Shown one piece after another: positions 1-64,000 of a stretch of DNA of 64,000 nucleotides. The translations under genes and the position numbers were made by a program. The first letter of the stretch is position 1. Each line of letters starts with the position of its first letter. The notes below the pieces were generated by a model. That model had not been told where the DNA came from. It did no database searches and worked only from the letters and a program-made list of their open reading frames with translations. The stretch is from NCBI GenBank assembly GCA_019285715.1, contig CP079108.1:1875001-1939000 (forward strand). Direction: 5' to 3'. Origin of the DNA: Sphingosinicellaceae bacterium (GTDB taxonomy: Bacteria > Pseudomonadota > Alphaproteobacteria > Sphingomonadales > Sphingomonadaceae).

Positions 1-143
1 TGCTGGCGGTGATGTCCAGTGCCGAGGAAGAGTTGATGGAATCGCTGCTGACCCTGCATGAGGAGCAGCGCCAGAGCGGCGACGCGGTGAACGAGAACAC
101 GCCGCCCCTGATCGGCCAGCGCCGCGCGATGCGGACCCGTTGA
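1..143 (+). CDS. C-terminal end of an unidentified protein (partial at the left edge)
   Basis: The frame whose first full codon is at 3 runs open for 46 residues (begins LAVMSSAEEE, ends QRRAMRTR) to a TGA at 141-143. The piece is acidic, probably helical, then basic at the end. I do not recognise the family. Its stop overlaps a TTG at 140-142 that is the likely original start of the broken dipeptidase gene that follows, so the two were probably one operon. The start lies outside the window. Confidence 0.45.
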   Translation, partial: LAVMSSAEEELMESLLTLHEEQRQSGDAVNENTPPLIGQRRAMRTR

Positions 144-815
144 CGCGCTCAATCGTCGCCCTGCTGGCAGGTCGCTGCTGCTGACCTCCGCAGCCGTCGC
201 GGTGCCTTCCGCGTCGATGGATTATTCCGCCCGCGTCGCGCGCGTCCTCAAGGCGACGCCGCTGCTCGATGGGCACAACGACTGGCCCGAGGTGCTGCGG
301 GAGCGCGAGAACGACGCGCGCTGGACCGTCGACCTCAACGACCTGTCTGGCAGCAATGATCGCTACAACACCGACGTCTCCCGCCTGCGCAAGGGCTTGG
401 TCGGTAGGCAAATCTGGTCGGGCTGGGTCTGTGCCGACCTGCCGGGCAAACAGCAGGTCGAGCAGACGCCGGAGCAGATCGACCTCGTCCACTCGATCGC
501 GGCACGCTATCCGCAGGTCTCCACCATCGCCCGCACCGCCGACGACGTCATGCCCGCTCATATGGTCAGTCGCATTGCTTCGATGATCGGCGTTGACGAC
601 GGTGGTCAGATCGACGGCAACCTGTCGGTGTTGCGCACCTATGGGGCGCTCGGCGCAGGCTAACTGACCCTGGCCCACTCGCGGACCATCGACTGGGGCA
701 ATTCCGCCACAGACGATCCCAGGCACCACGGCCTCGCCGACTTCGGGCGCCAGGTCGTGCTCGAGCTCAACCGGCTCGGCATGCTGTTGGATTTCAGCCA
801 CGTCAGCGAGGGCAT
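140..815 (+). pseudogene. Broken membrane dipeptidase (peptidase M19), 5' part only
   Basis: Peptidase M19 enzymes are zinc dipeptidases, often exported in bacteria. The segment ATPLLDGHNDWPEVLRER is the family's N-terminal metal-binding region, and later pieces match in order (IASMIGVDDGGQID, LAHSRTIDWG, NRLGMLLDFSHVSE). The gene is dead in at least three ways. A signal peptide starting at TTG 140 (TRSIVALLAG) shifts frame near 172 to continue as SLLLTSAAVAVPSA. An in-frame TAA at 661-663 sits where relatives have a codon for the Y of a Y(M/L)TL segment. Similarity ends after FSHVSE near 812, so roughly the second half is missing. What follows belongs to a different gene on the other strand. 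The longest open piece is 202-663 (153 aa). Confidence 0.8.
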
Positions 816-982
816 AGCCGAGCGCGGCCAATCTTTCGGCACACTCCAGAACGTGGTGCCGATGTCGAAGGCTTCCGGAAATACGAGCACACCGGCGTGG
901 AGCCCCCGCGTCCGGCCGGAACGAACAGTTGCCCCAGCATCGCCAGGCCATCGGCAGAATAACGAACGGTCTCAGGGCTCAT
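815..982 (-). pseudogene. Broken dienelactone hydrolase, 5' part only
   Basis: On the minus strand an ATG at 982 with a strong AGGAGG site five bases upstream opens MSPETVRYSADGLAMLGQ, the typical N-terminus of dienelactone-hydrolase-family alpha/beta hydrolases. The frame must be shifted near 895 to read GVLVFPEAFDIG and again near 858 to read HHVLECAERLAALGYAL. Similarity stops at about 815, where the oppositely oriented M19 remnant begins. The nucleophile-elbow and His regions are absent. It lies 14 bases downstream of the YVTN gene on the same strand and was probably the last gene of that operon. Confidence 0.75.
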
Positions 983-996
983 GTCGACCTCCTGCT

Positions 997-2445
997 TCAG
1001 TTTTGCTGCACCTGCACCGGCGTTCCGCTCTGACCAGGAATGCCTGGCGTGATGACAAGATAACGCTGTTGTATGGGCGTGCCCGGTTGCACGAGCGCGC
1101 GGATCGGTCCCGTTGCATTGACGATCGCTGCACCGGAAGAATTGGTCTTGAAACTCGCCAATGGTTCGATGTCGCCGCCGCCATCTGCGGTAGTGGCCAA
1201 CCCGAGTACGTAGGGCGCGGTCGGCGAGAGGCCGGTCACGGCAGCTTCGAGGATCTGGACGAGGCCCTGATCGAACAGACTGACGCTAGTCGGTGCCGGG
1301 CCGCTGGCGCCGCGGACGCCAAGGGTGATGTGCGTCACGCCGCCGGCAATGCCAAGTGGCTGAAGCCCGCTCGTGCCGTCACCGCTAGGAACTGCGTTGG
1401 CCACGTAGTTCACCGCCTGCGCGGCCTGGCCGATCGGGATCGACGCGATCACCTTATTGCTCGCGGTGTCGATGGCGACCAGTGCGTCGTCATTCTCGAG
1501 ACCGACGTAGACACGTGTACCGTCACCCGACGGCCAGATTCCGTGCGGCAGCTTGCCGACCGCGATCGTCGCGACCTTGGCGAAAGTGTCACGGCGGAAC
1601 ACCTGCACCTGGTTGAGCCCACCAACCGTGACGTAAGCCAAATGACTACGTGCAGTGTCGACGAAATTGACTTGGTTGGTGATCGGGCCGGTATCGAGCA
1701 CTTTCAGTGTCGCGAACGGCGGCTTCGCGTCGATCACGACGGTCTTGCCGGTGTCCTTCAGCGTGTACCAAAGCTGCTTGCCATCCGGTGTCGCGGCTAG
1801 ATTGGGGCAAAAGGGACTGAGCTGCGTGACGCGCCCGACCTCGGCGCGGCTCGCGATATCGAAGACAACGAGCTGCGGGTTGAACGACGAGCAGACGTAC
1901 GCAAAATGGCCGTCGGGCGAGAAGATCGTCATTCCCGGGCCACCCGGCGTCTTCACACGGGCAGTTTCCTCGTACGTCTTGGCGTCGAGCACCGAGACAT
2001 AGTCCTCACCGCGTACGGTGACCCACACCTCGCGACCATCGGGTGTGAAGAACGCTTCGTGGGGCGAGCGCCCGATATAGGTGGTGTGCTTGACGGCGTT
2101 GGTGGCGGTGTCGATGAAGGTGACCGAGTTCGAGCCGATCGACACGACCGCGATGGTACGACCGTCGGGCGCGAACCCCACGCCATGGACGAGCACCTGG
2201 CCGCGATAGAGCGGGCTGAAGTTCGTCGGCTGTGGCTCGCCGAGCCGGATGACACCAAGCAGCCGGTTGGTTGAAGGGTCGACAACGGAAACGGTGTTGG
2301 AGAACTGCTCTGCCGCATATACGCGGTCGCGCGCGCTGATCGGAATGTCGGGCGCCGCCGCAGCAAATGGCGCTTGGCCGGCATGGGCCGAGGTCACCGC
2401 GTAGAGCATCGCAGCGACCGCGGCGCTTCGTATGCGCAGGGTCAC
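997..2445 (-). CDS. Exported YVTN-family beta-propeller protein
   Basis: 482 aa with an N-terminal signal peptide (AAVAAMLYAVTSAHA). Residues about 40-340 hold repeated blades of the 40-residue YVTN type, for example VYAAEQFSNTVSVVDPSTN, VTFIDTATNAVKHTTYIG, HEAFFTPDGREVWVTVRGED and TRVYVGLENDDALVAIDT. Such propellers are usually periplasmic or surface binding proteins; some belong to cytochrome d1-like families, but I see no CXXCH haem motif. The last 130 residues form a separate domain I do not recognise. The ATG overlaps the stop of the DUF305 gene by four bases, so the two are translationally coupled. The ligand is unknown. Confidence 0.85.
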   Translation of the reverse strand: MTLRIRSAAVAAMLYAVTSAHAGQAPFAAAAPDIPISARDRVYAAEQFSNTVSVVDPSTNRLLGVIRLGEPQPTNFSPLYRGQVLVHGVGFAPDGRTIAVVSIGSNSVTFIDTATNAVKHTTYIGRSPHEAFFTPDGREVWVTVRGEDYVSVLDAKTYEETARVKTPGGPGMTIFSPDGHFAYVCSSFNPQLVVFDIASRAEVGRVTQLSPFCPNLAATPDGKQLWYTLKDTGKTVVIDAKPPFATLKVLDTGPITNQVNFVDTARSHLAYVTVGGLNQVQVFRRDTFAKVATIAVGKLPHGIWPSGDGTRVYVGLENDDALVAIDTASNKVIASIPIGQAAQAVNYVANAVPSGDGTSGLQPLGIAGGVTHITLGVRGASGPAPTSVSLFDQGLVQILEAAVTGLSPTAPYVLGLATTADGGGDIEPLASFKTNSSGAAIVNATGPIRALVQPGTPIQQRYLVITPGIPGQSGTPVQVQQN

Positions 2446-2813
2446 CTTACTCTCCCCTGCTGGGTGGGCACCGGCACTGCTGCGGAAAGCGGGCGCCCGA
2501 TGGCCATCCGCATCGCATCGATCTCCTGGGTTTGCCCGACGATGATTTCCTGGGCGATGCGCCGCAGCTGCGGATTGGTACCGTAGCGCAGCTCAAGCAC
2601 AGCCATCTCGACGGCACCGCGATGATGTGGCTCCATCATGTTGACGAAATCCACGTCGACATCGCCCGATGGCGTGGCGTTCATAGCCGCCATCATCTTG
2701 GCCATTGCGACTTTGTTCGCATCGACAAACGCAGCCTCGGGCGCACCGGCACCTGCGGGGGATCCAAGTGTCAAAGCGGCTACGGCGGCGGACATCAAAC
2801 CGAGCTTGAACAT
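2442..2813 (-). CDS. DUF305-family exported protein
   Basis: 123 aa with a signal peptide (first ~22 residues, LTLGSPAGAGA). The core carries the DUF305 signature: DFVNMMEPHHRGAVEMA followed by a helix ending QTQEIDAMR. The family is a small ferritin-like four-helix fold of unsettled function, often found near copper or oxidative-stress genes; the paired histidines and methionines make metal binding plausible. It sits between the DUF6130 gene (20-base gap) and the YVTN gene (4-base overlap) and so belongs to the exported-protein operon. Confidence 0.85.
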   Translation of the reverse strand: MFKLGLMSAAVAALTLGSPAGAGAPEAAFVDANKVAMAKMMAAMNATPSGDVDVDFVNMMEPHHRGAVEMAVLELRYGTNPQLRRIAQEIIVGQTQEIDAMRMAIGRPLSAAVPVPTQQGRVR

Positions 2814-2832
2814 GAACTCAATCCTCTCTGGC

Positions 2833-3285
2833 TCAATGGTTGCCAGAACTGTCGGTCTTCGGAATGACGAACTCGACGGCTTGACTGGTGAACGGCACGT
2901 GGTTGGCGTTGACCAGTTCGATCAGCACCTTGTGGCGGCCGGGCGGCATGCCATTCATGATCAGGGACTCGCCGCTGGCGTCAGCCCAGTGCCATGGCAG
3001 GTCGTCGACGGTGACGTGGATATGGCCGATGCGCGGCGTCACATCGAGGGCATTGGGCCCGAAGGTCGGCGTGATACGCAGGTTCTCGGCGCGATACTGG
3101 ATGACGACGCGCCCGAACGACAGCGGACCGGGCACCGGCGGATCGACGATCAGACGTGGTGCAGGCTGCGGGCGATCGAGCGGGACGACGCCGGGTGCGC
3201 CGAGGATATCGCGCGCGCTCTGGGCGGCCAATGGTTCGGACATGGTCATGGCTCCGATCAGCAGGAGGGTGCGGGTAAGGCTCAC
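2833..3285 (-). CDS. DUF6130-like exported protein
   Basis: 150 aa with a signal peptide ([15 protein letters not shown]). The stretch [16 protein letters not shown] and the following [16 protein letters not shown] resemble DUF6130 proteins, a predicted beta-sandwich of unknown function. The conserved His and Trp residues recall periplasmic metal- or ligand-binding sandwiches, but this is inference. It overlaps the upstream hydrolase gene by four bases, which ties it to the same operon. Confidence 0.7.
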
Positions 3286-4244
3286 TTCGCCACCTTGCGG
3301 TCGAGGAAGTCGTGGATCAGCGGCGCCATCACGTGTAGCTGGTCCTCCAGCGCGAAATGGCCGGTATCGAGCACATGGTATTCGGCCTTGGGCAGGTCGC
3401 GCCGGTAGGGCTCGGCTCCCGCGGTCGGGAACACCTTGTCGTTCTTGCCCCAGACGATCAGCGTCGGCGGCTGATACTTGCGGAAGAATGCCTGGAATTG
3501 CGGATACAGTGCGACGTTGCTGCCGTAATCGTGAAACAGGTCGATCTGTATGTCCTTGTTACCGGGTCGGTCGAGCAGCGGCTGGTCGTGACGCCAGTTG
3601 GCGGGATCGATCCGGGATTCGTCCTGCATGCCATCCTGATACTGGAACTTGGTGGTCTTCAGCGTCACCAAGAACGACAGCGCGTCGCGGGTCTTTGCCG
3701 TCGGGTGGGCCCAGTCGGCCTTCATCGGTTTCCAGAAATCGCCGAGACCTTCGTCATAGGCATTGCCGTTCTGGACGATAAGGGCGCTGACCCGCTCCGG
3801 GTGCTTGAGAGCGAGGCGATAGCCGACCGGTGCGCCGTAATCGAACAGGTACATGGCATACCGCTTCACGCCGAGCTGGCCGAGCAGGCCGTCGATCAGC
3901 GTCGCATAGTGGCCGAACCCATATTCGAACTTGTCGTGGGGCGGTGCGTCGCTTTCGCCGAAGCCCGGGTAGTCGGGTGCGATGACATGATAGCGGTCAG
4001 CGAGCAGGGGAATAAGGTTGCGGAACTGGTGCGAGGAGGTCGGAAACCCGTGCAGCAGCAGGACCACTGGGCCGTCCTTCGGACCGGCCTCGACATAGGC
4101 AATCTTGACGCCCTCGAGGATCGCGGTCCGGTAATGAGGGACGGGTACCGACAAGATATGGTGCACAGGGGCGGATCGCACCGGAACGGCGGCGCTGGCG
4201 AGCAGCAGCGTGGCGAAAGCGAAAGTCGCGAAATTGCGGCGCAT
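3282..4244 (-). CDS. Exported epoxide hydrolase-like alpha/beta hydrolase
   Basis: 320 aa. A signal peptide ([15 protein letters not shown]) is followed by an alpha/beta hydrolase of the epoxide hydrolase/haloalkane dehalogenase branch: oxyanion [13 protein letters not shown], nucleophile elbow LFDYGAPVG with Asp rather than Ser, acid region [11 protein letters not shown] and catalytic His in DTGHFALED. The Asp nucleophile separates it from esterases. The substrate cannot be read from the sequence. It lies 25 bases downstream of the metallo-hydrolase gene and overlaps the DUF6130 gene by four bases. An exported enzyme of this kind is uncommon, since most relatives are cytosolic. Confidence 0.87.
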
Positions 4245-4269
4245 CGTAAGTCTCCTTCAGGAAAGCGGC

Positions 4270-5244
4270 TCAGACGCCGCGGTAGACGAGGGCGGTGAAC
4301 AGGGCGGGATCGATCAGCGAACCGCCCCACCTGGCATCGAACTGCGCGGTCGGGCGGGCGGCGATGGTCTGGGCAAGCGACTTGCCATGCGCCTTCAGCG
4401 CCGCGACCCTGGTCCGCGACGCGACCAGCATGTCGCGAAAGGCGACGAGCGCGGCGCGGTCGCCGACCGGCCCGTGACCGGGGATGACGATGGTGCCGGG
4501 GCCGACGATGCGCAGGTTCTCGTTCGCGGCACGGATCGCGCCGTCGATGCTGCCGCCGGTGACATAGTCGATGAACGGATAGACCCCGTTCCAGAAGGTG
4601 TCGCCGGTCTGGAGGACGTCGGCGTGCTCGAAGCGCACGTAGATATCGCCGTCGGTGTGGCCGGAGCGGTAATGGCCGATGCGAACGGTCTCGCCGCCGA
4701 ATTGCAGCGTCTTGTCGCCGGCCAGAACCACGTCGGGCAGCGCGCTGGCCGCGACCGGCGTGAAGGTATGGCCCCACTCGACGATGGTATTGGTCTGCTT
4801 CAGTCGCTCGATGGCCTTGGGATCGGCGATCAGCGCTGCGCCGGTCTTGCGCACCCAGCCGTCGCCGTCGCTATGGTCCCAGTGCCAGTGGGTCAGGATC
4901 ACGGTGCGCAGCGGCTGCGCGCTGAGGCCGGCGATTGCCGCCTTGATCTTTGCCTCCGACACCGCGATGCCCGCATCGACCAGCAGCACGCCGCGAGGCC
5001 CGGCGAGCACGCCGATATTGCCGCCCGAGCCGTCGAGCATGGCTATGCCGCCGCGCAGCTTGTGGACCGTGACCGGGCTGGTTGCCGCGACGCGGTTGAT
5101 CGTGTCGTAGGGCGTCGGCTTGCCGGCAAGCGCCGGCGCGGTCACTAGGCCGATGCCGAGCAGCAGCAGGGCGGCGGGTCCTGCCAGGCGGCTCGGCAGC
5201 GGCAGCTCGGTGCCGGTGCAGCGGTTGAGGAGGGATTCGGTCAT
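4270..5244 (-). CDS. Exported metallo-beta-lactamase-fold hydrolase
   Basis: 324 aa. An N-terminal hydrophobic segment (AALLLLGIGLVTAPALA) precedes an MBL fold with the zinc motif THWHWDHSDGD and downstream ligands SGHTDGDIYV, TGDTFW and IPGHGP. The class includes lactonases, thiolesterases and beta-lactamases; this branch with an internal TGGSIDGAI segment is usually annotated only as MBL-fold. It lies 97 bases downstream of the chloroperoxidase-like gene in the same orientation. The specific substrate is unknown. Confidence 0.87.
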   Translation of the reverse strand: MTESLLNRCTGTELPLPSRLAGPAALLLLGIGLVTAPALAGKPTPYDTINRVAATSPVTVHKLRGGIAMLDGSGGNIGVLAGPRGVLLVDAGIAVSEAKIKAAIAGLSAQPLRTVILTHWHWDHSDGDGWVRKTGAALIADPKAIERLKQTNTIVEWGHTFTPVAASALPDVVLAGDKTLQFGGETVRIGHYRSGHTDGDIYVRFEHADVLQTGDTFWNGVYPFIDYVTGGSIDGAIRAANENLRIVGPGTIVIPGHGPVGDRAALVAFRDMLVASRTRVAALKAHGKSLAQTIAARPTAQFDARWGGSLIDPALFTALVYRGV

Positions 5245-5341
5245 TGCAAAGCTCCGGGATGAGGCGCGGGCGCAGTGGGTCGTTCGCGCGTCGGCGCGAT
5301 TTGAAGATCGATCGGGATTTGCCGAACGGGTCGGCAGCGAA

Positions 5342-6331
5342 TTACGCTTTCAGGAACGCCAGCAGATCGGCGTTGATGATCGCCGCGTGCGTCGTCGGCA
5401 TGCCGTGCGGGAAATCCTTGTAGACCTTGAGCGTGGCCTTCTGGAGCAGCTTGGCGGATAGCGGCCCGGCATCGGCAAACGGCACGATCTGGTCGTCCTC
5501 GCTGTGCATGACCAGCACCGGCACGGTGATCTGCTTGAGGTCCTCGGTGAAGTCTGTCTCTGAGAACGCCTTGATGCAGTCGTACTGCGCCTTGGTGCCG
5601 CCAATCATGCCCTGCCGCCACCAATTGTCGATGACGCCGGGAATGGCTTTCACGCCGGGGCGGTTGAAGCCGTAGAACGGGCCTTCCGGGACGTCGCGGT
5701 AGAACTGCGCGCGGTTCGACATCGCGGCGCGGTAACCGTCGAAGACATCGATCGCGCTGCCGCCGGGGTTGCTCGCCGACTTCAGCATGACCGGCGGGAT
5801 GGCGCTGATGATCGCCGCCTTGGCGACCCGGCCGGCACCGTGGCGCGCGACGTAGCGAATGACTTCGCCGCCGCCGGTCGAATGGCCGACGTGGATGGTG
5901 TTGCGCAGGTCGAGATGCTCGACGAGGGCGGCACAGTCGGCCGCGTAGGTGTCCATCTCGTTGCCGAGCCAGGTCTGCGTCGAGCGTCCGTGGCCGCGGC
6001 GGTCGTAGGCGATGACGCGGTAGCCCTCGCCCATGAAGAACAGCATCTGCGCATCCCAATCGTCGGCGCTCAGCGGCCAGCCGTGATGGAAGACGATCGG
6101 TTGGCCAGTGCCCCAATCTTTGTAGAAGATCGAAGTGCCGTCCTTGGTTGTGATCGTGCTCATTACCGGTCCTTTCGTCGGGGCTGAGGGAACCCGGGCG
6201 ATGGCCCGGGTCGAGAAATCGGGGAATGCGAGCGATGCCGCCGCCGCAATGGTCAGGCCGGCCAGAACTGCGCGCCGCGGGGTACCGTAGGCATAGTCGA
6301 TCGGACTATTCGTGTCGGTCGATGCAGCCAT
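5342..6331 (-). CDS. Chloroperoxidase-like alpha/beta hydrolase with a Tat-like leader
   Basis: 329 aa. Residues 57 onward ([17 protein letters not shown]) are a complete cofactor-free chloroperoxidase/esterase: [12 protein letters not shown] oxyanion loop, Ser nucleophile in GHSTGGG, acid in HSEDDQIVP and catalytic His in FPHGMPTTH. The first 56 residues are an extension with a twin-arginine-like signal (TPRRAVLAG plus a hydrophobic stretch), implying export of a folded enzyme. An internal ATG at 6163 with its own AAAGGA site lies exactly where cytosolic relatives start, so a second, cytoplasmic product is possible. It is the first enzyme gene downstream of the fecR-like gene, 94 bases away. 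Confidence 0.85.
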
Positions 6332-6425
6332 TGGACTGGTCCCTTTCGACGCCCTTGGTGGGTCTCGTAGGGTTAGACGCAGGCCTGTTCAGAACCCCCA
6401 CCGACAAAGCGGGCGGTGACGCGAA

Positions 6426-7451
6426 TTATTTGGCAGCGATGATTTCAAGATGATCGGTGCCGACCGCGACGACACGCACCGGATAGATTTCGGCCACCGT
6501 TCGGGCGAAGCGCGCGGCGTCGTCGGTGCGGAAGCTGCCGCTGACCCGGTAGCCGGCGACCTTGGGATCGCGAACGCGCAGCGGCGTCGCGGCATAGCGG
6601 TTGAGTTCGGCGGCGGCGGCCGACAGCGGCGTGTCGTGAAAGGTGACGACGCCGCGCTGCCAGTCACCGACGGCACCGACATCGGCGGCACTGACCACTG
6701 GTGCCCTATCGCCGCGCGCCACGAGCTGCTGGCCGGGCAGCAGGAAGATCGGCGGGCCACCGGTGCGCACCGCGACGCTACCCTCGACGAGGACGACACG
6801 CATCAGGCCCGGATCGGCGCGGACCTCGAAGCGGGTGCCGAGCGCGGTCACCGAGCGATCCGCAACGGCGACGATGAACGGCCGTGAGGCGTCGTGAGCG
6901 ACGGCAAACACCGCCTGCCCGTGCAACAGCTCGACGCGGCGTTCACCGCCGGCGCGGAACTCGACGCGAAGCGCGGTATCGGTGTTGAGCGTGACGTTGC
7001 TGGCATCCGCCAGAGCAAAGCTGCGCCGCTCGCCGTGCCCGGTCGCGAGCATAACCGGCACAACGTCAACGCCGGCAAGCTGGGTCGCCGCCGGGCCGTC
7101 GGGCCCGCGCGTCAGGAAGGTCGCGCCGCCGACCAGTGCGACGGCTAGCGAGGCGGCGATCGCGTACTGCCACGGTGCGCGGCTACGGGCCACCGCTGGC
7201 GCCGCGGGTTCGGCTCGCAGCGATCGGAGCTCCGGCGCATCCGGCGTTATCTGCTCCCACAACTGGCAGGCGCTCGCCCATGCCTTACCGTTGGCGGGAT
7301 CGCTTTCGAGCCACGGGATGAAAATGTGATCGTCGCCGTCGTCGCTGTCGTCAGCCATATCCTGCCGAACCAGCAGGAGCGCAGCCGCCTCCTCGGGGGG
7401 CAGGCTCTGCAGGTGCTCGAGTGTGAGGGCTTCGCGAATCACGCGACGCAC
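6426..7451 (-). CDS. FecR-family anti-sigma regulator
   Basis: 341 aa. The N-terminal ~90 residues are the cytoplasmic sigma-binding domain (FIPWLESDPANGKAWASACQLWEQ), followed by one membrane span at about 94-113 and a periplasmic FecR domain (GERRSFALADASNVTLNTDTALRV, VTALGTRFEVR, VLVEGSVAV). The C-terminus resembles an STN-binding repeat. The family carries the signal from an occupied TonB receptor to its ECF sigma factor. It overlaps the sigma-factor gene by 13 bases. It probably controls the sigma factor encoded just upstream and partners the receptor at 8106-11087. Confidence 0.9.
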   Translation of the reverse strand: MRRVIREALTLEHLQSLPPEEAAALLLVRQDMADDSDDGDDHIFIPWLESDPANGKAWASACQLWEQITPDAPELRSLRAEPAAPAVARSRAPWQYAIAASLAVALVGGATFLTRGPDGPAATQLAGVDVVPVMLATGHGERRSFALADASNVTLNTDTALRVEFRAGGERRVELLHGQAVFAVAHDASRPFIVAVADRSVTALGTRFEVRADPGLMRVVLVEGSVAVRTGGPPIFLLPGQQLVARGDRAPVVSAADVGAVGDWQRGVVTFHDTPLSAAAAELNRYAATPLRVRDPKVAGYRVSGSFRTDDAARFARTVAEIYPVRVVAVGTDHLEIIAAK

Positions 7452-7945
7452 CCGGGCGAGGTCAGCAGATGTTGCGCGGCGCGCGCCATCTGCTTTTCGA
7501 CTGCGCTCACCGAAATCTCGAAATGCACTGCGATATCCTTGTAATTCTGTCCTTCCAGGCGGCGCAGGACGAAGATCGTCCGCGTCCGCTCGGGCAGGTT
7601 CATGAGTGCCGCTGCCACGGCCCGTAACGCCTGACGGTTCTCGGCGACCCGTCCTGCATCGAAATCGGTGCCGCTGTGCCGCTCGGTGTCGAACGGCACC
7701 TGGTCGTCGGCGTGGCGCACAGTGCGGCGCCGATGACGGTCGGCAAGCACGCTGGCAGCAGTCTGAAAGACGTAGCCGCCAAGGTTCTCGACCTCGCCGC
7801 CCTGGCGGGCGGCCACCCGCACGAACACCTCCTGAACGAGATCCTCGACGTCATTCACGTCACGCAGTTTGCGGCGGAAGAAGCGGACCAGCGCCGGGCG
7901 AAAGGCGACCACGTCCTGCGCACTAATCGGCATCGCTGCTGCCAT
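7439..7945 (-). CDS. ECF RNA polymerase sigma factor, FecI type
   Basis: 168 aa with region 2 at about 13-80 (FFRRKLRDVNDVEDLVQEVFVRV) and region 4 at about 105-160 (LPERTRTIFVLRRLEGQNYKDIAVHFEISVSAVEKQM split across the helices). Members redirect RNA polymerase to a few promoters when the partner FecR protein is activated. Here it lies between the TonB receptor (160 bases upstream) and fecR (13-base overlap). Its targets probably include the receptor and possibly the exported-hydrolase genes. A second possible start is the ATG of MPISAQDV, four codons in. Confidence 0.92.
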   Translation of the reverse strand: MAAAMPISAQDVVAFRPALVRFFRRKLRDVNDVEDLVQEVFVRVAARQGGEVENLGGYVFQTAASVLADRHRRRTVRHADDQVPFDTERHSGTDFDAGRVAENRQALRAVAAALMNLPERTRTIFVLRRLEGQNYKDIAVHFEISVSAVEKQMARAAQHLLTSPGCVA

Positions 7946-8105
7946 GTTCGTTTCCCCGCCTACCGATCGATGGTGAGCGAAAGCTCGGATCGGGTCGAGT
8001 GGGTTGGGCGATCGGCGAGGCGCGAGTGCAAGCGTGACTTAGGAGTCCTGATGGTCGCACCTATGATGACGCACGCCCGCCGCAAATCCTCACCTCGCAT
8101 GTCGG

Positions 8106-11087
8106 TCAGCTGCCGAACGGCACGGCGATAGTCAGCTCGATCCGTCGACGGCGCGGGTCGCCGTAATAGCTATAGCCGGTTGTGTTCGGATCGGTGACGG
8201 TCGGCGGCCGGTGATCGAGCAGGTTGACGATGCCGAGGCGCAGCTGCGTCCCGCGCGGCACATATCCGCGCCATCCATCCGCAAATTCGTAGGCACCCGA
8301 GAAATCGACGTAGAACTGCGCGGGGATGAAATTGCTTCCCTGGTACGCCAGCAGCTGCGCGTTCCGAACCGGTGACGCCGCAGTCGCGACCTGGTAATGC
8401 GCGTAATACTGGCCGTTCAAGCCAAGCCTCAACGATCCCGACGACCAGTCGAAGCCACCGTTGCCGCGCCATTCGAGCGGTCCGTCGCTGTAGCCGACGC
8501 GCTCGAGGTGTGGCTGGCCCGGGCCGCTTTGCTGCCAGTAGCGAGGTTCCCAGGTTGCATTGGCGTAGACGCGGAATGTCCCGTGCTTCGTCATCAGCGG
8601 ATAGTCGATGTTGAGATCGAGCGCATCGATCCGGCTCCGCGCGATGTTGCCGGTGGTCAAGTCGACGCGGGTAACACGGCCACCGGTAAAACCGAGCGCC
8701 TGGTCGGCGGCGGTCAGCGGCGCGCGCTCGATCCGACCCGGATACAGGCTCTCGTCAGCGAGCAGGCCCAGCACCGAGACACCTGGCAGCCGACCGATCT
8801 CGCCGCGCTTGTCGATCCGCGTGAAGTCGGCGGAGGCGCGCAAACCGTCGTCGCCGAATGGCGTGACGACGATTCCGGCCGACAGGCTGCGGGCGTGTTC
8901 GGGCCGGAGCGTCTCAGCACCGCCGAAGACATATTGGTAATCGCTGCCGCCGCCGATCGGCTGTCCGCCGCGTTTGGGATCGGGTTCGCCGCCCGATCGG
9001 CGCAGCGTCGTCGAACCGATCTGGGCGACCGAGGGTGGCAGGATGCCCGTCGAGACGCTGGCGCGCAGCATGAGGTCGTCGATCGGTCGGAACTTGCCAC
9101 CGACAGTATAGGCCAGCGCGGTGTTGCGGTTCTCGATCGGCGGCGCGTCGAGGCTGACCAGCGTGATCGTGGCGGGCAATGTCGTCTTGACGGTGTCGCG
9201 GCGCAGCGCGAGCTGGACTTCGAGGTTGCGGAGCAGGCCGCCCGCACCGCTGATCGGTAGGCGCAGCTCTCCCAAAAGCGAACCGGTTCGCTGAATAATT
9301 CGGGGCAGGTTGATACTCAGCCGGGACGTGCCGGTGTCCGCCAATGTGTAGGTCGACGCGGCGGTATGCTCGCGGCGCTGCTCTGCCGACAACGATAGCG
9401 TTGCGGGGCCACCGGGCAGGTCGAGCAGCGGACCCGCCAGCCGCAGCGTACCGTCGTTCAGTCGGCTGACCTGCCGACTGAACGAACGCTCGGTTCGGCC
9501 ATAGCTGTTCAGCGCCGCCACGAAGGCGCCCCAATCGCCGAGCGGATCGAGCGTCGCGCGACCGGCGACCGGCGTGCCGTAGCTATAAGCGAGATAGCGA
9601 TAGTCGCCCGAGCTGTTGCGAGCCGTGCGGCTCGTCTGGCGGGCGAACCCGCCGGTATATTCGAGGTTGGCCCGCCATTGCCTGGGCAGTGCCGCGATCA
9701 GGCCGCCGGTATAGCGGAGCACGTGGATGTCGGTGGCTTGCGTCGCCGCCACCGAACTCTGCGGAAACGACAGGTGGATGTCCTGCTGAAACGGGTTTGT
9801 CGGGCTGTCGGCGGCGATGAAGTCGGTCACGCCCTGGGGCCGGCCATCGAAGCGGCCATTGTCGCGCGTGTCGATGACGTCGACGATCGCCTCGATACCC
9901 GAACCGCCGAAACGGTGCCGGGCGTTGAACAATATGCCTTGCCGACGTGGTCGACTGACAATTTGGTCGCGTTTGCCGCCGAGTCCATCCGACAAGCGAA
10001 GGTCGATACGCCCGGCATTGGCGAGAAGCAGCGCGTTGCGCTGGTCGGTATTGCCGCCGAGGCCGAGCGGCAGCGAGGTGATGCTGCTGCCCAGCGCAGC
10101 GCCGCCGAAGCGCTGGTCGAGCACCAAATTGTCGGCGCCGAACACGTTGATGCCGGCGCCGCCGGGGAGGCTGGCGAGGAGCGTCGACGGGTCGTTGGCA
10201 TATTGGCGTTTGGCAGCGCGCTCGATATAGTCGCGGTCGCCGTAGCGGAGCGTGCCGCCGTCGCTCTTGCTGAAGGCGAACATGATATCGGTTTGCCCGT
10301 GGTCGGGGGTGAACCCGAGACGGGTTTGCAGACGCACCTCGGGTGCGTCGCCACGCGTGGTCAGGCCGGTCGTGAGGGTGGCGTCGGCACCGCGGTAGTT
10401 GCGCCTGAGGATCAGGTTGACGACTCCCGAGGTCGCGCCGGGCCCGTAGATACCGCCGGCGGTCGCGGTCAGCGTCTCGATACGATCGATGGCGTCGATC
10501 GGAATGCCGTTGATGTCGGGTTGGTTGAACGCATAGGGTATACCCGGCAGGCTCGGCATCCGGCGTCCGTCGACCAGCACCAGCATTTGTGCCGTCCCGA
10601 GACCCCGCAGGTTGATCTCCGAACGGGTCGTTCCGAACCCGGTAGAGAAATCCTGCGCCGGGCTGGCGATCTGCGCATTCGCGGGTAGCCGGGACCGCGT
10701 GAATTCCTGGATGCTGCCACTATGCGAGTCCTCGATCTCGCGGCGGGTCGACACCTGATAGGGCTGGATGTCGTCTTCGCTGCGCCGGATATCGCCGTTC
10801 TGCGCCCGATGCCCGACGACAAGAATCTCGGGGATCGTATCTACCGGATCAGGTAGTTGGGGAACGGGCGTGTCGGCAATGGCATTGATCACGAATGCGC
10901 CGTCGCCAGTCCGATGGAAGCCAAGGTTCGAGCCAGCCAGTAATGTCGTCAGCGCCGTCTCGACACTCATCCTGCCGTTCAGCGCGCGACTTGAACGAGC
11001 CCCGATCAACGCTTCGGAAAATAGGATGTCGATAGCCGACTGCTTGGCGAGATCGGTCAGCGCCGCCGACAGCTTGGCTTCAGCCAC
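8106..11087 (-). CDS. TonB-dependent receptor with N-terminal STN domain
   Basis: 993 aa from a GTG at 11087. Residues 1-75 form an STN signalling domain (LSAALTDLAKQSAIDILFSEALI), 125-260 the plug (QMLVLVDGRRMPSLPG, IDRIETLTATAGGIYGPGATSGVVNLILRR) and the rest the outer-membrane barrel, ending ELTIAVPFGS. It would import an unknown ligand and signal through FecR to the sigma factor. The start is problematic: the frame stays open upstream only to a TAG near 11136, and that stretch (GQANAGTCSISVAEAKLS) looks like the end of a signal peptide whose beginning is absent. A 5' truncation or an upstream frameshift is likely, so the gene may be non-functional. The receptor-first order differs from the usual fecI-fecR-receptor arrangement. 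Confidence 0.88.
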   Translation of the reverse strand: MAEAKLSAALTDLAKQSAIDILFSEALIGARSSRALNGRMSVETALTTLLAGSNLGFHRTGDGAFVINAIADTPVPQLPDPVDTIPEILVVGHRAQNGDIRRSEDDIQPYQVSTRREIEDSHSGSIQEFTRSRLPANAQIASPAQDFSTGFGTTRSEINLRGLGTAQMLVLVDGRRMPSLPGIPYAFNQPDINGIPIDAIDRIETLTATAGGIYGPGATSGVVNLILRRNYRGADATLTTGLTTRGDAPEVRLQTRLGFTPDHGQTDIMFAFSKSDGGTLRYGDRDYIERAAKRQYANDPSTLLASLPGGAGINVFGADNLVLDQRFGGAALGSSITSLPLGLGGNTDQRNALLLANAGRIDLRLSDGLGGKRDQIVSRPRRQGILFNARHRFGGSGIEAIVDVIDTRDNGRFDGRPQGVTDFIAADSPTNPFQQDIHLSFPQSSVAATQATDIHVLRYTGGLIAALPRQWRANLEYTGGFARQTSRTARNSSGDYRYLAYSYGTPVAGRATLDPLGDWGAFVAALNSYGRTERSFSRQVSRLNDGTLRLAGPLLDLPGGPATLSLSAEQRREHTAASTYTLADTGTSRLSINLPRIIQRTGSLLGELRLPISGAGGLLRNLEVQLALRRDTVKTTLPATITLVSLDAPPIENRNTALAYTVGGKFRPIDDLMLRASVSTGILPPSVAQIGSTTLRRSGGEPDPKRGGQPIGGGSDYQYVFGGAETLRPEHARSLSAGIVVTPFGDDGLRASADFTRIDKRGEIGRLPGVSVLGLLADESLYPGRIERAPLTAADQALGFTGGRVTRVDLTTGNIARSRIDALDLNIDYPLMTKHGTFRVYANATWEPRYWQQSGPGQPHLERVGYSDGPLEWRGNGGFDWSSGSLRLGLNGQYYAHYQVATAASPVRNAQLLAYQGSNFIPAQFYVDFSGAYEFADGWRGYVPRGTQLRLGIVNLLDHRPPTVTDPNTTGYSYYGDPRRRRIELTIAVPFGS

Positions 11088-11135
11088 ACTGATGCTGCAA
11101 GTCCCCGCATTGGCCTGTCCCCGCCCGGAAATAGG

Positions 11136-11482
11136 CTAAGCGAAATTCAAGCCGATGGGCAGTGGGATTTCGCCAGCGGCTGCGTCTAACTCGACGAGCA
11201 ATAATGGAGAATTGTGCTTGGCGCGCAGGGAAAGGACGGGGCGACGGAAGTCGAGTTGCTGTATCAGATGGTGGTCACAGTGGAGCTGCCCCAGCCGCCC
11301 GCTATCAATCGCAAACGCAACTCGGCCGGCGTTATACAGGTGGCACCGCGCCACGCGGCTCCCATTGAATGGCGGCCTATGGGCGCTAGCAGCCGCCGTC
11401 GAGCCACCCCGCCTTCAACTCCTGACTCCCCCGCTGTCTTTTCGGGGTGACGCCGTCCCCCCAACCCGCCACAAGCCGCCGC
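11136..11482. other. Intergenic stretch without a supported gene
   Basis: About 350 bases between the TonB receptor and the DUF808 gene. A minus-strand frame of 72 codons (11136-11354) exists, but its product matches nothing I recognise and it does not supply the missing receptor signal peptide in any frame. No repeat, tRNA or convincing promoter is visible. Confidence 0.5.
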
Positions 11483-12430
11483 ATGGCCGGTGGACTTGTA
11501 GCTCTCCTCGACGACGTGGCGATGATCGCGAAGCTGGCGGCGGCGTCGCTCGATGACGTCGCGGGGGCGGCGGGGAAGGCGAGCCTGAAGGCGGCGGGCG
11601 TCGTCATCGACGATACCGCGGTGACGCCGCGCTACGTCACCGGGCTGACCCCCGACCGCGAACTGCCGATCATCGGCAAGATCGCGTGGGGCTCGCTGAA
11701 GAACAAGTTGCTGTTCCTGCTGCCGGCGGCGCTGCTGATCGATGCGTTCGCGCCGTTCCTGCTGACCCCGCTGCTGATGATCGGCGGCACCTACCTCTGC
11801 TACGAGGGCACCGAGAAGATCGTCGAACTGGTGTTCGCGCATGGTCACGCCCTCGACGAGGAGGAGGGTAGCGCCGACCCCGCGACGCTCGAGGCGCAGA
11901 AGGTGTCGGGCGCGATCCGCACCGACTTCATCCTGTCCGCCGAGATCATGGCGATCGCGCTGGGCGAGGTCGCCGAGGAGCCGTTCGCGACCCAAGCGGC
12001 GGCGCTGGCCGCGGTCGCGGTCGCGATCACCGTCGGAGTTTACGGGGTCGTCGGGCTGATCGTGAAGATGGACGATATCGGGCTCCACCTTGCCAAGCGC
12101 GGCTCGGCGGCGGTGAAGGCGCTCGGGCGCGGCTTGGTCAAGGCGATGCCGGTGCTGCTGACCGCGCTGGCGGGCATCGGCGTCGCGGCGATGATCTGGG
12201 TCGGCGGCGGCATCCTGGTGCACGGCCTCGCCAAGTACGGGGTCACGTGGCCGGAGCATGTCATCCACGCCGGCGCGGTCGCGAGCGGTGACGCGGTGCC
12301 GGCCGTGCGCGGCGTGATGGAGTGGCTGGTCACGGCGGCAGGATCGGGCGTCGTTGGTCTGGCGGCGGGAGCGGCCGTGGTCGCGGCGATGCTGGTCTAC
12401 CACCGCATCCGGCCTGCCCCCGCCCACTGA
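11483..12430 (+). CDS. DUF808 (YedI-family) integral membrane protein
   Basis: About 315 aa from the ATG at 11483, which begins MAGGLVALLDDVAMIAKLAA as DUF808 proteins do; an earlier in-frame ATG at 11447 would add 12 unlikely residues. The signature segments DRELPIIGKIAWGSLKNKL and TDFILSAEIMAIALG are present, with several membrane spans (LLFLLPAALLIDAF, VAVAITVGVYGVVGLIV, the C-terminal LAAGAAVVAAMLVY). The function of the family is unknown. It is followed after 61 bases by the CorA-like gene on the same strand. Confidence 0.9.
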   Translation: MAGGLVALLDDVAMIAKLAAASLDDVAGAAGKASLKAAGVVIDDTAVTPRYVTGLTPDRELPIIGKIAWGSLKNKLLFLLPAALLIDAFAPFLLTPLLMIGGTYLCYEGTEKIVELVFAHGHALDEEEGSADPATLEAQKVSGAIRTDFILSAEIMAIALGEVAEEPFATQAAALAAVAVAITVGVYGVVGLIVKMDDIGLHLAKRGSAAVKALGRGLVKAMPVLLTALAGIGVAAMIWVGGGILVHGLAKYGVTWPEHVIHAGAVASGDAVPAVRGVMEWLVTAAGSGVVGLAAGAAVVAAMLVYHRIRPAPAH

Positions 12431-12491
12431 GGTCGACGCGCACGATCGGCGGGAGTACGCCTGAGGCTACCGGTGGAGGCGGAGCGATCCC

Positions 12492-13505
12492 GTGGACGAA
12501 GCGATGACGACAACCCCGACAGTCCTCGCCAGCTTCCGACCGGGGCTCGTCTGGGGCTTCGATTTCGTCGACGGCATGGCGCGCATGATCGAGGCCGAGG
12601 GACCACCGCTCGATGCCGCGGGACCGGCCGGGGGCATGCGCTGGCTCCACGTCAATCTCGCCGACCAGTGGACCCGGCGCTGGATCGAGGCGGCGGCGAT
12701 CCCGCCGGCCGCGCGCGAGCTGATGCTGTCCACCGACCACCACCAGCGCATGATCGTCGTCGACGACGCCGTCGCCTGCGTGGTTCACGATTTCGAGCGC
12801 GATTTCAACGCCGAGACGGTGGCACGGATCGGCGCAATGTCGTTCGTACTGACGCCGACGCTGATGGTCACGGCTCGGCAGCATCCTTTGTGTGCCGGCG
12901 ACATCGTCTACCAGCGCATCCAGTCGGGCACCCGCCTGACCAGCCCTGCCGCGGCGCTCGAACTGATGATCAACGCCATCGTCGAGATTGGCAGCCGGCA
13001 GAAGGATGCTCTGCTTGCAACTGTCCAGGCCAGCGAGGATGCGCTGATGGAACACAACCGCGCGCCGGACAATCGGGTATTGTTCGGGGTGCGCCGCCGT
13101 GCCGTGCTGCTGCGGCGGCAACTCGGCGGCCTGCGCGGCGTGCTCGGCCGGCTCGAGCGCGACGAGGACCTGCCCGAGGCTCTGCTGCCGAGCGTCGAGC
13201 GGCTGGCGCAGCGGGCCGCGGCGCTCGACGGCGATGTCGTGCTGCTCGACAGCAACCTCCGCCAGCTGCGGGAGGAGGTCGACGTGCAGACCGCGGCGCG
13301 GACCAACCAGAACCTGTACATCCTGTCGATCCTGACCGCGCTGCTGCTGCCCGCGACGCTGGTCACCGGGTTCTTCGGGATGAACACCGGCGGGCTGCCG
13401 CTGGCGACCGGCGGGCACGGCACCTGGCTCGCGCTGATCCTCTCGGTCGGCTCGTCGCTGGCGGTCTATGTCTGGCTGGCGCGGCGCGGATTCTTCGGTA
13501 GTTGA
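12492..13505 (+). CDS. CorA/ZntB-family divalent cation transporter
   Basis: 337 aa. A long cytoplasmic N-terminal domain with the funnel helix (about 150-270) is followed by two membrane spans at the C-terminus. The pore signature GMNTGG lies between them, after LYILSILTALLLPATLVTGFF. CorA imports Mg2+ and ZntB relatives move Zn2+; family placement alone does not decide the ion. A MARMIEAEG-type N-terminal strand as in ZntB proteins favours that branch. The start ATG is in a weak context; the next in-frame ATG (TTTPTV) is four codons on. Confidence 0.88.
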   Translation: MDEAMTTTPTVLASFRPGLVWGFDFVDGMARMIEAEGPPLDAAGPAGGMRWLHVNLADQWTRRWIEAAAIPPAARELMLSTDHHQRMIVVDDAVACVVHDFERDFNAETVARIGAMSFVLTPTLMVTARQHPLCAGDIVYQRIQSGTRLTSPAAALELMINAIVEIGSRQKDALLATVQASEDALMEHNRAPDNRVLFGVRRRAVLLRRQLGGLRGVLGRLERDEDLPEALLPSVERLAQRAAALDGDVVLLDSNLRQLREEVDVQTAARTNQNLYILSILTALLLPATLVTGFFGMNTGGLPLATGGHGTWLALILSVGSSLAVYVWLARRGFFGS

Positions 13506-13593
13506 GCGGGGTACGGTCGTGATCGCGCGTTGCCCCGGCCCGCGCCATCTACTAGATATGGTGCCGTTCCGACGCCAGCCACACGAGTCCGCC

Positions 13594-14046
13594 ATGTCGA
13601 TCATCGCCATCGCCAGTGATCACGCCGGCTTCGCGCTCAAGACGGTGCTGGCCGACCAGCTCCGGGCTGCCGGCGAGACCGTCCTCGACCTCGGTACGAA
13701 CAGCGAGGCGTCGGTCGACTACTCCGACTACGGGTTCGCCGTCGCCAACGCGGTTGTGTCGGGGCGGGCAGGGCGGGGCATCGCGATCTGCGGGTCGGGC
13801 ATCGGCATCTCGATCGCCGCCAACCGCGTGCCGGGCATCCGCGCCGCGCTGTGCACCAGCGGCCTGATGGCGCGTTTTTCGCGGACCCACAACGACGCCA
13901 ACATCCTCGTCCTCGGCAGCCGCATCATCGGCGTCGAGGTCGCGAAGGATTGCGTCGAAGAGTTCCTTAACACCGCATTCGAGGGCGGCCGCCACGCGGC
14001 GCGCACCGCCAAGCTCGATCAATCCTTCCGGGAGGCAGCAGAATGA
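13594..14046 (+). CDS. rpiB: Ribose-5-phosphate isomerase B
   Basis: 150 aa from ATG 13594 (the open frame extends further upstream without relatedness). RpiB interconverts ribose-5-phosphate and ribulose-5-phosphate. Seen: the N-terminal [13 protein letters not shown], the catalytic region [19 protein letters not shown] with its Cys, and [23 protein letters not shown]. The stop overlaps the glyA start (ATGA at 14043-14046), a coupling common in alphaproteobacteria. Confidence 0.95.
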
Positions 14047-15347
14047 GCAGCGCACCAGCAGTCGCGATGCGCCCCGAGGGCTTCTTCGAGGACGGCGTCG
14101 CGACGGTCGATCCCGCAGTGTCCGCCGCGATCGACAGCGAGCTCGACCGCCAGCAGAACCAGATCGAGCTGATCGCGTCGGAGAACATCGTCAGCCGCGC
14201 CGTGCTCGAGGCCCAGGGCTCGGTGTTCACCAACAAGTACGCGGAAGGCTATCCGGGCAAGCGCTATTACCAGGGCTGCGCGCCGTCCGATGCGGTCGAG
14301 ACGCTGGCCATCGAGCGCGCCAAGCAGCTGTTCCACTGCAGCTACGCCAACGTCCAGCCGCACTCCGGCGCGCAGGCGAACGGCGCGGTAATGCTGGCGC
14401 TGGTCAAGCCCGGCGAGACCATCCTCGGCATGAGCCTCGACGCGGGCGGCCACCTCACCCACGGCGCTGCACCGGCAATGTCGGGCAAGTGGTTCAACGC
14501 GGTCCAGTACGGCGTCCGCCGCGAGGACCATTTGATTGACTATGACGAGGTCGAGCGCCTCGCCCGCGAGCACCAGCCGGTGCTGATCATCGCCGGCGGC
14601 TCGGCCTATCCGCGGGTCATCGACTTTGCCCGCTTCCGGCAGATCGCCGATGCCGTCGGGGCTAAGCTGATGGTCGACATGGCGCACTTCGCCGGTCTGG
14701 TCGCCGCTGGGCTGCACCCGAGCCCGTTGCCGCATGCCGACGTCGTCACCACGACCACCCACAAGACGCTCCGTGGCCCCCGCGGCGGCATGATCCTGTC
14801 GAACGACGAGGCGCTGGGCAAGAAGTTCAACTCGGCGGTCTTCCCCGGCATGCAGGGCGGCCCGCTGATGCACGTCATCGCGGCCAAGGCGGTCGCGTTC
14901 GGCGAGGCGCTGCGGCCCGAGTTCCGTGACTATAGCGCCGCCGTCATTGCGAACGCCAAGGTGCTCGCGGCGAAGCTCGTCGAGCGTGGCTGCGCGGTCG
15001 TTGCGGGCGGTACCGACACCCACCTCGCGCTGATCGACCTTAGCCCCAAGGGCATCACCGGCAAGGACGCCGACGAGGCGCTCGAGCGCGCCGGCATCAC
15101 CTGCAACAAGAACGGCGTGCCCTTCGACCCGCTGCCACCGACCAAGACCAGCGGCATCCGCGTCGGCTCGCCCGCCGGCACGACCCGCGGCTTCGGCCTC
15201 GCCGAGTTCGCGGCCATCGGCGACATGATCGCGGACGTTCTGGACGGACTGAGCGCCAACGGCGAAGCGGGCAATCATGAGGTCGAGGCGACTGTCAACG
15301 TCCGGGTCCGGGCGCTGTGCGCGCGCTTCCCGATCTACCCGGCGTGA
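14043..15347 (+). CDS. glyA: Serine hydroxymethyltransferase
   Basis: 434 aa, full length. It converts serine and tetrahydrofolate to glycine and methylene-THF. Seen: the N-terminal [20 protein letters not shown], the substrate segment [10 protein letters not shown], the PLP-lysine motif [13 protein letters not shown], and a C-terminal [16 protein letters not shown]. It is coupled to rpiB by a four-base overlap. A palindromic repeat follows directly after the stop. Confidence 0.97.
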
Positions 15348-15359
15348 GTATGCCCCCCC

Positions 15360-15433
15360 GTCATCCCCGCGCAGGCGGGGACCCATCCCCCCGAAATGCC
15401 GGGCTGATGGGTCTCCGCCTGCGCGGGGATGAC
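15360..15433. repeat. Palindromic intergenic repeat, type A
   Basis: Two arms of about 27 bases, GTCATCCCCGCGCAGGCGGG continuing to ACCCAT and its near-perfect inverse, flank a short centre. Same family as 39290-39382. It sits between glyA and nrdR, 28 bases before the nrdR start, and could fold into a strong hairpin. Confidence 0.9.
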
Positions 15434-15460
15434 GGCCAGATTCTCAGCGTGTTGCGCTAG

Positions 15461-15955
15461 ATGCGCTGCCCATTCTGCCTGCACGACGACAGCCAGGTTA
15501 AAGACTCGCGCCCGACCGAGGATAGCGCCGCGATCCGGCGCCGGCGGCAGTGCCCGGCGTGCGGCGCGCGCTTCACGACCTTCGAGCGGATCCAGCTACG
15601 CGAACTGACCGTGGTCAAGAAGTCGGGCAAGCGCGAAACCTTCGACCGCGACAAGCTCGCGCGTTCCATCGAGATCGCCTGCCGCAAGCGCCCGATCGAC
15701 GAGGGCAAGATCGAGCGGCTGGTGTCGGGCGTCGTCCGCCGCCTCGAATCCGTCGGCGAGAGCGAGATCAACGTCGGCACCATCGGCGAAATGGTGATGG
15801 AGGGCCTGCAGGCGCTCGATCCGGTCGCCTACATCCGTTTCGCCAGCGTTTACCGCGACTTCCGCGAAGCCCGCGACTTCGAGACCTTCGTCGGCACCCT
15901 GTCGAGCTCGGTGGTACCGCTGCCGACCCGCCGGCTGGCACGCGAGGCGGAGTGA
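15461..15955 (+). CDS. nrdR: Transcriptional repressor NrdR
   Basis: 164 aa. NrdR binds NrdR boxes at ribonucleotide reductase genes and senses ATP/dATP. Seen: the zinc ribbon [18 protein letters not shown] with the second pair CPACGARF, then an ATP-cone domain from about residue 45 ([19 protein letters not shown]) to [18 protein letters not shown]. It is slightly long at the C-terminus. Its stop overlaps the GTG of the trmJ gene, giving nrdR-trmJ coupling downstream of glyA. Confidence 0.96.
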
Positions 15956-16686
15956 CCCAGTCACCACCGGCGGTCATCCTCGCCCGCCCGCAGCTCGGCC
16001 AGAACATCGGGGCGTGCGCACGCGCGATGCTTAACTTCGGGCTGACCGACCTGCGGCTGGTGGCACCGCGCGACGGCTGGCCCAACCCCGATGCCGGCCC
16101 GGCGGCGAGTGGCGCGGACAGCGTGCTGGCGGGGGCCCGGGTGTTCGATACCGTCCAGGCGGCGATCGCCGATCTTGGTTATGTCTATGCGACGACGGTG
16201 CGCGGGCGCGAGCTGACCCGCCCGGTGGTGACGCCCGCCGGAGCCGCTACCGAAATGCGGGCACGTCCGGCGAAATCGGGCCTGTTGTTTGGGGCCGAGC
16301 GTTCTGGATTGCTGACCGAGGAACTGGTCATCGCCCATGCGATCCTGACGATTCCGGTCAACCCGGCGTTCGGCTCGCTTAATATCGCGCAGGCGGTATT
16401 GCTGACGGCTTATGAATGGTTTCGGGTCGGTGACTCGACGCCGGCATCGGCTCTGGCGAACTACGCGGTGCCAGCACCGCACGCTGAACTCGAGGGTCTG
16501 ATCGAGGCGACCAGCGAGGCGCTGGCGGTCGCCGGCTACTTCGCGCCGCCGGAAACGGTTGCCGCTAAGCGCCTGACATTGCGGAACCTGCTCACGCGTC
16601 CTGCCTATTCCGGCAAGGAGGTGCGGACGTTGCGCGGCATGATTACGGCGCTTGGCAAGGGCCGAGGTCCCCGCCGGCAACCTTAG
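15952..16686 (+). CDS. trmJ: tRNA (Cm32/Um32) 2'-O-methyltransferase, TrmJ family
   Basis: 244 aa from the GTG at 15952, which overlaps the nrdR stop. SPOUT-fold methyltransferase: N-terminal [20 protein letters not shown], then the knotted SAM-binding motifs [15 protein letters not shown] and [18 protein letters not shown]. TrmJ modifies position 32 of the anticodon loop. The C-terminal helical region ends in the conserved [11 protein letters not shown]-like segment. The stop lies in the loop of a hairpin shared with the convergent ctrA gene. Confidence 0.9.
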
Positions 16687-16698
16687 CTACCGGCGGGG
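16669..16698. terminator. GC-rich hairpin between convergent trmJ and ctrA
   Basis: A nine-base perfect stem (CCCCGCCGG / CCGGCGGGG) with a 12-base loop. It spans the trmJ stop and lies 31 bases beyond the ctrA stop, so it could work for both strands. There is no run of T on either side, so factor-independent termination is not certain. Confidence 0.45.
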
Positions 16699-16729
16699 CT
16701 CGTCGTTCAGGTCAGGTCGGTAATCGCCC

Positions 16730-17437
16730 TCAGGCGACGCGGACTTCGTCCATCGGGACTTCGGGATCGCGCAGCGCGTAGCCGCGGCCCCACACCGTCT
16801 CGATGCACCCGGACGCGCCGGTACCCGCCGCCGACAGCTTCTTCCGCAGCTTGCAGATGAAGACGTCGATGATCTTCAGCTCGGGCTCGTCGCGGCCGCC
16901 ATAGAGGTGAGTGAGGAACATTTCCTTGGTCAATGTCATGCCCTTGCGGAGCGACAACATCTCCAGGATCGCATATTCCTTGCCGGTGAGATGAACCCGG
17001 CGTCCGCCGACTTCGACGGTCCGGGCAGCCAGATCGACTGACATCGGTCCAGTAACCACGATCGAACGGGCATGGCCCTTCGACCGGCGCACGAGAGCGT
17101 GGACCCGCGCCAGCAGTTCGGCGCGCTGGAAAGGCTTGGTAACATAGTCGTCGGCACCGAGGCCGAAGCCAGACACCTTAGCCTCGGTCTCGCCGTTGCC
17201 GGTCAGGATTATAACCGGTGTACCGATGCGAGCAACGCGCAGGCGCCTGAGCACTTCATAACCGTGAAGGTCAGGCAGAGTTAGGTCGAGAAGAATGGCG
17301 TCGTAGTCATAGACGCGAGCCAGCTCGATGCCGTCCTCGCCCGTCGCAGCCGTCTCATGCTCGAGTCCGGCACCACCGAGCATAAGCTCGATGGACCGTG
17401 ACATCAGCCGGTCGTCTTCAATAATCAGGATACGCAT
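16730..17437 (-). CDS. ctrA: Cell-cycle response regulator CtrA
   Basis: 235 aa from ATG 17437; an upstream in-frame start would add 37 residues foreign to the family. OmpR/PhoB-type regulator with receiver (IIEDD at 6-10, phosphoacceptor D51 in [23 protein letters not shown] lysine) and a winged helix. The stretches [38 protein letters not shown] and [19 protein letters not shown] are close to CtrA of other alphaproteobacteria. CtrA controls cell division, DNA replication onset and flagellar genes; in this order it often governs motility rather than viability. sciP lies 141 bases upstream on the same strand. Confidence 0.92.
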
Positions 17438-17578
17438 TACTAACCCCCAAGCCCTGGGTTGGAAACACAACGCCCCCTCCGACGCCGGTGAACATCCGTT
17501 CACGACATCAAGTATGTTGGTTTCGCCGGCAGTAGCAAGCGTTAACAAGACCTATACCTTCGATAGTGGTCGAAATGT

Positions 17579-17872
17579 CTAGTCTGGAACCGCCTCGAAA
17601 ATTGGCCGGTAGACCTGGACGCGGGTCACCCAAAGGCCGGGGACTCCGGCGCAGGCGAGGGCTCGTTCCCACAACGCGAGCTCTTCGGCGCTGATCGAAT
17701 ATCGATTACATGCCTCGATCCGGTCGATCAATCCACCCGCGATGGCGGCGAGAATTTCAGCCTTTCGCCGGGTAACCCACCGCTTTGTTTCGGTGCCGGG
17801 CAGGTCGTTCAAGGTTAAAGGACCGTACGGACCCGGCACGGAATCGGGACGCGGGCCGACTTCGTACATCAT
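17579..17872 (-). CDS. sciP: SciP-like CtrA inhibitor (DUF1153)
   Basis: 97 aa from the ATG at 17872, which has a GGAG site eight bases upstream; a start 10 codons earlier is less likely. The core PYGPLTLNDLPGTETKRWV, then TRRKAEILAAIAGGLI and the helix ISAEELALWERAL, match DUF1153 proteins, a trihelical DNA-binding family whose Caulobacter member SciP binds CtrA and blocks activation of its promoters. Its position just upstream of ctrA in the same orientation supports the assignment. Confidence 0.85.
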   Translation of the reverse strand: MMYEVGPRPDSVPGPYGPLTLNDLPGTETKRWVTRRKAEILAAIAGGLIDRIEACNRYSISAEELALWERALACAGVPGLWVTRVQVYRPIFEAVPD

Positions 17873-18005
17873 CGTACAAACTCCAAAGCAACACACTCGC
17901 AATTTGTATGAACGGCGCTGTCTGGTGCACCTTTACGTCCGACATGTTTAACCGTGCAGTCACCAGGGACTTGACTGCAGCGACGGTCGGACTAGCTGCG
18001 GAGGC

Positions 18006-19112
18006 GTGTCCGCAGACCAGCCAGTTTTGCCGCCCCCCGGCACTCGCGTCGTCGTTGCGATGTCCGGCGGCGTCGACAGTTCGGTTGTCGCGGCGCTGTG
18101 CGTCGAGGCCGGCTGCGAGACTATTGGCGTGACTTTGCAGCTTTATGACGGAGGAGAAACAATTCGTCCGGGTGCCTGTTGTGCCGGTGCAGACATCCGC
18201 GATGCACGCGGTGTGGCGGCGCGACTCGGGATCGCGCACTATGTCCTCGACTATGCCAGCGCCTTTCAAGCCGCTGTAATCGACGAATTTGCCGACAGTT
18301 ATGCCGCGGGCCGGACCCCGGTGCCGTGCGTGACCTGCAACCGCACGGTCAAGTTTCGCGACTTGCTGAGCGTCGCCCGCGATCTTGGAGCCGATGCGCT
18401 CGCGACCGGGCACTATGTCCGCCGTGTCGAAGGCTCCGGCGGTCCGGAACTGTGGCGCGGCGTCGACCCTGCCAAGGACCAGAGCTATTTCCTCTACGCG
18501 ACGACCCGTAACCAGCTCGACTATCTGCGCTTCCCGCTCGGCGGCTTGAGCAAGGCCGTCGTCCGCGGCCACGCCACACGCCTCGGCCTCGCAGTCGCCG
18601 CCAAGCCCGACAGCCAGGATATCTGCTTCGTCCCCGGCGGCGATTATGCGGCGGTGGTCGGCAAGCTGCGGCCCGACGCGGTCGCGCCCGGCGAGATCGT
18701 CGACCTGGGTGGCAGCGTCGTCGGCAGCCACGACGGCCTGATCAACTTCACCGTCGGCCAGCGGCGCGGCATCCGGGTCGGCGGGTCGCCGGCACCGCTG
18801 TACGCCGTCCGCCTCGAGCCCGAGACGCGCCGGCTGGTGGTCGGGCCGCGCGAGGCGCTGGCGGTGTCCGGCGTGGCGCTCGAGGATATCAACTGGCTCG
18901 GCAGTGCGCCGCCCCGCGACGGCGAGCCGCTGAGCGTCAAGGTGCGATCGATGGCGATGCCGGTGTTGGCGACGCTCGCGGGCTGCGGGCTCGTCTTCGC
19001 CGCTCCCGAATACGGAGTTTCGCCAGGGCAGGCGGCAGTCTTCTATGCCGGCGACCGCGTGCTCGGTGGCGGCACGATCGTCGCGACGCAAAATGCGATG
19101 CTTGCGGCCTGA
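18006..19112 (+). CDS. mnmA: tRNA-specific 2-thiouridylase MnmA
   Basis: 368 aa from a GTG at 18006. MnmA thiolates U34 of tRNA(Lys), tRNA(Glu) and tRNA(Gln). Seen: PP-loop [17 protein letters not shown] at about 15-31, the first catalytic Cys region [31 protein letters not shown], and [14 protein letters not shown] with the second Cys region, then a C-terminal barrel. The variable GACCAGADI insertion replaces the usual length at this point. It is divergent from sciP. Confidence 0.95.
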
Positions 19113-19227
19113 AGCTCGGGCGGCGTGTCAGCAATCACCGTCAACCGATTGACGCTGTCGGCGAATTGACGGTCCGAAGCGTCGGTAATGTGACACCTCA
19201 GGTGCTGCTTCCCTAGGAACGGTCGCT

Positions 19228-19243
19228 TGGCACGGACCTTGCG
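19228..19243 (+). promoter_or_regulatory. Sigma-54 promoter of the flagellar operon
   Basis: TGGCACG at 19228-19234 and TTGC at 19239-19242 match the -24/-12 consensus (TGGCACG-N4-TTGC), with GG and GC 12 bases apart. Transcription would start near 19254, about 17 bases before the activator-gene start. It precedes the FlbD-like gene and fliE, as expected for class II flagellar promoters. Confidence 0.85.
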
Positions 19244-19270
19244 AAGCATGTCCCGAAGAGGGGCACCGCG

Positions 19271-20439
<1,169 letters not shown>

Positions 20440-20443
<4 letters not shown>

Positions 20444-20775
20444 GCGCGGCAATCGGCGGCGCGATCGGCGGCTTCGACAGCAGCGCGGTCCTCGTCCTCC
20501 GCGCCCAGATCCTTGCCAAGAACGCTGCACTCGCGCCGGCGAAGGCGACCCCGCCGCAGGGCTTCGCCGCCGCCATCGACACCGCGCTCCAGTCGGTCAA
20601 CGGCGCACAAACTGCAGCCGGCAGCGCCAGCGCCGCTTATGAACGCGGCGACACGGCCGATATCGCAAGTGTGATGCTCGCCCGCCAGAAGGCCTCGATC
20701 GGCTTCGAGGCGACCCTCCAGGTCCGCAACAAGCTTCTCGCCGCCTATCGCGACGTGATCAGCATGCCGGTATGA
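20440..20775 (+). CDS. fliE: Flagellar hook-basal body protein FliE
   Basis: 111 aa. FliE links the MS ring to the rod. The C-terminal half has the FliE pattern: GDTADIASVMLARQKASIGFEATLQVRNKLLAAYRDVI, quoted here as separate segments GDTADIASVMLARQKASIGF and RNKLLAAYRDVI. The start overlaps the activator stop by four bases and the stop overlaps fliF. Confidence 0.92.
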
Positions 20776-22304
20776 CTGCGCTCGCGCTCAGCGACCTGCG
20801 CAGCGGCGGCGCATTGCGGCTGCGCTTCGAGCGTCTGATCGCGCAGCCCGCGATCAAGCGCACGCTGCCGTGGATCGCGGTCGCGGTCGGGATCGTCGTC
20901 CTGGTCGCGGTCGTGCTGTCGCTCAGGGGCCGGGACTGGACCGCGGTCTATCCGGGCCTCGCCGAAGCCGACAAGTCCGCGGTCGTCGAGGCGCTGCGCG
21001 TCGCCGCCTTCGACGTCTCGATCGACACCGACACCGGTGCCGTCCGCGTGCCCGCCGACCGGGTCGCTGCGGCGCGGATATTGCTCGCCGGGCAGGGCCT
21101 GCCGAAAGCCGCGCCGAGCGGAGCCGCGATGCTCGACGCGATGCCGCTCGGCACCAGCCGCGCCGTGGAGGGCGCCCAGCTGAAGGCGGCGCAGGAGCAC
21201 GACCTCGCTGCCAGTATCGAGCTGATCGACGCCGTCGAGCACGCCCAGGTCCACCTCGCCGCGCCAGAACCGTCGGTGTTCATCCGCGACCATGCAGCGC
21301 CGTCGGCCTCGGTGCTGGTGACGCTGGCGCGGGGCCGCACGCTCAGCGACGCGCAGGTCCGCGCCGTCGTCCACCTCATTGCGTCCGGTGTTGCGGGTCT
21401 CGACCCCGAACGGGTCAGCGTCGTCGACCAGACCGGCACGTTGCTGACCACCGAGGCCGGCGGCGAGCTTGGCGAGTCCGGGCGCATGCTCGACGTCGAG
21501 GCGCGGACCGCCGCCACCGTTCGCCAGCGCATCGTCGCGCTGCTGACGCCGATCCTGGGACGCGACAATTTCTCCGCGCAAGTCACCGCCGACCTCGACT
21601 TCGCCGAGAACGCCGCGACCCGCGAAAGCTACGACAAGGGCGCGCTGACCAGCGAGCAGGGCAGCAACACCACGGAGACCCCGCCACCGCCGGCGCGCGG
21701 CATCCCCGGCGCGCTGTCGAACACCGTGCCCCAGGCGGCGCAGGTCTCGATGACCCCGCCCGCCGCGCTGCCGGCACCGGCAGCCCCCGGCCCGCAGGGC
21801 AGCTCGACCTTCGCGCGCAACTTCGAGGTCGGCAAGGCGGTGTCCGTCACCCGCGCCGTGCCGGGCCAGCTGCGCCGCCTGTCGGTCGCGGTCGTCGTCC
21901 GCAGCGACGCGCTCGGCACCACCAAGGGGCAGGCGGCACAGCTCGCGTCGCTGACCGCGCTGGTCAAGGGGGCGGTCGGCTATGACGGCCGGCGCGGCGA
22001 TGTCGTCACCGTCGCCGGGCGGCCGTTCGTCGATGTGGACGCGACCGGCGAGACCGCGTGGTGGCGGCCGGTCGCGAGCCAGGCAGCACAGGGAATGCTC
22101 ATCCTCGCCGGCTTCGCGATGCTGGTCTTCGGCATTGGACGGCCGTGGCTGCGCTCCCGCATCGCCCCGGCAGTCGCGCCGGAAATCGTTGAGGACGTGC
22201 CCCAGTTGCTCGATTATTCCGGCAAGCTGGCCGAGGCCCGGGCGCTCGTCGGCAGCGACTCTGCGCGCGCCGCCGCGGTCGTCCGCGGGATGATCCGCGC
22301 ATGA
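20772..22304 (+). CDS. fliF: Flagellar MS-ring protein FliF
   Basis: 510 aa. Two membrane spans bracket a periplasmic YscJ/FliF ring-forming domain: PWIAVAVGIVVLVAVVLSL (about 33-51) and GMLILAGFAMLVFGIG near residue 435. Family segments seen are YPGLAEADKSAVVEAL, AARILLAGQGLPK and VSVVDQTGTLL. The Pro/Ala-rich linker at about 290-330 is typical. The cytoplasmic tail after the second span binds FliG and is short. Start overlaps fliE by four bases. Confidence 0.95.
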   Translation: MTALALSDLRSGGALRLRFERLIAQPAIKRTLPWIAVAVGIVVLVAVVLSLRGRDWTAVYPGLAEADKSAVVEALRVAAFDVSIDTDTGAVRVPADRVAAARILLAGQGLPKAAPSGAAMLDAMPLGTSRAVEGAQLKAAQEHDLAASIELIDAVEHAQVHLAAPEPSVFIRDHAAPSASVLVTLARGRTLSDAQVRAVVHLIASGVAGLDPERVSVVDQTGTLLTTEAGGELGESGRMLDVEARTAATVRQRIVALLTPILGRDNFSAQVTADLDFAENAATRESYDKGALTSEQGSNTTETPPPPARGIPGALSNTVPQAAQVSMTPPAALPAPAAPGPQGSSTFARNFEVGKAVSVTRAVPGQLRRLSVAVVVRSDALGTTKGQAAQLASLTALVKGAVGYDGRRGDVVTVAGRPFVDVDATGETAWWRPVASQAAQGMLILAGFAMLVFGIGRPWLRSRIAPAVAPEIVEDVPQLLDYSGKLAEARALVGSDSARAAAVVRGMIRA

Positions 22305-23293
22305 TCCAGATGCCGCTGTCGGGCGCCCAGAAATGCGCGGTGCTGCTGCTCCTCCTCGACGAGGGCGCAGCGGCGGCGCTGCTCCGCGGCCTCGAGCCGC
22401 ACGAGGTCCGGGCCGTCGGCGACGCCATGGTCTCGGTCGCCGAGATCGACCCGCGCGCTATCGACGCCGTGCTCGATGACTTCCTCGCCGCGCATTCGGA
22501 AGTCGCCGCGCTCGGCCGCGACGGCGCGCAGCTTCGCGACGTGATGACCCAGGCGTTCGGCGCACCGCGCGCCGCGACCGTGCTCGATCGCCTCGGGCCG
22601 TCGGTCACCGCGCCGCCGTTCGCCGGGCTGGCGTGGGCCGAACCCGCGCAGATCGCCGCGCTGATCGCCGCCGACCACCCCCAGGTCGGCGCCGTCATCC
22701 TCGCGCATTTGCCCGCCGAGATCGCGTCGGTGGTCGTCGCCGCGCTTCCCCCCGAGGTGCAGGCCAGCGTCCTCGTCCGCCTCGCCCGCCTCGGCCCGGT
22801 GTCGACCGCGACGATCGCCCGCCTCGAAGCCGACGTCGAGCAGCAGCTTCGCGAACTCGTCGCCGCACAGCCACCGGAGGGACGCGGCGGTACCGCAGCC
22901 GCCGCCAAGCTCGTCGGTCAGGTCACCGATCCGACCAAGTTGCTCGAGGTCCTGCGCGGCGTCGATGCCGAACTCGGCGACGCCATCGCCGAGCAGTTGT
23001 TCGTCTTCGCCGACCTGATCCGCATCGACTCTCGCGGCCTCCAGGCGATCGTCCGCGAGGCCGATCCCGAAATCCTCGTCGTCGCGCTCGAAGGTGCCGA
23101 CGCAGCGCTCCGTGCCCACATTTTCGCCGCCATGTCGCAGCGCGCCGCCGCCCAGATCGAGGACGAACTGGCCTCGCTCGCCCCCCTCAAGCGCGAGGAA
23201 GTCACCGCCGCGCAGGCGAAGATCGCCGCCGGAGTCCGCCGCCTCGCCGAGAACGGCGCCCTGATGCTGCCGGGGGGTGCCGGGTATGTCTGA
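22301..23293 (+). CDS. fliG: Flagellar motor switch protein FliG
   Basis: 330 aa. FliG on the MS ring transmits torque from the stator and sets rotation direction. Seen: N-terminal SGAQKCAVLLLLLDEGAAAAL, the middle segment ADHPQVGAVILAHLPAE (DHPQ in place of EHPQ), and the C-terminal LFVFADLIRIDSRGLQAIVRE with charged torque-helix residues. The N-terminus overlaps fliF by four bases and the stop overlaps the fliH start by eight. Confidence 0.95.
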   Translation: MIQMPLSGAQKCAVLLLLLDEGAAAALLRGLEPHEVRAVGDAMVSVAEIDPRAIDAVLDDFLAAHSEVAALGRDGAQLRDVMTQAFGAPRAATVLDRLGPSVTAPPFAGLAWAEPAQIAALIAADHPQVGAVILAHLPAEIASVVVAALPPEVQASVLVRLARLGPVSTATIARLEADVEQQLRELVAAQPPEGRGGTAAAAKLVGQVTDPTKLLEVLRGVDAELGDAIAEQLFVFADLIRIDSRGLQAIVREADPEILVVALEGADAALRAHIFAAMSQRAAAQIEDELASLAPLKREEVTAAQAKIAAGVRRLAENGALMLPGGAGYV

Positions 23294-23852
23294 CGCGATG
23301 CTCGCGCCGCTATCGACACTGTGGAGCGCGATGTCGCCCGCGCGACCCGCCGTGACACCGCCGGTGGATGTCGGCGCGATCGCCGCTGCCGCCGAGGCGC
23401 AGGGCTTCGCGCGCGGCCGGGACGAGGTGGACGCCGCACTCGCGCCGGCATTCACGACTCTGGCCGCAGCCGTGGCCGCTCTCGACGCCGCGCTGGTCAT
23501 CGACCCGGCGACGCTGCAGCCGTTGTTCGTCGACCTCGTCACGCGCATCGCGTCGGCGGTCGTTGGGGGCGAGCTTCGTCAGTCGGGCGATGCGGTCGAG
23601 CGGCTGGTCGCCGAGGCTCTCGGAGCGGTCGAGGGTGGTAGCGAGGCGACGCTGCATCTCAGCGCCGATGATGCCTCATTCTTCCGTCATCCCCGCCTTC
23701 GCGGGGATGACGGGGAAGATAGTGGCAGTGACCTCCCCCGCATCGTCATCGACCCCGACCTCGCCCCCGGCGAAATCCGCGTCGAGACCGCCACCCACGT
23801 CTTCGCCGCGTCGCTCGACGCTCGCCTCGCCGCGATCGTCGGTGCCCTGTGA
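23286..23852 (+). CDS. fliH: Flagellar export apparatus protein FliH
   Basis: 188 aa from ATG 23286 (a GTG three codons earlier is possible). FliH tethers and restrains the FliI ATPase. The order and the C-terminal half (ADDASFF, then LPRIVIDPDLAPGEIRVET) fit; the N-terminal helical region is Ala-rich. Between these halves sits FRHPRLRGDDGEDSGSD, which is translated from a palindromic repeat at 23681-23718, apparently an in-frame insertion. The GTG start of fliI overlaps its stop. Confidence 0.8.
   Translation: MSDAMLAPLSTLWSAMSPARPAVTPPVDVGAIAAAAEAQGFARGRDEVDAALAPAFTTLAAAVAALDAALVIDPATLQPLFVDLVTRIASAVVGGELRQSGDAVERLVAEALGAVEGGSEATLHLSADDASFFRHPRLRGDDGEDSGSDLPRIVIDPDLAPGEIRVETATHVFAASLDARLAAIVGAL
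23681..23718. repeat. Short palindromic repeat inside fliH
   Basis: Core arms GTCATCCCCGC (23686-23696) and GCGGGGATGAC (23701-23711) with four bases between, flanked by CTTCC and GGAAG. It resembles the arms of the type A intergenic palindromes and is read through in frame as RHPRLRGDDG. Confidence 0.9.
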
Positions 23853-25168
23853 CCGCAACCGCAGCCCTCGCCGAGCTCGCCCGCGACGCCGTTCCCGGCC
23901 CGCCGCCCGGCCCGCGCATCGGCGGCCGCGTCCTTGCCTACGACGGGCTGACCATCGACTGCACCGGCCTCGCCAGCCGCGTCGGCGCGATCTGCAGCGT
24001 CGGCAGCCAGCACATTCCCGCCGAGGTCATCGGCTTCCGCGACGGCCGGACCCTGCTGATGGGCCTCGCCCAGCCCGGCGCGCTACTCCCCGGAGCGGCG
24101 GTCCTGCCGCTCGCCGACGCCGCGCGCGTTTCGGTCGGCGAGGCGCTGCTCGGGCGCATCCTCGATGGGGGCGGGCGACCACTCGACGGCGGCCCTGTCC
24201 CGCGCACCGAGACGCGGGTGCCCCTCGATCCGCCCGCTATCAATCCGCTGCGCCGCTCTGCGGTCCGTGAGGTCCTCGACTGCGGCGTCCGCACGATCAA
24301 CGCGCTGCTCACCCTCGGGCGCGGGCAACGGGTGGGCATCATGGCGGGCAGCGGCGTCGGCAAGTCGGTGCTGCTCGGCCAGATCGCGCGCTACTCCGCG
24401 GCCCAGGTCGTGGTCGTCGCGCTGATCGGCGAGCGCGGCCGCGAGATCGGCGATTTCGTCGCCAGCCAGCTCGACGCGAAGTCCCGCGCCCGCACGCTCG
24501 TCATCGCCGTCGCTGCCGACGACGCGCCGCTGCTCCGCGTCCGCGGCGTCATGCGCGCGCATGCCGTGGCCGAGCACTTCCGCGCGCAAGGCCGCCACGT
24601 CCTGCTCATCGTCGACAGCCTGACCCGCGTTGCGCACGCCCAGCGCGAGATCGGCGCGGCATTGGGCGAAGGCCTCGGCGCCCGCGGCTATCCGCCGTCC
24701 GCGATCGGCCTGCTGCCGCGCCTCGTCGAGCGCGCCGGCAACGACGCCGAGACCGGCGGCTCGGTGACCGCGATCTACACCGTGCTGGCGGACGGCGACG
24801 ACATGAACGACCCCGTCGTCGATGCGGCGCGCGGCGTCCTCGACGGCCACATCGTGCTGTCGCGCGCTACCGCCCAGCTCGGGATCTACCCGGCGATCGA
24901 CATCGCCGCGTCGGTCAGCCGCTCGATGCACGACCTCGTCGAGCCCAGCCACGCCGCCGCCGCCGCCAAGTTCCGCCGCGCCCAGGCGCTGATCGACGCC
25001 AACCGCGACCTCGTCCTGATGGGCGCCTACGCCCCCGGTCACGACGCCGCGCTCGACGCAGCACTGTCCGCCCGCGAGGCGATGGAGGCGTTCCGCACCC
25101 AGCCCCGTAGCGAGCGCGCCGGCTTCGCCGCCTCGGTGGCCGCCCTCCACGCCGCGGTGCCGGGATGA
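23849..25168 (+). CDS. fliI: Flagellum-specific ATPase FliI
   Basis: 439 aa from a GTG overlapping fliH. Related to the F1 beta subunit; it energises the flagellar type III export. Seen: Walker A AGSGVGKS at about 166-173, LIGERGREIGDFV, Walker B region VLLIVDSLTRVAHAQREIG, and GSVTAIYTVLADGDDMNDPV. The C-terminal VEPSHAAAAAKFRRAQALIDAN region is as in relatives. Confidence 0.95.
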   Translation: MTATAALAELARDAVPGPPPGPRIGGRVLAYDGLTIDCTGLASRVGAICSVGSQHIPAEVIGFRDGRTLLMGLAQPGALLPGAAVLPLADAARVSVGEALLGRILDGGGRPLDGGPVPRTETRVPLDPPAINPLRRSAVREVLDCGVRTINALLTLGRGQRVGIMAGSGVGKSVLLGQIARYSAAQVVVVALIGERGREIGDFVASQLDAKSRARTLVIAVAADDAPLLRVRGVMRAHAVAEHFRAQGRHVLLIVDSLTRVAHAQREIGAALGEGLGARGYPPSAIGLLPRLVERAGNDAETGGSVTAIYTVLADGDDMNDPVVDAARGVLDGHIVLSRATAQLGIYPAIDIAASVSRSMHDLVEPSHAAAAAKFRRAQALIDANRDLVLMGAYAPGHDAALDAALSAREAMEAFRTQPRSERAGFAASVAALHAAVPG

Positions 25169-25488
25169 ACCGGCTCGCGCGCCTCCGCACGATCCGCACG
25201 GTCGAGCTCAATCGCGGCCTGCGCAGCCTCGCCGACGCCCAGCGCCGCGTCGGGCAACTGGCCGACATGCAGTTCCGGATCGGGCGCCTCGGTGCCGAAT
25301 TGCCGGCCGGCGACACCGTCGGCGCGCGCAAGGCCGCTTCCGCAGGCCTCGTCCGCCTCGACGAGGCCGCTGGGCAGGTCGCGACCGCGCTCGACGGGGT
25401 CCGCGGCCTGCGCGACGGCGCGATGCTGGCCGCGGCGCGCCTCCGCGTTCGGGTCGATGTCGTCGACCAAGCGATGGCCCGCCGATGA
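25165..25488 (+). CDS. fliJ: Flagellar export chaperone-like FliJ
   Basis: 107 aa, all helical with heptad-like Leu/Arg/Ala spacing (LARLRTIRTVELNRGLRSLA, LRVRVDVVDQAMARR), so a coiled coil. FliJ is poorly conserved, so assignment rests on size, coiled-coil character and place between fliI and fliK with four-base overlaps at each side. Confidence 0.7.
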   Translation: MNRLARLRTIRTVELNRGLRSLADAQRRVGQLADMQFRIGRLGAELPAGDTVGARKAASAGLVRLDEAAGQVATALDGVRGLRDGAMLAAARLRVRVDVVDQAMARR

Positions 25489-26876
25489 ACATCGCAGCCA
25501 GCCTGCCTGCGCTGTCGACGGACGTGGCGATTCCTGGCGTCGCGCCGACCGCGACAGCCGAGTTTCCCGTGCTGTTCGCGGCACTGGTATCGGCTCCGGT
25601 GCCAATCTCCACCTCCGTGCCGCTACCGATTCCCACGCCCCCCACCGCGATTTCGCTGCCGGTGAACATTGTGCCTGCGGAACTGGACGCCGGCGCCAAG
25701 CCGCAACCCGGGCATGATGATCCGGACGCGGACGCGGACGTCGATCCGGACGTCCTGCCGACCCCTGTTGCCGATCTTCTGCTGCTGGCGGTCCCGGCGA
25801 TTGCCGTGCTGCTGATCGGCTCGCCTGCGACATCGATCGAGCCGAAGCCTTCGGCCATCGCGATCCCGGTTGATGTGCCGTCGGTTTCGCCGTTCGTGCG
25901 AACTGCTGCGTCGCCACCGCCAGCGTCCGGCGAGACAGCGACGTTGCAAACCGTGTTCGCGCGGCCCAGGTCGCGCCTTCCGGTCCGAGCGGCTGAAGCC
26001 ATCGTGGCCGGCGCGCTCGAGTTGGCTCGGCCTACCGCAAAGCTTGAGCCAAGGTTGCTCGCCACGCCTGCTCCTGCCGAGCCGCCAGCGCAGCCGGTCA
26101 TCGGCGGCCCTGCCGGCGTTCCAGTCGCTGCGCCGGATCTCGTACCCCAACCAGTCACGGTCCAGCAGACGACGACAGAGCTCTCGCCGGTAGCGCCAGC
26201 GGTCACCGCACCGAGTGGTCTGCCGGTTGCCACTCCGGCTCCAGCCGCCACGGCAATTGCTGTAACTGCCGGACCTGTCGCCGCATCGCCCGCGACCGTC
26301 TCCGTCACCCCGGTTCCTACATCCGAAACACGAGCCACGACGTCCCAAATGTCGCGCCCGCTCCGCAGCCGCGACCAGCCCACCGACCTCGCCCTGCCGC
26401 AGTCGACGCCTGCCTTCGCGACATCCGAGGCTCCCCACGATGTCGCCCCATCGCTCGCGACCACCGCCCCTCGCGCGACCGGCCACGACCCAGCCCCGTT
26501 TCCCATCACCGCCCACATCGTCGACACGGGCCCAGGCAGCTTCGACCTCGCCACCGACCGGCTTGGCGCAGTCCGCGTCGCGATCGAGGCGCGCGACACG
26601 CGCGTCGGCGTCCAGTTCACCGTCGATACTTCCGCCGCCGCGAGCCTCCTCGGAGCGCAGCCCTCTCGCCTTGCCGATGCCGTCGCAACCAGCGGCAATA
26701 GCTTTGACGGGGTCTCGGTCGACGTGCGCAGCGGAGGCGGAAACGCCAACGCCAATGCCAGCGAGGGCGGGGGTGGGGGTGGCCGCCCACCCGCCGAGCG
26801 CCGCGATCCCGCACGCACCGCCGCGCTCGAACCCCGCCCGCTCCCCCGCGCCCTCCGCGCCGACCGCTACGCCTGA
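25485..26876 (+). CDS. fliK: Flagellar hook-length control protein FliK
   Basis: 463 aa. A long Pro/Ala/Thr-rich disordered N-terminal ruler (about 1-340) precedes a C-terminal domain of Flg_hook type (GSFDLATDRLGAVRVAIEAR, VGVQFTVDTSAAASLLGA, LADAVATSGNSFDGVSVDVR). FliK measures hook length and switches export specificity through FlhB. Low-complexity N-terminus is expected. ATGA overlap with fliJ. Confidence 0.82.
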   Translation: MNIAASLPALSTDVAIPGVAPTATAEFPVLFAALVSAPVPISTSVPLPIPTPPTAISLPVNIVPAELDAGAKPQPGHDDPDADADVDPDVLPTPVADLLLLAVPAIAVLLIGSPATSIEPKPSAIAIPVDVPSVSPFVRTAASPPPASGETATLQTVFARPRSRLPVRAAEAIVAGALELARPTAKLEPRLLATPAPAEPPAQPVIGGPAGVPVAAPDLVPQPVTVQQTTTELSPVAPAVTAPSGLPVATPAPAATAIAVTAGPVAASPATVSVTPVPTSETRATTSQMSRPLRSRDQPTDLALPQSTPAFATSEAPHDVAPSLATTAPRATGHDPAPFPITAHIVDTGPGSFDLATDRLGAVRVAIEARDTRVGVQFTVDTSAAASLLGAQPSRLADAVATSGNSFDGVSVDVRSGGGNANANASEGGGGGGRPPAERRDPARTAALEPRPLPRALRADRYA

Positions 26877-26884
26877 GGTAAGCC

Positions 26885-27376
26885 ATGGCCGACCCTGACC
26901 CCAAGGCGAAGAAGGCCGGCAAGGGCGGTGCCGCGCTCAAGGTCCTGCTGATCGTCGGCGCGTTTGGCGGCGGGGCCGCGGCGGGTGGCCTCGGCGCGGT
27001 GATGGCGTTCGACGCGATGCCCGGCAAACTTGGGCTCGGCGCCCCGTCGCACGAGACGTCGAAGCTCGAATATGTCGAACTCGACAACGCCTTCACCTCG
27101 AACCTCGTCGACACCGGGCGGTTCCTGCAGCTGCGGATCGCGGTCTCGACCACCGGCGGCCCGAGCACGGTCGCGGCGCTCCAGCAGCACAAGCTGGCGA
27201 TCGTCTCCGCCGTTCTCGGGGTCCTCGGCGACCTGTCGGAGGCCGACGTCGCGGGCGGACCGGCCAAGGCCAAGCTGCGCCTCAAGCTCCGCGAAACCGT
27301 CGACAGCGTGCTCCGCCAGAAGGCGAATGTCGCCGGTATCGACGAGGTCTTCCTGACCAGCCTGGTCGTCCAGTGA
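26885..27376 (+). CDS. fliL: Flagellar basal-body-associated protein FliL
   Basis: 163 aa. Short basic N-terminus (DPKAKKAGKG), one membrane span (LKVLLIVGAFGGGAAAGGL) and a periplasmic domain with VELDNAFTSNLVDTGRFLQL and the C-terminal VAGIDEVFLTSLVVQ, all FliL-like. FliL supports stator function. GAGG stands seven bases upstream of the start. Confidence 0.92.
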   Translation: MADPDPKAKKAGKGGAALKVLLIVGAFGGGAAAGGLGAVMAFDAMPGKLGLGAPSHETSKLEYVELDNAFTSNLVDTGRFLQLRIAVSTTGGPSTVAALQQHKLAIVSAVLGVLGDLSEADVAGGPAKAKLRLKLRETVDSVLRQKANVAGIDEVFLTSLVVQ

Positions 27377-27386
27377 ACGACGTCCA

Positions 27387-28178
27387 ATGAACGACGGGGC
27401 CCCCCGCATTACCGCCGGCTACGATGACGCCGCGCCGCGTGAAATTGTCTTCCCGCCCGCCTCGCGTCGCTCCGAACCGGCGCTGCGCGAGGTCGACGCC
27501 GTCGCGCTCGGCAAGTCGCTGGCGGCAAGGCTCGGGGCCCTGTGCGATATCGCCGCGACCGCCGCCCCAGCCTCCGGAGAACCCCTCGCGATGAGCTGGT
27601 GGCAATCCGAGGAAGGCGCATTGTTCGGTATCGGCGGCGGCGCGAAGCTCGCGTCCGCGTTGCTCAACCGCCAGTGCGGCGGCGCGTTCGAGGAGGACGG
27701 CGCACCGGTATCGTCGCACGCGCTCCGCTGCCTCGGCGAACTGGTCGTGCAGCTGCGGGCCGCGCTGATGCCCGATGCGACCGGCTGGACGCCCGTGAAA
27801 TCCGACCTGCCGGCGGAGAGCTTCACCGTCACCCTCGGCACCGTCCGCGACCGCATCGACCTCGTCGCCCAGGCCCCGGCGCAACCGGCCTGCGCCCCCG
27901 TCGATCACTCGGAGTGGCGCGCGCAGTTGCGCCGCGTCCTCGGCGGGTTGGCGATCCCGGTGCGGCTGGTGCTCCACGAGGGCAATGTCGCGGTGCGCGC
28001 CGCCCGCGCCTTCAAGGTCGGCGACGTGCTGCCGATCGCCACCGCGCACGAGGTCGGCCTGCGCATCGGCAGCCACGCGCTCGCGCGCGGCCACATCATC
28101 GACGCCGACACCGGCAGCCCTCGCGTCCGCATCGTCGCACGCTCGCGCCGGACGCCCGCTTTTGGAGACCAGGCATGA
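27387..28178 (+). CDS. fliM: Divergent flagellar motor switch protein FliM
   Basis: 263 aa, shorter than the usual 320 or more. A C-terminal SPOA-like domain is recognisable (AIPVRLVLHEGNVAVRAARA, FKVGDVLPIATAHEVGLRIG), and place between fliL and fliN supports FliM. Two normal features are missing: the N-terminal CheY-binding motif (LSQxEIDALL type) and a clear GGxGR motif in the middle domain. The middle portion is short and divergent. The stop overlaps the fliN ATG. Confidence 0.72.
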   Translation: MNDGAPRITAGYDDAAPREIVFPPASRRSEPALREVDAVALGKSLAARLGALCDIAATAAPASGEPLAMSWWQSEEGALFGIGGGAKLASALLNRQCGGAFEEDGAPVSSHALRCLGELVVQLRAALMPDATGWTPVKSDLPAESFTVTLGTVRDRIDLVAQAPAQPACAPVDHSEWRAQLRRVLGGLAIPVRLVLHEGNVAVRAARAFKVGDVLPIATAHEVGLRIGSHALARGHIIDADTGSPRVRIVARSRRTPAFGDQA

Positions 28179-28462
28179 ACGCGGTGACCAACGACGCTTT
28201 CGAGGCCGCCATCGAGCGCGCCGGTCTGGGAGCGCTCGGCGGCATCGAGATGCGGCTGTCGGTCGAGATCGGCGCGACCCGCCTGACGCTCGCCGAGCTG
28301 GCCGAACTCGAGCCCGGCGAGGTCATCGAGCTCGACCGCCGCAGCGACGAGCGCATCGACATCCTGGTCAACGACCGCCTGCTCGCGAAGGGTGAAGTCG
28401 TCACCATCGGCGACCGCTTCGGGGTCCGGATCGTTGAACTGGTCGATGGCGGTGCGCGGTGA
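28175..28462 (+). CDS. fliN: Flagellar motor switch protein FliN
   Basis: 95 aa with a complete SPOA domain: LSVEIGATRLTLAELAELEP, GEVIELDRRSDERIDILVND, LLAKGEVVTIGDRFGVRIVE. FliN forms the lower C-ring and binds FliH-FliI. ATGA overlap with fliM, GTGA overlap with fliO. Confidence 0.95.
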   Translation: MNAVTNDAFEAAIERAGLGALGGIEMRLSVEIGATRLTLAELAELEPGEVIELDRRSDERIDILVNDRLLAKGEVVTIGDRFGVRIVELVDGGAR

Positions 28463-28854
28463 CCGACTACGTGCTCCGCCTAGCGCTGGTGCTGCCGCTG
28501 CTGTTGCTCGGCCTGGGCGGAGTGCTGTTCGCGGCGAAGCGCGGGCTGATCCGGCTGCCGGGCGTGGCGACGGGGGAGGCTCCGCTGAAGCTGGTGCAGG
28601 TCGTCAATCTCGGGCCGGGGGCGAAGCTTGCGGTCGCGGAGTTCGCGGGCGAGCGGCTGTTGATCGGGGTCGGGAAGGACGGCGTGCGGTTGCTGGTCGG
28701 AAGGCTCGGCGAGGGCCAAGCGCCCACCCCTAGCCCCTGCCCTGAAGGGGAGGGGGACCCCCTTGTTCTTTCTGCTCCCCTCCCTTTCAAGGGAGGGGTC
28801 GGGGCTGGGTTCTTGCTGCAAGCGAACTTCGCGAGCCCGGTCACCCCCGCATGA
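28459..28854 (+). CDS. fliO: Flagellar export protein FliO with a repeat-derived C-terminus
   Basis: 131 aa from a GTG overlapping fliN. N-terminal membrane span (VLRLALVLPLLLLGLGGVLF), then a small domain (LKLVQVVNLGPGAKLAVAEF, AGERLLIGVGKDGVRLLVGR) as in FliO. From about residue 88 the sequence (APTPSPCPEGEGDPLVLSAP) is translated from a large inverted repeat, so the C-terminal tail is not native. FliO aids FliP assembly and its C-terminus is variable, so the protein may still work. ATGA overlap with fliP. Confidence 0.8.
   Translation: MTDYVLRLALVLPLLLLGLGGVLFAAKRGLIRLPGVATGEAPLKLVQVVNLGPGAKLAVAEFAGERLLIGVGKDGVRLLVGRLGEGQAPTPSPCPEGEGDPLVLSAPLPFKGGVGAGFLLQANFASPVTPA
28722..28810. repeat. 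Inverted repeat inside the 3' part of fliO
   Basis: Imperfect arms CCCACCCCTAGCCCCTGCCC to about 28757 and, inverted, about 28775-28810 (CCCCTCCC.TTCAAGGGAGGGG then TCGGGGCTGGG). It is a different family from the GTCATCCC palindromes and is read in the fliO frame. Confidence 0.8.
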
Positions 28855-29525
28855 ACCCCGACGCCCCCCTGACCGCGCTGGCCGCCGCCCCGCTCGCGCT
28901 CCCCCTCCAGATCCTCGTCCTGATGACGGTGCTGACGCTGCTGCCGTCGCTCCTCCTGATGATGACCGGCTTCACCCGCATCCTGATCGTGCTGGCGATC
29001 GTGCGGCAGGCGATCGGGCTCGGGCAGGCCCCGCCGAATCAGCTGCTCGTCGGCCTCGCGCTGTTCCTGACCCTGTTCGTGATGCGCCCGACGGTGACCG
29101 CGATCGAGACCCAGGCCTATCGCCCCTATGCCGCCGGCACGCTCCCCGCCGAGGCCGCGGTCGGGCGCGCGGGCGCGTTGCTCCACGCCTTCATGCGCGC
29201 CCAGACCCGCGAGAAGGACGTCCGCCTGTTCGCCAACCTCGCCCACGCCGGGCCGTTCGCCAGGCCCGCCGACATTCCGATGACCATCCTCGTGCCCGCC
29301 TTCGCGACCAGCGAGCTCAAGACCGCGTTCGAGATCGGGTTCCTCGTCTATCTGCCGTTCCTGGTCATCGACCTCGTCGTCGCCAGCATCCTGATGGCGC
29401 TCGGCATGATGATGGTGTCGCCGACGTTGATCTCGCTGCCGTTCAAGCTGTTGCTGTTCGTCCTTGTCGACGGCTGGGGGCTGCTGATGGGGTCGCTTGC
29501 CGCCAGCTTCGTGGGGGCCGGATGA
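28851..29525 (+). CDS. fliP: Flagellar export gate protein FliP
   Basis: 224 aa, somewhat short because no long signal peptide is present. Seen: LLPSLLLMMTGFTRILIVLA, NQLLVGLALFLTLFVM, VPAFATSELKTAFEIGFLVY and MMVSPTLISLPFKLLLFVLV. It forms the core export channel with FliQ and FliR. ATGA overlap with fliO; the stop overlaps fliQ. Confidence 0.96.
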   Translation: MNPDAPLTALAAAPLALPLQILVLMTVLTLLPSLLLMMTGFTRILIVLAIVRQAIGLGQAPPNQLLVGLALFLTLFVMRPTVTAIETQAYRPYAAGTLPAEAAVGRAGALLHAFMRAQTREKDVRLFANLAHAGPFARPADIPMTILVPAFATSELKTAFEIGFLVYLPFLVIDLVVASILMALGMMMVSPTLISLPFKLLLFVLVDGWGLLMGSLAASFVGAG

Positions 29526-29794
29526 CCGACGCCGACCTCGTCGCCGACGCCGCGATCTCGGCGCTCAAGACGGTGCTGATGATCGGCGCGCCCGTCGTGC
29601 TGCCGGTACTGGCGTCGGCGCTGCTCGTCGGGCTGGTCCAGGCCGCGACCTCGATCAGCGAGGCGACGCTCAGCTTCGTGCCCAAATTGGTGGTCGCGGG
29701 CGTCTCGCTGCTGCTGTTCGGCGCGCTGATGCTGCGGCTGCTGACCGACTTCACCCTCGAGCTGTACGACCGCATCCCGGCGCTGCTCCATTGA
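29522..29794 (+). CDS. fliQ: Flagellar export gate protein FliQ
   Basis: 90 aa with two membrane helices. Family segments: AISALKTVLMIGAPVVLPVL and LVQAATSISEATLSFVPKLV. Starts with an ATGA overlapping fliP; its stop overlaps the fliR start. Confidence 0.95.
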   Translation: MTDADLVADAAISALKTVLMIGAPVVLPVLASALLVGLVQAATSISEATLSFVPKLVVAGVSLLLFGALMLRLLTDFTLELYDRIPALLH

Positions 29795-30543
29795 TCGCGA
29801 ACTGGCTCGCGGCGCCCGAGGCCGAGATGCAGCGCCTGCTGTTCGCCAGCCTGCGCACCGGGTCGGCGCTCGCCCTGCTGCCCGGTATCGGTGCGACCTT
29901 GCTGCCGATCCGGGTCCGCGTTGGGCTGTCGCTCGCGGTCGGGCTGCTCGTCGAGCAGGTCGCGACCATCGCCGCTCCCGGCGGCCCGGCGCTGGTCGGC
30001 GCGGTCATCGGCGAGATCGCGATCGGGGCCGCGGTCGGCGTCATGCTGCAGGCGATCTTTGCGTCGGCGCAGGTCGCAGGCGAGATGCTCAGCCAGGCGA
30101 TGGGCCTCGGCTTCGCGACCATTCTCGCGCCCGGTGGCCTGACCAGCCCGGTGCTGACCACGTTCCTGTCGCTGCTGATGTGGCTCGCTTTCGTCGGCAA
30201 CGACGGCCACGCGCGCCTGTTCGCGCTGATCGTCGAGAGCTACCGGACGCTGCCCCCGGGCACGATGGCCGACCCGCTCGAGGTCGTGCGTTTCGGCGGC
30301 GTCGCGCTGTCGACCGGGCTGATGCTGGCGCTGCCGGTCGCGGCGGTGCTGGTCATCGTCAACCTGTGGCTGGCGGTGCTGGCCCGGAGCGCGCCGCAGC
30401 TCAACCTGTTCTCGATCGGGTTTGCGACGCTGATGGCGGCGGGGCTGGCGGCGCTGCCGCTGGCGTTCCCGGCGCTGCTGGCGGGGATGGGGCAGGGGGT
30501 CCTCGGGGGTGAGGATGCGATCGCGGCGCTGCTGGGCGGGTGA
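29791..30543 (+). CDS. fliR: Flagellar export gate protein FliR
   Basis: 250 aa from a TTG that overlaps the fliQ stop (TTGA). Multi-spanning, with GAAVGVMLQAIFASAQVAGE-like middle and LALPVAAVLVIVNLWLAVLA near the C-terminus. It completes the FliPQR gate. No better ATG lies in frame near the start. Confidence 0.93.
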   Translation: MIANWLAAPEAEMQRLLFASLRTGSALALLPGIGATLLPIRVRVGLSLAVGLLVEQVATIAAPGGPALVGAVIGEIAIGAAVGVMLQAIFASAQVAGEMLSQAMGLGFATILAPGGLTSPVLTTFLSLLMWLAFVGNDGHARLFALIVESYRTLPPGTMADPLEVVRFGGVALSTGLMLALPVAAVLVIVNLWLAVLARSAPQLNLFSIGFATLMAAGLAALPLAFPALLAGMGQGVLGGEDAIAALLGG

Positions 30544-30560
30544 GGTCCGCTACCCCCATT

Positions 30561-30645
30561 GTCATCCCGGCGAACGCCGGGACCCAGTTTCGCTGCGCAC
30601 TCGGACCCTCGGACAAAGCTGGGTCCCGGCGTTCGCCGGGATGAC
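30561..30645. repeat. Palindromic intergenic repeat, type B
   Basis: Perfect 27-base arms at 30561-30587 (begins GTCATCCCGGCGAACGCCGG) and 30619-30645 with a 31-base centre. It separates fliR from flhB in what is otherwise a tightly packed operon. Same family as 43389-43458. Confidence 0.92.
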
Positions 30646-30668
30646 ATGTTCGGCGCGGGGGCTCTGAA

Positions 30669-31766
30669 ATGTCCACCGAGAAAACCCATGATCCCACCGA
30701 CAAGCGCAAGCGCGAAGCGGCAGTGCGCGGCGAGGTCTGGCAGTCGCGCGAACTCGGTACCGCATTGGTCACCCTAGCCGGTCTCGCATGGCTGTGGCTC
30801 AGCGGCAGCGCGCTGTTCGCTGCCTGCGCGCAGGTCCTGCGCGGCGGCCTGAGGGTCGGACCGGACCGCCAGCTCGACGTCGCCGCGCTGCTCGGGCCGC
30901 TCGAAGCCCCGCTCGTCAGCTTCGCGCTCCTCGTCATTGCTGGAGGCATCGCCGGCCCCCTGCTGCTCGGGCCCCGCTGGTCGGGCGGCGCGCTGACCCC
31001 GAAGCCGGGGCGGCTCAACCCGCTCGCGGGCCTCAAGCGCATGGTCGGGGCGGAGGGCCCGGTAGAGCTCGGCAAGGCGGTGCTCAAGGCGGCGCTGCTC
31101 GGCGGTGCCGGCTGGTGGTCGGTCGGGCACGCGCTCGGCCTCGACGGCTTCCCGGCCTCGCCCGGGGGAGCGGCGGCGGCGACCGGCGCGACCATACTCC
31201 ACCTGATGACTGCGCTCACCGTCACTCTCCTGCTGATCGCCGCGATCGACCTGCCATGGCAGCGCTCGCGCTGGCTGGCGAAGCTTCGCATGACGCTGCA
31301 GGAAGTCCGCGACGAGCAGCGCGAGAGCGACGGCAACCCCGAAACCAAGGCCGCGCAGCGCCGCATGGCGCGGATCGGCGCCAAGCGCGCGCTTCGTCCC
31401 GCAATGGCAGAAGCGACCGTCGTCACCGTCAACCCGAGCGAATTCGCGGTCGCGCTGCGCTACGTGCCGGGCCGCGACAGCGCTCCGGTCATCGTCGCGC
31501 GCGGGCGGGACGTGATCGCCGCCGCGATCCGCGAACTGGCTGCCGAGCGCGGCGTGCCGGTCCTCCGCTACCCCCAGCTGACCCGAGCGATCTTCTTCAC
31601 CGGCAAGATCGGTGAGCCTATCCGCGACGACCTCTACGCCGCGGTTGCGGCGGTGCTGGCGTACGTCTTCAGCATCGATGCGGAGGCCGGGTCCACTGCG
31701 GCCGCGCCCGAGATCGCGGTCCCGCCAGCGATGCGCTTCGACGAATTCGGTCAGCGAGCTTCGTGA
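30669..31766 (+). CDS. flhB: Flagellar export switch protein FlhB
   Basis: 365 aa. Four membrane spans in residues about 30-200, then a cytoplasmic domain. FlhB autocleaves at Asn-Pro to change substrate class. Here the site at residues 255-258 reads NPSE instead of the nearly invariant NPTH (VTVNPSEFAVALRYVP). Asn and Pro remain, so cleavage may still occur. N-terminus STEKTHDPTDKRKREAAVRG is typical. Tail overlaps the minus-strand gene at 31751 by 16 bases. Confidence 0.93.
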   Translation: MSTEKTHDPTDKRKREAAVRGEVWQSRELGTALVTLAGLAWLWLSGSALFAACAQVLRGGLRVGPDRQLDVAALLGPLEAPLVSFALLVIAGGIAGPLLLGPRWSGGALTPKPGRLNPLAGLKRMVGAEGPVELGKAVLKAALLGGAGWWSVGHALGLDGFPASPGGAAAATGATILHLMTALTVTLLLIAAIDLPWQRSRWLAKLRMTLQEVRDEQRESDGNPETKAAQRRMARIGAKRALRPAMAEATVVTVNPSEFAVALRYVPGRDSAPVIVARGRDVIAAAIRELAAERGVPVLRYPQLTRAIFFTGKIGEPIRDDLYAAVAAVLAYVFSIDAEAGSTAAAPEIAVPPAMRFDEFGQRAS

Positions 31767-32251
31767 GCGTCCGCCAGCGGCTTTACCTTGAATTCCATCG
31801 TTGCTCCGAGCCTTGCCATTACCCGCTCCGCCTCGAGCGTCCTGCAGTCGTCAGGCCGCTTCGAACGGCAATCGGTAGGCGGAGCCGGGTCGTCGCTGGC
31901 GCGGACGAATATCCGGGCATACTCGGCACCGACGCTGTAGCCGCGGACGACCACAGAACCGTTGGCATCAAGGACCTGAAAGTAGCGCTTGCCGCTTTCT
32001 GTAGCCACCTCTGCGGCACGATACATCGCCAACTGAAACGCGAAGCCGCGGCCCTCGTCGCTTCGCGTGTTGGCCACGATCTTCCAGGTTCCATCGGGGC
32101 GAAGCTTGCTACTATACCCCGTCCCGAACAAATCGGTCGATCGGTAGAGACGTGCCTTAGCGAGAAGACCGGCGTCAGCTGGGGATGCCAGGGATCCCAA
32201 CGCAACGAGCGCCGCCAATCCGCTGACCCAGCGTCTACGTTCCTGCGACAT
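31751..32251 (-). CDS. Small exported protein resembling the CC0125/CC1285 lipoprotein family
   Basis: About 166 aa from ATG 32251 (MSQERRRWV...); an upstream in-frame ATG at 32308 would add 19 unlikely residues. Signal peptide ALVALGSLASPADA. The core (GYSSKLRPDGTWKIVANTRS, AMYRAAEVATESGKRYFQVL) recalls the CC0125/CC1285 group of unknown function, but there is no lipobox Cys. It is the only minus-strand gene between flhB and fliD; relation to motility is unknown. Confidence 0.6.
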   Translation of the reverse strand: MSQERRRWVSGLAALVALGSLASPADAGLLAKARLYRSTDLFGTGYSSKLRPDGTWKIVANTRSDEGRGFAFQLAMYRAAEVATESGKRYFQVLDANGSVVVRGYSVGAEYARIFVRASDDPAPPTDCRSKRPDDCRTLEAERVMARLGATMEFKVKPLADAHEAR

Positions 32252-32346
32252 AGCCCCGTTCTCCCCCTGGCTGCCCACTACGCGCGTAAAATGAAAGTTT
32301 GGCTTCATGCGTTAATGCGCGGCTGGACGCCGCCGTTAACCCTGGC

Positions 32347-33720
32347 ATGACGAGCATCGCCAACTCCCTCGGCGTCGGCTCCGGGATCGACACGAAGGCG
32401 TTGATCGACGAGCTGGTCGCGGCCGAGCGCAAGCCGCGCGACGACGCTTTGACCGCGCGCAGCGACAAGGTCACGGCGCGGATCTCGGGCATGGCGCAGG
32501 TCACCTCGGCGCTCGACGCTCTGGTCGCGGCGATGGCGAGCCGGACGCGGAAAGGCGCGCTCGGGCCGCTGCCCGCGACCAGCGATCCGTCGGCTTTGAC
32601 GGCGCGTGCGACCGCCGGCGCGACCCGCCTGCTCGAGCCGACCAGCATCGAGATCAAGTCACTCGCCGGCGGGCAGTCACTGGTCTCGGTCGCGGTCGCG
32701 TCGTCGACCGCGACGGTGGGCGAGGGCACGCTGACGATCACGCTCGGCACAATGACCCCGGACGGGGCGGGTGACTTCGCCTTCGCGGGGGCGGCGGCGG
32801 GCATCGACATCGTCATCGACAGCAAGAACAACACCCTCGCGGGCCTGGCGGCGGCGATCAACAAGTCGGGTACCGGGGTCCGCGCCAGCATCATCGACGA
32901 CGGGCAGGGCGCACGGCTGGTGCTCAAGGGTCCGACCGGCGCGAAGTCGGCGTTCATCGTCACCGCGACCGGCGATGCGGGCCTTGACCGCTTCCTGTAC
33001 AAGCCCGGCACGCCGACGATGGTCTCCGCCGGCACCGCCCACGACGCGAGCCTCGTCGTCGACGGCGTCAGCGTGACGCGGCCGTCGAACACCATCACCG
33101 ACCTCGTCGTCGGAGTCAGCCTCGACCTCGTCAAGGCGGCTCCCGGGACCGTCATCACGCTCGGCGCCAACCGCGACATCACCGGGCTGACCACCGCGGT
33201 CAACGACCTGGTTGATGCGGTCAACGCGCTCCACAGCCTGACTCATGCACTGACCACCGGGGCCACCGAGGCCGGCGCTGCGGCACCGCTGGCGGGCGAC
33301 GCGACGCTGCGCCAGGTCGAACGCCAGCTGCTCCAGTTGACCGCGACCGGCACCGGCGGGCTGGCGAAGCTCGGGGTGACGACGTCGCGCGACGGCTCGC
33401 TGTCGGTCGATTCCGCCAAGCTGTCGGCGGCGCTGGCGAGCGATCCCGACGGCGCGGAGGCGCTGCTGGCGGGCCTCACCGCGACCGGCGGCGCCCTGAC
33501 CAAGGTTCGCAGCGCGCTGGGGACGTCGACCGACACCCGGCTGACCCGCGAGCAGAGCGCGGTCGCCACCGCGCGCGCCAAGCTCGAGACCAGCATGACG
33601 ACGCTGCGTGCCCAGCTGGTCAAGCAATATGCCGCGATGGAGCAAGCCGTCGGGGCCTTCAAGGCGACCCAGAGCTTCCTCGACGAGCAGATCAAGGCCT
33701 GGAACAAATCCGACAGTTAA
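32347..33720 (+). CDS. fliD: Flagellar filament cap protein FliD
   Basis: 457 aa from ATG 32347 (TSIANSLGVGSGIDTKALID is the canonical N-terminus; an upstream frame adds 16 foreign residues). N- and C-terminal coiled coils surround the hook-associated middle (SLAGGQSLVSVAV, NNTLAGLAAAINKSGTGV). The C-terminal MEQAVGAFKATQSFLDEQI is as in FliD. Caps filament growth. Start of a fliD-fliS unit with no obvious sigma-54 or sigma-28 box found by eye. Confidence 0.93.
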   Translation: MTSIANSLGVGSGIDTKALIDELVAAERKPRDDALTARSDKVTARISGMAQVTSALDALVAAMASRTRKGALGPLPATSDPSALTARATAGATRLLEPTSIEIKSLAGGQSLVSVAVASSTATVGEGTLTITLGTMTPDGAGDFAFAGAAAGIDIVIDSKNNTLAGLAAAINKSGTGVRASIIDDGQGARLVLKGPTGAKSAFIVTATGDAGLDRFLYKPGTPTMVSAGTAHDASLVVDGVSVTRPSNTITDLVVGVSLDLVKAAPGTVITLGANRDITGLTTAVNDLVDAVNALHSLTHALTTGATEAGAAAPLAGDATLRQVERQLLQLTATGTGGLAKLGVTTSRDGSLSVDSAKLSAALASDPDGAEALLAGLTATGGALTKVRSALGTSTDTRLTREQSAVATARAKLETSMTTLRAQLVKQYAAMEQAVGAFKATQSFLDEQIKAWNKSDS

Positions 33721-33730
33721 GGAGACACCG

Positions 33731-34114
33731 ATGCCGTCCACCGCGCGCGCCGTCAGCCAGTACCGCGAACTCGACCTTGCCGGGCGGGTCGCCGCCGCCT
33801 CGCCGCAGCAGCTCATCGGTATGCTGTTCGACGGTCTGCGCACCGCCCTCCGCGCCGCCGAGCGCGCCATCGAGCAGGGCCAGGCCGGGCCGCGCATCCG
33901 GTCCGTGACGCGGGCGCTGTCGATCCTCGACGGGCTGGAGACGTCGCTGGATTTCGTCGCGGGCGGCGGTGTCGCGCGGACGCTGGCAGCGCTTTACGGC
34001 CAGCTGCGCGCGTTGATCGTGGCGGGCAATGCGGAGGCGCGGCCGGAGCTGCTCGGGGTCGCGGCGGAGCGGGTGCGGACGCTGGGGGAAGCGTGGCGGG
34101 GGGTGGCCGCTTAG
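33731..34114 (+). CDS. fliS: Flagellin chaperone FliS
   Basis: 127 aa from ATG 33731. All-helical; seen are AVSQYRELDLAGRVAAASPQ, QLIGMLFDGLRTALRAAERA and SILDGLETSLDF, which fit FliS. It binds flagellin to prevent premature assembly. Ten bases after fliD with AAGGAGA as the ribosome binding site. Confidence 0.9.
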   Translation: MPSTARAVSQYRELDLAGRVAAASPQQLIGMLFDGLRTALRAAERAIEQGQAGPRIRSVTRALSILDGLETSLDFVAGGGVARTLAALYGQLRALIVAGNAEARPELLGVAAERVRTLGEAWRGVAA

Positions 34115-34141
34115 GAGAGTTAGAAGGGCTCGGCCCTCATC

Positions 34142-34280
34142 GTCACCCCGGGCCCCAATGTCATCCCGGGCCCCATTGTCATCCCGGGCCCCATTGTCAT
34201 CCCGGGCTTGACCCGGGACCCAGCTAACCCCGGGGCCCGGGCTCGGAGGAAGCTGGGTCCCGGGTCGAGCCCGGGATGAC
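34142..34280. repeat. Palindromic repeat, type C, with tandem 18-mers
   Basis: Three 18-base units of GTC(A/C)(T/C)CCCGGGCCCCA(A/T)T form at 34142-34195, followed by a full palindrome (left arm from 34196, GTCATCCCGGGCTTGACCCG; right arm 34252-34280). It lies between convergent fliS and the sigma-54 activator gene. Same family as 46296-46398. Confidence 0.9.
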
Positions 34281-34300
34281 AATTCAGCTGCGAAGAGCGC

Positions 34301-35305
34301 CTAGCACGCCGGCAACCGGCTGATGTTCAACCGCCGCATCTTCTCGATCAGCGTCGTCCGCCGCAGCCCGAGCCGCCGCGCGGTCTCCGCGACGCCGCCC
34401 GCCGTGCTCAGCAGCGTTCGCTCGATGTACCCCTGCTCGATCGCGTCGAGCACCTGCTTGAGGTCGACGAACGCGTCATCCGGCTCGACCACCCGCGGCA
34501 GCGGCCGGCGCACCGCGACCGGGGCGAGCCCGCGGACGACGCTGTCCGCCAGCTGGAGCGCGGTGGCGCGGTCGACGGTCTCGCCCGGATGGAGCGCCGA
34601 GGCGCGGTCGACGAGGTTGCGCAGTTCGCGGATGTTGCCGCGCCACGGCAGCTCGCGGAGAGCGTCGAGGGCCGGCACGCTGAACTCGACCCGGCGGGCC
34701 GGCACGCCGCGCGCGACGAAATGCTCGATGAGTGGCACGATGTCGTCGCGCCGCTCGGCCAGCGCCGGCATGGCGATCTCGACCACCGCGAGCCGGTAGA
34801 ACAGGTCCTCGCGGAAGTTGCCCGCGGCGACCGCGGCGCCCAGATCGACGTTGGTCGCGGCGACGACGCGGACGTCGACGGGCGTACCGATCATGCCGCC
34901 GACCCGCTCGACGACGCGGGTTTCGAGGACGCGGAGCAATTTGACCTGCATCGCCAGCGGCATGTCGCCGACCTCGTCGAGGAAGAGGGTGCCGGTGTCG
35001 GCGAGTTCGAAACGCCCGCGCCGGGCCTTGACCGCACCGGTGAACGCGCCCGCCTCGTGGCCGAAGATTTCGCTTTCGATGAGCTCGGCGGGGAGGGCGC
35101 CGCAATTGACCGCGACGAACGGCCGGGCGGCGCGGGCCCCACGCTGGTGCAGCAGTTGCGCGACGACCTCCTTGCCGCTGCCCGAGGGCCCGGTGACGAG
35201 CACGGTCGCGCTGCTGCCAGCGACCCGGTCGATCATGTCGCGCACCGCGGCAATCGCGTCGCTGACGCCGATCAGTTCGGCCAGTTCCAAGCCATTGCGC
35301 TGCAT
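34301..35305 (-). CDS. Sigma-54-dependent regulator without receiver, FleQ-like
   Basis: 334 aa from ATG 35305, which has AAAGGG upstream; a GTG at 35377 would add 24 residues. AAA+ domain with Walker A GPSGSGKE at 39-46, GAFTGA at 86-91, Walker B GTLFLDEVGDMP, and a Fis-type HTH (VAETARRLGLRRTTLIEKM) at the end. The sensor domain is only ~30 residues. Position after fliD-fliS suggests a flagellar role. It is convergent with fliS and divergent from the winged-helix gene at 35480. Confidence 0.82.
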   Translation of the reverse strand: MQRNGLELAELIGVSDAIAAVRDMIDRVAGSSATVLVTGPSGSGKEVVAQLLHQRGARAARPFVAVNCGALPAELIESEIFGHEAGAFTGAVKARRGRFELADTGTLFLDEVGDMPLAMQVKLLRVLETRVVERVGGMIGTPVDVRVVAATNVDLGAAVAAGNFREDLFYRLAVVEIAMPALAERRDDIVPLIEHFVARGVPARRVEFSVPALDALRELPWRGNIRELRNLVDRASALHPGETVDRATALQLADSVVRGLAPVAVRRPLPRVVEPDDAFVDLKQVLDAIEQGYIERTLLSTAGGVAETARRLGLRRTTLIEKMRRLNISRLPAC

Positions 35306-35479
35306 CCGAGCCCTTTCGGTCGATGTGCAGCCGTGCCCCTCCGCGCAGCCGTCGATCACCCATACAGAGTTTTCCACAGACTTATTCAGTATGGGTCCGA
35401 AACGGTTTGTTCAGTTGTGCTACCTTGTCTAGTTACCACCGATTGAGCGGTTTTCCCGGTTAAGTTAAAGGAATTGTTA

Positions 35480-36301
35480 ATGACCGACGCCCGCCTCGTT
35501 GTATTCGCGGGCCTCGGCGACGGGTTTTTGCCTAGCCGATTGTTTGCAGCCGACAACTTGGAGACCGAGTCGTTCGCCAGCGCCGCCGAACTCCGCGGTA
35601 TCCTTGCCGACCGCTACGACATCGCGCTGATCGTCATCGACCTGAGCGTCGCCGACGCCGCCTTGCTCGACCTGCTGCAAGGCCCCTCGGCACCGCGCGC
35701 GGTCTTCCTGGTCGGTCGCGGCGACGATGCCCGGATCACGCTCAGCCCCAACGTCGTCGGCTATGTCGATGCGGCGACCTCGATGTCCGCACTCCGTGAC
35801 GCGGTGCTCGACGCCTTGCCGCGCTCCGCTCGGATCGCGGTCGGCGACTTCTCCGACCGCGATGCCCAGCGGCTCAACTCGCTCGGGCGCGAGGTCGAGC
35901 GCATCGCCCGTGCCCTCACGGACCTTGCCGCCGCCAGCCAGCTGGAGGCCAGCGCCGCGTCACCCGTCGATGCCGCGCAGGTCCGCGAAGTCATCAAGCG
36001 CCGGCGCGACCGCGAGCGGTTCTTTCCCGCCGAGCTGTTCTCCGACCCGGCCTGGGACATGCTGCTCGACCTGACCGCGGCGCGGCTCGAGCATCGCCTC
36101 GTCTCGGTCTCCAGCCTGTGCATCGCGGCTGCGGTGCCGACATCGACGGCGCTGCGCTGGATCCGCAACCTCTGCGACGTCGGCATGTTCGAGCGCAACA
36201 TCGACCCCGACGACCTCCGCCGCGGCCTGATCAGCCTCGGCGCGCCGACCGCGGACCGGATGTTCGCCTATCTGGCGAGGCGCGGCGCGGCAGCGGCTTG
36301 A
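35480..36301 (+). CDS. Winged-helix DNA-binding regulator
   Basis: 273 aa from ATG 35480 with AAAGGAA seven bases upstream (a TTG two codons earlier is in frame). N-terminal half looks receiver-like (LADRYDIALIVIDLSVADAA, VVGYVDAATSMSALRDAVL). C-terminal half, RRRDRERFFPAELFSDPAWD then LLDLTAARLEHRLVSVSSLC and IAAAVPTSTALRWIRNLCD, is a winged-helix block that I know from many sphingomonad regulators. The target is unknown. It is divergent from the sigma-54 regulator. Its 3' end overlaps the convergent hydrolase by 34 bases. Confidence 0.72.
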   Translation: MTDARLVVFAGLGDGFLPSRLFAADNLETESFASAAELRGILADRYDIALIVIDLSVADAALLDLLQGPSAPRAVFLVGRGDDARITLSPNVVGYVDAATSMSALRDAVLDALPRSARIAVGDFSDRDAQRLNSLGREVERIARALTDLAAASQLEASAASPVDAAQVREVIKRRRDRERFFPAELFSDPAWDMLLDLTAARLEHRLVSVSSLCIAAAVPTSTALRWIRNLCDVGMFERNIDPDDLRRGLISLGAPTADRMFAYLARRGAAAA

Positions 36302-37263
36302 GGCGATAGCCCGGCCATGAAGGCGCGGACGTCGGCGGCGGAGCGGTCGGGCGTCTCCTCCATCGGCAGGTGGCCGACGCCGTCGTAGATAACGGTGCGA
36401 GCGTTCGGCAGGTTGCGTCCGTACCAGGCCGCTGAAGTCACGGGAATGAAACGATCTTCGCGTCCCCACAGGATCAGGGTCGGAACAGTAACCCGCTTCA
36501 GCTCGGCCGCGGCGACGCTGCCATAGCCTTGTGCGAAACGCTGGAGGGTCGCGGTGCGGTTACCCGGATAGCGCAGCAGTTCCCAGTAACGGTCGATCGC
36601 GGCGTCGGTCATTACCGACTTGATGGAGACTGCGCCGCTCAGCCCGTCCGCGACCAGCCATCGCGGCGTGATGCCGGCGACGAAGTCGCGGAGGACAGGG
36701 ATCTCGGCGATGCGGAATGCCAGCGGTGTGTCGCGGGGGCCGGTCGGGGGTTGTCCGCCCGCGTCGACCAGGATCAGTCCCGTCAGTCGCTCCGGGTGGG
36801 TTACCGCGAAGCGCGCCGCGATGCCGCCGCCCATCGAGTTGCCGGCCAGCACGAAGCGCGACAGGCCCAGCCGGTTGGCCACTGCAGTGACGACGCGCAC
36901 CGACGCGGCGGTGCTATAATCGTTATTCGGGTCAGGCCCCGTCAGGCCATGCGCCGGCAGGTCGAAGCTAACGATCCGCGTGTTGCCCTTGAGCCGGGCC
37001 ACCCACGGCTCCCAAGTGTGCAGCGAAGAGTTCGACCCGTGCAGCAGGACCAGCACCGGGGCATCGCGCGGTCCCTCGTCGCGCAGGTGGACGGTCAGAT
37101 TCGGCAGGACGTCCACGAACTGCGATGCCGGGGAGGCGTATTTGGCACGCAACGCAGCGACAGGTATGTCGGGCGTCCGCACGGCGAACCAGCCTGCGAC
37201 CAGCAGAACCACGATCGCCACAACAACCCACGGCCAGCGGCGCGCCCGTACCGCCGAACTCAA
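36268..37263 (-). CDS. Membrane-anchored alpha/beta hydrolase
   Basis: 331 aa from a TTG at 37263 that overlaps the P450 stop (TTGA). N-terminal span WPWVVVAIVVLLVAGWFAV anchors the enzyme. Catalytic parts: HGSNSSLHTWEPW oxyanion region, nucleophile GNSMGGG, acid in LILWGREDRFIP, His in GVGHLPMEE. The tight coupling to a P450 suggests that it acts in the same pathway or membrane site. Substrate unknown. Confidence 0.83.
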   Translation of the reverse strand: MSSAVRARRWPWVVVAIVVLLVAGWFAVRTPDIPVAALRAKYASPASQFVDVLPNLTVHLRDEGPRDAPVLVLLHGSNSSLHTWEPWVARLKGNTRIVSFDLPAHGLTGPDPNNDYSTAASVRVVTAVANRLGLSRFVLAGNSMGGGIAARFAVTHPERLTGLILVDAGGQPPTGPRDTPLAFRIAEIPVLRDFVAGITPRWLVADGLSGAVSIKSVMTDAAIDRYWELLRYPGNRTATLQRFAQGYGSVAAAELKRVTVPTLILWGREDRFIPVTSAAWYGRNLPNARTVIYDGVGHLPMEETPDRSAADVRAFMAGLSPQAAAAPRLAR

Positions 37264-38639
37264 AGCGGCACGATCCTGACCGGCAGGCCGTCCTTGGGCT
37301 TGGGGATCGGGAACATCTGGAAGTCGCCCTTGTAGCCCGGCGCGAGTTCGATCCGGTTGTCCGCCAGTAGCGTGAACAGGAACGCCTTCGCCTGCATGTA
37401 GGCAAAGTGCAGCCCGAGGCACATGTGCTGGCCGCCGCCGAACGGCACCCACGCATATTTGTGGCGGCCCTTGGAGTTCTCCGCCGAGAAGCGCGTCGGG
37501 TCGAAGCGCTCCGGGTCGGGCCAGATTTCGGGCATGCGGTGGGTCATCATCTGGTTGATGCCGATGTGGCTGCCGGCGGGGACGACGTGGTTCATGAAGG
37601 TGAACTCACGCAGCGCCCGGCGTGGCATCGACGGCACCGGCGGGATCAGCCGCAGCGCTTCCTTGAACGCCCACTCGCATTGCTCGAGCTTGCCGAGAGT
37701 CTCGTAGGTCAGCGGCCCGCCGGTCTCGGCCTTCACCGCGTTGATCTCGGCGCGGAGCTTGTCCTGCCACTCAGGATTCATGCCGAGATAATAGACCGTC
37801 GAGGTCAGCGACGAGGTCAGCGTGTCGTGCGCCGCCATCATCAGGAAGTTCATGTGGTCGATGATTTCCTGGTCGGTCAGCGCCACCCCGTTCTCGTCGC
37901 GGGCGTTGACGATCTGCGTGAAGATATCGTCGCCTGCCTTGCCCCGGCGCTTGGGGATTTCCTTGCCGAAGAATTCGCACATGTAGGCGCGGCCCTTCAC
38001 GCCGCGGCGCATCGCGGTGAACGGCATCGGCGTGCGGACGATGCCGGTCGCGGCCAGCACCATGTCGACGAAGGCACGGTTGATCTTGTGCGCCTCGGGA
38101 CCCCACTCGACGCCGAGGAACGACGCGGCCGCGAGGTCGAGGGTCAGCGCCTTGATCGCCGGATAGAACTTGAACTCGGTCGACTTGGGCCAGGCGGCGA
38201 TGCCGCGCTCGATGCCGCCGGTCAGCTGGCCGAGGTAATGCTTCATCGGCTCGGGCTTGAACGCCACGCCGAGCGTCTTGCGGTGGATGCGGTGCTGGTC
38301 GAAATCCATCAGCATCAGGCCGTGCGGGAAGACCTGGTCGAGCACCGGGCCCCAGCCGAGCTCCGACGAGAAGATCTTGTCCTTGTTGAACATCACCAAC
38401 TCGTTCGCCTCGGGACCGATCATCGTCACGCCCCAGCCGCCGAAATCCTGGCGGCGGAAGACCCGGCCATACAGGTCGACCATGCGCTGGCTGTAGCCGA
38501 GCGGGTCACGCAGGAAGTTGATCGTCCGCAGCACGCTGATCTTCGCGGGCTTCATGCCGGGGATGTGAGTCAGCTCGTTGTAGCTCGGCTCCGGCAGGTT
38601 GGCGGGGATGAAGGCCGAGGCGGGCGTCGGTGCGTTCAT
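37260..38639 (-). CDS. Cytochrome P450
   Basis: 459 aa. Monooxygenase with haem ligand motif FGGGQHMCLG near residue 400, ExxR in the K helix (FKEALRLIPP) and oxygen-activation AAHDTLTS in helix I. No membrane anchor at the N-terminus (ASAFIPANLPEPSYNEL), so it is soluble. Its redox partners are not in the window. The TTG of the hydrolase gene overlaps its stop. The substrate cannot be predicted; bacterial P450s of this appearance include sterol- and terpene-type enzymes. Confidence 0.93.
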   Translation of the reverse strand: MNAPTPASAFIPANLPEPSYNELTHIPGMKPAKISVLRTINFLRDPLGYSQRMVDLYGRVFRRQDFGGWGVTMIGPEANELVMFNKDKIFSSELGWGPVLDQVFPHGLMLMDFDQHRIHRKTLGVAFKPEPMKHYLGQLTGGIERGIAAWPKSTEFKFYPAIKALTLDLAAASFLGVEWGPEAHKINRAFVDMVLAATGIVRTPMPFTAMRRGVKGRAYMCEFFGKEIPKRRGKAGDDIFTQIVNARDENGVALTDQEIIDHMNFLMMAAHDTLTSSLTSTVYYLGMNPEWQDKLRAEINAVKAETGGPLTYETLGKLEQCEWAFKEALRLIPPVPSMPRRALREFTFMNHVVPAGSHIGINQMMTHRMPEIWPDPERFDPTRFSAENSKGRHKYAWVPFGGGQHMCLGLHFAYMQAKAFLFTLLADNRIELAPGYKGDFQMFPIPKPKDGLPVRIVPL

Positions 38640-38777
38640 GGCGCGGACTTTCGTTCGGAGTGCGGAGCAAAGATACGCACATTAGCCTTTCGAGCACAAC
38701 TCGAATGTTGGGCGTGGGATCGCAAGCATTTTGCTGTAGCGGTCAACCTAACTGTGCAAGGGCAAGGGAGCGGGCCT

Positions 38778-39239
38778 GTGAAGCGGGGATTTTTGGCGGC
38801 GGTGGTGCTGGCAGCGGCAGTTTCGCCCTGTGCGGTGATCGCCGCCGGTATCGGCATCATGCCCGGCCAATGGGATATCGCGGTGACGACCGAGAGCATG
38901 GAGATGGAGGGCATGCCGCCCGGCGCCGCCAACGCGATGCGCGGCAAGGCGGTTCACCTGCAGCATTGCATCACCCCGGCCGACGCCGCCAAGGGCCCGC
39001 AGGAGATGCTGAAGTCCGACAAGTCATGTACTTTCGGCCGGATCTCCACGACCGGAAACGTCGTCCACGCCGAGATCACCTGCAAGCCAGCGGGCGGCGG
39101 CACGATGCACTCGGTCAGCGACTCGACCTACACCCCGACCGGCTTCACCTCCCACGGGCGTACGGTGATGACCGGACAGATGAAGATGACGGTGGTCGCG
39201 ACGACGGTGGGCAAGCGCGTCGGGGCGTGCACGAAGTAG
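38778..39239 (+). CDS. DUF3617-family exported protein
   Basis: 153 aa from GTG 38778. Signal peptide FLAAVVLAAAVSPCAVIA. The core GIMPGQWDIAVTTESMEMEG, the LQHCITPADAAKGPQEML segment and SCTFGRISTTGN match DUF3617, a two-Cys periplasmic family common in sphingomonads, function unknown. The longer antisense frame over the P450 is spurious. Divergent from the P450. Confidence 0.85.
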   Translation: MKRGFLAAVVLAAAVSPCAVIAAGIGIMPGQWDIAVTTESMEMEGMPPGAANAMRGKAVHLQHCITPADAAKGPQEMLKSDKSCTFGRISTTGNVVHAEITCKPAGGGTMHSVSDSTYTPTGFTSHGRTVMTGQMKMTVVATTVGKRVGACTK

Positions 39240-39271
39240 GAGCGGGACGCAGGTTCGGTTGAAGCTCGGTT

Positions 39272-39382
39272 GTCATCCCGGCGTCGGTTGTCATCCCCGC
39301 GCAGGCGGGGACCCATGATCACCGAGTTCGAGACTTGAGGCGATGGCCGGTGTTCATGGGTCCCCGCCTGCGCGGGGATGAC
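39272..39382. repeat. Palindromic intergenic repeat, type A, with a partial extra arm
   Basis: Full palindrome at 39290-39382 (arms GTCATCCCCGCGCAGGCGGG plus ACCCATGA and the inverse), preceded by a partial copy GTCATCCCGGCG at 39272-39283. It separates convergent DUF3617 and phzF-like genes. Confidence 0.9.
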
Positions 39383-39404
39383 AATGAGAGAGGCTAGGTG
39401 TCCG

Positions 39405-40235
39405 TTACAGCAGGAACACGCCCTCGATCACCGTCACGCACTTTCCCCCGAGCACCACCCGGTCGCCCTCCAACCGGCAGGTCAGGTGCCCACCGCGCGC
39501 GCTTGCCTGGAACGCCGTGAAGCGGTCACGGCCGAGGCGCTTGGCCCAGTAGGGCACGATGACGGCGTGGGCGGAGCCGGTGACCGGGTCCTCGTCGATG
39601 CCCGCACCGGGTGCGAAGGCGCGGCTGACGATGTCGGCTCCGGAGGGATCGCCGTCGCCGGGCGCGGTCGCGATGCACAGCGAGTCGCCGTCATCGCTGG
39701 CGTCGCCGTCGCTGAGCGCGGCCAATGCACGGAAGTCGGGCTTCAGCGCGCGGACCTCGGCGGCGGTGGCATAAACTGCGACCAGATAGCCACCGCTGCG
39801 AGTCAGGATTTCGTCCGGCGTCGCCCCGAGTGCCTCGGCGAAGCCGGGCATCGGGTTGGGGGTCGCGGGCCACGCCGGCAGCGACATGCTCAGCGCGTCG
39901 CCGTCGCGGGCTACCGACAGGATACCGGCCTTGCGGGTCGAGAAGCGCACCATGTCGCGGGCCGGTTCGCGCGTCAGCAGGTAGTGGCCGCTGGCGAAGG
40001 TCGCGTGCCCGCACATCGCGGCTTCGACCGTCGGGGTGAACCAGCGCAGGTCGTAGTCGGCTTCACTGGTGTCGGTCCGCGCGACGAGGAAGGCGGTCTC
40101 CGACAGGTTGTTCTCCATCGCGATGGCCTGCAGCGCCGCGTCCTCGAGCCACGCGTCCAGCGGCATCACAGCGGCCGAATTGCCCGCGAACGCCCGGTCG
40201 GCGAAGGCGTCGATCTGGTCGAAGGGGACGCGCAT
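39405..40235 (-). CDS. PhzF-family isomerase
   Basis: 276 aa. Fold as in diaminopimelate epimerase. Seen: the N-terminal VPFDQIDAFADRAFAGNSAA, catalytic Glu in NNLSETAF, MCGHATFASGHYL, and the C-terminal EDPVTGSAHAVIVPYWAKRL. Members catalyse varied isomerisations; no phenazine genes lie nearby, so the substrate is unknown. Start overlaps the cation-diffusion gene's stop by one base. Confidence 0.9.
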   Translation of the reverse strand: MRVPFDQIDAFADRAFAGNSAAVMPLDAWLEDAALQAIAMENNLSETAFLVARTDTSEADYDLRWFTPTVEAAMCGHATFASGHYLLTREPARDMVRFSTRKAGILSVARDGDALSMSLPAWPATPNPMPGFAEALGATPDEILTRSGGYLVAVYATAAEVRALKPDFRALAALSDGDASDDGDSLCIATAPGDGDPSGADIVSRAFAPGAGIDEDPVTGSAHAVIVPYWAKRLGRDRFTAFQASARGGHLTCRLEGDRVVLGGKCVTVIEGVFLL

Positions 40236-41146
40236 CAGCAGGCCTTCTCGGCGGGGGAGTGGCCAGGGTCGTAATGGCCGACGGGGTCGACGTGGATCAG
40301 GATCTCGGCCCCCGGAAAGGCGGCGGCGACCCGCGCCTCGGTCTCGTCAACGATCTCGTGGGCGCAGGCGACGGTCATCAGGGGGTCGAGCCAGATGTGG
40401 AACTGGATGAAGTCGGTGACGCCGCTGGAGCGGGTGCGGAGCTCGTGGATGCCCTCGACACGCGCGACGCCCGACACGGCGATCAGCAGCCGCTGGCGCT
40501 TCTCCTCGGGCCATTCCTTGTCCATCAGCATGTCGACCGCGGCGCGGGCCGAGCGCAGCGCGCCGACGACCAGGTAGACCGCGATGCCGATGCCGAACGC
40601 CGCATCCGCCCCGTGCAGCCCGACGATGAGCTCGAGCACCAGCGCCGCGATGACGGCGATATTGAGCAGCAGGTCGGACTGGTAGTGGAGCTGGTCGGTG
40701 GCGATCGCGACCGAGCCGGTCAGGCGGACGACATGGCGCTGGTACAGCACCAGCAGGCCACTCAGCACGACGCCGATCGTCGAGACGCCGATGCCGAGGT
40801 CGGCGCGCACCGGAAGCTCGGTGACGCTGAACTGCAGCACCGCGCGCCAGCCGATGCCGAGGCCCGACGCGACGATCAGCAGCGTCTGGAGCAGCGCCGC
40901 GATCGCCTCCGCCTTGCCGTGGCCGAAGCGGTGGTCGTCGTCGGCGGGTTGCGCGGCGAGGCCGACCGCGAACAGGGTCATCAGCGAGGCCGCAAGGTCG
41001 AGCGTCGTGTCGGCCAGGCTGCCGAGCATCGTCATCGACCCTGTCGCATACGCCGCCCACGCCTTGAGGCCGAGCAGGACCACCGCGACCGTCGACGACG
41101 CCAGCGCCGCCCGACGTGTCAGGGTGCCGCGTTCGGCCCTCGTCAC
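40235..41146 (-). CDS. Cation diffusion facilitator family transporter
   Basis: 303 aa from a GTG at 41146; a longer frame upstream is antisense-like and excluded. Six spans with metal sites: LADTTLDLAASLMTLFAVGL, the ADDDHRFGHGKAEAIAALLQ loop and HYQSDLLLNIAVIAALVLEL. The C-terminal cytoplasmic domain ends EILIHVDPVGHYDPGHS. Exports Zn2+, Fe2+, Co2+ or related ions. It lies 13 bases downstream of pdxH. Confidence 0.9.
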   Translation of the reverse strand: MTRAERGTLTRRAALASSTVAVVLLGLKAWAAYATGSMTMLGSLADTTLDLAASLMTLFAVGLAAQPADDDHRFGHGKAEAIAALLQTLLIVASGLGIGWRAVLQFSVTELPVRADLGIGVSTIGVVLSGLLVLYQRHVVRLTGSVAIATDQLHYQSDLLLNIAVIAALVLELIVGLHGADAAFGIGIAVYLVVGALRSARAAVDMLMDKEWPEEKRQRLLIAVSGVARVEGIHELRTRSSGVTDFIQFHIWLDPLMTVACAHEIVDETEARVAAAFPGAEILIHVDPVGHYDPGHSPAEKAC

Positions 41147-41159
41147 GACCGGAGCCCTG

Positions 41160-41738
41160 TCACGGGTAGAGCAGCCCGCTCGTCCAGCCGTCGCCGGAGC
41201 GGGTGAACAGCGTGCGGTCGTGGAGCCGGTTCGGGCGGTCCTGCCAGAACTCGATGGCGGCGGGCACGATGCGGAAGCCCGACCAGCGCGGCGGGCGCGG
41301 GACGTCGCCGCCTTCGAAGCGCGCGGTCGCGTCGGCCAGCCGGGTCTCGAACGCGGCGCGGTCGGGCATCGGCCGCGACTGGTCCGACGCCCAGGCGCCG
41401 AGCTGCGAGGTCCGCGGCCGCCCGGCGAAATAGGCGTCCGCCTCGGCATCGGGCACCAACTCCGCATCGCCGCCCATGCGGATCTGGCGGAGCCGCGACT
41501 TCCAGTGGAAATCGGCGTGGACCGCGGGGTTGGCGGCAAGCTCGCGGCCCTTGCGGCTGTCGAGGTTGGTGTAGAACACGAAGCCACGTCGGTCCCATGC
41601 CTTCAGCAGCACGATGCGGACGGAGGGGCGCCCGGCGGGTGTCGCGGTCGCGAGCGCCATCGCGTTGGCATCGTTCGGCTCGCTGTCACGGGCCTCGGCG
41701 TACCAGTCGGCGAACCAGTCGAAAGGGTCGGTGTGCAT
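41160..41738 (-). CDS. pdxH: Pyridoxamine 5'-phosphate oxidase
   Basis: 192 aa from ATG 41738. It makes pyridoxal 5'-phosphate with FMN. Seen: [66 protein letters not shown] and C-terminal RLHDRTLF. The C-terminal RLxP is present as GLLYP. Upstream frames are not homologous. Confidence 0.95.
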
Positions 41739-41982
41739 GGCGCCTGATAGGACGCAAAGCGGCCGCGCGAAACCTCCTGCGATGATTGGCCCCGCACCCC
41801 GGCTCGGTGAAGCCGGCCCAGTGTGTGCCATCGGCCACAGCCGCCAAGCTCGATCTTGAAAGGCGATATTATTGTGGAACCGCTGGGCGCCCTGCAAATT
41901 GTTGCCGTTTAACCCCGCATCGGACACGTCGCGTCCGCCTGCCGGGGCATATCCGGGGCGAGCAGCCGGTAGGAACGACACG

Positions 41983-42390
41983 ATGTTTTCGGCTTTAGAG
42001 CAAGCCTTGGTTGCAGACAATTCACCCCCACACGTCCTCGTCGTGGACGATGAAGTCCTGATCCGCATGATCATGGCGGACGAGTTGCGCGACGCCGGCT
42101 ACCAGGTCATCGAAGCCTCGAGCGCCGACGAAGGACTGGCCTTGCTGTCGGCTGGCGTGTCGGTCGACTTGATGATCACCGACGTCCGGATGCCGGGCGA
42201 CCTCGACGGGCTGGCATTGGCCAAGGCGGCGCGGCGCTTGCGGCCCGAACTCGCGATCATCGTCAGCTCGGGGCATGTCCGGTCTGCCGACAGCGACTTG
42301 GCGGGTGTCGTCGACGCCTATCTGCCCAAGCCCTATCTGCCGGTGCAGCTGATCGAGATGGCGCGCGGGCTGCTGGCCGACGCCTCTTGA
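41983..42390 (+). CDS. Single-domain response regulator
   Basis: 135 aa from ATG 41983. A receiver only: [11 protein letters not shown] acidic pocket, phosphoacceptor D67 in [10 protein letters not shown], Ser/Thr IIVSSGH, Lys in YLPKPY. No output domain. The C-terminal [14 protein letters not shown] completes the fold. Probably a phosphorelay element for an unlinked histidine kinase. TTGA overlap with the next receiver gene. Confidence 0.9.
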
Positions 42391-42866
42391 GCAGACGCCC
42401 CGACGCGCCGACGGCGCTCGCCCTGCTGGCCGAGCCCGACGTCATCGCCCGGCACACGCTCGCGGAGTTCCTCCGCAATTGCGGGCTGCACGTGGTCGAA
42501 GCGGCGACCAGTGAAGCAGCGATCGCGGTGTTCAACGAGTCCGGGTTCGACATCGACATCCTGCTGTGTGACGCAAAGCTGGGCGGCGAACTCGGCGGCT
42601 TCGGACTGGCGCGCTGGGTTCGCGAGCATCGCCCCGCGGTCGACATCGAGTTGACCGGCAGTCTCGCCGCGACCGCGGGCGCCGCGCACGAGATCTGCGA
42701 GGAAGTTTCGAAAGGTGAGGTGTCGAAACCCGACCATTCGAAATCCGATCAGCCGAAGCCCGACCAGTGGCGCCCCGAGCCGTCGAAGCTTCGCCCGGGC
42801 GAGGACCCCCAGAGCGTCGTCGACCGCATCCTGCAGCTGCGCGCGGCGCGGGACCGCAACCGCTAG
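42387..42866 (+). CDS. Degenerate receiver protein with pentapeptide repeats
   Basis: 159 aa from a TTG overlapping the previous stop. Receiver with Asp in LLCDAKLGGE and Thr in ELTGS, but the first acidic pocket is reduced (LLAEPD) and the usual KPY region is replaced. In its place are five-residue repeats: SKGEV, SKPDH, SKSDQ, PKPDQ, WRPEP, SKLRP, encoded by 15-base DNA units (42708-42797), after which the native end SVVDRILQLRAARD resumes. Probably a paralogue of the preceding gene. Tail overlaps the GreA/B gene by four bases. Confidence 0.75.
   Translation: MSRRPDAPTALALLAEPDVIARHTLAEFLRNCGLHVVEAATSEAAIAVFNESGFDIDILLCDAKLGGELGGFGLARWVREHRPAVDIELTGSLAATAGAAHEICEEVSKGEVSKPDHSKSDQPKPDQWRPEPSKLRPGEDPQSVVDRILQLRAARDRNR
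42708..42797 (+). repeat. Six 15-base tandem units inside the second receiver gene
   Basis: Units start at 42708, 42723, 42738, 42753, 42768 and 42783. The best conserved are TCGAAACCCGACCAT, TCGAAATCCGATCAG and CCGAAGCCCGACCAG. The unit length is a multiple of three, so the frame is kept and Lys-Pro-Asp-rich repeats result. Confidence 0.85.
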
Positions 42867-43339
42867 ACCGCGACGACCTCGACCTCGTGCCCCGCGATCG
42901 TCGCCGTGTCGCCGACGCGCTTGCCGATCAGCGCGCGGGCCAGCGGCGAGACATACGACACGCTGCCGTTCGCCGGGTCGGCCTCGTCCTCGCCGACGAT
43001 GGCGTAAGTCTGGCGGCGGCCGTCGTCACGCTCGAAGCTGACCGTGCTGCCGAACACCGCGGTGCCGTCGTGGGGCTGCGGCTCTACTAGCTGTGCGCTC
43101 GCCCGCCGTGCCGACCAATAGCGCAGGTCGCGCGTCGCCCGTGCCATCGCGGTGCGGTCGGCGGAGATCGCGCCGCCCGCCTGCGCGTCGGCATAAGCGG
43201 CCTTGGCCGCGGTCAGCTCGGCATCGAGCGCGGCGAGGCCGGCCGGGGTGACGAGGTTCGGGTGGACCGAGATCGGCCGGTCGGGCAGGTCGGCGGCGAC
43301 CGCCTCGCTGTCGGACTCTTTGGTGAAGGCAACGCTCAT
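42863..43339 (-). CDS. GreA/GreB-family elongation factor
   Basis: 158 aa. N-terminal coiled coil (LVTPAGLAALDAELTAAKAA) and C-terminal FKBP-like domain (FGSTVSFERDDGRRQTYAIV, GEDEADPANGSVSYVSPLAR, ALIGKRVGDTATI). GreA/B rescue backtracked RNA polymerase. The acidic tip (two acidic residues at the coiled-coil turn) is hard to place here, so whether it is a cleavage factor or a Gre-fold relative (Rnk, Gfh1 type) is open. Confidence 0.82.
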   Translation of the reverse strand: MSVAFTKESDSEAVAADLPDRPISVHPNLVTPAGLAALDAELTAAKAAYADAQAGGAISADRTAMARATRDLRYWSARRASAQLVEPQPHDGTAVFGSTVSFERDDGRRQTYAIVGEDEADPANGSVSYVSPLARALIGKRVGDTATIAGHEVEVVAV

Positions 43340-43388
43340 GGGCCTAACTTAGGGGGTCGGGGGCGCAAACCCAACCTCCCGGCTCCCC

Positions 43389-43458
43389 GTCATCCCGGCG
43401 AACGCCGGGACCCATCTCCCGAATTCAGGTGATGGGTCCCGGCGTTCGCCGGGATGAC
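43389..43458. repeat. Palindromic intergenic repeat, type B
   Basis: Arms GTCATCCCGGCGAACGCCGG plus GACCCAT and the inverse with an 18-base centre. Lies between the divergent Gre-like and DnaJ-like genes, which makes a terminator role unlikely here. Confidence 0.9.
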
Positions 43459-43567
43459 GGCGAAGAACCTCCACCCCACGCTTTACACCGCCGATTGTGT
43501 TGCCCATTTAAGCCGTGTTGCGCGGCAACCACAGTCGCGTTCGTCAAAAGCTGCTATCGGACGACAC

Positions 43568-44542
43568 ATGAGAGACCCGTACACCGTACTCGGCGTCGCG
43601 CGCGGCGCCACCGATGCCGAAATCAAGAAGGCGTATCGCAAGATCGCCAAGGACAATCATCCCGACCGCAATGCCGGGAACGCCGTCAAGCTCGAGCGCT
43701 TCAAGGAGGCCTCGGCGGCGAATACCATGCTCACCGACCCCGACCTCCGCGCGCGCTTCGACCGCGGCGAGATCGATGCCGACGGCCAGCCCAAGGCGCC
43801 GCCAGGTTTCGGCGGGGGAGGCGGGGGCTTCGGCGGCGGCGGCGCCCAGGGCCCGTGGGGTGCGCGTTCCGGCGGCGGCGCATCCAACTTCGAGTTCGGC
43901 AGCGGCGGTGGTGACGCCGGCGACCTGTTCTCGGAGCTGTTCGGTCGCGGCCGCAGCCCATTCGGCAATGGCGGCGGCGGTGGCGGCGGCTTCGAGGAGC
44001 AATTGCGCCGCCAGGCCCCCAAGGGCGCCGACGTCGCCTACCGCCTGTCGGTGCCGTTCGAGGATGCCGCCATCCTCAAGCCGCAGCGCATCACGCTGAA
44101 GAACGGCAAGACCCTCGACCTCAAGCTGCCGCCGGGCTTCTCGTCCGAGAAACCGCTGCGCATGGGCGGGCAGGGCGAGGCCGGGCCGGGCGGAACCGGT
44201 GACGCGCTGATCACGCTCGACGTCGCGCCGCACCGCTTCTTCAAGCGCGAGGGCCACGACATCCGCCTCGATCTCGCGGTCACGCTCGACGAGGCCGTCG
44301 ACGGCGCCAAGGTCAGGGTGCCGACCGTCGATGGTCCGGTGACGCTGACGGTTGCGCCGGGGTCGACCTCGGGCCGCGTCCTGCGCCTGAGGGGGCGCGG
44401 CTTCACCCGCGCCGACGGCACCCGCGGCGACCTGCTTGCGACACTGGTGATCGATCTGCCCGCCGACGATCCCGAGCTTCGTGCGTTCACGCAAACGTGG
44501 AAAGATACGCGCAAGGTCCGGCAAAGCCTGGGGGTGGATTGA
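43568..44542 (+). CDS. DnaJ-like co-chaperone (CbpA type)
   Basis: 324 aa from ATG 43568. N-terminal J domain (YTVLGVARGATDAEIKKAYR, HPDR) then a Gly/Phe-rich stretch at about 75-140 and the DnaJ C-terminal client domain (GFSSEKPLRMGGQGEAGPGG, LRLRGRGFTRADGTRGDLLA). No zinc-finger CXXCXGXG repeats, so DnaJ type II/CbpA. Its stop overlaps the TTG of the YihY gene. Confidence 0.92.
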   Translation: MRDPYTVLGVARGATDAEIKKAYRKIAKDNHPDRNAGNAVKLERFKEASAANTMLTDPDLRARFDRGEIDADGQPKAPPGFGGGGGGFGGGGAQGPWGARSGGGASNFEFGSGGGDAGDLFSELFGRGRSPFGNGGGGGGGFEEQLRRQAPKGADVAYRLSVPFEDAAILKPQRITLKNGKTLDLKLPPGFSSEKPLRMGGQGEAGPGGTGDALITLDVAPHRFFKREGHDIRLDLAVTLDEAVDGAKVRVPTVDGPVTLTVAPGSTSGRVLRLRGRGFTRADGTRGDLLATLVIDLPADDPELRAFTQTWKDTRKVRQSLGVD

Positions 44543-45447
44543 TCGCCGACGCGCTTCGCCGGTATTCGCCGGGCTGGCTCAAGCGGTTCCTGCGGACGCG
44601 GGGTTGCCGGGTCGTGGCGAAAACCATTACCGGCAGCTGGGCGGATGGCTTCGTTCACGCCGGCAACCTTGCCTATCTGTCGCTGCTGACGCTGTTCCCG
44701 TTCTTCATCGTCGTCGCCTCGGTGGCGGGCGCGCTCGGCCGCACCGATGCCGGAATCGCCGCGGTACACAGCTTCCTGCATACGGTGCCGAAGGATGTCG
44801 GCGTGCTCGTCGCCAAGCCGATCGCCGACGTCATCGCGGCGCGGTCGAGTTCAGGATTGCTGACGGTCGGCCTGTTGCTGACCTTGTGGACGGTCAGCGG
44901 CTTCATCGAGACGATCCGCGACATCATCCGCAAGGCCTATAACAGCCCCGGACTGCTGCCGGTCTGGCGCTACCGTATCGGCGCGATCGCGATGATCGTC
45001 AGTGCGGTGATGCTGATGCTGATCGCCTTTGCCGCGCAGGTCGCGCTGACCGCAGTCGAGCAGTTCGTCTTTCGGGTGTTTCCGGTGGCGGCCGACCTGC
45101 TGCACTGGCTCGGCATCGGGCGGCTGGCACCGGCAGCCATATTGTTCGTCGCGCTCTACCTGGTGTTCTACGCGCTGACCCCGCGCCGTTTCCGCGACGG
45201 CACCTGCCCGATCTGGCCCGGCGCACTGTTCACCGCCGCGGTCTGGATCGGCACGACGATGCTGCTGCCGATGATCATCGGGTATTTCGGCAACTACTCG
45301 ATCACATATGGTTCGCTGGCCGGGGTCATCGTTGCGCTGTTGTTCTTCTATATCATCGGCTTGGGGCTGGTCGCCGGCGCGCACCTCAACGCGGCGCTGG
45401 CGATTGTCCCGAAAAGGGGCCAAGAGCGCGGCTGCGCGGTTGAATGA
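44539..45447 (+). CDS. YihY/BrkB-family membrane protein
   Basis: 302 aa from a TTG overlapping the DnaJ stop. About six spans; seen are GNLAYLSLLTLFPFFIVVAS, LLTLWTVSGFIETIRDIIRK and the C-terminal YGSLAGVIVALLFFYIIGLG. The family (once thought to be RNase BN) has no settled function. The stop overlaps the fabI start candidate. Confidence 0.9.
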   Translation: MIADALRRYSPGWLKRFLRTRGCRVVAKTITGSWADGFVHAGNLAYLSLLTLFPFFIVVASVAGALGRTDAGIAAVHSFLHTVPKDVGVLVAKPIADVIAARSSSGLLTVGLLLTLWTVSGFIETIRDIIRKAYNSPGLLPVWRYRIGAIAMIVSAVMLMLIAFAAQVALTAVEQFVFRVFPVAADLLHWLGIGRLAPAAILFVALYLVFYALTPRRFRDGTCPIWPGALFTAAVWIGTTMLLPMIIGYFGNYSITYGSLAGVIVALLFFYIIGLGLVAGAHLNAALAIVPKRGQERGCAVE

Positions 45448-46280
45448 GACCGCGGCTGACGGATGTGGAGAATGATTTGCCCGGATTGATGCAGGGGAAG
45501 CGCGGCCTGATCATGGGCGTTGCCAACGACCGCAGCCTGGCGTGGGGCATCGCCCAGGCCGTCTCGGCACAGGGCGGCGAGATCGCCTTCAGCTACCAGG
45601 GCGAGGCGCTCGAAAAGCGCGTACGACCGCTCGCGGCATCGCTGGGCAGCGACTTCCTGGTGGAATGCGATGTCTCGGATACCGCCTCGCTCGACGGCTG
45701 TTTCGCCGAGGTCGCGGCCAAGTGGCCGACCATCGATTTTCTCGTCCACGCCATCGGCTTTTCCGACAAGAACGAACTCCGCGGTCGCTACGTCGACACC
45801 AGCGCCGACAATTTCACCCAGACCATGAACGTCAGCGTCTACAGCTTCACCGCCTGCGCGCAGCGGGCGCTGGCGATGATGCCGGACGGCGGCTCGATGC
45901 TGACGCTCAGCTATTACGGCGCCGAGAAGGTCATCCCGCACTACAACGTCATGGGCGTCGCCAAGGCGGCGCTGGAGACCAGCGTGCGCTACCTCGCGAT
46001 GGACCTGGGAGCCAACAAGGTCCGCGTCAACGCGATCTCGGCCGGCCCGATCAAGACGCTGGCGGCGTCGGGCATCGGCGACTTCCGCTACATCCTGAAG
46101 TGGAACGAGTACAACTCGCCCCTGCGCCGCAACGTCACCATCGAGGACGTCGGCGGCGCCGCCGTCTACCTGCTCAGCGACCTCGCGAGCGGCGTCACCG
46201 GCGAGATCCACCACGTCGACGCGGGCTACAACGTCATCGGCATGAAGGCCGAGGACGCCCCGGATATCGCGACGGCCTGA
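45444..46280 (+). CDS. fabI: Enoyl-[acyl-carrier-protein] reductase (NADH)
   Basis: 278 aa as given from ATG 45444, which overlaps the preceding stop. A TTG at 45477 with GGAG upstream would begin LPGLMQGKRGLIMGVANDRS, where other FabI proteins start, and may be the true start. Seen: NAD-binding GVANDRSLAWGIA, HAIGFSDKNEL, catalytic Tyr-x6-Lys in YNVMGVAKAALE, and AGPIKTLAASGI. It completes elongation cycles in fatty acid synthesis. Confidence 0.95.
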   Translation: MRPRLTDVENDLPGLMQGKRGLIMGVANDRSLAWGIAQAVSAQGGEIAFSYQGEALEKRVRPLAASLGSDFLVECDVSDTASLDGCFAEVAAKWPTIDFLVHAIGFSDKNELRGRYVDTSADNFTQTMNVSVYSFTACAQRALAMMPDGGSMLTLSYYGAEKVIPHYNVMGVAKAALETSVRYLAMDLGANKVRVNAISAGPIKTLAASGIGDFRYILKWNEYNSPLRRNVTIEDVGGAAVYLLSDLASGVTGEIHHVDAGYNVIGMKAEDAPDIATA

Positions 46281-46295
46281 GGCTCGATACTGATT

Positions 46296-46398
46296 GTCAT
46301 CCCGGGCCCCGTTGTCATCCCGGGCTTGACCCGGGACCCAGCTAACCTCGGAGTCCGAGCGCTGGGTTAACTGGGTCCCGGGTCAAGCCCGGGACGAC
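46296..46398. repeat. Palindromic intergenic repeat, type C
   Basis: One extra left unit GTCATCCCGGGCCCCGTT at 46296-46313, then the palindrome from 46314 (GTCATCCCGGGCTTGACCCG) to 46398. Lies between the convergent fabI and epimerase genes. The remaining 46399-46514 shows nothing else. Confidence 0.9.
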
Positions 46399-46514
46399 AA
46401 TGGACCCCCGGGCAAAGCCCTAAATGACCCGAAATCCACTCCAAGTCATTGATTTCATTAGAACCAGTTTCGACAACCCCCGCACAGGCCTAAAGTTCGA
46501 ACCACTCGGCTCGC

Positions 46515-47468
46515 CTACAGCCCCGTATAGCCCCGGAACCACGCCACGAACCGCGGCAGTCCCTCGTCCAGCGTGACCTTCGGATCATACCCCAGGTTGT
46601 CCCGCGACTTGCCGATCTCGGCATGGGTCGCCAGCACGTCGCCCGGCGGCAGCGGCACCTCCTCGATGATCGCCTGGCGCCCGGTGGCGGCCTCGATGAT
46701 CGACAGGAAGCGCGTCAGCTCCTCCGACCGGTCGTTGCCCAGGTTGTAGATGAAGTGGGGCCTTGTCCCCGCCGGCGGCCGGTCGAGCGCCGCCAGCACG
46801 CCTGCGACGATGTCGTCGACGTAGGTGAAGTCCCGGCTCATCCGCCCGCCGTTGTTGAGCCGTATGGTCGTGCCCCGTAGCACGGCTTCCGTGAACAGCC
46901 ACGGTGCCATGTCGGGCCGTCCCCACGGGCCGTAGACGGTAAAGAACCGCAGGCCGGTCTGCGGGATGTGGAACAGGTGGGCGTACGCATCGCTCATCAG
47001 CTCGTCGGCGCGCTTGGTCGCGGCGTACAGCGACACCGGATGGTCGACCGCGTCACCGACCTCGAACGGCAGCTTGGCATTGCCGCCATAGACCGATGAC
47101 GACGAGGCATAGACGAGGTGCTTGCTGCCGCGCGCCCGCGCCAGCTCGAGCACGTTGAGGTGCCCCGCCAGGTTGCTCCGGACATAGTCGTGCGGCTGCT
47201 CGAGAGAGTGGCGGACGCCGGCCTGTGCGCCGAGGTGGACGATGCGGTCGAAGCTGTCGGGCAGGGCGGTCAGCACGCTCATCTCGGCAAAGTCGCCCTC
47301 GACGAAGCTGAAGTCACCGGTCAGCCGCTCCAGTCGCGCGTGCTTCAGCGCCACCGGGTAGTAGGTGTTGAGGTTGTCGATGCCGACGACGCTCTCGCCG
47401 CGCGCCAGCAGCGCTTCGGCGACCGCCGCCCCGATGAATCCGGCGACCCCGGTAACCAGCACTGCCAT
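46515..47468 (-). CDS. NAD-dependent epimerase, UDP-glucuronate 4-epimerase-like
   Basis: 317 aa. Extended SDR: NAD motif GVAGFIGAAVAEALLARGES, IDNLNTYYPVALKHARLERL (as in UDP-glucuronate epimerases), catalytic YxxxK in SLYAATKRADELM, and RFFTVYGPWGRPDMAPWLFT. UDP-glucuronate 4-epimerase makes UDP-galacturonate for cell-surface polysaccharide; the similarity of the Asn-Tyr-Tyr region supports this reading. Divergent from the phosphotransferase gene. Confidence 0.87.
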   Translation of the reverse strand: MAVLVTGVAGFIGAAVAEALLARGESVVGIDNLNTYYPVALKHARLERLTGDFSFVEGDFAEMSVLTALPDSFDRIVHLGAQAGVRHSLEQPHDYVRSNLAGHLNVLELARARGSKHLVYASSSSVYGGNAKLPFEVGDAVDHPVSLYAATKRADELMSDAYAHLFHIPQTGLRFFTVYGPWGRPDMAPWLFTEAVLRGTTIRLNNGGRMSRDFTYVDDIVAGVLAALDRPPAGTRPHFIYNLGNDRSEELTRFLSIIEAATGRQAIIEEVPLPPGDVLATHAEIGKSRDNLGYDPKVTLDEGLPRFVAWFRGYTGL

Positions 47469-47594
47469 AACGCAACCCCTCGCAATGAGCGCTCAATGCC
47501 GTCCGCGACCGCGGCTGTCGAGGCCCGCCGTGCCACTCCGTCTTGTCAGTGGCGTACAGTTCCGCCACAAGCCGGCAAAACAAGGGATGGCCGC

Positions 47595-48635
47595 TTGGAG
47601 CCCGTCACAGCGTCGATACTAACCGGGGTAGCGGCGCTGGCGATCGCGCTGCCGATCGGTCTCTACGCCCGCCCGCTCGGCGAGCGCTTTGCGCTCCTCG
47701 ATTTCCCGGACACCGATGGCGGCCGCAAGCGCCATGCCACGATCACCCCGTTGGTCGGCGGTATCGCGCTGGCGCTCGTCGCGCTGGTCAGTTGCGCGCT
47801 GACCGTAGTTCTCGTGCCCGCCGGGCCGTGGGTGGTCCAGCACCTGATCTGGCTCGGCAGCGTCACTGGGGCGATGTACATAGTCGGCTTCTTCGACGAC
47901 CGCTTCCACCTTAGTCCGGTGCTCCGCCTCGGGCTCGCGGTCGGCGCGCTGTTGCTGGCGCTGGTCCATGCGCCCGACTACTCGCTCGGAATCCTGCGCT
48001 TCGCCGGGCAGGACAGCGTGCTGCCGCTCGGTTCGTCTGGCGATGCGTTCGCGCTGCTGTGCCTGGTCGGGCTGCTCAACGCGGTCAACATGGCGGACGG
48101 CAAGAACGGCATCATCCTGTGCCTTGGGCTGGTCTGGACACTCGTGCTTGCCTGCCACCTGCCCGCATCGTTTGCGCCGGTGCTGAGCGGCATCGGCGTG
48201 GCACTCGCGACGATGCTGGTGTTCAACCTCAACGGCCGCTTGTTCATGGGCGACGGCGGCAGCTATGCGCTGTCGGCGCTGTTCGGCCTGCTGGCGATCT
48301 ACGCCTACAACAATGACTTCGAGGCGATGCGCGCCGATGATGTCGCGGTGATGTTTGCGATTCCGGTGTTCGACACGGTGCGCCTGATGACGGTACGCGC
48401 GCTGTCCGGCCGCTCGCCGTTCCTCGGCGACCGCAATCACCTCCACCACCACCTCCACCAGCGTTTCGGATGGCCGAGCGGCCTCGTCGTCTATGTCGCC
48501 CTGGTCGCGCTGCCCAACGCGGCAGCGCTGCTGTTGCCGGGCACCGGGCTGGTCTGGCTGGGTGTCAGCCTGGCACTTTATGCCGCGGCGTTATGGGCGA
48601 CGCGGTGGCATCGCTTGCCAAGCCCCGCCGGCTGA
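47595..48635 (+). CDS. WecA/MraY-family undecaprenyl-phosphate sugar-phosphotransferase
   Basis: 346 aa from a TTG with AAGGG eight bases upstream. About ten spans. Catalytic motifs: YIVGFFDDRF, NAVNMADGKNGI, FMGDGGSYALSALFG and DRNHLHHHLHQRFG with the HHxH-type block. Such enzymes start O-antigen, ECA or exopolysaccharide assembly on undecaprenyl phosphate. It may initiate the glycan of the locus to the right, though 9 kb lies between. Confidence 0.85.
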   Translation: MEPVTASILTGVAALAIALPIGLYARPLGERFALLDFPDTDGGRKRHATITPLVGGIALALVALVSCALTVVLVPAGPWVVQHLIWLGSVTGAMYIVGFFDDRFHLSPVLRLGLAVGALLLALVHAPDYSLGILRFAGQDSVLPLGSSGDAFALLCLVGLLNAVNMADGKNGIILCLGLVWTLVLACHLPASFAPVLSGIGVALATMLVFNLNGRLFMGDGGSYALSALFGLLAIYAYNNDFEAMRADDVAVMFAIPVFDTVRLMTVRALSGRSPFLGDRNHLHHHLHQRFGWPSGLVVYVALVALPNAAALLLPGTGLVWLGVSLALYAAALWATRWHRLPSPAG

Positions 48636-48656
48636 CCTAGTCGACCGCTCCGCCGA

Positions 48657-48731
48657 TGGGGCGTCGCCAAGTGGTAAGGCACCGGTTTTTGGTACCGGCA
48701 TTCGCAGGTTCGAATCCTGCCGCCCCAGCCA
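48657..48731 (+). tRNA. tRNA-Gln (anticodon TTG)
   Basis: 75 bases with CCA encoded. Acceptor TGGGGCG pairs with CGCCCCA (48721-48727), discriminator G, CCA at 48729-48731. Anticodon stem CCGGT/ACCGG holds loop TTTTGGT with TTG at loop positions 3-5. T arm GCAGG-TTCGAAT-CCTGC. Confidence 0.97.
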
Positions 48732-49725
48732 GACTTCATTTAAGTTGATGAAATAGCTAAGATCGTACACGCCACGCTCGCGCCGCGCCGAACGATTCTG
48801 CCAATCCGCTGTGTAAATGAGTCACTCGCTTTATGGCATGTTTGTAACACGCTTACCGTCGCTGCCGTATATTGTGCTCGCGCTGTGTCCATATTTTAAC
48901 TGCGGGAGCCACATCGTTGTGCAGGTCGCGCTCGACACATCAAGATGAGTGAAAGTCCGAATGCGGTGCGCGAGCCCGGCCTGAACGTCTGGACATCAGG
49001 CCTCGCTGCCGCAAAGCTGCCGGTCGGCAGTTGCCCAAGATCGGTCATCCCAAAGCTTTCGCCTCCCGCCTGCAAGCGGGTGGGAGCTAAGTCCCGCGCG
49101 GTTCTGCAACTTCGTAAACGCGCCGGTCGATTTCACCGATGCCCAGGCTCTGCCAAGCCGCACGCCAGTCAGCAATGTGCGTAAAGGCGAAGCGGCGATC
49201 CAAGGCGCCCTGATTGGTCGCATCTTTTTCACGTGGATGAGGCCAAGGCCGGACACATCCTCGGAGTACCCATATTCGACGCACCGCGTCTCCAGCCGAC
49301 TGGCATCAGACATGCGCTTCATGTCTGGGGGGCGAGGTCCAAGTTCGAACCGTTCCAACAATTCATTAACATGCACGACTCGCATCGGTGCGACTTTGCG
49401 ATGGGAAGGGTCGGCTATCGGTCTAGCTGCGCTCGAAACGAGTATTCGCAACCGCGCGCCTATAGTCGGCTATATTATCCAGTAGGGTCTGCTGCACGAG
49501 CGCGAGCAACCTGCTATGGCGATACTGGCGTCATAGGCGCTTTGCCTGGTATCGGATGGACATGGTCCACATCACAAACGATTTGCCTGAATTGCACCGC
49601 GGATAACTTCAGACTGAATGGTTGATACGGGTATAAGCCCCACTCCCCCGCAGCCATGGGCCCGGACAGGAGAGCCAGATGGCCCTCCTGTCCTCAGACT
49701 AGCGCGATAAGTCAGGTAGATCGCG
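48732..49725. other. About 1 kb with no supported gene
   Basis: Between tRNA-Gln and the PEP-CTERM gene. Base composition is lower in G+C than the flanks. Frames of 151 codons (minus, 48996-49451) and 130 codons (plus, 49233-49625) exist; neither product resembles a family I know. The minus frame has a start-like context (residues MRVVHVNELLERFELGPRPP) and could be a decayed gene. No direct repeat of the tRNA end was found by eye, so no integration is claimed. A short hairpin (GCCATCTGGCTCTCC / GGAGAGCCAGATGGC-like) lies near 49668-49690. Confidence 0.45.
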
Positions 49726-50475
49726 TTACGTGGCGGCAAACTGCCTCTTCCGCAGTGCTCCCCCGACCGCGCCGAAACCGACGAGCATCATGGCCCAGGT
49801 TGCCGGCTCCGGCACGGCTCCGACTGAGGCGCCGCTCAGGGACGTTGCGGCCGCAGAAATTCCGCGGGGTTGGCCCTTCGCCCACTCAGCCGCGGTGATC
49901 ACCCGGATGGCAGCGAGGGCGAAATTGTTGCCGGCGTCAGCACCGGTCAGGTCATAGATCGTGACGGTCAGCTTGGTGCCGGTCGGAATGAAACGCGCCT
50001 CCATGCCCTGCCAGATCCCGACACCGAACTCGGCGTGCCACTGGCCAAGCAGCTGGTCGCCCTGGCCGTTGCCGAGGTTATAATAGGCCGCGAATACCGG
50101 ACGGTTGGTGTTCGACAGTGTCGCGAACCAATTGTCGAAGACATACTCGGTTCCCGCCACGAACTTGATATTATCCTCGCGCCAGACGACTGAATTCTTC
50201 TTCAGCGAGCCGTTTGCGATGAGATAGTTGCCCATCCCGCTCTCATGACCATAAGCGAGGTCGGTGATAGCCGGAAGACCACCGGCGAAGTTGTGGGGGT
50301 TTGAGCCGATGGTGTAGGTTCCGGCACGCGCCAAGACATCCTTGGCGGGCGCTATGTACTTGAGCGAGCTGGTAAACCCGGTATTTCCAGCTTTGAAGTC
50401 GCCGTTCCGGACTTGATTGGCCACGGCGATGACAGGTAGATTTATCAGCACCGCGGCTGCCAGAAGAACTTTCAT
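49726..50475 (-). CDS. PEPxxWA-CTERM sorting-domain exported protein
   Basis: 249 aa. Signal peptide LLAAAVLINLPVIAVA, a beta-rich body (LIANGSLKKNSVVWREDNIK, QWHAEFGVGIWQGMEARFIP) and a C-terminal sorting domain VPEPATWAMMLVGFGAVGGA followed by RKRQ. Such proteins are thought to be recognised by exosortase-type enzymes and are common near exopolysaccharide loci; no exosortase is in the window. It is divergent from the PhyH gene. Confidence 0.88.
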   Translation of the reverse strand: MKVLLAAAVLINLPVIAVANQVRNGDFKAGNTGFTSSLKYIAPAKDVLARAGTYTIGSNPHNFAGGLPAITDLAYGHESGMGNYLIANGSLKKNSVVWREDNIKFVAGTEYVFDNWFATLSNTNRPVFAAYYNLGNGQGDQLLGQWHAEFGVGIWQGMEARFIPTGTKLTVTIYDLTGADAGNNFALAAIRVITAAEWAKGQPRGISAAATSLSGASVGAVPEPATWAMMLVGFGAVGGALRKRQFAAT

Positions 50476-50936
50476 GATCGAGCTTCTCCCTTTTAGGGAG
50501 TGGACCTCCCCTTTGCTGGCTCAGGCTTGGACCAGCTTCCTTAGATTCGAATGCATGCCCACGCCCACGGTCCAAAAACCGTGAGCAGCGATGCCAAAGC
50601 GTCATTAGCACATGCGATCGACCCAACGAGGTCGACCCGCCATCGCTTTCGGGCGGGTTGTCGACTAGAAACTATCCCCCACCGGGTTTACCGGATTGAC
50701 GGCGCCACGTGACAACGCCGAGCAACCGGTGAGGCGAGTAAGTTGAGCGGCAAGTGGAGGCCGAGCTTGGCGTAGCAGTGCTGTTCGGCGACTCGATCGA
50801 CTCGGCCTTGCTCTGCGTGAGTGCACTCAGCGCGCCGCTGGCAAACCACCCGCCGACTTGTCCCCACCCAGAAGCGCTCACTGGGGTAAAGAACGAAAGC
50901 CCGGTAGGCTCGGCGCAGCCGTCCCAGGAGCAGACT
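50476..50936. other. Divergent intergenic region
   Basis: 461 bases between the PEP-CTERM and PhyH genes; it must hold both promoters. An AGGGAG ribosome site for the PEP-CTERM gene is visible at about 50489-50497 (minus). A good sigma-54 box was searched for and not found. A short frame on the plus strand joins into the PhyH frame but lacks relatedness. Confidence 0.4.
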
Positions 50937-51902
50937 ATGGCCCGCGTGACCTTCCGCAGCCGGATCGAAAACGCGCGCGACCTGCCGGCGCGGTGCGCGT
51001 TGCGGGTGACCAACTTCGGCCTGGTCAAGGCCGCACTCGGCGGTCGCTACAACCGCGCGGTTGCCGCCCACCGGACACGACTACCGGCCCTGACCGGCAT
51101 CGACGCCGCGATCGTCACCGCCATGCGACGCGACGGCATCTATATAACCTCGCTGGCCGCACTTGGGCTGCCCGACGCCCCGGAGGTGTTAGCAACGGCG
51201 CAGCGGCTATCGACCGACTTCGCCGAAACCGCCCGCAGGCGGGTGCGCGAGGGGCACGACTTCAACATCGTCCCCCCCGACGAAGTCGCCGCGCATCCAG
51301 CGTTGTTTCAGCTCGGCCTCCATGACCGGTTGCTCGACATTGCCGAGGCGTATCTTGGGCTGCCAGTCGCCTATGACGGTATCCACATCATCTACACGGT
51401 CGCCGATGGGCGCGCAGTGTCGACCCGGCAATGGCACCGCGACTGGGAAGACCGGCGCATGCTCAAGATGGTCGTCTATTGTAACGACGTCGGACCCGAT
51501 GACGGCCCCCTGCAGGTTCTCAGCCGTGCCGACGGCGTGCAGACCGACGAAGCCGGCTATCGCTATGAAACCTGCAGCCCCGGTGAGATGGCAGCCCAGT
51601 TCGGGCTCAACTTCGAACACGATGTCGTCAGTTGCGTCGGGCCGGCCGGCACCGTCGTGTTCACCGACACCGCGCGCTATTTCCATCGCGGCCAGCCAGC
51701 GGTCGCGAAGGATCGCCAGGCGCTGTTTTACAGTTATTTCGCGCGGTCGCCGCGGCATCCCTTCTTTTGTGAGCGATCGGGGCTGTCGCGCCGCCAGATC
51801 GCGGAACTCGCCGAGGGCCTGCCGGAGCGCCAGCGGGCTGCGACGCTGTGGCGGCAGGACCTACCTGTGACGCTGCGGCTGATCCCACCCCATCGGCTGT
51901 AA
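50937..51902 (+). CDS. Phytanoyl-CoA dioxygenase (PhyH)-family protein
   Basis: 321 aa from ATG 50937 with AGGAG seven bases upstream. Fe(II)/2-oxoglutarate oxygenase: metal pair His/Asp in RQWHRDWEDRR, distal His in ARYFHRGQPAV, and an Arg further on for 2-oxoglutarate. Upstream GIYITSLAALGLPDAP region typical for the family. Members hydroxylate lipids, small molecules or sugars. Context at the head of the polysaccharide locus suggests a modifying role, not proven. Confidence 0.78.
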   Translation: MARVTFRSRIENARDLPARCALRVTNFGLVKAALGGRYNRAVAAHRTRLPALTGIDAAIVTAMRRDGIYITSLAALGLPDAPEVLATAQRLSTDFAETARRRVREGHDFNIVPPDEVAAHPALFQLGLHDRLLDIAEAYLGLPVAYDGIHIIYTVADGRAVSTRQWHRDWEDRRMLKMVVYCNDVGPDDGPLQVLSRADGVQTDEAGYRYETCSPGEMAAQFGLNFEHDVVSCVGPAGTVVFTDTARYFHRGQPAVAKDRQALFYSYFARSPRHPFFCERSGLSRRQIAELAEGLPERQRAATLWRQDLPVTLRLIPPHRL

Positions 51903-51935
51903 ACCGTTTTTATTCGGGTCTACGCTCCCCGCTGC

Positions 51936-53084
51936 TTACCCGTCGACGATGATCTCGATCGCGCGGTCGACACTGGCTTCGGACAGCGTCGGAAAGATGG
52001 GCAGGCACAGTATCTGCTTGGCCGTGCGGCGCGCCACCGGCATCGGCTGTCGTGCCGATGGCAGGTCGCGATACATCGGCATGTCGCTGATCAGGGGACA
52101 GAAATAGCGTCGCGCCATGATGCCGTTATGTTGGAGCTGACGGTGGAGAGTATCGCGGTCGCGCGGGCTCTCGTCGCCGACCAGGATCGGGAAGTACGCG
52201 TTGTTTGCCGTAACGCCAGCCATGGTGCCGAAGCACGTGATCCCCGGCACTCCCGCGAGCGCCGCGCGGTAGCGATTGGCGATCCGCCCGCGCGCCGCGA
52301 TGGCGGCGTCGATGTGCGTCAACTGGAGCATGCCGAAGGCCGCCTGGAACTCGTTCATCTTGTAGTTGCCGCCGGTGGCGACGACCTCCAGTTCGCCAGC
52401 GTAGCCGAAGTTCTTCAGCCGATCGATGCGAGCCTTGGTACGCGCGTCGGGGCAGATGATCGCGCCACCCTCGAAGGTGTTGAAGACTTTCGTGGCATGG
52501 AAGCTGAGCGTGGACAGGTCGCCGTAACGCAGCACGCTACTGTTGTTGACGCGCACCCCGAACGCATGCGCTGCGTCGTAGACAACCTTGAGATCGTAAA
52601 GCTCCGCGATCGTCTGGATGCGGTCTACATCGCACGGGTGGCCGTAGCAGTGGACCGGCAGGATGGCCCGGGTGGCGGGGGTGATCGCGCGTTCGATGGC
52701 AGCAGGACTGAGATTGCAGGTGGCTGGGTCGATGTCGACGAACACTGGCCGCAAGCCCTCGGCGGCGAGCGCGTGCGTCGTCGCGACGAACGAGAAGGGT
52801 GTCGTGATGACCTCCCCCGACAGCCGCAGCGCCTTGATCGCGACGGTCAGCGCGGCCGTGCCGTTGGAAACGAGTGCGAGATGGTCGACACCGAGATAGG
52901 AGGCCAGCGCAGCTTCAAGCTCCTGGTGGAACGGTCCGTTGTTGGTGAGCCAGCGGTTGTTCCAGATCGTCTGCAGGTAGGGGATGAAGTCTTCGAGCGG
53001 CGGCAGCAGCGGCTCGGTGACATGCGTGATGCTGGCCGGCATCTGCGGTGCCAGTGGCGTCGCAATCCTGCGCAAGCGGCTCAT
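51936..53084 (-). CDS. DegT/DnrJ/EryC1/StrS-family sugar aminotransferase
   Basis: 382 aa. PLP enzyme for amino-sugar formation. Seen: WLTNNGPFHQELEAALASYL, LVSNGTAALTVAIKAL, DAAHAFGV, PLP Lys in SFHATKVFNTFEGGAI and FGYAGELEVVATGGNYKMNE. Similar to dTDP-4-amino-4,6-dideoxy sugar synthases. It would add an amino group to a nucleotide-sugar for the polysaccharide. Overlaps the kinase gene by four bases. Confidence 0.9.
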   Translation of the reverse strand: MSRLRRIATPLAPQMPASITHVTEPLLPPLEDFIPYLQTIWNNRWLTNNGPFHQELEAALASYLGVDHLALVSNGTAALTVAIKALRLSGEVITTPFSFVATTHALAAEGLRPVFVDIDPATCNLSPAAIERAITPATRAILPVHCYGHPCDVDRIQTIAELYDLKVVYDAAHAFGVRVNNSSVLRYGDLSTLSFHATKVFNTFEGGAIICPDARTKARIDRLKNFGYAGELEVVATGGNYKMNEFQAAFGMLQLTHIDAAIAARGRIANRYRAALAGVPGITCFGTMAGVTANNAYFPILVGDESPRDRDTLHRQLQHNGIMARRYFCPLISDMPMYRDLPSARQPMPVARRTAKQILCLPIFPTLSEASVDRAIEIIVDG

Positions 53085-53974
53085 TCGCGGCCTCCGGAAA
53101 TGTCGTAGGGAGTAGCATCGTGGATGGCAGGCTCGACCGAGCGCCGGTAGCCGGCATCGCTCCGGTAGCCCGAATAACTGTAGTAACTCGACGATACCGT
53201 GCGAGCGACCGACCGGTTCAGGATGGTGCCGAGCAGCGGCGTCGGATGCAGCATTCGCAGTGCCTCCGCGAGATCCTCGCTGCGCGTCCGCCCTTCCTCA
53301 ACGACCAGCAGCACGCCATCGACGTGGCGGGCGATGATCATCATCTCGTCGGCTTCGAGGATCGGCGGCGTGTCGATTATGCACACTGGTGCCCCGGGCG
53401 TGGCGCGCAGCTCCTCGAACAGGGTGGTGCCGCGCGGCGACGCAAGTAGGTCGGCCGAGTTGTCCAGCGCCTCGCGTACCGGCAGCAGTCGCAACCGTTC
53501 GCCGACACGACAGCCAACCTCAGCAAGCCGCTGGCGGCCGCGCAGATAGTCCTCGGCACCGGCGCAGCCCGGCAAGCCGAAACGATCGCGTACGGTGGGA
53601 CGGCGCAGGTCGAGGTCGACCAAGAACGTCGGCTGAATCTGGCTCAGCGCGGCGGCCAGGTTGGCGGCGACGAAGGATTTGCCGTTGCGCGGCTGGGTCG
53701 AGGTCACGGCAACGATTCGCCCGCCGCCGGGTGCCAGTCGGCGCAGGACCTGAGAACGCAGCAGCACAAACGGCTGCGCGCGCTCATCCATCGTCTCGAA
53801 GCTGAAGATATTGTTGTTCAGCAACAGGTTGCGGTCGAGCTTGACCTCTGGTGCGCCGGCCAGCGGCGCCCTCGCCAGCCGGTCGACGCGGGGTTCGCCA
53901 CGCAGCGGCAGCGACGTGAAATCGAGACTGTAGCGTGGTTCAGTCTTCATCCGGCTGCTCTCCGCAATCGCCAT
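53081..53974 (-). CDS. Tyrosine autokinase of the CpsD/Wzc-C type (BY-kinase)
   Basis: 297 aa, soluble. Walker A STQPRNGKSFVAANLAAAL, with RN where GE is usual, Walker A' FLVDLDLRRPTV, Walker B VCIIDTPPILEADEM. C-terminal Tyr cluster YYSYSGYRSDAGYRR is the expected phosphorylation tail. It pairs with the Wzz-like protein, whose gene overlaps by 28 bases, to control chain length and export. Confidence 0.9.
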   Translation of the reverse strand: MAIAESSRMKTEPRYSLDFTSLPLRGEPRVDRLARAPLAGAPEVKLDRNLLLNNNIFSFETMDERAQPFVLLRSQVLRRLAPGGGRIVAVTSTQPRNGKSFVAANLAAALSQIQPTFLVDLDLRRPTVRDRFGLPGCAGAEDYLRGRQRLAEVGCRVGERLRLLPVREALDNSADLLASPRGTTLFEELRATPGAPVCIIDTPPILEADEMMIIARHVDGVLLVVEEGRTRSEDLAEALRMLHPTPLLGTILNRSVARTVSSSYYSYSGYRSDAGYRRSVEPAIHDATPYDISGGRE

Positions 53975-55431
53975 GGCATGAACCGCTCGAGGCCGCGCCG
54001 CAGGCCCAGCGAAGGCCCTGACTTCATGTTCGGTATCGTGGTCAGCGGGGCTTCCCCGGTCAGCCGGGCGATGGCCCGCGCGCCGTTGATCCAGCCGCTC
54101 ATCAATTCGAGCGCGAGGGCCAGCACCAGGCCGAGGCCGAGGCCGCCCTGCGCGCCGATCAGCAGCAGCTTGAGCGGCTGCGGACTGATCGGCTCGGTCG
54201 GCATCGTCGGCGGATCGACGACCTTGAACCGCTCGCCCTTGTCCTCGATCTGCAGGTTGGCGGCGACCTGCGCTTCCAGCTGCTTCTCGCGGGTCGCCGC
54301 GTATTGGGTCCGCAGCCCTTCGACATCGCTGTCGAGATTGTGCATCTCATAAGCCGCCTGCGGGGACAGGGAGAGCTGGCGCTCACCGGTGGCAATGGCC
54401 GCGAGCAATTGCGCGCGCCGCTGGCTGAGCACCGCGATCCGGTTGCGGCCACCGTTGATCTCGGCGGCCAGACTGCCAGCGAAATTGTGGGCCGGCGGCT
54501 CGTCGCGTTCTGCCTGCCGCGCCAGTTCTAGGGCTTCGCGCGCTGCGATCACGTCGGGGTGCGAATCCGACAGGGTGGCACGGAGCCGCGCGAGGGCCTG
54601 CTCGGCGCGCCGCACTTCGGCATGGCCCGGCGCTTCGATGGCCTGCATTTCCTGCGATCGACCTGCCAGCAGTACGTTTTGCTGGTTGATCGCCTGAATC
54701 TCGCTGTCGATGCGCGACACCTCGGAGCGCAGCGCCGATCCCGCCTGCATGGCGAGCGTCGCCTGTTCCGGCAACGCGCCGGCATAACGGGATTGAATGT
54801 CGCGCCGCCGGTTCTCGAGCTCGACGAGCCGGTCGCGCAGTTCGTCGGCACGGGTCTTCAGGAAGCTGACGGCACCCGAGGCCTGGGCGGTGCGGAGCAT
54901 CTTGTCGGCATGGATGAACATGCCGGTCAGCGTGCTGGCGACCCGATAGGCGCGCTGCGGCTCGCCGTAGCGGAACGACAGGCTGAAGGCGATCGTCGGG
55001 TCGCCGCCCTTGGCGGTGCCGCTCGCGTTGCCGGCACTGGCGCTGACGAGATCGACGCTGATTGCATCGTGCATGCCAGACAGGATCTGGTCGATCGGCT
55101 GCTTGGCGCGTTCTTCCGGGTACAGGCCCTCCTTCGCCACCAGGCGGAGCAGGTTGTCGCGGCTGAGAATTTGCTGCCGGATCTTGGCGATGCGCTCGTC
55201 GGCCAGGCTATTGAACGGCGATGCGACGAGCGTGGCCGGGATTTCGGGCGACTCGATGAGCAACGTCGACGAGGCCCGGTAGACCTTGGGCATAACCGTG
55301 CCGGCGATGACCGCGGCAATGGTGCCGAGCACCGCGGGGACGGCGATCAGGGTGCGTCTGCGCCAGGCGATGCCGAGCACCTCGTTGATGCCGATGCCCC
55401 CAGCGGGCTCATGAACGTCAGGACGGTTCAT
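53947..55431 (-). CDS. Polysaccharide chain-length protein, Wzz/GumC family
   Basis: 494 aa from ATG 55431 (an upstream open frame adds 72 unrelated residues). Wzz N-terminal domain with span LIAVPAVLGTIAAVIAGTVM, a long periplasmic coiled coil (ENRRRDIQSRYAGALPEQAT, AEQALARLRATLSDSHPDVI), the PTMPTEPISPQPLKLLLIGA motif and a second span. The kinase is separate here. Forms the inner-membrane part of a Wza-Wzc export system. Confidence 0.92.
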   Translation of the reverse strand: MNRPDVHEPAGGIGINEVLGIAWRRRTLIAVPAVLGTIAAVIAGTVMPKVYRASSTLLIESPEIPATLVASPFNSLADERIAKIRQQILSRDNLLRLVAKEGLYPEERAKQPIDQILSGMHDAISVDLVSASAGNASGTAKGGDPTIAFSLSFRYGEPQRAYRVASTLTGMFIHADKMLRTAQASGAVSFLKTRADELRDRLVELENRRRDIQSRYAGALPEQATLAMQAGSALRSEVSRIDSEIQAINQQNVLLAGRSQEMQAIEAPGHAEVRRAEQALARLRATLSDSHPDVIAAREALELARQAERDEPPAHNFAGSLAAEINGGRNRIAVLSQRRAQLLAAIATGERQLSLSPQAAYEMHNLDSDVEGLRTQYAATREKQLEAQVAANLQIEDKGERFKVVDPPTMPTEPISPQPLKLLLIGAQGGLGLGLVLALALELMSGWINGARAIARLTGEAPLTTIPNMKSGPSLGLRRGLERFMPWRLRRAAG

Positions 55432-56567
55432 CGCCGCCACTGCAGGCTCATGCCGGCATAGCCGCTGCTCAAGGCACTGCCGACGCCGAGGTCGCGCTGG
55501 CGGTATTCGAGCCTGCTGCCGAGGGTCAGCGCCTTGGTAAAGCGCCAGTCTAGCGTACAGCGCGCCGTCGCCGCGCTCAGCGTCGGTGCCGCTCCAACGC
55601 CGCTTCGTGAGGCGCGCTGATAGTCGGCCGCCAGCCCGAGATCCCAATATTCCCCGATGGCGCGATGGACGTTACCCCCGACGGCAAGGCGCTTCTGCAA
55701 CGTGCCGATGGCGCTGGCTTGCGAGGCCAGCGAGGCATCGAGGCAGGCGCGATTGCGCTCGCCGCGCACGCAGAGCTCGCCGCGACCGCTGAAGTTGATC
55801 GCAGCGCTGCCGGCCAGGCGGTCGCGGACGCGTTCAAAGCCGGCTTCGGTGGTAAGATGGACGGCCGGTCCGAATTGCCGGTCCAGCGTCGCCAGTACCG
55901 ACTGCGTTTCGAACTGGCCGGTGTTGCTGACGTCGCTGCGGTTGCCGAGCACGGCGATGCCGAGGCTGGTGCGTCCCGACAGCCGACGGGCGACCCGCAG
56001 TTCCGCCGTGTAGACCTTGCTTGTGCCGAGCGCGCGACTGTCGGAAAAGCGGGCGGAGGTGAAATCCAGTCGCGGCGTGATCGTTGTCCGCGCGCTCGGT
56101 GTCCAGGTCAGCGAGGTCGCCGCATCCCAGGCATTGCGGGTGCTGCGCGGGTCGACGGTGGTATCGACCGCCTCGGTCAGGATATCGGCCGAGATGTCGC
56201 GATTGAAGCTGAGCGATGCTCTTCCGGTCAGCCGTTCGTCGTGCCGCACGATGCCCTCGGCGCGGGCCTGGCCGAGCAGGAAGCTGCCGTAGCGGCGGCT
56301 GTAATTACGCGAGGTCAGGATGCCGTTGAGCGCCAGTGTCGAACCCGTGTCACCGGTCCAGGTGGCGCCCGGCTTGATCGACACGTCGCCAACCAGCGCC
56401 GACCGGTCGCTGCCACCAAGTAGCAACGGGTTGTTCGCGGCGGTCACGTCGCCTTCGGCGGCAAGGTCGTACTTCACCGACGCCCCCGCCCGGTTGGAGG
56501 GCAACGCCAGGAGCATCGAACCCAGGGACAGCAGGGCACAGACGCGCCAGTCATGCTGGGAGCTCAT
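55428..56567 (-). CDS. Outer-membrane beta-barrel protein of the polysaccharide locus
   Basis: 379 aa. Signal peptide SLGSMLLALPSNRAGA. The rest alternates polar and apolar residues in strand-length pieces (GKVYTAELRVARR-like, TSLGIAVLGNRSD, VLATLDRQFGPAVHLTTEAG) and ends with an aromatic (SLQWRR). Similar barrels accompany sphingan- and PEP-CTERM-linked EPS loci. Role probably in export or surface anchoring; unproven. Start overlaps the Wza-like gene by four bases. Confidence 0.75.
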   Translation of the reverse strand: MSSQHDWRVCALLSLGSMLLALPSNRAGASVKYDLAAEGDVTAANNPLLLGGSDRSALVGDVSIKPGATWTGDTGSTLALNGILTSRNYSRRYGSFLLGQARAEGIVRHDERLTGRASLSFNRDISADILTEAVDTTVDPRSTRNAWDAATSLTWTPSARTTITPRLDFTSARFSDSRALGTSKVYTAELRVARRLSGRTSLGIAVLGNRSDVSNTGQFETQSVLATLDRQFGPAVHLTTEAGFERVRDRLAGSAAINFSGRGELCVRGERNRACLDASLASQASAIGTLQKRLAVGGNVHRAIGEYWDLGLAADYQRASRSGVGAAPTLSAATARCTLDWRFTKALTLGSRLEYRQRDLGVGSALSSGYAGMSLQWRR

Positions 56568-57214
56568 GGAATGACAAGGACATCGCCGCTCCCGAGCACG
56601 GGCAAGGACTTGGCCTGCGGGCCGCTGCCGAGGCCGCGGCTGCCCTTGAGCACGTCGGCAAGCCGGACGCGTTCGACGGACTGGCCCTGGTCGGTCTGGC
56701 GCAGGATCACCGCGTTATCGACATCGGCGAACTCGACCGTGCCGCCGGCAAGGCTGAGCGCCTGGATTACGTTGATGGCGCGCCCGACCGAATAGCCGCC
56801 GGGCGTCCGCACCTTGCCGACCACGTAAAAGCGCGAGCCGGCGGTGTCCTTCACGGCCACCGTCACGTTGGGGACGCCGGTGCGGTAGTTGCCCTTGATA
56901 CGGTCGGTGATGGCGCCGGCGACTTCAGGCGCGGTGCGGCCCTCGGCGGCTATGGTCCCCGCGAGCGGAAAGGCGAAAGTGCCGTCGGGCAGGACTCGGA
57001 CCGCTCGCTGCATGCGCTCCTCGCCCCAGACGAAGACCTCGAGCTCGTCGCCGGCGTTGATCCGGTACTCGAGCGCGACGGCTTTCGCGGCTGTGGCACC
57101 ACCGAGCGGCGGCGTGACGGCTTTCGCCGCCGCGGCGCCACTGAGCGGCCAGCCGAACGCCACGCAAACCGCCAGGGTGGCGGCCAGTGTGCGCGAAACA
57201 GCCCGGTTCGCCAC
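56564..57214 (-). CDS. Polysaccharide export outer-membrane protein, Wza/GumB family
   Basis: 216 aa from GTG 57214, chosen for GGGAGG five bases upstream; ATGs at 57226 and 57250 are alternatives. Signal peptide RTLAATLAVCVAFGWPLSGA. Polysaccharide export (PES) domain: EYRINAGDELEVFVWGEERM, VLPDGTFAFPLAGTIAAEGR; then SLBB domain FYVVGKVRTPGGYSVGRAIN. Lacks a lipobox Cys. Forms the outer-membrane pore for the polymer. Confidence 0.88.
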   Translation of the reverse strand: MANRAVSRTLAATLAVCVAFGWPLSGAAAAKAVTPPLGGATAAKAVALEYRINAGDELEVFVWGEERMQRAVRVLPDGTFAFPLAGTIAAEGRTAPEVAGAITDRIKGNYRTGVPNVTVAVKDTAGSRFYVVGKVRTPGGYSVGRAINVIQALSLAGGTVEFADVDNAVILRQTDQGQSVERVRLADVLKGSRGLGSGPQAKSLPVLGSGDVLVIP

Positions 57215-57543
57215 CGGACCTCCCATCGTGCTGACCGACCAAACCGTCATCGCGCTCCCCAGTTGCCCAACCCCGCTGTTATGACCCCGTGGCCTCGAGA
57301 ATGGGATCGGGCCTAACCTGTGCTGAATTCTAGGAGCGGCATTACAGGGCGCGTGTGGGTTGCCTAGCTCGACTGGGCACGGCGGCAAAAGTTGTTGTCG
57401 CGTTGCTTGGGAGAACTAGGAGCATAGTTTGCGCCCGCCCATTCGCCGCTGGTTTTGGTACTCTTGCTCTGATGTAGCAGCGGCGTCGATCGACGCCGCT
57501 GGGGGGTGCGTCGATCAGTAATCGCTTAATGGGGAGGCAGCCT
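57215..57543. promoter_or_regulatory. Divergent control region with a 22-base perfect palindrome
   Basis: Between the Wza-like and WecG-like genes. A perfect palindrome at 57479-57500 (half AGCGGCGTCGA) lies 44 bases before the WecG start; it could be an operator or a leader hairpin. GGGGAGG at 57531-57537 is the WecG ribosome site. No clear sigma-54 or EcfG box. Confidence 0.5.
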
Positions 57544-58371
57544 ATGGCCACGATGATCGACGCCACGCCGTCCGCGCTCCCGCCGATCGCGACAGCGTTA
57601 TGGCCGGTCCAGACGGACATCCCGTCCCGGCGGCCACCCGAAACGGCGCGGTTTCTCGGGTTCAGCTTCCACAACGCCGATGCCGGGGCCGTGGTTGAAA
57701 CACTGGCGTCCCGACCGATCGACGCGCCATTCGCGTATATTGTGACGCCAAACGTCGATCACGTCGTCCGGCTGGAGCGCATCCGGTCCGATCTGTGGCC
57801 AGCGTATCGACGGGCCTGGATCACGCTGTGCGACAGCCGCATCCTTGGCCGACTGGCAGCGTCGGCGGGGGTTACGCTGCCGATCATTCCCGGCAGTGAC
57901 CTGACCGCTGCGGTGCTTGAGCATGTCGTGCGTCCTGACGACCGTATCGCCGTCGTCGGTGGCAGCGCTGCGATGATCGACGGCATCCGCGACCGCTACG
58001 GCCTCACCAACCTCGTCCATTACAACCCGCCGATGGGGTTTATCCACAGTGCCCTCGAGCGCGCCCATGCCATCGGCTTCCTGATCGACGCCAAGGCACG
58101 CTTCAGCTTTCTCGCCGTCGGCTCGCCCCAGCAGGAAATCCTCGCCTACCAGGTCGCCCGCAGCGGCGTCGCCACCGGCATCGGGCTGTGCGTCGGTGCC
58201 AGCCTGCAGTTCCTCACCAACGAGAAGAGCCGCGCGCCGCAGGTCGTGCAGTCGCTGGCCCTCGAGTGGCTGTACCGACTGGTGGTCGAGCCTCGTCGGA
58301 TGTGGCGGCGCTATCTCGTCGACGGCCCGCACATCTTCGCCATCTTCCAGCAGTGGCGGCGTTCAACCTAG
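57544..58371 (+). CDS. WecG/TagA/CpsF-family glycosyltransferase
   Basis: 275 aa from ATG 57544 (GGGGAGG six bases upstream; ATG 57529 is less likely). GT26: FLGFSFHNADAGAVVETLAS, VTPNVDHVVRLER, GSDLTAAVLEH, and VGSPQQEILAYQ. Adds a sugar to a lipid-linked acceptor in polysaccharide assembly. Divergent from the Wza-like gene. Confidence 0.9.
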   Translation: MATMIDATPSALPPIATALWPVQTDIPSRRPPETARFLGFSFHNADAGAVVETLASRPIDAPFAYIVTPNVDHVVRLERIRSDLWPAYRRAWITLCDSRILGRLAASAGVTLPIIPGSDLTAAVLEHVVRPDDRIAVVGGSAAMIDGIRDRYGLTNLVHYNPPMGFIHSALERAHAIGFLIDAKARFSFLAVGSPQQEILAYQVARSGVATGIGLCVGASLQFLTNEKSRAPQVVQSLALEWLYRLVVEPRRMWRRYLVDGPHIFAIFQQWRRST

Positions 58372-60156
58372 CTAGCGTTCGGCTACTGCCGCGTGGGGCC
58401 CGTCGGCGGGATTGGCCGCGATCCAGTCGATCAGCGCTTGGTAGCGCGGCGATGTCTTCTGGTCGACACCCTCGAGTGCCGACCAATTCCCCCATTTGCC
58501 CGGTGTGCCGATGATGCCGAAGTTCATGTACAGCGAGCCGCCGGCAGCCTTGAAGGCGGTGTAGTTCGCGGTCTCCAGCTCATGGAATTCGGGTCGTCGC
58601 TGCAGGTTCGCCAGGAAGGTCGTATAGGCCTGATTCTGGTGTTGGCTGGGCGGCGTGTATTCGCCGAAGCCGCTCTCATAGGTGACAAGGCGCAGGCCGT
58701 TTTCGGCGGCCTTGCGGGCGTGATAAACATAGTAAGGCGCGTTGAACGTCGCGATCCGGTTGCGCAGAGCGGCTATGGCCCGGCCGTAGCCACCGTCGCT
58801 GTCCCGCCACCAGCTCATAACCGTGCCAGCCACCGCCGGCGTGTTCATCGTGCCGTCGTAGTAGCCGGTGATGGCGTACTCGTCGAAATAGTCGCTGGCG
58901 CGGACGTGGTTACCGGCGCTGTCGACCCAGTGCTCGGTGTTCAGACCCAGATCCTCCAGCCCCTGCCAGCCGAACTGCGTATTGTAGACGACCAGCACCC
59001 GCCCGGGATCGCCGCGGGGATTGTTGCCGTCATGGCGTACCGCCTCGCCGAAGACGGTATTCCAGATCGCGCCGACCTCGGCGGTTCGCTTGCCGTACCA
59101 CTCCATCCATTTGACGTCGGCACCCAGTGTTTCGTGCGCCCGGCGTTCCGAGTAGCGCGCCTGGGGAAACGAGAAGTTCCAGACTTCGTTCGACAGCTCG
59201 ACATGGATGCGGCGGCGGCCGTCGAGGTGATCGCGGACATAGGTCGCGAAGCCGCGAACATAGTCGTCACTGGCATTGATTGGCATGTTGAACCAGGGTT
59301 CGGCACCGGTGCGGTTGGCCAGTTCTACCAGCGCCTCGACCGGCACGCCGCGGCTGCCATCGGCCCAGCGCATAGTCTCGGGCCGGCTGCGATCCGCCCA
59401 GTCGAGCTGCGGTGCCCGGCGCTGGCCGATTTCAGAGGTGATCGGCGCCCCCGCCTTGTCGAAGATGGTGTTGGTGTTCATCCAATCCATGAAGCGCAGT
59501 GTGTGAAACGGCCTGATCTTCTCGACGAAGGCCGGGTTGAAGGTCTCGCCGGCCTCATAGCGCGGCAACAGGTCCTCGCGGATCAGGTGCACGTCGCGCA
59601 ACGGGTCGGCGGGGTCGATCGTGGTGATGTCGATCGACAGCGTGCCGTCCTGCGCGGACTGGACCAGCAGCCGCCCGGGTCGATTCTCGACGACCTGCGC
59701 GCCGCCGGTGGTGGCGACGGACAGCGTGCCGCGACCGGAATATAGCACCACGTAACGGGCAGCCGGCGGCGCGGCGGGATTGTTGTGCAAAACGTTCAGG
59801 TGGACGCGCCGGTAGTTGGCCCCGGGCGGCAGCGCCGTCACCCAGCCCCGGGCATCACGCGGGACGGGTTCGCCGGTATCATAGGTCGCATCGGATTGTG
59901 GCAGCCACTGGCCGGACGCCTTTACCAGGTCGATGACCGGCAGCGCCGGGCTCCAGTAAGCCAGTCCGTCGAGATTGGTGCCGATCGCGAGATGACCGGC
60001 GGCGACAGGCTGGACCACCACGATGTCGGCAGCGCGCGACGCGGAACGGTCGCTGCACGCGGTCATCGACAGTAGAAGACTTATTGCAACACTGGCATGG
60101 GCGGCGACGATGCCAAGTCGTGAACTTTCGCCATCCTCATTAATGCCCACTGTCAA
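58372..60156 (-). CDS. Glycoside-hydrolase-like lipoprotein
   Basis: 594 aa from a TTG at 60156; a GTG two codons later has better spacing to GGAAGG. Lipoprotein-like N-terminus SVAISLLLSMTACSD (Met at -3 is unusual). Residues about 210-560 look like a TIM-barrel clan A hydrolase: acid/base Glu in HVELSNEVWNFSFPQ, possible nucleophile Glu in VTYESGFGEY. A beta-rich domain (RYVVLYSGRGTLSVATTG) precedes it. It may trim or cleave the polymer. Family number uncertain. Confidence 0.65.
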   Translation of the reverse strand: MTVGINEDGESSRLGIVAAHASVAISLLLSMTACSDRSASRAADIVVVQPVAAGHLAIGTNLDGLAYWSPALPVIDLVKASGQWLPQSDATYDTGEPVPRDARGWVTALPPGANYRRVHLNVLHNNPAAPPAARYVVLYSGRGTLSVATTGGAQVVENRPGRLLVQSAQDGTLSIDITTIDPADPLRDVHLIREDLLPRYEAGETFNPAFVEKIRPFHTLRFMDWMNTNTIFDKAGAPITSEIGQRRAPQLDWADRSRPETMRWADGSRGVPVEALVELANRTGAEPWFNMPINASDDYVRGFATYVRDHLDGRRRIHVELSNEVWNFSFPQARYSERRAHETLGADVKWMEWYGKRTAEVGAIWNTVFGEAVRHDGNNPRGDPGRVLVVYNTQFGWQGLEDLGLNTEHWVDSAGNHVRASDYFDEYAITGYYDGTMNTPAVAGTVMSWWRDSDGGYGRAIAALRNRIATFNAPYYVYHARKAAENGLRLVTYESGFGEYTPPSQHQNQAYTTFLANLQRRPEFHELETANYTAFKAAGGSLYMNFGIIGTPGKWGNWSALEGVDQKTSPRYQALIDWIAANPADGPHAAVAER

Positions 60157-60330
60157 TTACCTTCCGAATACACTCGCGAAATATACCAAGATAATTCTCG
60201 ATGATTACCATGTACTGGAGTAATTAGAAGTCCACACCATATCATGAACTAGGATACCTGGAACACGTTGCTGTCCATGGGGGATTATCGTGACATTCCG
60301 AGATTCGGCGCTGCCAGAAGGTTTCACCGC

Positions 60331-61695
60331 ATGACGCGGCCGCGCGTCCTGCTGCTGGCCGAGGTGGCGAACCCCGAGTTCGTCAGCGTGCCGCTGATCG
60401 CGTGGAGTCTGTCCGAAGCGATCGGCCGGAATGTCGATGCCCACATGGTCACCCATGTCCGCAACCGCGACGCCATCCTTCGCCAGGGTTGGCGCGAGGG
60501 CGAGGATTTTACCATCCTCGACACCGAATGGGCGACGCGGCGAATCTGGGATCTGGCCCGGCTGCTGGGCGGCCGTGACAACAAGGGTTGGACGATCCAC
60601 CAGGCGCTCGCGCCGCTCGGCTGCTTCGCCTTCGAGGAGACGGCGTGGCGGCGCTTCAAGCCCGATCTCCTCGCCGGGCGCTTCGACATCGTCCACCGGA
60701 TTACGCCGATGAGCCCGACGACGCCCAGCCTGCTCGGGCGGCGGCTGAAGCGGCTGGGTATCCCGTTCGTCGTCGGTCCGCTCAACGGCGGCGTGCCGTG
60801 GCCCCCCGGCTTCCAGGACCGCATGCGCCGCGAGCGCGAGGCGCTGTCGTACCTGCGCAGTGCCTTCAAGTTGATCCCCGGCTACCGCGCCATGCGCCGC
60901 GACGCTGCCGCGCTGTTGTCGGGGTCGCTATTCACGCTATCCGAAATGCCGGCGAGCGCCGCGCCACGCAGTTTCTATTTTCCCGAAAACGGCATCGATC
61001 CCGCACGGTTCGACAAGTCCCGGACACGCGCGGCCACCCTCCCGTTACGGGGTGCATTCATCGGTCGATTGGTGCCCTACAAAGCCGCTGACGTGCTCAT
61101 CCGTGCTGCCGAACCGCTGCTGCGCTCGGGCAAGCTTCATCTCGACATCATCGGCGACGGGCCGGAGCGGGACTCTCTGGCGGCGCAAGTTGCGGGACTT
61201 GGCTTGGAAAGCCAGGTGACGCTGCACGGCAATATCGAGCACCGCTCCGTCCAGGATATCCTGTCCGAGTGCGATTTCCTCGCCTGTCCCAGCGTCCGCG
61301 AGTTCGGCGGCGGTGTCGTGCTCGAGGCGATGGCGCTTGGCGTCGTGCCGATCGTTGCGGACTACGGCGGCCAGACCGAGCTCCTCGATGACCAATGCGG
61401 CATTCGCATCCCGTTCACTGACGTCGCCAGCCTGGAGTGCGGTTTCCGCGAGGCCCTCGACGGATTGGCGCGCGATCCTGCCCGGCTCGATGCGATGGGC
61501 GTGCTGGCTCGGCAGCGTATCGCGGACCATTTCACTTGGGAGCGGAAGGCCGCGAAGATCCTCAAACTTTACGATTGGTGCCTTTATGGAGGCAATCGAC
61601 CGGTTCTCGATGCGCTGCCGGCGGTGCACTCGCGGGTCGCGGAGCCTCAGGCCTTGCGGCGGTCGGTGCTCGCCGATGGCATCGTGGCAGGCTGA
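60331..61695 (+). CDS. GT4-family glycosyltransferase
   Basis: 454 aa from ATG 60331; the open frame starts at a TTG at 60268 but homologous sequence begins at TRPRVLLLAEVANPEFVS. GT-B fold: VPYKAADVLIRAAEPLLRSG, LDIIGDGPERDSLAAQVAGL, and the Glu-x7-Glu EFGGGVVLEAMALGVVPIV. Retaining transferase that adds a sugar to the growing repeat unit. Six bases upstream of the polymerase gene. Confidence 0.9.
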   Translation: MTRPRVLLLAEVANPEFVSVPLIAWSLSEAIGRNVDAHMVTHVRNRDAILRQGWREGEDFTILDTEWATRRIWDLARLLGGRDNKGWTIHQALAPLGCFAFEETAWRRFKPDLLAGRFDIVHRITPMSPTTPSLLGRRLKRLGIPFVVGPLNGGVPWPPGFQDRMRREREALSYLRSAFKLIPGYRAMRRDAAALLSGSLFTLSEMPASAAPRSFYFPENGIDPARFDKSRTRAATLPLRGAFIGRLVPYKAADVLIRAAEPLLRSGKLHLDIIGDGPERDSLAAQVAGLGLESQVTLHGNIEHRSVQDILSECDFLACPSVREFGGGVVLEAMALGVVPIVADYGGQTELLDDQCGIRIPFTDVASLECGFREALDGLARDPARLDAMGVLARQRIADHFTWERKAAKILKLYDWCLYGGNRPVLDALPAVHSRVAEPQALRRSVLADGIVAG

Positions 61696-61701
61696 GCGGC
61701 G

Positions 61702-63267
61702 GTGACATCGCTGATCGCCATCCTGCTGCTCAGTTTCGCGACGTTGGCAGCGCTCCGGCTGGCCCTGCCGGCGACCCTGCGCCACCGTATTGGCGGGCGC
61801 GAATTCACGATGGCGGCGCTGCTGCCGACGGTGGCGATCTTCAGCCCGCAGTATTTCATCTTTGCCGGTGCCATGTTGGCGATCGTCGGGATGGCGCCAT
61901 CGCTCGGCGGCGCGCGACCGTACCGCACCGCCGATGCCATGGAGACGCGCTTGCGGCTGATGGTGTTTGCGCTGCCGCTGCTCCCGATGCTGCAGTACAC
62001 CGCGATGATATCGACCTTCACCATCGCGCAGTTGCAATCGACGGCACTGCTTTGCGCCGGCGGCATTGCGGCGCTGCTCAACAGCGACCTCCGGACGCCG
62101 AGGGCTCGCCTTGCCACCTGGGATGCCGGCTTCGCCATGCTGATGCTCGTCCAGCTGTTCATGGACGTGCGGGATAACGACGTGATGTACGCGCTGCGCA
62201 GCATCGTGCAGATCATCATCAACCTCGGACTGCCTTACTTCATCATCAGCCGCGCCGCGGCGATGGCCAAAGAGCCTTCGCAATTGCTGGTGGCGCTGCT
62301 GTTCGCGGCCTGCATCCTGTCCACGATCGCGGTGTTCGAAAGCTTCCGCCACTGGCTGCTGTACGAGGACATGATCCGCCGCGTCGGCGGCGATCCCGAG
62401 CGAATATCGGGCTACACCAAGCTTCGCGGCGGCATGCTGCGAGCCCGTGCCAGCTTCTCAGAATCGACCGGCCTCGGGCTGTTTCTCGGCGTCATGCTTT
62501 CTGTCCTGTTCGCGCTGCGGCGGCAGGTCGGATCGACGCGACTGGCCTGGCTGATGGCGACGATCTTGTTGGCCGGGCTGATGGTGACCTTTGCCCGCGT
62601 CGGCTACGTCGCGCTCGCCGCCGGCATCGTCCTGTCGATCCTCCACGAACGCCGCTACCGCCTGCTGGCCGTGGTCGCGGCGATCCTGCCGCCGTTCTAC
62701 CTGGGCCTGAGGGCGCTCGGTCAGGTCGTACCCGTCATCGGCGCATCGATCGGCAGCAGTGCCGATTCCGTCGGGTCGGTCAGCTACCGGTCGCAACTGA
62801 TGGACGCAGGCCGCGAGCTGATCGCCCAGAATCCGCTGTTCGGCCTCGGCATCCATGACCTCGTCGCCCGGCTGTCGTTTCTCAAGCAGGGGGAGGGCAT
62901 TGTCGATTTCGTCAACCAGCCGCTGACCATCCTGATGCGCGCCGGCCTGATTGGCGGCGCACTGTATTTCCTGATGACCTTCCGGCTCGCCTGGGACCTG
63001 TTTCGCCAGCCCGGCCGGGATCCGGCCCTGCGCGCCGGTGCCGCCGCCTGCTTCGCCGGTCTCGGCGCCCTGCTCGCCGGGCTGACGACAACGAGCTATG
63101 GCCGCAACGACATCACATTCTTCGCGCTGCTGGCGTTGGGAGCAGGGCTGATGGCGCGGCAGTCCAGCAGCGTCGCCGCTCAGCCGAACGCCGCCGTGAA
63201 CATCCGGGTGCCGGCGAGACCGGCAGCGACACCGGCGCCGGCGACCGCCAGCATGAGCAGTTCCTGA
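61702..63267 (+). CDS. O-antigen ligase/polymerase-like (Wzy) membrane protein
   Basis: 521 aa from a GTG at 61702. About ten or more spans with a large periplasmic loop around 350-400 (SVSYRSQLMDAGRELIAQNP, LFGLGIHDLVARLSFLKQGE), as in Wzy_C proteins. Probably polymerises the repeat units. The C-terminal 60 residues are Ala/Pro-rich and lie in the part that overlaps the convergent flippase gene by 88 bases. Confidence 0.85.
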   Translation: MTSLIAILLLSFATLAALRLALPATLRHRIGGREFTMAALLPTVAIFSPQYFIFAGAMLAIVGMAPSLGGARPYRTADAMETRLRLMVFALPLLPMLQYTAMISTFTIAQLQSTALLCAGGIAALLNSDLRTPRARLATWDAGFAMLMLVQLFMDVRDNDVMYALRSIVQIIINLGLPYFIISRAAAMAKEPSQLLVALLFAACILSTIAVFESFRHWLLYEDMIRRVGGDPERISGYTKLRGGMLRARASFSESTGLGLFLGVMLSVLFALRRQVGSTRLAWLMATILLAGLMVTFARVGYVALAAGIVLSILHERRYRLLAVVAAILPPFYLGLRALGQVVPVIGASIGSSADSVGSVSYRSQLMDAGRELIAQNPLFGLGIHDLVARLSFLKQGEGIVDFVNQPLTILMRAGLIGGALYFLMTFRLAWDLFRQPGRDPALRAGAAACFAGLGALLAGLTTTSYGRNDITFFALLALGAGLMARQSSSVAAQPNAAVNIRVPARPAATPAPATASMSSS

Positions 63268-64000
63268 TCGACCTTGAGCAGGTTGTTCCGGCGCAGCTGC
63301 CACCAGTTGTAGACCTGCACCGGCACCTCGATTGTGCCGACAGCGGCGACGAGCCCGATCGGCCCGAACGCCAGGAAACCCGCCGTGCCCGCTCCCGCCA
63401 ACCATACCAGCCGGACGATGTTGGCGACCAGCAACGGCCGCACCTGCCCGATCGAAATGAGCACTTCGCGCGCTGCATAATTGTTGAGGCCGATCAGCGG
63501 GGCGACGGCGAGAATGCCGAGATAGCTGCCCGCCAGCGCGTAGCGCGGATCGTAGAGGATATGGATCGTGGCGGGTGCAAAGCCGATGAAGCCGCCCATC
63601 GTCGCCAGATAGAGCATCATCACCATCCGGCGACCGTCGTAGTACACGTCGCGGAGCGTCGCGGGGGCAACGCGGTGCGCATGCGCGTAGGCCGGCAGCA
63701 ACACCCGGCTCGGGTAGCTGGTGGTGAACGCCGACGGTGCGCCCGCCAGGTTCATCGCCACGCTGTAGACGCCGAACAGGTTCAACGAGAACAGTCGCGA
63801 CAGCACCAGTTTGTCGACCTGCGACAGCAGTACCTGGATGGTATGGGCACCCAAAATCGTCCGTCCGAAGCGCCACATCTCGATAAAGAGCCCGCGGTCG
63901 AAGGCCAGCCGACGGCGTGAGCCGGGAAACGCGGTGTAGCTCAGCACCGATTTGATGACGTTCGCCAACAGGCCGCCGATGATGATCGCCCAGTAATTGT
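63180..64000 (-). CDS. Polysaccharide flippase (Wzx/MATE-like), partial at the right edge
   Basis: The frame stays open to the window end (NYWAIIIGGLL before ANVIKSVLSYTAFPG), so the N-terminus lies outside. About eight spans are visible. Seen: GRTILGAHTIQVLLSQVDKL, VLSRLFSLNLFGVYSVAMNL, DPRYALAGSYLGILAVAPLI. It flips lipid-linked repeat units across the inner membrane. Convergent with the polymerase gene. Confidence 0.88.
   Translation of the reverse strand, partial: NYWAIIIGGLLANVIKSVLSYTAFPGSRRRLAFDRGLFIEMWRFGRTILGAHTIQVLLSQVDKLVLSRLFSLNLFGVYSVAMNLAGAPSAFTTSYPSRVLLPAYAHAHRVAPATLRDVYYDGRRMVMMLYLATMGGFIGFAPATIHILYDPRYALAGSYLGILAVAPLIGLNNYAAREVLISIGQVRPLLVANIVRLVWLAGAGTAGFLAFGPIGLVAAVGTIEVPVQVYNWWQLRRNNLLKVDQELLMLAVAGAGVAAGLAGTRMFTAAFG

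What the first reader, a model, noticed from the sequence alone, without database searches (positions are those of the whole stretch)
31431..31442. FlhB autocleavage site is NPSE, not NPTH
The NPTH motif is nearly invariant in FlhB/YscU proteins; here residues 255-258 read NPSE while the surrounding sequence is normal. The Thr-to-Ser change is mild, His-to-Glu is not. Slow or absent cleavage would alter the hook-to-filament switch.
Basis: partly seen in the sequence, partly recalled or inferred. Interest (0 to 1): 0.55.

Follow-up and report, generated by a model that had tools for sequence, protein, structure and literature searches.

The report
Flagellar switch protein, altered cut site
A bacterial flagellum-building protein that normally cuts itself carries NPSE instead of the textbook NPTH at its cut site, but relatives vary at the same two letters, the two letters that matter most for the cut are intact, and the protein very probably still works.

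Summary
In detail: window 31431-31442 encodes N255-P256-S257-E258 in an intact flhB, the only PF01312 match in this genome. The premise that NPTH is nearly invariant fails here. In a 397-genome family sample, 50 of 260 assignable FlhB carriers have a non-NPTH FlhB (two also have an NPTH copy). All 50 keep Asn-Pro; 10 have lost His. The one congener held has NPAE; the next relatives read NPTS, NPSH and NPTH. In other alphaproteobacteria 11 of 181 are non-NPTH, all 11 with His. In print, a Shewanella FlhB with NPEH self-cleaves and HrcU T266A and H267A still cleave, less well. EscU T264A and H265A structures hold chains starting at the Pro. Best reading: lineage-specific relaxation of the loop after an intact scissile bond, with cleavage and switching retained, possibly slower. 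Side lead: such genomes often have an eroded FliK switch domain (PF02120 found in 10 of 32 against 76 of 91), but tree-aware tests do not support a link. Cleavage of NPSE itself is untested.

The parts
30669..31766 (+). flhB, 365 aa, intact
   Evidence: PF01312 E 7.5e-87; best NCBIfam model TIGR00328 flhB, 256 bits, below its naming cut-off of 349
31431..31442 (+). self-cleavage motif, N255 P256 S257 E258
   Evidence: AlphaFold2 model puts residues 251-255 in a strand, 256-258 in a loop and 259-264 in the next strand
31431..31436 (+). Asn-Pro pair at the scissile bond, kept in all 50 non-NPTH genomes read
31437..31442 (+). substituted positions 3-4 (Ser, Glu in place of Thr, His)
25485..26876 (+). 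fliK (hook-length ruler and switch); start codon uncertain
   Evidence: PF02120 match at residues 353-419, E 4.2e-7, profile positions 17-83 of 85
26541..26741 (+). FliK switch-domain match; first 16 profile positions not matched
20440..20775 (+). fliE
20772..22304 (+). fliF
22193..23290 (+). fliG (open frame; start uncertain)
23849..25168 (+). fliI
26885..27376 (+). fliL
28851..29525 (+). fliP
29495..29791 (+). fliQ (start uncertain)
   Evidence: PF01313 E 2.8e-20
29794..30543 (+). fliR (start uncertain)
32299..33720 (+). fliD, filament cap (a late export substrate)
33731..34114 (+). fliS, flagellin chaperone

Best explanation
This is an FlhB whose Asn255-Pro256 bond is still expected to cut itself (by cyclisation of the Asn side chain; mechanism recalled, not read here), freeing the C-terminal fragment that FliK later acts on to end hook growth. 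Thr and His are not the main catalytic pair, and in Sphingomonadaceae they have repeatedly been replaced. NPSE is a lineage-specific form of that relaxed loop; cleavage may be somewhat slower and the face presented to FliK is altered. Shown here: the sequence, its conservation pattern, the gene neighbourhood, the predicted fold. Inferred: cleavage, switching, any change in FliK contact.
For: Asn-Pro kept in 50 of 50 non-NPTH genomes, with at least 13 changes at TH and 5 at His on a 122-row tree. Congener NPAE; next relatives NPTS, NPTH, NPSH. NPEH cleaves in Shewanella and stands in the solved FlhB chains 6s3l, 8z5s and 6z0w. HrcU T266A and H267A cleave. EscU T264A and H265A chains start at the Pro, whereas EscU N262A is a whole 137-aa chain. 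Model: strand-loop-strand at block pLDDT 87-89, FlhB/YscU/EscU cytoplasmic domains as top fold matches. NG86 dN/dS about 0.47 to the congener (0.34 in the C-domain) and about 0.16 between two near relatives. FliK tail ends RYA, E. coli FliK ends IFA.
Against: I found no report of an FlhB without His being tested for cleavage, and Ser+Glu together is untested. HrcU T266A and H267A left more uncleaved protein and complemented only partly. Chain ends in the PDB are weak evidence: YscU 2jli, titled as the plain cytoplasmic domain, is listed as one 123-aa chain. flhA, flg, fliC and mot were not found in the 1.26 Mb examined of this 4.43-Mb genome. The protein scores below NCBI's flhB naming cut-off. 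Whole-model quality is middling (mean pLDDT 79.7, pTM 0.50).
Confidence: 0.75

Rival explanations
1. One reading: NPSE blocks or strongly slows cleavage, so the hook-to-filament switch is altered in this organism.
For: His loss is rare: 10 of 260 assignable family genomes, and none of the 11 non-NPTH genomes among 181 other alphaproteobacteria (most of the 181 were assigned by the DNA pattern, not read). HrcU T266A and H267A are less efficient. A non-cleaving HrcU AAAH triple variant still gave canker lesions in X. citri (abstract and passages), so a system can run uncleaved in part.
Against: Asn-Pro is intact. NPEH cleaves. EscU T264A and H265A look cleaved in the PDB. fliD and fliS, which serve after the switch, are kept beside flhB.
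Confidence: 0.15
2. The flagellar system is decaying and FlhB is drifting towards a relic.
For: dN/dS to the congener is moderately high (about 0.47). Some relatives have no FlhB match (1 of 3 genomes in G158's genus, 4 of 6 in G134's). flhA, flg, fliC and mot were not found in 1.26 Mb of 4.43 Mb. FliK's switch domain is weak.
Against: The fli frames examined in the window run without stops. The FlhB C-domain is well conserved with the four near relatives. About 3.16 Mb of the genome was not searched for the missing genes.
Confidence: 0.1
3. TH relaxation follows erosion of the FliK switch domain: once FliK no longer docks on the PTH loop, Thr and His drift.
For: PF02120 found in 10 of 32 FliK from non-NPTH genomes against 76 of 91 from NPTH genomes. 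If NPTH is ancestral and never regained, 15 of 17 inferred TH losses lie in rows with a FliK score under 85, 10 of 17 under 30. HpaC, the FliK counterpart, binds the NPTH motif of HrcU (passages). NPTH genomes with an eroded FliK exist (e.g. G134, G172), as if FliK changed first.
Against: Rows under 85 make up 63 of 122 rows and 63% of the tree length. Tree-aware tests are not significant: in 13 independent pairs FliK state did not differ in about 12, and branch tests gave p 0.16-0.69. NPRH occurs with a canonical FliK (L144). Print holds that the folded part of FliK (Salmonella residues 301-350) is needed to switch.
Confidence: 0.2

Closest known systems
FlhB of Shewanella putrefaciens (NPEH; 6z0w)
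   Same: flagellar FlhB; its cytoplasmic domain is the top fold match of the model; non-Thr at position 3, Asn-Pro kept, self-cleaves
   Different: keeps His at position 4
FlhB of E. coli K-12 (NPTH)
   Same: family (E 2.3e-53 to the window protein) and Asn-Pro site
   Different: NPTH against NPSE; E. coli flhB sits beside flhA, here beside fliR
FlhB of Glacieibacterium frigidum LB1R16 (NPAE)
   Same: orthologue, 61% identical, same gene order, Glu at position 4
   Different: Ala in place of Ser; that genome also has a second FlhB with NPTH
EscU T264A and H265A, HrcU T266A and H267A (laboratory variants)
   Same: change at the same two positions; cleaved or partly cleaved
   Different: single changes to Ala in injectisome proteins; not Ser+Glu together

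Membership tests
FlhB (flagellar switch protein, PF01312) | sequence family over the curated cut-off | tested here: met
   PF01312 292 bits, cut-off 24.4
FlhB (flagellar switch protein, PF01312) | flagellar rather than injectisome type: best model and neighbourhood | tested here: met
   TIGR00328 flhB 256 bits against TIGR01404 SctU 219; fli genes on both sides
FlhB (flagellar switch protein, PF01312) | NCBI equivalog naming score for FlhB (349 bits) | tested here: not met
   256 bits. A naming threshold rather than a biological feature; I keep the assignment on family, fold and neighbourhood and say so
FlhB (flagellar switch protein, PF01312) | catalytic Asn-Pro pair | tested here: met
   N255-P256
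FlhB (flagellar switch protein, PF01312) | full NPTH tetrapeptide | tested here: not met
   NPSE; but 50 of 260 family genomes and 11 of 181 other alphaproteobacteria carry non-NPTH FlhB, and print already gives NP(T/E)H, so it does not define the family
FlhB (flagellar switch protein, PF01312) | fold of the cytoplasmic domain, Asn at the end of a strand and the loop after it | tested here: met
FlhB (flagellar switch protein, PF01312) | self-cleavage and export switching | not testable with these tools
   needs a bench test

The most novel reading that the evidence does not exclude
Sphingomonadaceae have loosened the FlhB-FliK switch interface: His and Thr after the scissile bond have been lost several times while Asn-Pro stays fixed, mostly in lineages whose FliK switch domain is eroded but whose FliK tail (hydrophobic-Ala) is kept. 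This would separate cleavage (Asn-Pro) from docking (Thr-His) by natural variation and suggest that the FliK tail can flip the switch with little of the folded domain.
Probability: 0.2. Interest if true: 0.5.

Novelty: new variant of a known kind. Interest (0 to 1): 0.27.

Why it matters
It corrects the idea that NPTH is a fixed signature: tools that demand NPTH would misjudge nearly one in five FlhB carriers in this family sample. The naturally His-less sites are ready-made test cases for what Thr and His do, separately from Asn and Pro, and for how FliK docks.

Tried and rejected
Base-calling or frame error: rejected; two base changes would be needed for His to Glu and the congener shares Glu.

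A second, standard FlhB in the same genome that would free this one: rejected; one PF01312 match only. The congener G001 does have two.

A tight FlhB-FliK co-change: raw counts favour it, tree-aware tests do not; kept only as a lead. Of the 50 non-NPTH genomes FliK was compared in 32; no FliK was picked for G147, G229, G113, G255 or G105, and the others were not fetched widely enough. Of 130 FliK frames I scanned 123: left out were L064, L068 and L269 (same contigs as L139, L143 and L142), L291 (wrong frame picked) and L078, L082 and L086 (overlooked). L291 counted as eroded and was reset. My own FliK profile leans to Sphingomonas, so the Pfam counts are the better measure. With midpoint rooting, reconstructed 3 TH losses and 10 regains, which I do not believe; forbids regain.

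Completeness of the flagellar set: E. coli queries found no flg, flhA, fliC, che or mot gene in the 1.26 Mb from 1,275,001 to 2,539,000. As a control the same queries found eleven fli/flhB genes in the window but missed fliK, fliM and fliH, so they are not fully sensitive; about 3.16 Mb was not searched.

Surveys: the 210 and 166 pattern-positive genomes were taken as NPTH without reading each one; the reversed-pattern control hit once in 397 genomes, and I saw none in 308. Second copies in pattern-positive genomes were not all read, so non-NPTH counts are minima. In the family draw G295 (no true FlhB) and G097 (part without the motif) were dropped from 262. In the class draw four family members and seven genomes with only fragments or no true match were dropped from 192. 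The dN/dS figures use open frames that, for G064 and G134, reach upstream of the start codon.

Full report
What is there. The ORF at window 30669-31766 + encodes a 365-aa FlhB. The protein matches PF01312 at E 7.5e-87, is the only such match in the 4.43-Mb genome, and lies among fliE, fliF, fliG, fliI, fliK, fliL, fliN, fliP, fliQ, fliR, fliD and fliS. A fliM-like frame scores below Pfam's cut-off and fliH was not detected with the E. coli query.

Is NPTH invariant here? No. In a draw of 397 genomes of the family, 262 had an FlhB match (261 with the Pfam model) and 210 had the NPTH DNA pattern, every one of them among the 262 (the reversed-pattern control hit once). The 52 others are this genome, five whose loci I already had (G001, G064, G097, G158, G369) and 46 searched again, with further loci fetched. 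G295 had no true FlhB and G097 only a part without the motif. The other 50 each have a non-NPTH FlhB; two of them, G001 and G058, also have an NPTH copy. All 50 keep Asn-Pro; position 3 is S, E, Q, M, A, V, L, H, D, R, I or T. Position 4 has lost His in 10: this genome NPSE, G001 NPAE, G158, G153, G243 and G333 NPTS, G037 and G218 NPVQ, G147 NPVR, G229 NPTR. In a scan of named genomes 59 of 62 loci covering the motif were NPTH; the other three are titled Glacieibacterium or Polymorphobacter.

In a draw of 308 alphaproteobacteria, 192 had a match and 166 the pattern. Leaving out four family members and seven genomes with fragments or no true match, 181 remain; 11 are non-NPTH, each with His. 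Six more miss the pattern but read NPTH. One extra copy (G482) lacks two residues after NPT, and one second copy (G452) has no Asn-Pro at the site. The family-class difference has Fisher p 0.0066 for His loss and 6.7e-5 for non-NPTH, not corrected for relatedness.

On a FastTree tree of FliI, FliP and FlhB (motif columns removed; 122 rows), TH changes at least 13 times and His at least 5 times. The window row pairs with the congener (support 100), and these two group with G158, G064 and G134 (99). The five read NPSE, NPAE, NPTS, NPSH and NPTH, so the site is loose across this small clade.

How it most likely works. FlhB cuts itself between Asn and Pro; in a 2026 model the freed C-terminal part holds the apparatus in early mode until FliK drives its removal (abstract, passages and the model section of PMC13344023). 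Published tests bear on positions 3 and 4. Shewanella FlhB with NPEH cleaves and its N269A variant does not (passages of PMC7771051); that paper writes the motif NP(T/E)H. HrcU T266A and H267A are cleaved, with more uncleaved protein left, and complement partly, while N264A is not cleaved (sections 5 and 6 of PMC3040844). EscU P263A is partly cleaved (abstract and passages of PMC3189125). In the PDB, chains of EscU T264A (3bzv) and H265A (3bzx) start at the residue matching Pro256, as expected after cleavage, whereas N262A (3bzp) is one 137-aa chain. That is an inference from chain ends, not from the paper, and YscU 2jli shows that such bookkeeping can mislead. The AlphaFold2 model has strand 251-255, loop 256-258 and strand 259-264 (block pLDDT 87-89; mean 79.7, pTM 0.50), and its best PDB matches are FlhB, YscU and EscU cytoplasmic domains. 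So the cut is expected, perhaps slower. Ser and Glu together, or a natural His-less FlhB, appear in none of the papers I found: searches, open-licence papers only. One search missed the Shewanella paper because of its typography, and the NPTS and NPSE strings that search 107 listed beside FlhB in three papers proved to be a plasmid name or run-together words (the rest of that list was not opened), so absence is weak evidence.

FliK. The window's FliK matches only profile positions 17-83 of PF02120 (E 4.2e-7), and in the five-member clade the first helix of the switch domain is not recognisable. Across the family PF02120 was found at E 0.001 in 4 of 8 FliK from His-less genomes, 6 of 24 from genomes changed at position 3 only, and 28 of 43 and 48 of 48 from NPTH genomes (Fisher p 1.1e-7 for 10 of 32 against 76 of 91, uncorrected). 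Relatedness explains much of this: independent pairs and branch tests show no significant link. If regain is forbidden, 15 of 17 inferred TH losses sit in rows with a FliK score under 85 (10 of 17 under 30), but such rows hold 63% of the tree length. The last two residues of FliK are hydrophobic-Ala in 118 of 122 (window YA; E. coli FA). The 2026 model gives the tail the decisive contact but also calls the folded part (Salmonella 301-350) essential (also PMC6972891, passages), which speaks against a tail-only switch.

Rivals. Blocked cleavage is less likely for the reasons above. Decay cannot be excluded: some relatives lack FlhB, flhA, flg, fliC and mot were not found in 1.26 Mb of the genome, and dN/dS to the congener is about 0.47 (NG86). 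But the fli frames examined are open, and the near relatives G064 and G134 show dN/dS about 0.16.

Verdict. Correct observation, over-read. A lineage-specific relaxation of the loop after an intact scissile bond; ordinary in kind, useful as natural variation.

Noticed in passing
window 25485-26876 and FliK of related loci (L252, L253, L259, L262, L265-L267, L270-L285): The FliK switch domain is eroded or cut short in large parts of the family, while a hydrophobic-Ala tail is mostly kept.
   Followed up: partly
L002: Glacieibacterium frigidum carries a second, standard FlhB (NPTH) besides the NPAE one, so two export systems may coexist there.
   Followed up: no
L239, L240, L242, L243, L248-L251: Short open frames matching only the part of FlhB after the cleavage site, in several alphaproteobacteria.
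   Followed up: no
L247 (G452) and L210 (G482): A second FlhB copy with no Asn-Pro at the site, and a copy that lacks two residues just after NPT.
   Followed up: partly
window 19271-20443 + and 34301-35377 -: Two sigma-54 activator genes flank the fli cluster.
   Followed up: no
window genome C1:1275001-2539000: flhA, flgA-L, fliC, che and mot genes were not found with E. coli queries within this 1.26 Mb around the fli cluster, so the flagellar genes are at least split.
   Followed up: partly
window 47118-48635 and 60268-63267: Glycosyltransferases and an O-antigen ligase-like protein, perhaps part of a polysaccharide cluster.
   Followed up: no
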